Counted from the stretch's first letter, positions 1 through 22,157 are shown. The stretch: DNA of 22,157 nucleotides from a virus (IMGVR_UViG_3300000313_000015:1-22157); one strand, 5' to 3'. Translations and numbers: made by a program. Notes: a model not told the origin generated them from the letters alone.

Positions 1-1
1 G

Positions 2-1009
2 GATATCGATATGGACCTGACCGGCTTTTCTGTTAAGCAGCTGGATAATCTGCTGGCGGATGTCCGCACCGAAAGAGTCGAGGATGACCACTTCGATGCC
101 GCGACTGTAGCGGAGAACATCATAGAGCCAGTATCAAAACGTGGAGATATATGGCAGCTCGGCAGGCATCGGCTCATGTGTGGGGACAGCACCTGCAAAG
201 CGGATGTATCCCGGTTGATGGATGGGAAGTCAGCAGCCATGATATTTACGGACCCACCGTATAACGTAGATTATCAGGGCTGTACTAAAGATAAGCTCAA
301 AATTCAAAACGACAATATGCCGACGGAGGAATTCAATCAGTTCCTGGCGTCGGCTTTTTCGTGCCTGTATTCAGCAGCGCAGCCTGGCGCTGCAATCTAT
401 GTCTGTCATGCAGACAGTGCTGGCAGTGATTTCCGGAAAGCTTTGGACGAATCCGGATGGTCTATCCGGCAATGTCTCATATGGGTGAAAAACCAGTTTG
501 TACTTGGTCGTCAGGATTATCAATGGCAGCATGAGCCAATTCTATACGGCTGGCGTCCGGATGGGCCGCATCGATTTTTTGGTGGCCGTAAGCAAGGCAC
601 CGTTTTTGATGGAGATTCACCGGTAGTGCTGCAGGCGGATGGAGACAACACCTTGATATGCATTACGATTGGCGCGGAGCAGCTGGTTATACGCGCAAAG
701 GAGGCTGAGGTCATATCGCAGGCTGACGATGCGCTCATGACGACATGGCGTGTTGAGAAGCCTATCCGCAATGGCGAGCATCCGACCATGAAGCCTATAC
801 CGCTTTGTGCGAGGGCCATTCAAAACAGCAGCCGTCCGCAGGAGATTGTGTTGGACAGTTTCGGCGGCAGTGGCTCAACGCTCATGGCGGCAGAGCAGAC
901 AAACCGGGTATGCTACACCATGGAATTGGATCCGATTTATGTAGATGTCATTCTAAAACGCTGGGAAACTTATACGGGGCAGAAAGCCGTGAAGCTTCCC
1001 AGCGTTTAA
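2..1009 (+). CDS. DNA methyltransferase (N6-adenine/N4-cytosine, beta class), 5'-truncated by window edge
   Basis: This SAM-dependent enzyme should methylate an exocyclic amino group in DNA. The catalytic motif DPPY (TDPPYNVDY) lies at residues 81-84 counted from the ATG at base 11, and the SAM-binding FGGSGS motif comes late, near residues 284-289. The order DPPY, variable middle, FxGxG is that of beta-class amino methyltransferases. The frame is open to the window edge (codons from base 2 read D-I-D before the ATG). In phage proteins of this type a peptide like MDLTGF...LDNLLAD normally follows an N-terminal ParB/sulfiredoxin-like nuclease domain, so the true start is probably several hundred bases upstream and the protein a ParB-methyltransferase fusion. 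It sits just before the packaging genes, a usual place for phage methyltransferases, and may protect phage DNA from host restriction. The target sequence cannot be read from the protein. Family call is strong; the missing ParB part is inference. Confidence 0.9.
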   Translation, partial: DIDMDLTGFSVKQLDNLLADVRTERVEDDHFDAATVAENIIEPVSKRGDIWQLGRHRLMCGDSTCKADVSRLMDGKSAAMIFTDPPYNVDYQGCTKDKLKIQNDNMPTEEFNQFLASAFSCLYSAAQPGAAIYVCHADSAGSDFRKALDESGWSIRQCLIWVKNQFVLGRQDYQWQHEPILYGWRPDGPHRFFGGRKQGTVFDGDSPVVLQADGDNTLICITIGAEQLVIRAKEAEVISQADDALMTTWRVEKPIRNGEHPTMKPIPLCARAIQNSSRPQEIVLDSFGGSGSTLMAAEQTNRVCYTMELDPIYVDVILKRWETYTGQKAVKLPSV

Positions 1010-1023
1010 TTTTGTATAGAAAA

Positions 1024-1052
1024 AAGACAGGTGCTTTTGGCACCTGCCGGCG
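1024..1052 (-). terminator. Hairpin with T-run on the minus strand
   Basis: A perfect 7-bp stem (CAGGTGC at 1029-1035, GCACCTG at 1041-1047) encloses a 5-base loop. On the plus strand no T-run follows it. On the minus strand the stem is followed by TCTTTTTTC, so it would work as an intrinsic terminator for transcripts running leftward. No leftward gene is visible to its right, so it may block antisense transcription or be a remnant. Confidence 0.4.
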
Positions 1053-1158
1053 AACTGGCGCGGAAACAGCAGAGAGAAGGTTTACTGGACGGTAAAAACT
1101 AAGCTGTTGTTTCCGTACAAGTGTTCGTTAATCTTTATTATACAGGAGATTAGCGGAT

Positions 1159-1386
1159 ATGACCAGTCGAAAATTTAAGATTCCAGAAAATCAAGAGGAA
1201 CTTTTGACTGCCTACGCTGCTGAACAGGAAGGCAAAGTTCAGGAATCTAAAGATAAGTACCGCAAAGTCGTACAGGCGGGCATAGCAAAATGGATTGCAG
1301 ATTTTCAGAGAGGGAATATCGTCATAAATTCAGTGTCAGATTTGCGGCAACTCATTGAGCTGGACCTAGAATTGCAACGAAAATGA
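1159..1386 (+). CDS. Small helical phage protein of unknown function
   Basis: This 75-residue protein is charged and predicted almost entirely helical (NQEELLTAYAAEQEGKVQESKDKYRKVV at residues 11-38, then a short IVINSVSDLRQLIELDLELQRK tail). I do not recognise the family. The ATG at 1159 has a good ribosome binding site, CAGGAG at about 1144-1149. It starts 149 bases after the methyltransferase stop and ends 34 bases before terS, so it belongs to the packaging operon. Small proteins in this position are often DNA-binding or packaging accessory factors, but nothing in the sequence proves that. It contains no cysteine and no signal peptide. Confidence 0.7.
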   Translation: MTSRKFKIPENQEELLTAYAAEQEGKVQESKDKYRKVVQAGIAKWIADFQRGNIVINSVSDLRQLIELDLELQRK

Positions 1387-1420
1387 CGGTTATAGCTATA
1401 AGGATGGTGGTGACTATGTA

Positions 1421-2236
1421 ATGGCCAGAGCAAGAAATCCTAAGCGAGATGAGGCTCTGCGGCTATATATGGATAGCAGTGGTGTGCTGAAATTAAAGGA
1501 TATCGGTAAGGAGTTGGATATCCCGGATAGTCGTATCCGTAAGTGGAAGGTGGAAGACAAATGGGATGAGAAAATAAAGGAGCGCTCCTTTTCAGGCAAT
1601 CGGAGCGCTCCGATTGAAAGGGAGCGTAAACCGAAAACAGGAGCACCTTATGGGAATAAGAATGCAGCTGGCCATGGTGCTCCTAAGGGCAATAAAAATG
1701 CTGTGGGAAATCATGGCGGAGCTCCGAAAAAGAATACGAATGCAGTTACTACAGGTGAGCACCAGACTATTTGGCTGGATGTTATGGATGCCGATGAGCA
1801 GGCTATGTTTGCCTCTATTAGTACAGATCCTCTGGTGCAGATTGATGAGGATATCCGGCTGCTGACTTATCGCGAGCGCCGGATGCTCACCTACCTTAAT
1901 GACCTAAAAGCGAAAAAAGATTTATCTGAGCAAAAAGATGTCTATGAAATGCAGATGAGACCTGTCATCACGGAAGTCTACGATGAGGCCACGGGTACCG
2001 TCCGTAAGACAAAGATTCATCAGCGTCAGAAGGTACTGGTTGAGCAAACGCAGACGACGAAGATGCTTATTGATAAAATCCTTCGAATAGAGGAGGCACT
2101 GACTCGGATCCAGGAGAAAAAAATCCGGGCCATTGAGAGCAAACACAGGATTTTATTAAATCCTACAAGTGCAGATAAAGGCATGGCGACTCCGGTGCAA
2201 ATCGTAGATGATATAGATGGTGATGGTGAAATATGA
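1421..2236 (+). CDS. terS: Terminase small subunit (TerS)
   Basis: TerS recognises phage DNA and hands it to the large subunit for cutting and packaging. The N-terminal 55 residues (ARARNPKRDEALRLY...KDIGKELDIPDSRIRKWKVEDKWD) match the helix-turn-helix domain found at the start of many Firmicutes phage small terminases. A linker follows with three imperfect GAPxGNKNA-type repeats (about residues 73-110), also typical. The rest (about 120-271) is a long charged helical region expected to form the oligomer and contact TerL. At 271 residues it is on the long side for TerS. The ATG at 1421 follows GGTGGTGA at about 1406-1413, and the stop overlaps the terL start by 4 bases (ATGA), implying coupled translation. 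The DNA encoding the linker holds two perfect palindromes, listed separately, that may be the packaging site. Confidence 0.88.
   Translation: MARARNPKRDEALRLYMDSSGVLKLKDIGKELDIPDSRIRKWKVEDKWDEKIKERSFSGNRSAPIERERKPKTGAPYGNKNAAGHGAPKGNKNAVGNHGGAPKKNTNAVTTGEHQTIWLDVMDADEQAMFASISTDPLVQIDEDIRLLTYRERRMLTYLNDLKAKKDLSEQKDVYEMQMRPVITEVYDEATGTVRKTKIHQRQKVLVEQTQTTKMLIDKILRIEEALTRIQEKKIRAIESKHRILLNPTSADKGMATPVQIVDDIDGDGEI
1576..1616. repeat. Twin perfect palindromes with core GGAGCGCTCC inside terS
   Basis: The first palindrome spans 1576-1591 (16 bp, perfect) and the second 1597-1616 (20 bp, perfect). Both centre on GGAGCGCTCC, their centres are 23 bp apart, and a further partial copy GGAGCG lies at 1621-1626. 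The two cores are read in different codon phases (core starts at codon position 3 in the first, position 2 in the second), so selection on the protein cannot explain their identity. A TerS binding or packaging-start site (pac/cos) is plausible, because such sites are often inside or next to terS. RNA hairpins are an alternative. Confidence 0.7.
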
Positions 2237-3501
2237 CTGAGGCTTACAGGCTGACAAATCTGATTGCTCCTTCATTTTATAATCTGCATCGTGATGTTAA
2301 GCATCATAGGCATACGCATTATTGGCTCGCAGGAGGTCGTGGCTCAACGAAATCCTCTTTCATCGGTAGTGAGATTCCACTTGGGATGATGCAGCATCCA
2401 GAGCGAAATGCAATATGCTTTCGTAAGTATAGTGCATACCTTTTGGATAGTGTATATCCGCAAATCATTTGGGCTATTTATCAGATGGGAGTTGCGCATC
2501 TGTGGCGCCAAATGAAATCGCCCTTGCGGCTTATTTATACGCCGACCGGGCAAAAAATAATTTTTCGTGGTCTTGATGACCCGATAAAATCAAAGTCTAT
2601 CAAGTGTGAAAAAGGTTATTTTGCCTATGTGTGGTATGAGGAAGTCGCGGAGCTTGAGTCTATGGCGGCTATCGATGTAATCAATGCATCACTCCTACGA
2701 GGTGGAGATAAGTTTTGGGTATTTTACTCATTCAATCCGCCAAAATCAAAGAATGCTTGGGTAAACAATGAGATAACGTTACCACGTCTGGATCGTGTAG
2801 TCCATAAGAGCACTTTTGAGACGGTGCCAGCAGAATGGCTTGGTGAACAATTTTTAGTTGAAGCGGCCTACGTCCGGGAGCATAATCCAGATAAATATCG
2901 CTGGATGTACGGCGGGGAAGCCATTGGTACGGGCGGTGAGGTATTTCGGAATGTTACCTTGCGCGAGATTCCTCGCGAGGAAATTCTTGGATTTGATGAT
3001 TTGCGGCGTGGCCTAGACTGGGGATATGGTGCGGATCCATTTGCGTATTTGACTGGTAACTATGACAGGAAACATCATCGGCTTTGGCTGTTTTATGAAA
3101 AATATGGCTTAAATGTGAGCAACCGCAAGGCTGCTGAATTTATCCACGAAGAAAATATCTTGAACCAACTGGTATACTGCGATAATTCTGAGCCAAAATC
3201 CATCAGCTATCTACAAGACCATGGAATAAATGCGTTGCCGTGTGATAAATATAATGGCAGTCGAGAAGAGGGCTATGCCTTTATGTCAGATGATATCGAA
3301 GAAATAATTATAGATCCGGTACGTTGTCCGAATGCAGCGAGGGAATTTGTGGGATATGAACTGGAGCAGGATGCCTACGGAAATTTTAAAAGTAAGTATC
3401 CAGATAAGAACGATCACACGGTCGATTCCACACATTATATGCTCAACGATGATATGACGTCTGGTTTCAAGCCTTCAGCAGGACGGCATCATCTTTTCTA
3501 A
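2233..3501 (+). CDS. terL: Terminase large subunit, PBSX/SPP1-like (TerL)
   Basis: This is the ATP-driven DNA packaging motor and headful or end nuclease. At 422 residues it has the usual length of the PBSX-type family. The P-loop-like segment LAGGRGSTKS lies at residues 33-42. The Walker B-type strand AYVWYEEVAE ends with acidic residues E136/E137. The C-terminal RNase H-like nuclease is seen in GLDWGYGADP (D262), YCDNSEPKS (D317) and DHTVDSTHYM (D394/D398). It overlaps terS by 4 bases and is followed 21 bases later by the portal gene, completing the canonical terS-terL-portal order. All catalytic elements look intact, so the packaging motor should be functional. Confidence 0.95.
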   Translation: MTEAYRLTNLIAPSFYNLHRDVKHHRHTHYWLAGGRGSTKSSFIGSEIPLGMMQHPERNAICFRKYSAYLLDSVYPQIIWAIYQMGVAHLWRQMKSPLRLIYTPTGQKIIFRGLDDPIKSKSIKCEKGYFAYVWYEEVAELESMAAIDVINASLLRGGDKFWVFYSFNPPKSKNAWVNNEITLPRLDRVVHKSTFETVPAEWLGEQFLVEAAYVREHNPDKYRWMYGGEAIGTGGEVFRNVTLREIPREEILGFDDLRRGLDWGYGADPFAYLTGNYDRKHHRLWLFYEKYGLNVSNRKAAEFIHEENILNQLVYCDNSEPKSISYLQDHGINALPCDKYNGSREEGYAFMSDDIEEIIIDPVRCPNAAREFVGYELEQDAYGNFKSKYPDKNDHTVDSTHYMLNDDMTSGFKPSAGRHHLF

Positions 3502-3522
3502 TTTTTGTGAGGTGGTTTATAT

Positions 3523-4911
3523 ATGCTGGCAAATGCAATGATAACAGAGAATTCATACCAGCTTTTGTATGATGCCTATACAGGGAGCGGCGGTTTTGTT
3601 GATGGTAGCTACCTGTTTCGGCATAAACGGGAGGATGATGAAGATTTTCTTAAACGTAAACGGATGGCACGGTATTCAAATTTTGTTAAAGTTATCGTTA
3701 ATGCACTGACAAATCCTATTTTTAAAAAGACGATTGTCCGGGATTTTGAAAGCAATAAGATGATGGAAGATTTTATGGATGACGTTGATGGAAAAGGCAC
3801 ACCTATCAATGTATTTGTAAAACGTGCAGCCAAGTGGGCACGTGTATATAGCAGAGTCTTTATTGTAGAAGATAATTATACTGCAGAGCAGATGGTTGGA
3901 AACAAGGAAGATGCTATGCAGAACCGCCAATTTCCATATTTATATATTGTGCGTCCAGATCAAGTCGTAGATTATACCTGCGATAAGAATGGACGCTTTT
4001 TGATGTTTTCATATAAGGTTCGTGCGAAGATGAGCAAGAACGACTTAAAAGCGAACAGTAGCTATGAGGAATGGACTTGGACACCAGAAACATGGTCTTG
4101 CAAAACGGATGATAAGTTTGTTAGTGAAGGGGAAAACAGTATTGGCATTGTGCCGGTAGTTGCGCTCTCTGCGTCCGATGAGCAGGAAGATAATCCGTTG
4201 CCAGTGCCAGACATGCTACATATAGCGCGGGCTAATCGTGATATCTATAATCGAGATAGTGAAAAGCGTGAAATCCTGCGTAATCAGTGCTTTCCTGTGT
4301 TGGTTTATCCAATGACCGTACAAATGGCAGCGCAGGCACGTCAAAAGGATGAAAATGGCAATGAAATCGGCTTGGAGATTGGTACGAATAATATGCTCAA
4401 TGTTGATGCTTCGTCCGGGGCCATGCCAGATTTCATTGCTCCACCTATGGAACCGGTCAATGTACTGCAACAAGAGATAAAGGATATCATTGATGATATG
4501 TTTCGCCAGGCGGGGCTTACCAGTGTTTTGGCTATTCAAACAAAGCAGTCCGGTGTGGCCAAGCAGTGGGATTTTGAAGAAACCACAAATATTCTAGCGG
4601 ATATGGCAGAGAATTGTGAGATGGCAGAGACCGGTATATTCCATCTGTTCGAAGCTTGGACAAAAACAGAAGTTAGAGATCTTAAAATAAAATACCCTCG
4701 TAATTTTAATATCACAGATGTTTTGGATGAGTTGGATAAGGCACAAAAAATGAAGGATCTTGCTGTAGGCGGTCCAGTCGTGGAACGTGAGATAAACCGC
4801 AAGGTCACAGAAGTTTATTTTGCTGATATCGATGATAAACGGTATGAGGAGATTACGAAAGAAATTGAAAGCATGCCGGATGATCGCAGTATGGTACAGT
4901 CTGAGGAGTAA
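3523..4911 (+). CDS. Portal protein
   Basis: The portal is a dodecameric ring at one capsid vertex through which DNA enters and leaves, and it docks the terminase and the neck. At 462 residues it fits the portal family. The N-terminal part (NSYQLLYDAYTGSGG..., residues about 8-25) and the wing region (RYSNFVKVIVNALTNPIFKK) look like SPP1 gp6/DUF4055-type portals. The C-terminal helical segment (IIDDMFRQAGLTSVLAIQTKQSGVAKQWDFEETTNI, around residue 325-360) is typical of the stem and clip. GAGGTGG at about 3509-3515 precedes the ATG at 3523. It lies between terL and the MuF-type minor head gene, the expected position. The exact portal subfamily is uncertain. Confidence 0.9.
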   Translation: MLANAMITENSYQLLYDAYTGSGGFVDGSYLFRHKREDDEDFLKRKRMARYSNFVKVIVNALTNPIFKKTIVRDFESNKMMEDFMDDVDGKGTPINVFVKRAAKWARVYSRVFIVEDNYTAEQMVGNKEDAMQNRQFPYLYIVRPDQVVDYTCDKNGRFLMFSYKVRAKMSKNDLKANSSYEEWTWTPETWSCKTDDKFVSEGENSIGIVPVVALSASDEQEDNPLPVPDMLHIARANRDIYNRDSEKREILRNQCFPVLVYPMTVQMAAQARQKDENGNEIGLEIGTNNMLNVDASSGAMPDFIAPPMEPVNVLQQEIKDIIDDMFRQAGLTSVLAIQTKQSGVAKQWDFEETTNILADMAENCEMAETGIFHLFEAWTKTEVRDLKIKYPRNFNITDVLDELDKAQKMKDLAVGGPVVEREINRKVTEVYFADIDDKRYEEITKEIESMPDDRSMVQSEE

Positions 4912-4914
4912 GCT

Positions 4915-6702
4915 ATGGCAGGAGATTTTAAACAGGGGACCTTTAAGCATGAGGTCCGGGAAATATTAAAACAATATAAAGTGGCCTATGATGCAGCTGC
5001 GGAATTGCTCATTGAAGGCATTTTGCAACGTGTGAATGATGGTGTGCCAGTCTCCAAAGCAGTTGCAGCCGCTTTGAAGGATACGGACTTTCAAGGGCAG
5101 TATCAGAAGGCTGTCACAAATGCCATATATTTAGCGGCATGTGCAGGGTTCGGTGTGCTGCCGGAGAACATTACAGATCAGGCGGCTGCAGCTATAAAAC
5201 AAAAATTATTGTCGGAGAGCTGGACACCTGACGAGATGCTGTTATCAGACCGTCTGCACACGCTGGATGTAAAGAATAAAGCTGTGCAGGTCATTCGTAC
5301 TTCAATGCAAAAATTGCAGTCTATGAAAGAAATGGCGCTCGAACTGTATGATGGTTATGCGAGTGGGAAAGGCATTGTTGTGCCGGCGAAGTTATCGCAG
5401 GAGGTTTCAAAACTTTATGAGTTGGCACTGCAGGCAGCGCGAGGTGATGCAAGCCTTGTAGAAGAAGTACGAAAACGGGCACAGTATTTGCAGAATCATG
5501 TAGATGCGTTGTCTACTGAAGGCTTGCGCGCTGCCTATAGGGATTTTGTCCAAGCATGTTGCAAAGAAAAATTAAAGGAAGGTGTGATAACAAGGGCCGC
5601 GAGGGTGGCTATACAAGAAAAGACTCGATATTATGCGGAACGTATCGCTCGGACAGAAGCATCGCGTGCCTGGTTTGATGGTTATGTTGCTGAACGGCAG
5701 GAAAATCCTGATATATGGGGATACCGCTGGCGCTTGTCTAGTCGACATCCTATCTATGATCAATGCGATGTGTGTGCGCATATGGATGTCGGATATGGTC
5801 CAGGCTTTTATCCAAAAAATAAAGTTCCCAGTATCCCGCGGCATCCACACTGTATGTGTATGCTGGAGGATGTTTTTTCATGGGAACAGGACGGAAATAA
5901 AATTCAGCCGGCAGGTGCGCGGAAATATCTTGATAGTTTAAGCGATGGGAAGAAAATGAGCCTTTTCGGTGCGGATGGATTGGAGCAATATGAAGCTGGT
6001 GCAGATTGGCAGCAACTCCTGCGTGGATGGGATGGATTTGAAAAACCGCGATCACGGCTTGACAGGAAGGACTTTGAGTTGAAGGACGTGGATAGTAATG
6101 GTAAAATGAAATCAGGGAGTGAAATATCTTTGGAGCAAGCCAAGAATCGTGATCACAAAATTGAAATTACTGATATTGCAATAGATAAGGTGCCTTATAT
6201 GAATATTCCTGGATTACCTATAGCTGTTAGTGAGACTATCCAGGCGGAGCACAAATCCTTGCTTCATGTTGCAAAAGAAAAAAATAATAGCGATGAGGTT
6301 CTATCTATCTTAACATTTGATGGTTCACGTAAAGCTGTGATTCTTGGTGATGAATTTAGTGTGGATCCTTCGAATGATTTAGAAGCGCAGAGTATATTTA
6401 TGACTGCAGGTAGAAAAGAGATTTTGTATCTGCATAACCATCCGAGTACGAATAAATTTTCTTTGGCCGATATAATGACATTTATTCGTTATGGACAGAT
6501 TGGGTTGATTTCTGTTGTTACAAACCAGGGTGAAATATATCTGTTGCATAAAACAGCAAACTATGATTATAATAAGCTTAAGAAGATATTTGGTGAGATT
6601 TATTTGCAATATAATGTTGGTCGAATTAGCCATAATGAGGCAGTAAAGCAGTTCTTGAAGTCTTGTAGTGAGGGGGGAGTATATTATGAAAAATCAAATT
6701 AA
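4915..6702 (+). CDS. MuF-type minor head protein fused to a C-terminal JAB/MPN-like domain
   Basis: This 595-residue protein has two parts. Residues about 1-325 are a minor head morphogenesis protein of the Mu gpF/SPP1 gp7 family. The signature at about 240-320 reads RIARTEASRAWFDGY, then DQCDVCAHMD, then PRHPHCMCML, with cysteines and histidines set as in metal-binding MuF domains. MuF proteins bind the portal, enter the capsid in few copies and can be injected with DNA. Residues about 430-560 look like a JAB/MPN metallopeptidase-type fold: E461 in DEVLSIL, then LHNHPS (H507, H509), S516 and D519. The H-to-D spacing is one residue shorter than in canonical JAMM (HxHx9D rather than HxHx10D), as I recall for some polymorphic-toxin JAB domains. 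The DNA of the C-terminal part looks more AT-rich than the N-terminal part, suggesting domain exchange. MuF proteins with variable C-terminal effector domains are known; activity here is inference. It starts 3 bases after the portal stop. Confidence 0.88.
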   Translation: MAGDFKQGTFKHEVREILKQYKVAYDAAAELLIEGILQRVNDGVPVSKAVAAALKDTDFQGQYQKAVTNAIYLAACAGFGVLPENITDQAAAAIKQKLLSESWTPDEMLLSDRLHTLDVKNKAVQVIRTSMQKLQSMKEMALELYDGYASGKGIVVPAKLSQEVSKLYELALQAARGDASLVEEVRKRAQYLQNHVDALSTEGLRAAYRDFVQACCKEKLKEGVITRAARVAIQEKTRYYAERIARTEASRAWFDGYVAERQENPDIWGYRWRLSSRHPIYDQCDVCAHMDVGYGPGFYPKNKVPSIPRHPHCMCMLEDVFSWEQDGNKIQPAGARKYLDSLSDGKKMSLFGADGLEQYEAGADWQQLLRGWDGFEKPRSRLDRKDFELKDVDSNGKMKSGSEISLEQAKNRDHKIEITDIAIDKVPYMNIPGLPIAVSETIQAEHKSLLHVAKEKNNSDEVLSILTFDGSRKAVILGDEFSVDPSNDLEAQSIFMTAGRKEILYLHNHPSTNKFSLADIMTFIRYGQIGLISVVTNQGEIYLLHKTANYDYNKLKKIFGEIYLQYNVGRISHNEAVKQFLKSCSEGGVYYEKSN

Positions 6703-6862
6703 GGTTCCTGGTATTCAGGATAAGATGACAAAAAAAGAAATGGATATAATGTTTTCTGACTTGATGAAAAGTGAAAGTGATATGGGCGATTTTCGTAATA
6801 TCAGTACTCCTAGAAGAGTCTCAAAGACCAGGAAGGCTAAGTCTCGGCGTGCGGTTATTTAA
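6686..6862 (+). CDS. Small basic-tailed protein overlapping the MuF-JAB gene; possible immunity or partner protein
   Basis: This 58-residue gene starts inside the end of the MuF-JAB gene (17-base overlap). Its ribosome binding site GAGGGGGGAG (6670-6679) is very strong and fits the ATG at 6686. The N-terminal half is mixed-charge helical (MTKKEMDIMFSDLMKSESD), and the C-terminal 18 residues are very basic (TPRRVSKTRKAKSRRAVI). I do not recognise the family. A small gene directly behind a polymorphic MuF effector is the usual place for an immunity protein, but it could also be a virion-DNA-binding peptide or a substrate of the JAB-like domain. A strong hairpin terminator follows 15 bases after the stop, closing this transcription unit. 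Confidence 0.6.
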   Translation: MKNQIKVPGIQDKMTKKEMDIMFSDLMKSESDMGDFRNISTPRRVSKTRKAKSRRAVI

Positions 6863-6877
6863 TAATCATGTTAACAG

Positions 6878-6910
6878 AAGCACTCAGCGAAAATGTTGAG
6901 TGCTTTTCTT
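6878..6910 (+). terminator. Intrinsic terminator after the MuF-JAB unit, possibly bidirectional
   Basis: The 8-bp perfect stem AGCACTCA (6879-6886) / TGAGTGCT (6897-6904), extended by one A-T pair, has a 10-base loop and is followed by TTTCTT. It lies between the plus-strand 58-residue gene and the convergent minus-strand YhhN-like gene and could serve both. Confidence 0.75.
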
Positions 6911-6924
6911 ATGCCTTATGTGAT

Positions 6925-7614
6925 TTAACGTGTGATTAATATGTTAGTATCAGCCATTATGAGAAGTAAGAGTGTCCATCCAATCATATAGGTTCCCCAT
7001 ATAATATTTTCTAACCAACAAACAAAAGGCCCATTATATTTAGGATGAAAAATACTGTAAGCGACAAACATGTCGCTAGTAAAAAGTAAGATACCAGTCA
7101 TAGATGCCATTGTAGCTACATGAGGAGCAAATTCTCTGTAACCCGTTGTTGCTAATGTCCATGATGACGCAGAGAGTATAAGGCCAAATACGATTGTGCC
7201 CAATTTAATCTTTTTACTATCGACATAATGTTGTAAATTATAGAATACGATAAGAAATATTACTAGAAACGGTAGAGCAAATAATTTATTTTGAAAATCG
7301 AAATTTTGATTAAATGCATAAAATATCGAAAGATAAGTGGGAATAAAAAATATTATACCTAATATAGATTTTTTATTAAAGAAACAGCAATCAGCGATAA
7401 ATGTAAAAGCAAATGCGACAATTATGTAGAAAAATGAGTTTTTGGATGGGATGTCCAGAATATAAATATAGATAGAAAAAAGAAACATTGAAGAACGAAT
7501 AATTAGTTTGACATATTGGGCAGGAAATTTATTTTGGAATTTTTTATGAAAGAAAAAAATCCAAATAGTTGAAATGGTATACACAAGCAATATAATTACT
7601 TGTAATATATTCAT
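6925..7614 (-). CDS. YhhN/TMEM86-like multi-spanning membrane protein (lysoplasmalogenase family), accessory gene
   Basis: This 229-residue protein is almost entirely hydrophobic, with about seven or eight transmembrane segments. Two motifs match the YhhN/TMEM86 family: FTFIADCCFF (D75) within a helix and GILLFTSDMFVAYSIF (D181) near the C-terminus. These are the positions of the two conserved acidic residues of the family. Characterised animal members (TMEM86) hydrolyse the vinyl-ether bond of lysoplasmalogens, lipids that many Negativicutes and other anaerobes make. It is encoded against the late operon, with a good ribosome binding site (AGGAGG read on the minus strand at about 7622-7630, 7-8 bases before the start). 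The orientation and AT-rich composition mark it as a moron or lysogenic-conversion gene. The function in a phage is unknown; change of host membrane lipid is a guess. Confidence 0.7.
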   Translation of the reverse strand: MNILQVIILLVYTISTIWIFFFHKKFQNKFPAQYVKLIIRSSMFLFSIYIYILDIPSKNSFFYIIVAFAFTFIADCCFFNKKSILGIIFFIPTYLSIFYAFNQNFDFQNKLFALPFLVIFLIVFYNLQHYVDSKKIKLGTIVFGLILSASSWTLATTGYREFAPHVATMASMTGILLFTSDMFVAYSIFHPKYNGPFVCWLENIIWGTYMIGWTLLLLIMADTNILITR

Positions 7615-7691
7615 ATTTTGAGCCTCCTACTAATGTGGATGTTTCGAGATAAAAAAATGAAAACCCTTTAATTCTAAAATTTTTGTAAAAG

Positions 7692-7735
7692 AAAAAGCTT
7701 CCTTACAGCGGGGATGCCAAGTAAGGAAGTTTTTC
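7692..7735 (-). terminator. Intrinsic terminator between the two minus-strand accessory genes
   Basis: The 9-bp perfect stem is CTTCCTTAC (7698-7706) and GTAAGGAAG (7721-7729) with a 14-base loop. On the minus strand it is followed by CTTTTTC, directly after the stop of the 73-residue gene at 7748. T residues on the plus-strand side as well (TTTTT at 7730-7734) make it potentially bidirectional. It means the YhhN-like gene downstream must rely on readthrough or its own promoter in the 80 bases before it. Confidence 0.75.
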
Positions 7736-7747
7736 CGATAATGGGAC

Positions 7748-7969
7748 TTATGTATTTTTTGCAATAACGGCACCGAGAACGGCACCGACAATGCCAGCGG
7801 TAATGACCTCTCCTTCGGAATGCGAATCGGATTTGTATTCACGGTGGTGTGGATGAGGCGGTGGATAATCAAATGGGTGAGCTTCAGCAGCAACCCCGCC
7901 GAATATGCTTGTAGCTAATAGGGTGCAAAGAGTCAATGACAGAATTTTTTTTGATTTTATAGTTAACAT
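7748..7969 (-). CDS. Small exported His-rich protein with a glycine-zipper-like tail
   Basis: This 73-residue protein starts with a clear signal peptide: positively charged MLTIKSKK, hydrophobic ILSLTLCTLLATSIFGGVA, and a likely cleavage after AEA (residue 30). The mature part is Pro/His-rich (HPFDYPPPHPHHREY, 31-45), followed by a polar stretch and a small-residue hydrophobic segment ITAGIVGAVLGAVIA (56-70) like a glycine zipper. The histidines could bind a metal such as zinc, nickel or copper; this is inference. The ribosome binding site AGAGGCGG lies just upstream on the minus strand. It is the first gene of the minus-strand accessory block, and an AT-rich region suited to a promoter (TATATT/TATAAA elements around 8015-8032) lies behind it. 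It resembles small secreted proteins of didermal Firmicutes, but I cannot name a family. Confidence 0.65.
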   Translation of the reverse strand: MLTIKSKKILSLTLCTLLATSIFGGVAAEAHPFDYPPPHPHHREYKSDSHSEGEVITAGIVGAVLGAVIAKNT

Positions 7970-8172
7970 TTCAACCGCCTCTTTCCAAAAGATTGAATCG
8001 TTTTGATTTGATATTTATAATATAGCAGGTCGTAATTAGAAAATAATTTGAAATAAATGAGAGTTTCATTAAAAAATGGTATTTAGCAAAAATTTATAGT
8101 AATATGCAGGCCGCAGCCGCAAGGTATGCGGTTTTTTTGTTGCAAAAATAAGATTTAGAGAGGTGAGTATCG
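7970..8172. other. AT-rich intergenic region between the accessory block and the scaffold unit
   Basis: These 203 bases hold no convincing gene. The left half is very AT-rich and probably contains the leftward promoter of the His-rich gene; TATATT/TATAAA-like elements occur near 8015-8032 on the minus strand, but no good -35 box can be named. The right half contains the plus-strand terminator at 8115-8138 and then the strong ribosome binding site of an 18-codon reading frame. Confidence 0.5.
8115..8138 (+). terminator. Plus-strand intrinsic terminator upstream of the scaffold gene
   Basis: The stem AGCCGCA (8115-8121) / TGCGGTT (8127-8133, including a G-T pair) closes a 5-base loop and runs into seven consecutive T residues (8132-8138). 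No plus-strand gene ends nearby, so it would stop late transcripts coming from the packaging genes or readthrough across the accessory block. Confidence 0.65.
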
Positions 8173-8229
8173 ATGCATAGGGCACGTGACTGGCCTGAGA
8201 TGGAGAGACGTATGGTATTTTATCCTTAA
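8173..8229 (+). CDS. Possible 18-residue leader peptide ahead of scaffold
   Basis: An ATG at 8173 opens an 18-codon frame (MHRARDWPEMERRMVFYP) that ends 19 bases before the scaffold start. It has an almost ideal ribosome binding site, GAGAGGTGAG, at about 8158-8167. Such a strong site in front of so short a frame suggests real translation, perhaps as a leader that sets scaffold expression, or a small peptide in its own right. I know no homologue. It could also be the relic of a longer gene lost when the accessory block was inserted. Confidence 0.35.
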   Translation: MHRARDWPEMERRMVFYP

Positions 8230-8248
8230 AATTTGGAGGTTATAGAAA

Positions 8249-9088
8249 ATGAAGAAAAATGTTCTGATTGATTTGAAAGAAAAGAGGATAATTAAGTCAA
8301 TCTTATTTGATTTACAGCGCTTTGATGATCCAGGGGATGGTGGCGGTGGTGATGTTACACCGAGAAGTCAGGAAGATATCCTTACAGCCCTGCAGGGATT
8401 AGATGAAGGTGATTCGTATATTGCTGGATTAAATCACATTCTGTCCGAAGGTAGTAAAACGCAGGGAGAACTCACTAAGCTCAAGTCAAAAATTACTAAA
8501 TTGACGAAAGCCAGCGAAGGTATTACAAAAGAGCGTGACTCTGCTGTCGGCAATTTTAATAAATTGCTCGATTTTAATGGGATTCCGGTCGATACGGAGG
8601 ACTTGGACGCGGCGCTGGAGGAATTACGTGAGCAGCAGAAGACGAAAAATAAGGGTGAAGTTGATGTTGCGCTTTTACAGAGTAAAATTAATGATTTGAT
8701 GCGTAAAAGCAAAGGAATTGAAAAAGAACGTGATGATAATAAGAGCTTGGCGGATAAGCGTTTATCACGTATTCAGAGTATTATTCGTGATTCTTCGGTT
8801 GAAAATGCTTTGAAAAATAGTGGAGCTTTGGAATATGAAGCGCTTGTTCCAATTTTCCGTGATAGGGTGCAAATTCTTGATGATGAAACACCGGTGTACC
8901 CACTGGATGACGGAAGCCATGTAACGGTTGCGGAAGGTGTGAAGATGTTTTTTGAGAAACATCCACGGCTTTTGGCCAATAACCAGAATCCAGGCGCTGG
9001 GTCTGGTGGAGGTGCTCCGGGTAAGGTGGATTTCAACAAAATGTCCCAAAAGGAATATGAAAAGTTCCGCAAAGAGGGCAAAATTTAA
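8249..9088 (+). CDS. Capsid scaffolding protein with internal FDLQRF tag
   Basis: The scaffold guides coat protein assembly into a procapsid and is then removed. This 279-residue protein has a scaffold-like composition: a long, highly charged coiled-coil region (about residues 70-190, rich in K, E, D, L), a Gly-rich linker (GAGSGGGAPGK near 250-262) and a short basic C-terminal helix (NKMSQKEYEKFRKEGKI), the usual coat-binding end. It resembles the GP20-like minor structural/scaffold family. FDLQRF followed by D lies at residues 20-26, behind a 19-residue leader. TGGAGG at about 8233-8238 supports the ATG at 8249, and no alternative start lies between it and the tag. The coat gene follows after 26 bases. 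The tag suggests cleavage by the Prp-like protease at 10287-10619. Confidence 0.85.
   Translation: MKKNVLIDLKEKRIIKSILFDLQRFDDPGDGGGGDVTPRSQEDILTALQGLDEGDSYIAGLNHILSEGSKTQGELTKLKSKITKLTKASEGITKERDSAVGNFNKLLDFNGIPVDTEDLDAALEELREQQKTKNKGEVDVALLQSKINDLMRKSKGIEKERDDNKSLADKRLSRIQSIIRDSSVENALKNSGALEYEALVPIFRDRVQILDDETPVYPLDDGSHVTVAEGVKMFFEKHPRLLANNQNPGAGSGGGAPGKVDFNKMSQKEYEKFRKEGKI
8306..8326 (+). other. FDLQRF|D N-terminal tag in scaffold
   Basis: Residues 20-26 of the scaffold read FDLQRFD. The same hexapeptide occurs near the N-termini of the coat (9130) and tail tube (12150) proteins. It resembles the NLQFFA leader cleaved by Prp in Firmicutes L27 and in 80alpha capsid and scaffold proteins. 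The likely cut is between F and D. Confidence 0.75.
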
Positions 9089-9114
9089 CTTTTAGAATGT
9101 GAGGAGATAAAATC

Positions 9115-10284
9115 ATGAATAAAATTAATTTTGATTTGCAAAGATTTGATATTTCGGGTACCAATAATACGTTCCTTACTCCGGTGCAGGTGGCGCGTGA
9201 GGCATTGATGATCTTGAAAAACAACACGATAATGGGACAGCTTGTCAATCGTGATTTTGAGAATGAATTTGCTGAAGCTGGTGATACTGTTATGGTTCGC
9301 CGTCCAGCGCATTTCAAGGCGGATATGTTTGATCCTAAGACAGGTATTAAGGTTCAAGATGTTAATGAGGGCAGAGTTCCGGTAATCCTTGATACTATTA
9401 CAGATGTTTCGTTCCCTATTAGTTCAAAAGAACTCACTCTTGATATTCAGGATTTTTCCACGCAGCTTATTGCGCCAGCTGTTACAGCGATTGAACAGGA
9501 TGTTGATGAGCGGCTTTGCCAGTGCTATAAGGATGTACCGTATTATGTTGGTACACCGGGCAACACGCCAAATAGTGTAAGCAACATTACAGCAATCCGC
9601 AGAGAAATGAATGATAATAAGGTGCCAATGGATGGCCGTGTGTGCGTTCTTGATGCGGCTGCCGATGCAAAGCTTTTGGAACTTAGTGCCTTTAATAATG
9701 CCGGTTCGACTGGCGAAACAAATGCTATTATCAACGCGCAGCTTGGTCGTAAATTCGGTTTTGATTTTTACATGGATCAGAATATTTGCCAGCATAATAA
9801 TGGAACACTGTCGAAATCGGCAACAATGAAGATTGCTGCTGAGGTCAAGGCCAATGTGAATACCGCGGTATTCACAGACGCTACACTCGTAGGTAACTTT
9901 AACAAAGGCACTATTTTTAAGTTTGCAGGTGATGATCGTCCATATGTTGTTATGAAAGATGCTGAAGCAACCAGCAATACGGTAACAGTAAGCTTCTATC
10001 CGGCAGCTCGTCAGACATTTGCAGCTAATACGGGAGTAGAAGTTATCGATAGCCATACGGCTAGCTTGGCATTCCATCGCAATGCATTTTCTCTTGTTAC
10101 GCGTCCACTCTCAAAGCCGATGGGGATCTCTTCGGAGCAATATGCCATCATCAATGATAACGGTCTTTCAATTCGTGTCGTGTTCTCCTATGACATCAAT
10201 AAAAAGCAGGATATATGTTCAATTGATATGCTAAGTGGTGTTCAGACCATGATTCCGGAACTCGCTTGCCGTGTTCTTGGCTGA
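9115..10284 (+). CDS. Major capsid protein, P22 coat-like
   Basis: This 389-residue protein is the most likely major coat subunit. After the N-terminal tag MNKINFDLQRFD come segments like those of P22 gp5-type coat proteins: LTPVQVAREALMILKNNTIMGQLVNRDF (about 21-48), AGDTVMVRRP, then LDIQDFSTQLIAPAVTAIEQDVDERL (around 108-134), and a C-terminal region expected to close the HK97 fold. GAGGAG at about 9101-9106 precedes the ATG. It sits directly after scaffold and directly before the Prp-like protease, whose ATG comes 2 bases after the coat stop. FDLQRF at residues 6-11 with D12 suggests removal of the first 11 residues during assembly. The gene also contains a perfect 22-bp palindrome at 9855-9876. 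Confidence 0.9.
   Translation: MNKINFDLQRFDISGTNNTFLTPVQVAREALMILKNNTIMGQLVNRDFENEFAEAGDTVMVRRPAHFKADMFDPKTGIKVQDVNEGRVPVILDTITDVSFPISSKELTLDIQDFSTQLIAPAVTAIEQDVDERLCQCYKDVPYYVGTPGNTPNSVSNITAIRREMNDNKVPMDGRVCVLDAAADAKLLELSAFNNAGSTGETNAIINAQLGRKFGFDFYMDQNICQHNNGTLSKSATMKIAAEVKANVNTAVFTDATLVGNFNKGTIFKFAGDDRPYVVMKDAEATSNTVTVSFYPAARQTFAANTGVEVIDSHTASLAFHRNAFSLVTRPLSKPMGISSEQYAIINDNGLSIRVVFSYDINKKQDICSIDMLSGVQTMIPELACRVLG
9130..9150 (+). other. FDLQRF|D N-terminal tag in major capsid protein
   Basis: Residues 6-12 of the coat protein read FDLQRFD, in the same register as in the tail tube protein (MNKIN before it here, MEQIK there). The different DNA sequences of the copies show that the peptide, not the DNA, is conserved. 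Confidence 0.8.
9855..9876. repeat. Perfect 22-bp palindrome inside the capsid gene
   Basis: Eleven bases (TGTGAATACCG) are followed by their exact reverse complement, centred between 9865 and 9866 on CCGCGG. It encodes about VNTAVFT of the coat protein. It can form a hairpin in the mRNA or bind a dimeric protein on DNA. A perfect palindrome of this length is not expected by chance in 22 kb. Confidence 0.65.
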
Positions 10285-10286
10285 TT

Positions 10287-10619
10287 ATGGTACGGTATAA
10301 AAAACTGAAATATGACAGCAGGATTGGTCTAGAGATTGTTGGACACGCTTCGGAATACTCAGAGCATGAAGGGAAAAATATTGTCTGTGCCGCTATATCG
10401 ACTGTATGTGATATGGTGGCCATAGGCTGTATGCAATATGATCCATCGACTGAGGTAAAGCAGGACAATGGTTATATGACGATTACTTGCGAGATTATGC
10501 CGGAGACCGTAGCAATCATTTCAGCGGCCATTATGGAACTGTCTAGGATAAAAGAAAATTACTCATATTGTTTTGAAGGAGGAAATTTGGATGGAAGTAA
10601 AAACGGTAACCTTATGTAA
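10287..10619 (+). CDS. prp: Prp-type cysteine protease (L27/capsid leader processing family)
   Basis: The product is a 110-residue protein of the Prp (DUF464) family, usual length about 105-115. The signature is plain: EIVGHASEY with H20, and NIVCAAISTV with C34, the family's His-Cys dyad. The spacing (14) is two residues longer than in S. aureus Prp (H22/C34), and the usual Asp before IVC is Asn here. Prp cleaves the N-terminal leader of ribosomal protein L27 in Firmicutes and, in S. aureus, the similar leaders of phage 80alpha capsid and scaffold. Here the gene lies directly behind the coat gene, whose product, like scaffold and tail tube, carries FDLQRF(D/A). The inferred role is phage-encoded trimming of these proteins. 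The ATG at 10287 is 2 bases after the coat stop and has no clear ribosome binding site, so translation is probably coupled and low. The next gene overlaps it by 29 bases. Confidence 0.87.
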   Translation: MVRYKKLKYDSRIGLEIVGHASEYSEHEGKNIVCAAISTVCDMVAIGCMQYDPSTEVKQDNGYMTITCEIMPETVAIISAAIMELSRIKENYSYCFEGGNLDGSKNGNLM

Positions 10620-10806
10620 GGATAATGAGACAATTATTGTGAATGAAAGTGATTTGAAGAATTTTGAAAAACTTGGTTATTTGGTAAAAGCTGTAGAGGC
10701 AGAAGGAAAGGTACCGGACCACTCCTCCCCTCCAGATGATAATAAGCCGGATGATACTGATGCTGGTAAGGGAAAAGGGAAGGCAAAGCAAACCGGGGCG
10801 GTATAA
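10591..10806 (+). CDS. Small charged phage protein of unknown function
   Basis: This 71-residue protein has a folded-looking N-terminal half (MEVKTVTLCKDNETIIVNESDLKNFEKLGYLVKAV, 1-35) with two short strands and a helix, and a disordered, charged C-terminal half (SSPPDDNKPDDTDAGKGKGKAKQ). The ATG at 10591 follows GGAGG at 10578-10582; the TTG at 10573 is less likely. It overlaps the end of the protease gene by 29 bases. Small proteins of this kind, with an EKLGY motif, are common between coat and connector genes in Firmicutes phages, where they may be head accessory proteins. I cannot assign a function. Confidence 0.65.
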   Translation: MEVKTVTLCKDNETIIVNESDLKNFEKLGYLVKAVEAEGKVPDHSSPPDDNKPDDTDAGKGKGKAKQTGAV

Positions 10807-10809
10807 ATT

Positions 10810-11298
10810 ATGGAACTGAAAATTGATTTTGATGCTCAAACATTGCTTGCGGCAGCTGAAAAAGCTCCAAAAGAGACCGCGCAAGAAGTCAGACGTGCTT
10901 TGCTGGAATCATGCAGAGTAGTGCAGCGTACGGCGCGGCGGCAGCATTCTTTTAAATCTCGTACGGGTGCCTTGGAAAGAGCTATTGAGTATCGTGTTGA
11001 GCGCATGTCGTTAGAGGGTGTCATATGGATTCGCCCAGATGTAGCGCCTTATGGTGGTTATGTGCATAATGGGACAGGAATATTTGCTGGACATTCGCCA
11101 TGGAAGGTGACCCCTACGAAAAAGAAGATGTTGCGTTGGTCTAAAGATGGGAAGTTCTTCTTCAGTAAGGGGCATGAGATACAAGGGCAGCCAGCAGATG
11201 AATTCCTTTATAGCTCTGCAGAAAAGAACCGTCAAAAAATCAATGATATATTTGCGAGACATATGGATGAGGCCATGCGGGCCGCTGATTTAAAATAG
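10810..11298 (+). CDS. HK97 gp10-like head-tail/tail completion protein
   Basis: This 162-residue protein has the mark of the gp10-like family: an N-terminal helix with LLAAAEKAPKETAQEVRRALLESCRVVQRTARRQ, then SRTGALERAIEYRV (the SGxLrxSi-type turn), then APYGGYVHNGTG (the Y..yvE/hGTG motif) and a W-K segment before the last helix. Members of this family act at the neck or tail completion, between connector and tail terminator. It starts 3 bases after the stop of the previous gene. The ribosome binding site is weak, so coupling is likely. Its place in the order, before the connector-like gene, is slightly unusual, as connectors often come first. Confidence 0.85.
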   Translation: MELKIDFDAQTLLAAAEKAPKETAQEVRRALLESCRVVQRTARRQHSFKSRTGALERAIEYRVERMSLEGVIWIRPDVAPYGGYVHNGTGIFAGHSPWKVTPTKKKMLRWSKDGKFFFSKGHEIQGQPADEFLYSSAEKNRQKINDIFARHMDEAMRAADLK

Positions 11299-11311
11299 AG
11301 GTGGTGATAAC

Positions 11312-11695
11312 ATGTACTTTAATGCAGAGGCTGTCCGGGATTTGCTTTTGAAAGACAGGATTACGGATGAAGATATCCAGGAAAGTACAGATTATGTCAA
11401 TGGAGTGGCAGTTCGTCTCAATGTGAGTCCAGACAGAATAAGAGTGCCAGTTGCATATCCTATACAGCAGCTGGCACTTTTTTATGCCCTTATGGTGTGT
11501 GCGCGGAATCAGTCTATTATGGTGGATGGACGGGATATGGAGGCTGGCGATGATCCTTATGAGAAAAAAAGGGCCATATATGAAAAGGAATACCAACGCT
11601 GGGAGGGGCGTATCACAGCTGAAACTTTTACAGGATTGTCGGGACGGGACACTGGCGAGGCTATACCGCTCACTACGAAAGTGAGGCGTAGCTGA
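11312..11695 (+). CDS. Probable head-tail connector/adaptor protein
   Basis: This 127-residue protein is helical. Residues 1-65 (AVRDLLLKDRITDEDIQESTDYVNGVAVRLNVSPDRIRVPVAYPIQQLALFYALMVCAR) look like the multi-helix adaptor fold of gp6/gp15-type head-tail connectors. The C-terminal part (YEKEYQRWEGRITAETFTG) is also helical, with an extended tail that could embrace the portal. GAGGTGGTG at about 11299-11307 gives a strong start at the ATG 11312. The stop and the next start overlap by one base (TGATG). The function is inferred from size, helix pattern and position between gp10-like and tail-terminator-like genes. Confidence 0.6.
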   Translation: MYFNAEAVRDLLLKDRITDEDIQESTDYVNGVAVRLNVSPDRIRVPVAYPIQQLALFYALMVCARNQSIMVDGRDMEAGDDPYEKKRAIYEKEYQRWEGRITAETFTGLSGRDTGEAIPLTTKVRRS

Positions 11696-12120
11696 TGCAG
11701 CTGATGTGGTTTCCTTTTGTGATGAGTACAATCAAATACCTTCAAAGTATTCCGGAAGTCAGTACAAAATACAATATAGGAATCCTTGGGAATTTGCCGA
11801 CAGGGGATAAATTATCCTCAATTGAGATTGACTGGGATAATGAATCTGGGGCAGCGGATGTGGTAAATACTGTAGGCGAAGTGGTTCTCTATTTGCTCAT
11901 AAAGAATCGTACAGATGGAACTGATATGATGCAAGCATATCAGGAGCAATATCGGATACAGAATCTTATTTTGGAGAATATGCGGCTCTTACATGATTAT
12001 ATTTTAAGGAATCTTAAGACCGCGGTGAAGATATCTGCAGCGGGGGTGGCGCCTCTTGGTAAGCTTACCCGTCCATATTATAGCAATCAGCTTGTTATTG
12101 TGTTTGAATGGAAAAAATAG
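11695..12120 (+). CDS. Probable tail terminator (tail completion) protein
   Basis: This 141-residue protein sits directly before the tail tube gene, the usual place of the tail terminator, which caps the finished tube and joins it to the head. It has a mixed alpha/beta pattern compatible with that fold: a first helix (MSTIKYLQSIPEV), strands (SIEIDWDNES, VNTVGEVVLYLLIKN) and a C-terminal strand (NQLVIVFEWKK). I see no diagnostic motif. GAGG at 11685-11688 can serve the ATG at 11695; the ATG at 11722 (MSTIKYLQ) is a possible alternative because conservation seems to begin there. One-base overlap with the upstream gene suggests coupled translation. Confidence 0.55.
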   Translation: MQLMWFPFVMSTIKYLQSIPEVSTKYNIGILGNLPTGDKLSSIEIDWDNESGAADVVNTVGEVVLYLLIKNRTDGTDMMQAYQEQYRIQNLILENMRLLHDYILRNLKTAVKISAAGVAPLGKLTRPYYSNQLVIVFEWKK

Positions 12121-12134
12121 AAAGAGGGATGAAA

Positions 12135-13337
12135 ATGGAACAAATAAAATTTGATTTGCAACGCTTTGCCACGCATGGCTTGGTTACACAAAAAAGTGCA
12201 GACAATCTTGATGTTGGGGCGGGTGAGTGGTCATTTTGCAATTTTGATACAGAAGCGAATCCACGAGGTACGTTTTTTTCGATGGGTTATTGTTCAGCGG
12301 CTACATTGGCCTGGAACATCAATTCGATAGTGAAACGTGATGCAACCCGTGGTACGCGCGAAAAGATTGCAGAGGCAGAGACGCAGCGTGATGTTGACCT
12401 TACGATTACGATGGATGAGAGTGATCCGCTCAAATATGCTTTGGCTATGTTTGGTAAGGCATCTATTAAGCATATCGTGGCGATGAATATCAACCAAGAA
12501 TTTACTGTATCTCCAGGGGATGAGATTTTTCTTTTGGTTGACGGCAGTACGGCCGCATATAATTATACGGATCTTATTATCAAGAAAAAGAATTCGGTGG
12601 CAGCTACTATTGGTGTTGCTAGTTTTGATAAACAGGGCGGTATGGTGGCCTCTGCAGGTACGGTGACTTCGGGAGGAAGCTATACAGGTACTACAGCAGA
12701 TGACTATTATGTGAAAGTTTTTAAGGCGAATACTACGAGTGGGACAATTACGGATGCAGAATTCCAATGGAAGAAGGGGGCGGCAGGTACTTATAGTTCA
12801 GCCATTGTAGTTACAGGGGAGGCGCAGACACTGGATGAAGGTGTAACTGTGAAATTTGCGGCCGGAAAATCGGGCTTGGATTTTGCTCTTGGGGATGAAT
12901 GGAAAATAACGGTCGCCCCAGCTGGTGGTACCTTATCCATTGGCAAGGATTATGCTGCAGATAAGGTTGATGTGCAGAACGGGAAGATTCGTTTTTCGTT
13001 GGATTCATCTATAGGGATGGATGAGGTTGTTATCGTTAGTTGTAAGGTGCCGGAACAGTACATTCCGCGTATTTATTCGGGTGTGAAAAAGAAAATTGAG
13101 GGTGCTCTTCGGTTTGAATATGATCCGACACATGGACGTAATAAGGCATATCTTTTTTATCATGTATCGATTGCTCCAACTGGTGATGATGCACTAATTG
13201 GGGAAGATTGGGGTAGCAGGCAAATCAAGTGCTCAGTTCTTGCGGACCCGAGCCATGCAGATCCTGATAATGTAGAAAGCCGTTATTATCGTGTGGATTA
13301 TCCAGGTAATGTTTCGGGCGTATTGGTTGATAGATGA
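12135..13337 (+). CDS. Tail tube (major tail) protein with FDLQRF tag and inserted beta domain
   Basis: This 400-residue protein should polymerise into the tail tube around the tape measure. Its position before the gpG/gpGT pair and tape measure fits. The core looks like a tail tube fold in two parts (about 1-150 and 270-400). Between them lies an all-beta insertion (about residues 170-265) with YTGTTADDYYVKVFKA and AEFQWKKGAAGTYSSAI, like domains displayed on virion surfaces. Three starts are in frame (12108, 12129, 12135). I choose 12135 because AGAGGG (12123-12128) is then well spaced and because MEQIKFDLQRFA aligns residue for residue with the coat N-terminus MNKINFDLQRFD. The tag predicts removal of 11 residues by the Prp-like protease, with Ala instead of Asp after the cut. 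Confidence 0.85.
   Translation: MEQIKFDLQRFATHGLVTQKSADNLDVGAGEWSFCNFDTEANPRGTFFSMGYCSAATLAWNINSIVKRDATRGTREKIAEAETQRDVDLTITMDESDPLKYALAMFGKASIKHIVAMNINQEFTVSPGDEIFLLVDGSTAAYNYTDLIIKKKNSVAATIGVASFDKQGGMVASAGTVTSGGSYTGTTADDYYVKVFKANTTSGTITDAEFQWKKGAAGTYSSAIVVTGEAQTLDEGVTVKFAAGKSGLDFALGDEWKITVAPAGGTLSIGKDYAADKVDVQNGKIRFSLDSSIGMDEVVIVSCKVPEQYIPRIYSGVKKKIEGALRFEYDPTHGRNKAYLFYHVSIAPTGDDALIGEDWGSRQIKCSVLADPSHADPDNVESRYYRVDYPGNVSGVLVDR
12150..12170 (+). other. FDLQRF|A N-terminal tag in tail tube protein
   Basis: Residues 6-12 of the tail tube read FDLQRFA. The Ala after F makes it the copy closest to the L27-type leader (NLQFFA). Its presence on a tail protein as well as on the two head proteins is the unusual point. 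Confidence 0.8.
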
Positions 13338-13345
13338 GAAGGTTG

Positions 13346-13388
13346 ATAAAGGTCGCTTGCAGTTTTGAGCGGCCTTTATTACTTTATC
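13346..13388 (+). terminator. Stem-loop after the tail tube gene, probable partial terminator
   Basis: A 12-bp stem (13346-13357 with 13368-13379, one G-T pair) closes a 10-base loop and is followed by a weak T-rich stretch (TACTTTATC). It begins 8 bases after the tail tube stop and ends 26 bases before the next start. It may lower expression of the assembly proteins relative to the tube, or stabilise the tube mRNA. Confidence 0.5.
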
Positions 13389-13405
13389 GGGAGAGGAGAT
13401 AAAGT

Positions 13406-13921
13406 ATGGCAGAAAATGAAATGGATATCTTGGTTTCATCGATTGGCCAAGATATTATACTTGCGGGGGAGAAGCTAACTATCAAGCCATATAGTTGGGC
13501 AAATACCATAAAAATGGCGAGACCGCTGGCTGTAGTTATGAATGCATTGTTTTTGAATTATAAGGCATTGGGACAGTTGCTGGATGATATAACTCCTGAG
13601 GAAGAAAATGTGAAGGTGAAAAAGGAAAAAAAATCCGAAACAACGCGAAAAAAAGTTAATGGAGACAATGTTTTCCATAAGTGTATGAAATTGTCTGATT
13701 TTATTAGTACTTTACAGAACGCAGATGAGCTTATAGATGCCATTGCAGAGATGATGTCTATGGCTGTGGGTAAGGAAAAAGCGTTTGTGATTGCTCTTTT
13801 GCCAGATGATGCATTTACACTTGGACATACAATATATGAGGTAAATAAGGCTTTTTTTACCAAACGGCTGGGGCCGATGCTGATGGAAATGGAAAAGACA
13901 GAGGAGAAACAAGAGAAGTAA
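13406..13921 (+). CDS. Tail assembly chaperone, gpG-like
   Basis: This 171-residue protein lies between tail tube and tape measure, where tail assembly chaperones are found. It is acidic overall with a Lys-rich internal linker (KVKKEKKSETTRKK, about 70-83) and helical on both sides. It is the unshifted product; about 20 codons before its stop is a run of seven T residues where ribosomes can slip into the -1 frame and make a longer gpGT-like form. These proteins coat the tape measure during tail assembly and are absent from the virion. GAGAGGAG at about 13391-13398 gives a strong start. There is no strong sequence motif; the assignment rests on position and the frameshift layout. Confidence 0.75.
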   Translation: MAENEMDILVSSIGQDIILAGEKLTIKPYSWANTIKMARPLAVVMNALFLNYKALGQLLDDITPEEENVKVKKEKKSETTRKKVNGDNVFHKCMKLSDFISTLQNADELIDAIAEMMSMAVGKEKAFVIALLPDDAFTLGHTIYEVNKAFFTKRLGPMLMEMEKTEEKQEK

Positions 13922-14160
13922 CGCCATATGAAGTGTTGCAAAAGTTGATCTCTCACGGGCATACGAAACAAGAAATTATGCAAGGATATAGTATGCCGGA
14001 GATTAAACTGTTTTTTGAAAAAGCGATGGCGGAAGAATTTGCAGCCCGAGCAGATATGATTGAGGATGTAGCTGCCGGTATTGGTGGAACTTTTGGTGGA
14101 TTCAAGGAATTACGGCCGATGTTGCAAGAGTTGAGAGGTGATAGGCGTGGCAGGAAATAA
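13849..14160 (+). CDS. gpT-like extension made by -1 frameshifting (gpGT)
   Basis: The -1 frame is open from 13849 to the stop at 14158-14160 and overlaps the end of the gpG-like gene. It has no ATG and no ribosome binding site of its own; the only start-like codon is TTG at 13933. The content is typical for a T domain: TPYEVLQKLISHGHTKQEIMQGYSMPEIKLFFEKAMAEEF, then a Gly-rich GGTFGGFKEL. If the slip occurs at 13852-13858, the fused protein is 151 residues of gpG plus 100 residues of this frame, 251 in total. The T part recruits tail tube subunits to the chaperone-coated tape measure. It overlaps the tape measure start by 14 bases. Confidence 0.7.
   Translation, partial: GFFYQTAGADADGNGKDRGETREVTPYEVLQKLISHGHTKQEIMQGYSMPEIKLFFEKAMAEEFAARADMIEDVAAGIGGTFGGFKELRPMLQELRGDRRGRK
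13852..13876 (+). promoter_or_regulatory. Programmed -1 frameshift signal: T7 slippery site plus downstream hairpin
   Basis: The heptamer T TTT TTT (13852-13858) is in the correct phase of the gpG frame (GCT TTT TTT ACC). After a 6-base spacer comes a short GC-rich hairpin, CGGC (13865-13868), loop TGGG, GCCG (13873-13876). Slippery site, spacer length and hairpin fit the known design of -1 frameshift signals in tail chaperone genes. Confidence 0.65.
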
Positions 14161-17100
14161 TACGATTGAAGTCCATATTACCGCGGAAAATGAAAAATTT
14201 GTCGAGAAGATGCGTCAGGTCGTTGACGCAATCGGAGAAGCAAAAGGCAAATCTGAACGTGCTTCGACAAGTTTTGGTGGGTTTGGCTCAAGTCTTGCAA
14301 ACATCAGTATGATTGTTACAGGTGCTTATGCGGGACTGTCAATGCTAAAAACAGCAATCGATGGTACCATTGGCTCTGTCATGAAATATAACATGGATAT
14401 GGAGAACAATGAGGCCGCGTTTGAAGTGTTTTTGGGAAATTCTCAGCTTGCCACACAGTATCTCAATGACTTGAAAAAGATAGCTGCAGATACACCGTTT
14501 GATTTACCGGGTGTCACTGCAGCTGGCAAAAAATTGTTGGCGTTTGGATTTGATGCGCAGACATCACTCAAGATGTTGCGTACTATCGGTGATGCGTCGG
14601 CTGGCATTGGCTTGGGGACAGAGGGAATCGACCGTATTACCTTGGCTCTTGGACAAATCAAGGCGAAGGGCACTGTCATGGGAGATGAGATTCTTCAGCT
14701 CACAGAAGCAGGCATTCCAGCGCAAGAAATATTGGCAGAAAAACTGCATCTTACTGCGGATCAGGTAAGGAATATCGGCGATGCTGGCATTGATGCCGAT
14801 ACTGCTATAGAAGCCTTGGTTGAAGGCATGGATGATAAATTTGGTGGTATGGCTGAAAAACTATCTGATAAGATGATGGGGCTTCTTTCGACAATCAAAG
14901 ATAATGTTATGAATACAGGCGGTTTCCTTATGGAGCCGCTTTTTGAATCTGTTGAGAGAGGCCTAGCCAAAGTACGCGATGCTTCGGATAAGCTGACTGC
15001 TGCAATAAATGGGCAAGGGGATATTGACGAAAATGCCGGTGTTCTGCGTGTTATCGTAAAGATACAGACAGGTATAGAGGAAGCGACGAATCTCTTCGTG
15101 AAGTTTACCGAGCTTTTCGGTGCTTACGATGACGACGGCAAGTTTTATTTTTCGGAAGAAGCATTGGAATCATTTTCAAAAGCGGGTGCCTTGTTAGAGC
15201 AAGCCGGCGGTTTTATGTTGGATATCGGCGATGCCATGATATCTATGTCACCGGTTGCAGGAGAAGTATTGGATCGTCTTGGTGGATGGTTGTCTGTTCT
15301 TATTCGCATTGCCGATACAATTGTAAACGCAGTAAAAGGTGGAGCTGACGAAGCGAATACATCCTTTGGGACAACAAAATATATTGTTGATCTTATTGTG
15401 GATGCCTTAGTAGGTTTTTTTGTGCTGGAAAAAATAATAACGATGGCGCAAGCATTACAGACAGCATTTACGCTTGTGCGGGAAACCGTTGTAGCTGTAC
15501 GGACTGCAATCAAAGAAGCATCTGTAGCGCAAGCGGTTCTTAATGCACTTACGGGAGCAATGAAGGGCCCGGTAGGTTTGGCGTTGGCAGCAGCGGGGAC
15601 AGCTACTGCGATTGGTGCGGGTTATGCCATCCGGAAATCATTGGATGGTATGGGTGATGCGCAACCATCCAATGGGGGTAAGGCCGAAGAAAATTATCAG
15701 GCTCTTATGCAGAAGCTCAGTAATCAAAAAAATGCAAAATTGCCATATCCGGGGAAAAAGCCAAGTGCGCTAGAGGGCGGTGATAATAAGAAAGCCGTAC
15801 AGGCAGCCCAAGCGGCTATGAAAGACCAAGTCCAGTATTTGAAGGATAACCTGGCAGATCAGTTGGAATATTTCAAGGACAAAATGGATGAAATTGAACT
15901 GGAATTTAAGCAAGGTGCACTTTCCATCCAAGAGTACTATGAGCAAAAAGAAGCAGTTAAGCAGGATGAGACACAAGCTAGAATTGATGAAATCCAAGCT
16001 GAAATTGCTACAGTCGAGAGTGCGCCGTATGAACATGAATCGGATCGTCAGAAGGAACTTAGGAGCCTGAACCATGAACTCAATAAATATACCAGGCAAC
16101 TTGAAAAAATTACACAAACGCAGAAAGAAATTGCAGATGTTACATTGCAGGCCAAACAAGAAGAGGCTCGTGTTAAAGCTCTCGCAGCCATGGGCGGCCC
16201 TCTGGATAGCAAAGGCCAGCCGCAAGTATTTAATAACGATGATAAGTCAGTCGTTCAACAAGAGGCACAAATTCAGCAACTTCTCGAGGAATGGGGCAAA
16301 GGCAAGGGAATAGATGCATCCTATGTCGATGCTGTTATGAATTCATCTTTGAAATACGGTGTCGACCCTCGTATGGCACTTGCATTGATGCAGCAAGAAT
16401 CGGGTGGTAATCAGGATGCAGTGTCTCCAGCTGGAGCTATTGGCCTTATGCAACTTATGCCGGAGACTGCAGCGTCGCTTGGAGTAGATCCATACGATGC
16501 TATCCAAAATATTGATGGTGGAATCCATTATCTAGCTGATCAGTTGGTCGAATTTGGTGGAGATTTTACAAAAGCAGTAGCTGCTTATAATGCAGGCGCT
16601 GGAAAAGTGCAGCAATATAATGGCGTCCCACCATATAAGGAAACCCAAGATTACGTTAAATCCGTGCAGGATAATTATGGAACTATGGGATATATTCCAG
16701 ATTTACGCACCATAGCGGGAGCTTTACCAAAAGCGTATGCAGATGCCTATGCACAGGCAGATATTATCAATAAGCAGAGCCAGCTTACAGGCCGTGGTTA
16801 CGCTGCACCATCTGGAAATACATATCATGGTTTGGATACGCGAGTTATTGATGTAAACACGGAAGACGAAAATGTCACCAATGTATCGAATATGCAGGAC
16901 ATCTTCAAAAATGCCCTCAATGGGGTAGCCAAGGACTTTTTCGAACAGACAGGTCAAAAATTGATGCTTACGGGTGGAGCGGAAACAGGGTACCATGCTC
17001 CTGGCGAATGGGGACATGAAGGTGGCTGGAAAGCAGATATAGTAAATGTCGGTGGATTTAGAGATTTATTTGTAAAGTTGGCCGAGAAATATGGAATCGC

Positions 17101-19219
17101 TGTTGGTAACGAAGGAAATCATTATGACTTGTCTGGTGCGCAAGGCGGTGTGGGTGGCACTCAAATTACATCGAATGCAACCGGAACGCTGGATCAGCAG
17201 CGAGATATTAGCCGTATAGATGCCAGACAGCTTGTCAATAATACCACTTTGCATAATGCCGATTCTGCTGAGGCGTTTGCAAAATATGAAAAAGATATTC
17301 TAGACAAATTAGGCATTGATTTGAAATTGGCACAGACCATGTCGAAGGGCATGCAGCAGGAAATGGCAATTGAGGCTATTAAAACTGCCCAGGAAATGCG
17401 TAAATATGGATCAAGCGATAATGCAGAAACTAGAGATAAGTTGCAGGCATTGTATAAAGAAAATATTTATGGCATTCAAGTCAAATATGTTAAGCAAGAT
17501 TTGGAACTTAATGTCAAGGATTTACAGGATTCAGCAACTAAGATGGGATATCGGATTTCACTTGGCCTGTCCGACGCTAAAGAAGCGGTTGAAAAATATT
17601 TTGGCGACTTTGTTGATGGGATAGATGGCACTACCAAAAAGGTCAATGCTGCCGGGATGCCGAAATTGGATCTTGTTGGCAATCAAATTCATGCATTGCA
17701 GGAGGCAATGGTACATTACCAGAACAATGGTGGGCTAAAAGAATACTGGTCAATTAAAGAAGAAATCGATAAAGTTTTCTCTACGCTTGAGAATATTTAT
17801 AAAGGCTGGATTCAGCGTATTGATGATTATGCAGCTTTCCGGACGAATCTCGTAGAAAACAGCTACACTATGACTACGGGACAAAAAGATGACGCGAAAA
17901 AAGTTATTGCGGCTAAGAAAGCCAAGGATGAAGGGGTTGTACAAAAGGCCGAACTGCAAGCATATCGTAATTTATTGGCAGGAGATAGGAGAGAACTATC
18001 CAAACAGCAGGAAATTTCGCGTAATAGCAAAGATGGTAGTCCAGAAAAGCAGGATGCAGATTCGATGGTGTCTGTACTGAATGCGCGGATTCAAAAATTG
18101 CAACTTATCACGATTCCTGGTCTGCAGGAATCCATACTTCTGAATAAACAACTCGAAAAGATGCCTACGCTCTTGGAAAAGGTGCGACAATCCAGTAAGC
18201 AGGCTTTGGAAGATGGATTGGTTACATTTTTGACGGATGGTATTGACCAGGCTGACAATCTGTTGGAAGCATTGGGAAATTTGCTTACTTCTATTTTAAA
18301 ATCCATACAGAAAGTTTTTGCAGAGTCCATAACGAAAAATTTGATGAATCAATGGTTTCCTGTGCATGACATGGATCCATTGCAGAATACGGGATATAAT
18401 CCGTCTTTTGGTTATACTGGAGATATTACGAAGCCATTTAATAAGTCCGGGCCGTCCTTTTTGTCAGGTAACAATAATGCCCAGAATACAGGGTATGATG
18501 ACCACTTTGGTTATTCTGGGAATCTTCTGGATGGTTTTACACAACAGACAGGACAGCTTAGTGGTGTATTAAGTAAATCTGTAGGCTATGCATCTACATT
18601 TATTTCGCAGGGTAATGCGTTTTTGCAGTCGATTGACGAGTTTGCAATCCATGCAATCACAACGCTACAATCTGCAGCAACAAAGCTTAGTGGGGCATCG
18701 GGTACAACATCGGCTTCAGGTACGGCTTATACATTTGCAGTTGGGAATCTTGCAGATGTGGCGCGTAAAGCTACGGGTGGAGCAATAGATGGTCCAGGGA
18801 CAGAGACTAGTGACAGCATACCAATAATGGCATCCAAAAAGGAATATATGGTACGGGCAGCAGCACATAAGAAATATGGAACGCCGATGATGAATGCCCT
18901 CAACAATGGCAGACTGTATGAATATCTACAGAACACACTTGGACGGATTAACAATGGAACATTTGGTAACATTCGTGTGAAAGTGCCTAAGTTTGCACGT
19001 GGTGGTGCTATTGGCAGTGCTGGATCATCTGCAGCGAATCGGTTTACCGCTGATTTTGGTGCAAATATCAGTACCCCAGTAAATCTTACCAATAACACGT
19101 ATGTGGATGGGCATCGTATTTTTGACGCATATGGGCAAGGCCTGGTTCGTAGCGAAGTTAGAAAAGAGATGGTGAAAAATGCGAAACTTCATTCTGAAAT
19201 AGGCAAAAGAATGCGATAG
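14147..19219 (+). CDS. Tail tape measure protein with lytic transglycosylase and M15-like peptidase domains
   Basis: This 1690-residue protein sets tail length and is ejected through the tail at infection. The N-terminal tape-measure domain lies at about 85-250 (FLGNSQLATQYLNDLKKIAADTPFDLPGV..., MGDEILQLTEAG). Hydrophobic segments near 413-500 may insert in the host membrane. A long coiled coil fills about 548-684. An SLT transglycosylase domain at about 722-845 has the catalytic Glu E751 in QQESGG and the motifs GLMQLMP and AAYNAG. A second enzyme-like domain at about 935-1000 has H950, H957, D964 and H992-x-D994, in the pattern of M15-type zinc DD-peptidases. The C-terminus carries GGAIDGPGTETSDSIPIMASKKEYMVRAAA, common in tape measures. 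By the usual 0.15 nm per residue the tail could reach about 210-250 nm. The start is GTG 14147, placed by AGAGGTG at 14134-14140; GTG 14138 overlaps that site. Confidence 0.92.
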   Translation: MAGNNTIEVHITAENEKFVEKMRQVVDAIGEAKGKSERASTSFGGFGSSLANISMIVTGAYAGLSMLKTAIDGTIGSVMKYNMDMENNEAAFEVFLGNSQLATQYLNDLKKIAADTPFDLPGVTAAGKKLLAFGFDAQTSLKMLRTIGDASAGIGLGTEGIDRITLALGQIKAKGTVMGDEILQLTEAGIPAQEILAEKLHLTADQVRNIGDAGIDADTAIEALVEGMDDKFGGMAEKLSDKMMGLLSTIKDNVMNTGGFLMEPLFESVERGLAKVRDASDKLTAAINGQGDIDENAGVLRVIVKIQTGIEEATNLFVKFTELFGAYDDDGKFYFSEEALESFSKAGALLEQAGGFMLDIGDAMISMSPVAGEVLDRLGGWLSVLIRIADTIVNAVKGGADEANTSFGTTKYIVDLIVDALVGFFVLEKIITMAQALQTAFTLVRETVVAVRTAIKEASVAQAVLNALTGAMKGPVGLALAAAGTATAIGAGYAIRKSLDGMGDAQPSNGGKAEENYQALMQKLSNQKNAKLPYPGKKPSALEGGDNKKAVQAAQAAMKDQVQYLKDNLADQLEYFKDKMDEIELEFKQGALSIQEYYEQKEAVKQDETQARIDEIQAEIATVESAPYEHESDRQKELRSLNHELNKYTRQLEKITQTQKEIADVTLQAKQEEARVKALAAMGGPLDSKGQPQVFNNDDKSVVQQEAQIQQLLEEWGKGKGIDASYVDAVMNSSLKYGVDPRMALALMQQESGGNQDAVSPAGAIGLMQLMPETAASLGVDPYDAIQNIDGGIHYLADQLVEFGGDFTKAVAAYNAGAGKVQQYNGVPPYKETQDYVKSVQDNYGTMGYIPDLRTIAGALPKAYADAYAQADIINKQSQLTGRGYAAPSGNTYHGLDTRVIDVNTEDENVTNVSNMQDIFKNALNGVAKDFFEQTGQKLMLTGGAETGYHAPGEWGHEGGWKADIVNVGGFRDLFVKLAEKYGIAVGNEGNHYDLSGAQGGVGGTQITSNATGTLDQQRDISRIDARQLVNNTTLHNADSAEAFAKYEKDILDKLGIDLKLAQTMSKGMQQEMAIEAIKTAQEMRKYGSSDNAETRDKLQALYKENIYGIQVKYVKQDLELNVKDLQDSATKMGYRISLGLSDAKEAVEKYFGDFVDGIDGTTKKVNAAGMPKLDLVGNQIHALQEAMVHYQNNGGLKEYWSIKEEIDKVFSTLENIYKGWIQRIDDYAAFRTNLVENSYTMTTGQKDDAKKVIAAKKAKDEGVVQKAELQAYRNLLAGDRRELSKQQEISRNSKDGSPEKQDADSMVSVLNARIQKLQLITIPGLQESILLNKQLEKMPTLLEKVRQSSKQALEDGLVTFLTDGIDQADNLLEALGNLLTSILKSIQKVFAESITKNLMNQWFPVHDMDPLQNTGYNPSFGYTGDITKPFNKSGPSFLSGNNNAQNTGYDDHFGYSGNLLDGFTQQTGQLSGVLSKSVGYASTFISQGNAFLQSIDEFAIHAITTLQSAATKLSGASGTTSASGTAYTFAVGNLADVARKATGGAIDGPGTETSDSIPIMASKKEYMVRAAAHKKYGTPMMNALNNGRLYEYLQNTLGRINNGTFGNIRVKVPKFARGGAIGSAGSSAANRFTADFGANISTPVNLTNNTYVDGHRIFDAYGQGLVRSEVRKEMVKNAKLHSEIGKRMR
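18383..18526 (+). repeat. Short tandem duplication in the tape measure C-terminal region
   Basis: QNTGYNPSFGYTGDI (18383-18427) recurs as QNTGYDDHFGYSGNL (18482-18526), offset by exactly 99 bases (33 codons). Two imperfect copies are visible, rich in Gly, Tyr and Asn. Confidence 0.6.
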
Positions 19220-19345
19220 GCATTTTCCACCTGTTGCCATATAGTTCATTATTTTATTGGAATTTACTACGGATCGGTCATTATTTGCTATGAGCAAGTA
19301 AGCTTTCGTGCATGTTTGCTTCTTTTTGGAAGGCATATATAAGGA

Positions 19346-19351
19346 TATAAT
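19346..19351 (+). promoter_or_regulatory. Possible -10 box of the anchored coiled-coil gene
   Basis: A perfect TATAAT lies 26 bases before the ATG at 19378, behind the tape measure stop, in a 158-base gap. The -35 region (TTTTGG, 16-base spacer) is poor. An own promoter fits the fact that this gene has its own terminator and looks like an accessory gene. Confidence 0.35.
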
Positions 19352-19377
19352 GAAATAAAATAGCATGGAGGCGGTTT

Positions 19378-20022
19378 ATGTTGGCAATGACTAAACAGAA
19401 TAAATGGATTCTATATGGCGTGATGCTCCTTCTCTTTATTGGTATTTCGGCTGCAGAAATGACATCATGTATGCTGGATAGGCAAAGGGCTGATAATCAG
19501 CATGCACAGAGTGCATATGAGGAAATAAAGAAAGATTACGATGTTGGAAAATATGAAGATGCGCAAAAAAAGTTAGACAAGTTGAAGAGTCAATATAAGG
19601 ATTCTGAGTATACAAAGAATGCAATGGCCGATTTTAAGGACATTCCTGATAAAATCAAAGCTAAAAAAGAGCAAGAGCAGCAAGCTGCTGAGGCTAAGCG
19701 TCAGGCGGATGCGCCTAAGCTGGAGAAGGTGGTCGATGGTTATAATAATGCGTTAAGCAATAACGACTACAAAATTCTGTATGCAGGCATGGAAGTAAAA
19801 GGAAATCATGTTATTATTTACGTAACGAATTATTGGAATGTGGTTTCGAAGGACGTAAAAATAGCGTACATCAAGCAATGTGCTATAGCTTGGGAAGGAT
19901 GGCATAAGTCATATGATGTAGATTGTAATCTTTCAAATTGGAATTTTGATTTCATAAATAAAGCTTCTGGTCGTAAGGTAGCAACCTGGGGTAGTGTACG
20001 CGGCCCGGTATTGAAAGACTGA
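19378..20022 (+). CDS. Membrane-anchored coiled-coil protein, accessory (moron) gene
   Basis: This 214-residue protein has an N-terminal hydrophobic segment (ILYGVMLLLFIGISAA, residues 11-26) that anchors it in the membrane; MTSC (28-31) could be an atypical lipobox. Then comes a charged helical region with a TPR-like piece (IKKDYDVGKYEDAQKKLDKLKSQYKDSEY) and an Ala/Lys/Glu-rich helix to about residue 110. The C-terminal domain (about 125-214) is beta-rich with IIYVTNYWNVV, AIAWEGWHKSYDVDC and a final SGRKVATWGSVRG; I cannot name the family. GGAGG at 19365-19369 supports the ATG. It lies outside the normal tail gene order, with a possible promoter and a clear terminator, so it is probably expressed in the lysogen. 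Superinfection exclusion would be one possible role for an envelope-anchored moron, but this is a guess. Confidence 0.75.
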   Translation: MLAMTKQNKWILYGVMLLLFIGISAAEMTSCMLDRQRADNQHAQSAYEEIKKDYDVGKYEDAQKKLDKLKSQYKDSEYTKNAMADFKDIPDKIKAKKEQEQQAAEAKRQADAPKLEKVVDGYNNALSNNDYKILYAGMEVKGNHVIIYVTNYWNVVSKDVKIAYIKQCAIAWEGWHKSYDVDCNLSNWNFDFINKASGRKVATWGSVRGPVLKD

Positions 20023-20029
20023 TGTATAG

Positions 20030-20055
20030 AGCACCTCTTCGGGGGTGCTTTTCTT
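20030..20055 (+). terminator. Intrinsic terminator with UUCG loop
   Basis: The 8-bp stem AGCACCTC (20030-20037) / GGGGTGCT (20042-20049), with one T-G pair, closes a TTCG tetraloop and is followed by TTTCTT. It comes 7 bases after the stop of the anchored coiled-coil gene. Confidence 0.85.
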
Positions 20056-20089
20056 ACGGCCTATGCTGATAAAATTTCATGTCTGCATA

Positions 20090-20118
20090 TTGTAAAATGG
20101 TATCATATATGGTACCAT
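20090..20118 (+). promoter_or_regulatory. Probable hicAB promoter and operator palindrome
   Basis: A nearly perfect 22-bp palindrome spans 20097-20118 (left arm ATGGTATCATA, one mismatched pair). It lies 18 bases before hicA. A possible promoter, TTGTAA (20090-20095), 17-base spacer, TACCAT (20113-20118), is overlaid by it. The HicB antitoxin at 20462 has a C-terminal ribbon-helix-helix-like domain, which would bind such a site as a dimer and repress its own operon. Confidence 0.6.
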
Positions 20119-20136
20119 GAAAAGAAGGAAGGAGAA

Positions 20137-20388
20137 ATGTTGTTGAGCCAAATAGAAAAGCTTTTACAACGAATTAGGAACAATCCTAAGACTGTTCGGT
20201 TTGAAGAACTAGAAAAAGTTTTACAAAAATCCGGTTTCCGGTGCCGACAGCCAAAAGGCGGTTCCAGCCATCATACGTATACGAAAGGAGGTAATCCGAT
20301 GATACTGACGGTTCCTTATAAAGAGCCGTATGTAAAAGAAATTTATGTTAAATTGGTTATTAAAGCATTGGAAGAAAAAGATGGATAA
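20137..20388 (+). CDS. hicA: HicA-type toxin (mRNA interferase)
   Basis: This 83-residue protein belongs to the HicA family, small basic proteins with a double-stranded-RNA-binding-like fold that cut mRNA in a ribosome-independent way. The family motif is seen in PKGGSSHHTYTK (residues 39-50), with the catalytic His in SSHHTY (H45 or H46), followed by the strand MILTVPYKEPY and the C-terminal helix VKLVIKALEEK. The catalytic His is present, so the toxin is probably active. AAGGAAGGAG at 20125-20134 precedes the ATG. It comes first, with the antitoxin gene 73 bases downstream, the classical hicAB order. An operator-like palindrome lies just upstream. The pair may stabilise the prophage or act against other phages. 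Confidence 0.88.
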   Translation: MLLSQIEKLLQRIRNNPKTVRFEELEKVLQKSGFRCRQPKGGSSHHTYTKGGNPMILTVPYKEPYVKEIYVKLVIKALEEKDG

Positions 20389-20461
20389 GGTGAGTAGGCC
20401 ATTCTCGGTCTGCGGTTTATCTAGTTTATTATAAATATCATGCTAGAAAGAGGTGAAAAAT

Positions 20462-20827
20462 ATGAAAAAAAATATAGATTATTATATGAAATTACCCTAT
20501 AGAGAAATCGTAGAAGCATCTTCTGAGGGCGGGTATATTGGCTATATTCCAGATCTGAACGGATGTATTACTCAGGCAGAAACAAAAGTTGAGTTATTAG
20601 ATATGCTGGAAGATGCAAAAAAATGTTGGATTGAAACTGCTTTAGAGGAAGGGTTAGATCTTCCTGAACCAGCTCGTGATGATGATTTTAGTGGCAAATT
20701 TAATCTTAGATTACCTAAGAGCTTGCATAGAAATTTAGCTATGAGTGCAAAGGCTGAAGGCGTAAGTTTGAATCAAATGGCAATGTGTCTTATTGCAAGT
20801 GGACTCCATGTTTCAGTAACTAAATAA
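20462..20827 (+). CDS. hicB: HicB-type antitoxin with ribbon-helix-helix domain
   Basis: This 121-residue protein neutralises HicA and represses the operon. The N-terminal part (YREIVEASSEGGYIGYIPDLNGCITQAETKVELLDMLEDAKKCWIETALEEG, about 13-64) is the partially degraded RNase H-like HicB fold, with the characteristic IPDLNGC. The C-terminal part (FSGKFNLRLPKSLHRNLAMSAKAEGVSLNQMAMCLIASGL, about 76-115) is a ribbon-helix-helix DNA-binding domain. I choose the ATG at 20462 over the GTG at 20453 because AAAGAGGTG (20447-20455) is then correctly spaced. The 73-base gap after hicA contains an AT-rich element (TTATTATAAATA, near 20427-20438) that might give the antitoxin its own promoter. A terminator follows 8 bases after the stop. 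Confidence 0.88.
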   Translation: MKKNIDYYMKLPYREIVEASSEGGYIGYIPDLNGCITQAETKVELLDMLEDAKKCWIETALEEGLDLPEPARDDDFSGKFNLRLPKSLHRNLAMSAKAEGVSLNQMAMCLIASGLHVSVTK

Positions 20828-20835
20828 TATAAAGT

Positions 20836-20865
20836 AGACCGTTTGGAAACAGACGGTCTTTTCTT
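20836..20865 (+). terminator. Intrinsic terminator after hicB
   Basis: The 7-bp perfect stem AGACCGT (20836-20842) / ACGGTCT (20853-20859) closes a 10-base loop and is followed by TTTCTT. It closes the hicAB unit, 27 bases before the next tail gene. Confidence 0.8.
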
Positions 20866-20891
20866 ATGCGCATTTTTAAGGAGGGATTCAT

Positions 20892-21791
20892 TTGGCAGTA
20901 TTAAACGCAACGGCAACAACGGTAAAACAGATGCTGCAGGATATAACATCGTTTCTGATAGATGCCCAAAATTTTTCGGCTGGAACTGCTTGGCAGCTCA
21001 TGCGGCCAGCGGTTATCGATGCCAGTACAACGGAGGTTATAGTCAAGGGTGTCGGTGATGGCAAGGATGAAATCTATATCGGCATGAAAATCAAAGCGCA
21101 AGGAACGGATCAGGAAAATATTCTCCTCAATGGTTTTTGCGGCTATGATGCAAACCTAGAATGGTATGAGCAGCCAGGCGCTATTTATAAGGACTGTCTG
21201 CCATGCGTACCGCTGGCTAAAGATGTATTTATGACCTATTGGCTCACCGCTAATACCACCCGGATTACACTGCATGTCGAAATGTCAAACCAATATGAGA
21301 CTGCCTATCTGGGTTTCATTACACCGGTGGCCATCGAGCGGCAGTATCCGTATCCATTGGCAATTGGAGGCAGCGCCTATGATGGTATGCTGTGGAACGA
21401 TAAGGGCGATGCCCATAGTGCTTACTTTGCGCCGCACATTTCAAAAGAGGGATTTTCAGCGTTATGCATCCGGCGTCCGGACGGTGTATGGCGCTATGGT
21501 GGTAGCACGCTCTTGACTTGGCCCATCAATACAGCGCCGGTTGACACACTCACGGTGTATAAAAAATCCAGCCAGGAAGCCACGATGGAAGACCATATGT
21601 TGTATCCGGTCATGCTCTATGAAACGGATCCGGTCGGCATGCTTGGTGTGTTTGATGGCCTGTATTGGATTGGTGGCCGTGCTGACTTATCGGTTAAAGA
21701 TAATGTCATTTACAAGGATAAAACCTACAAGATTTTTAACAATATCTTTCGGCGCGAAGATGACCAATATCACGTCATAGAATGGGCGTGA
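20892..21791 (+). CDS. Phage structural protein, probable distal tail component (paralogue 1)
   Basis: This 299-residue protein follows the tape measure and accessory cassette, where distal tail or baseplate proteins are expected. It begins with a helix (VKQMLQDITSFLIDAQ) and AWQLMRPAV, then alternates strands and loops (EVIVKGVGDGKDEIYIGMKIKAQ; AYLGFITPVAIERQYPYPLAIGGSAYDG; WRYGGSTLLTWPINTAP; VFDGLYWIGGRADLSVKDNVIYKDKTYKIFNNIFR). I know this only as a phage tail structural type. The start is a TTG at 20892, chosen because the very strong AAGGAGG (20879-20885) precedes it by 6 bases and no ATG fits. The downstream gene starts 4 bases after its stop and is clearly related in its first 60 residues. 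Confidence 0.7.
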   Translation: MAVLNATATTVKQMLQDITSFLIDAQNFSAGTAWQLMRPAVIDASTTEVIVKGVGDGKDEIYIGMKIKAQGTDQENILLNGFCGYDANLEWYEQPGAIYKDCLPCVPLAKDVFMTYWLTANTTRITLHVEMSNQYETAYLGFITPVAIERQYPYPLAIGGSAYDGMLWNDKGDAHSAYFAPHISKEGFSALCIRRPDGVWRYGGSTLLTWPINTAPVDTLTVYKKSSQEATMEDHMLYPVMLYETDPVGMLGVFDGLYWIGGRADLSVKDNVIYKDKTYKIFNNIFRREDDQYHVIEWA

Positions 21792-21795
21792 GGGT

Positions 21796-22157
21796 ATGGC
21801 CATAAAAGTTATGAAAGGAACAGCGGCCAGTTTTGACGACCTTATCACGCAGATCATCGCCTGGGTGACGGACAAAACTGTCCATGGGGATGATGCCTGG
21901 ACGCTCATGCGCAATGTGCCATGGCCAAGCGGTACAATCCTGCGGGCGGCTGGACGGAAGTCAGGTGAATATCAATACATCGGTCTGCTGCCGAATGCAA
22001 TTAAAAAAGGAAAAACCTATGCGGACTGGTTCCTGCAAAGGGAAAATCTGGCCACATATTTCGTATGGTCTGCTGCAGGACTGAACAGGCCGGGGCAGAA
22101 TTTTGATGTGGGAGGAATGCCGTTTACAGATACACCGGATATCTTCGAGGCATCTGC
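21796..22157 (+). CDS. Phage structural protein, paralogue 2 of the preceding gene, 3'-truncated by window edge
   Basis: An ATG at 21796 opens a frame that is still open at the window end (120 complete codons). The product starts MAIKVMKGTAASFDDLITQIIAWVTDK, then DAWTLMRNVPWPSGTILRAAG, then GEYQYIGLLP and TYADWFLQREN. The pattern helix, AW-LMR, hydrophobic strand, G, E-YIG matches the first 60 residues of the upstream gene (AWQLMRPA, EIYIGMK), so the two are tandem paralogues. GTGAGGG at 21788-21794 overlaps the upstream stop and provides the ribosome binding site. It probably forms part of the distal tail with its neighbour. Function and full length are unknown. Confidence 0.75.
   Translation, partial: MAIKVMKGTAASFDDLITQIIAWVTDKTVHGDDAWTLMRNVPWPSGTILRAAGRKSGEYQYIGLLPNAIKKGKTYADWFLQRENLATYFVWSAAGLNRPGQNFDVGGMPFTDTPDIFEAS

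Follow-up and report, generated by a model that had tools for sequence, protein, structure and literature searches.

Gene content of the head and tail cluster

The window, that is, the whole stretch of 22,157 nt that was analysed, is a 22 kb virus record with a head and tail gene cluster. Genes for a terminase (2233-3501), a portal-like protein (3523-4911) and a minor head protein (4915-6702, whose matches to head-morphogenesis PHROGs are confined to about residues 230-335) are followed by those for a scaffold, the major coat protein and a Prp-family cysteine protease, then by connectors, the tail tube, a chaperone-like protein (13406-13921) and the tape measure (14138-19219). Three side observations concern this cluster and its surroundings. 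The minor head protein has a C-terminal extension with EILYLHNHPSTNKFSLADI, a JAMM metalloprotease-like motif for which Pfam gives no match. Two genes on the minus strand lie inside the head cluster (6925-7969), one for a YhhN-family membrane protein (6.9e-11), the other for a small signal-peptide-like protein, and a HicA and HicB toxin-antitoxin pair is found past the tape measure gene (20137-20827).

The scaffold (8249..9088, plus strand; 279 aa) matches PF06810 only weakly (8e-6, under the cut-off of that model), and is otherwise identified by its place before the coat gene. The P22-type major coat protein (9115..10284, plus strand; 389 aa) is recognised by PF11651 (P22_CoatProtein, 2.5e-53) and phrog_283, and the tail tube (12108..13337, plus strand) by phrog_807 (2.4e-26) and NF052337 (7.7e-28). 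Translation of the tail tube likely starts at 12135, the third ATG, which is preceded by a better-spaced GAGGG and gives an 11-residue leader (MEQIKFDLQRF), versus 20 residues from 12108.

The first-pass annotation had reported the same hexapeptide near the N-terminus of these three structural proteins, followed by D, D and A, and an exact count confirms it: a six-frame scan of the window gives exactly three occurrences of FDLQRF, only in the scaffold, coat and tail tube, proteins unrelated to one another, and each time near the N-terminus. The scaffold tag (8306..8323, plus strand; residues 20-25) ends a 25-residue leader followed by DDPGDG, the coat tag (9130..9147, plus strand; residues 6-11) ends the leader MNKINFDLQRF, followed by DISG, and the tail-tube tag (12150..12167, plus strand; residues 15-20 of the ORF starting at 12108) is followed by ATHG. 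The predicted cut falls between F and D in the scaffold and coat, and between F and A in the tail tube. The three copies are written in codons unlike each other (TTTGATTTACAGCGCTTT, TTTGATTTGCAAAGATTT and TTTGATTTGCAACGCTTT) that differ synonymously, which argues against a recent DNA duplication. Compared with leaders of the phage 80alpha type, all three proteins carry xLQxF, and the next residue is D, D and A where a small residue would be expected. Across the loci that were fetched, many of them picked because a Prp is present, the motif [ND][LMI]QxF with a small residue, D or N next to it is enriched 37-fold in the first 48 residues of proteins relative to the remainder.

The Prp protease encoded after the coat gene

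The protease gene (10287..10619, plus strand; 110 aa) starts two bases past the coat stop, with an alternative TTG start at 10266. That a Prp-family protein with a His-Cys dyad directly follows the coat gene, as the same annotation had stated, was upheld by profile, residues and fold. The protein scores 37.7 bits against PF04327 (MEROPS C108; curated cut-off 27) and matches phrog_4478, labelled 'peptidase'. Its dyad, H20 and C34, lies within G19-H20-A21 and V33-C34-A35, G29 and S38 are kept, and an alignment of 21 Prps from phages and hosts shows no variation at G19, H20, A21 and C34. Its AlphaFold model (pLDDT 85) has nine PDB matches below 1e-3, all of them Prps; 7kld (S. aureus Prp in a covalent complex) comes first, and with 2g0j, 7jvs, 1s12 and 2idl it makes up the best matches, at TM of about 0.6-0.7.

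The window Prp thus shares with the host Prp that trims ribosomal protein L27 (MEROPS C108) the fold, the His-Cys dyad, the G-H-A and C-A-x-x-S motifs and the xLQxF leader. Unlike that enzyme, it is encoded in a head cluster, its His-Cys spacing is 14 instead of 12, Asn takes the place of the S. aureus Asp31, and it stays far under every NCBIfam L27-Prp equivalog cut-off (best 24.3 bits versus 122-225, 10 models matched). Nor does it adjoin rpmA, the L27 gene: its neighbour is the coat gene, and no L27-like ORF was found beside it.

The S. aureus enzyme has a P1' site with room for small residues only, its mobile loop touches the P3 Gln through Gly29 and Asp31, and the D31A mutant is inactive (PMC9405229). 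As Asp31 is needed there, the Asn of the window Prp could mean altered or lost activity. Asp31 is nevertheless only a typical residue and no defining criterion of Pfam or MEROPS for the Prp family. Its equivalent, which holds the clamp loop, is replaced by Asn in the window, in its relatives L002, L004 and L005 and in the Fontainebleau lineage, and the replacement is read as a variant feature because other phage Prps share it. Purifying selection is indicated by Prp dN/dS values of about 0.30 (window versus L002) and 0.13 (L004 versus L005), with a constraint weaker than on the coat.

Prp genes, tags and loop types in other phages

Close relatives keep the arrangement. Prp follows the coat gene and the tags are retained both in L002 and L003 (coat 96% and Prp 91% identical to those of the window) and in L004 and L005 (coat 73%, Prp only 38% identical), L005 being a 5.5 kb contig with only coat and tube in view. 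Their coat tags read F[DN]LQRF before D and their tail-tube tags F[DN]LQRF before A, while the scaffold tag is FDLQRF before D in L002 and YDLQRF before D in L004. Despite 38% identity, H20, C34, G19, A21 and S38 are common to the window and L004 Prps. Among 110 loci fetched by similarity to the P22-type coat, the coat is tagged in all three that have a Prp (two lineages) and in 0 of the 107 without, three of which carry NLQLF before A as a scaffold tag. The coat of L006, 45% identical to that of the window and lacking both tag and Prp, begins MANTLLTP right where the window coat resumes after its leader. A search of genome contigs found no close prophage of the window phage, the nearest terminases are those of faecal contigs, and a plasmid search returned only distant coats. 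At 15753-19921 of L150, near the L004 contig end, two ORFs with an almost identical N-terminus (MSFFRKRGKKWYYTIEIGTGS) were seen, which are provisionally taken for prophage-end integrases.

Prp genes were also found, by tblastn with related Prps, in Enterococcus phage phiFL3A, Lactococcus phages PLgT-1 and TP712, several Oenococcus phages, Brochothrix phage BL3, Lactobacillus phage Lj965, and Latilactobacillus and Acutalibacter phages. Scaffold, coat and major tail protein are all tagged in phiFL3A, phiS11, phiS13, Krappator27, BL3, Lj965 and Latilactobacillus phages, and only scaffold and coat in PLgT-1, TP712 and Fontainebleau. Phages with phrog_4478 proteins (phiFL3A gp45, Lj965, PLgT-1, Oenococcus phiS11, BL3, Acutalibacter phage Fontainebleau) thus resemble the window in having a head-cluster Prp, a tagged scaffold and coat and, mostly, a tagged major tail protein. 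They differ in gene order, the Prp gene of phiFL3A-type phages lying between the portal or minor head gene and the scaffold gene, versus after the coat gene in the window. They mostly combine A after the cut with the canonical loop, Fontainebleau being window-like with D and a longer loop. A phage-encoded Prp whose neighbours encode tagged scaffold, coat and tail proteins is therefore widespread in Bacillota phages and not unique to the window, and the survey for prp beside tagged coat genes proposed at the outset revealed this co-occurrence in many phages and in two unrelated coat families. These Prps are mostly annotated just as 'peptidase' (phrog_4478). The open-access literature searched gave no description of the phage Prp and tag pairing; the main Prp publications from 2015, 2017 and 2022 lay outside this search, and an earlier mention is possible.

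The R before F had been regarded as part of a specificity shift. This was rejected: R-F tags also occur in PLgT-1, in Oenococcus phages, in Lj965 (where three proteins have DLQRF before A) and elsewhere, so that the feature is not specific to the window. The L27 leader of the Lj965 host species is given as LEALKLF'AHHK (PMC9405229).

Tags also exist where Prp genes do not. The control, Staphylococcus phage 80alpha, has a tagged scaffold and coat (NLQFF and NLQHF, both before A) and no Prp match among its genes. As in the window, its N-terminal xLQxF leaders are cut after F by a Prp-family enzyme (PMC5744158, PMC9405229); unlike in the window, this is the host enzyme, the residue after the cut is A, and the tags are confined to scaffold and coat. 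For phi13, a major tail protein with a tag has been reported (PMC5744158). Tagged loci lacking a Prp also include L045, L049, L050, L284 and L360, all with A after the cut.

To avoid a choice based on Prp, an HK97-type coat family was fetched by coat, regardless of Prp, giving 44 distinct loci for which upstream DNA is available: 35 with coat tag and Prp, one with a tag and no Prp (NIQFF before A) and eight with neither. Prp is thus present in 35 of 36 tagged versus 0 of 8 untagged loci (p 5e-8, a statistic that ignores relatedness). The untagged coats begin at about the residue following the tag position. As untagged homologous coats start just past the tag in two unrelated coat families, the tag is best seen as an add-on.

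The residue after the cut varies with the clamp loop of the neighbouring Prp. A survey of 97 distinct Prp loci, which depends on scans with degenerate patterns and on short proteins, found a His-Cys spacing of 12 with Asp three before Cys both in the 14 L27-adjacent Prps and in phage Prps with A, S, G, T or N following the tag. A spacing of 14 or 15 goes with a scaffold or coat whose P1' is D in the window, L002, L004, L005, the Fontainebleau lineage and L124/L203, and Asn replaces Asp in all these long-loop Prps except L124/L203. Counted by lineage, P1' is D in 6/6 long-loop versus 0/29 short-loop cases, a statistic that ignores relatedness; on a tree built without the loop, three changes are needed for each trait. 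A stricter rule, D only with a His-Cys spacing of at least 14, fitted this first survey and was relaxed when the coat-based sample gave other loops (S31, GIDRACAA, VCHGIS), E at P1' and exceptions.

In the HK97-type sample, where the canonical loop was scored by direct pattern, tags with P3 Gln combine an acidic P1' with a changed loop in 12/12 cases and a small P1' with the canonical loop in 9/9, and tags with P3 R have an acidic P1' and a changed loop in 9/9. The exceptions are L308, L309 and L317 (P3 H or K, canonical loop yet acidic P1'), L353 (P3 K, changed loop, small P1') and L338 (canonical loop with scaffold tag FLQIF before E). Another enzyme variant is seen in L320, L324, L329 and L353, whose Prp relatives have an unusual and far shorter loop at the active site (e.g., GHAENPVACHGISAIS); the coats next to them are tagged with NLRLF before E or NLKQF before G. 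Over 75 phage Prps, 47 are canonical with a small P1', 24 changed with an acidic P1', and 3 + 1 discordant. The loop type changed at least four times on supported branches, and a single origin of the changed loops is rejected (p-AU 0.0004); independent pairs go in the same direction or show no difference, with too few loop changes to give a sign test any power. On coats with P3 Gln, D after the cut was seen only beside a changed-loop Prp. This covariation fits the S. aureus structure, in which P1' is limited in size and the P3 Gln bonds to the loop (PMC9405229). That enzyme and tag change together suggests that each phage's protease may be matched to its own virion proteins. It is the D after the cut that is the distinctive part of the window system, although it recurs in other phage lineages.

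Predicted processing of the leaders by the phage or host enzyme

From sequence, gene order, co-occurrence, covariation and fold, we infer a cleavage, its timing and its purpose: it is quite probable that the phage's own Prp trims the three leaders, between F and D on scaffold and coat and between F and A on the tube. The protease, which is probably co-translated with the coat, would recognise the [FY][DN]LQRF leader and remove it during virion assembly. Its clamp loop, two residues longer than that of the L27-trimming host-type Prp and with Asn for Asp31, may be what allows an acidic P1' to be accepted. Of the leader-processing circuit with altered specificity that had been postulated for this phage, the circuit itself and the D after the cut are thus supported, by co-occurrence and loop covariation respectively, and the R before F is not special. 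Head-tail coupling, raised at the same time, would be consistent with the shared tag.

A serious rival is that the phage Prp is mainly a tag-binding assembly chaperone, whose cleavage is weak, absent or unimportant, since 80alpha tolerates uncleaved coat and scaffold and not a leaderless scaffold: the phage is viable without these cleavages, and the N-terminal sequence of its scaffold is essential (PMC5744158). More generally, the reason for a cleavable leader in phages is an open question (PMC5744158). Hints of Prp acting as an L27 chaperone (PMC9405229) and the Asn of the window Prp in place of the essential Asp31 also speak for the chaperone reading. Nevertheless, the dyad and its surrounding residues are retained between the window and L004 Prps, and the covariation extends past the cut to P1' on its leaving side, which would be superfluous for a pure leader binder. 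A chaperone without significant cleavage is therefore considered unlikely.

Somewhat less likely still is that the host Prp cuts the phage tags, leaving the phage enzyme redundant or otherwise employed. 80alpha relies on such cutting with no Prp gene (PMC5744158), and the other tagged, Prp-less loci would be compatible with it. However, all of these have A after the cut, as have all the L27 precursors examined, the S. aureus enzyme is size-limited at P1' (PMC9405229), and coats with P3 Gln were seen with D only beside a changed-loop Prp.

The phage Prp might instead act on host L27 and alter ribosomes in infection, L27 being the known cellular substrate of the family. This idea, present in the first-pass annotation as an interference with host L27 processing, found no support and is very improbable: the gene sits in a head cluster amid its tagged targets, the protein reaches 24 bits where the L27-Prp equivalog cut-offs are at least 122, and the predicted site is D-tolerant while the same L27 precursors all have A at P1'. 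Finally, although the motif is short, a chance or recently duplicated hexapeptide with an incidental Prp neighbour is scarcely conceivable, given exactly three copies with differing codons, their retention in relatives at 38% Prp identity, and the co-occurrence of Prp and tag in two unrelated coat families.

The known case of phage processing by Prp depends on the host enzyme. A phage with its own matched Prp would offer a protease that can be removed without touching ribosome assembly, and the loops and cut sites found in nature a ready map of Prp specificity, which is relevant because of studies that address the host Prp as a target for antibiotics. For the phages themselves, there is about an even chance that Prps and leaders form self-contained modules that have repeatedly diverged from the host L27 site via clamp loop, P3 and P1'; these may be host-orthogonal pairs, and they could coordinate head and tail assembly.
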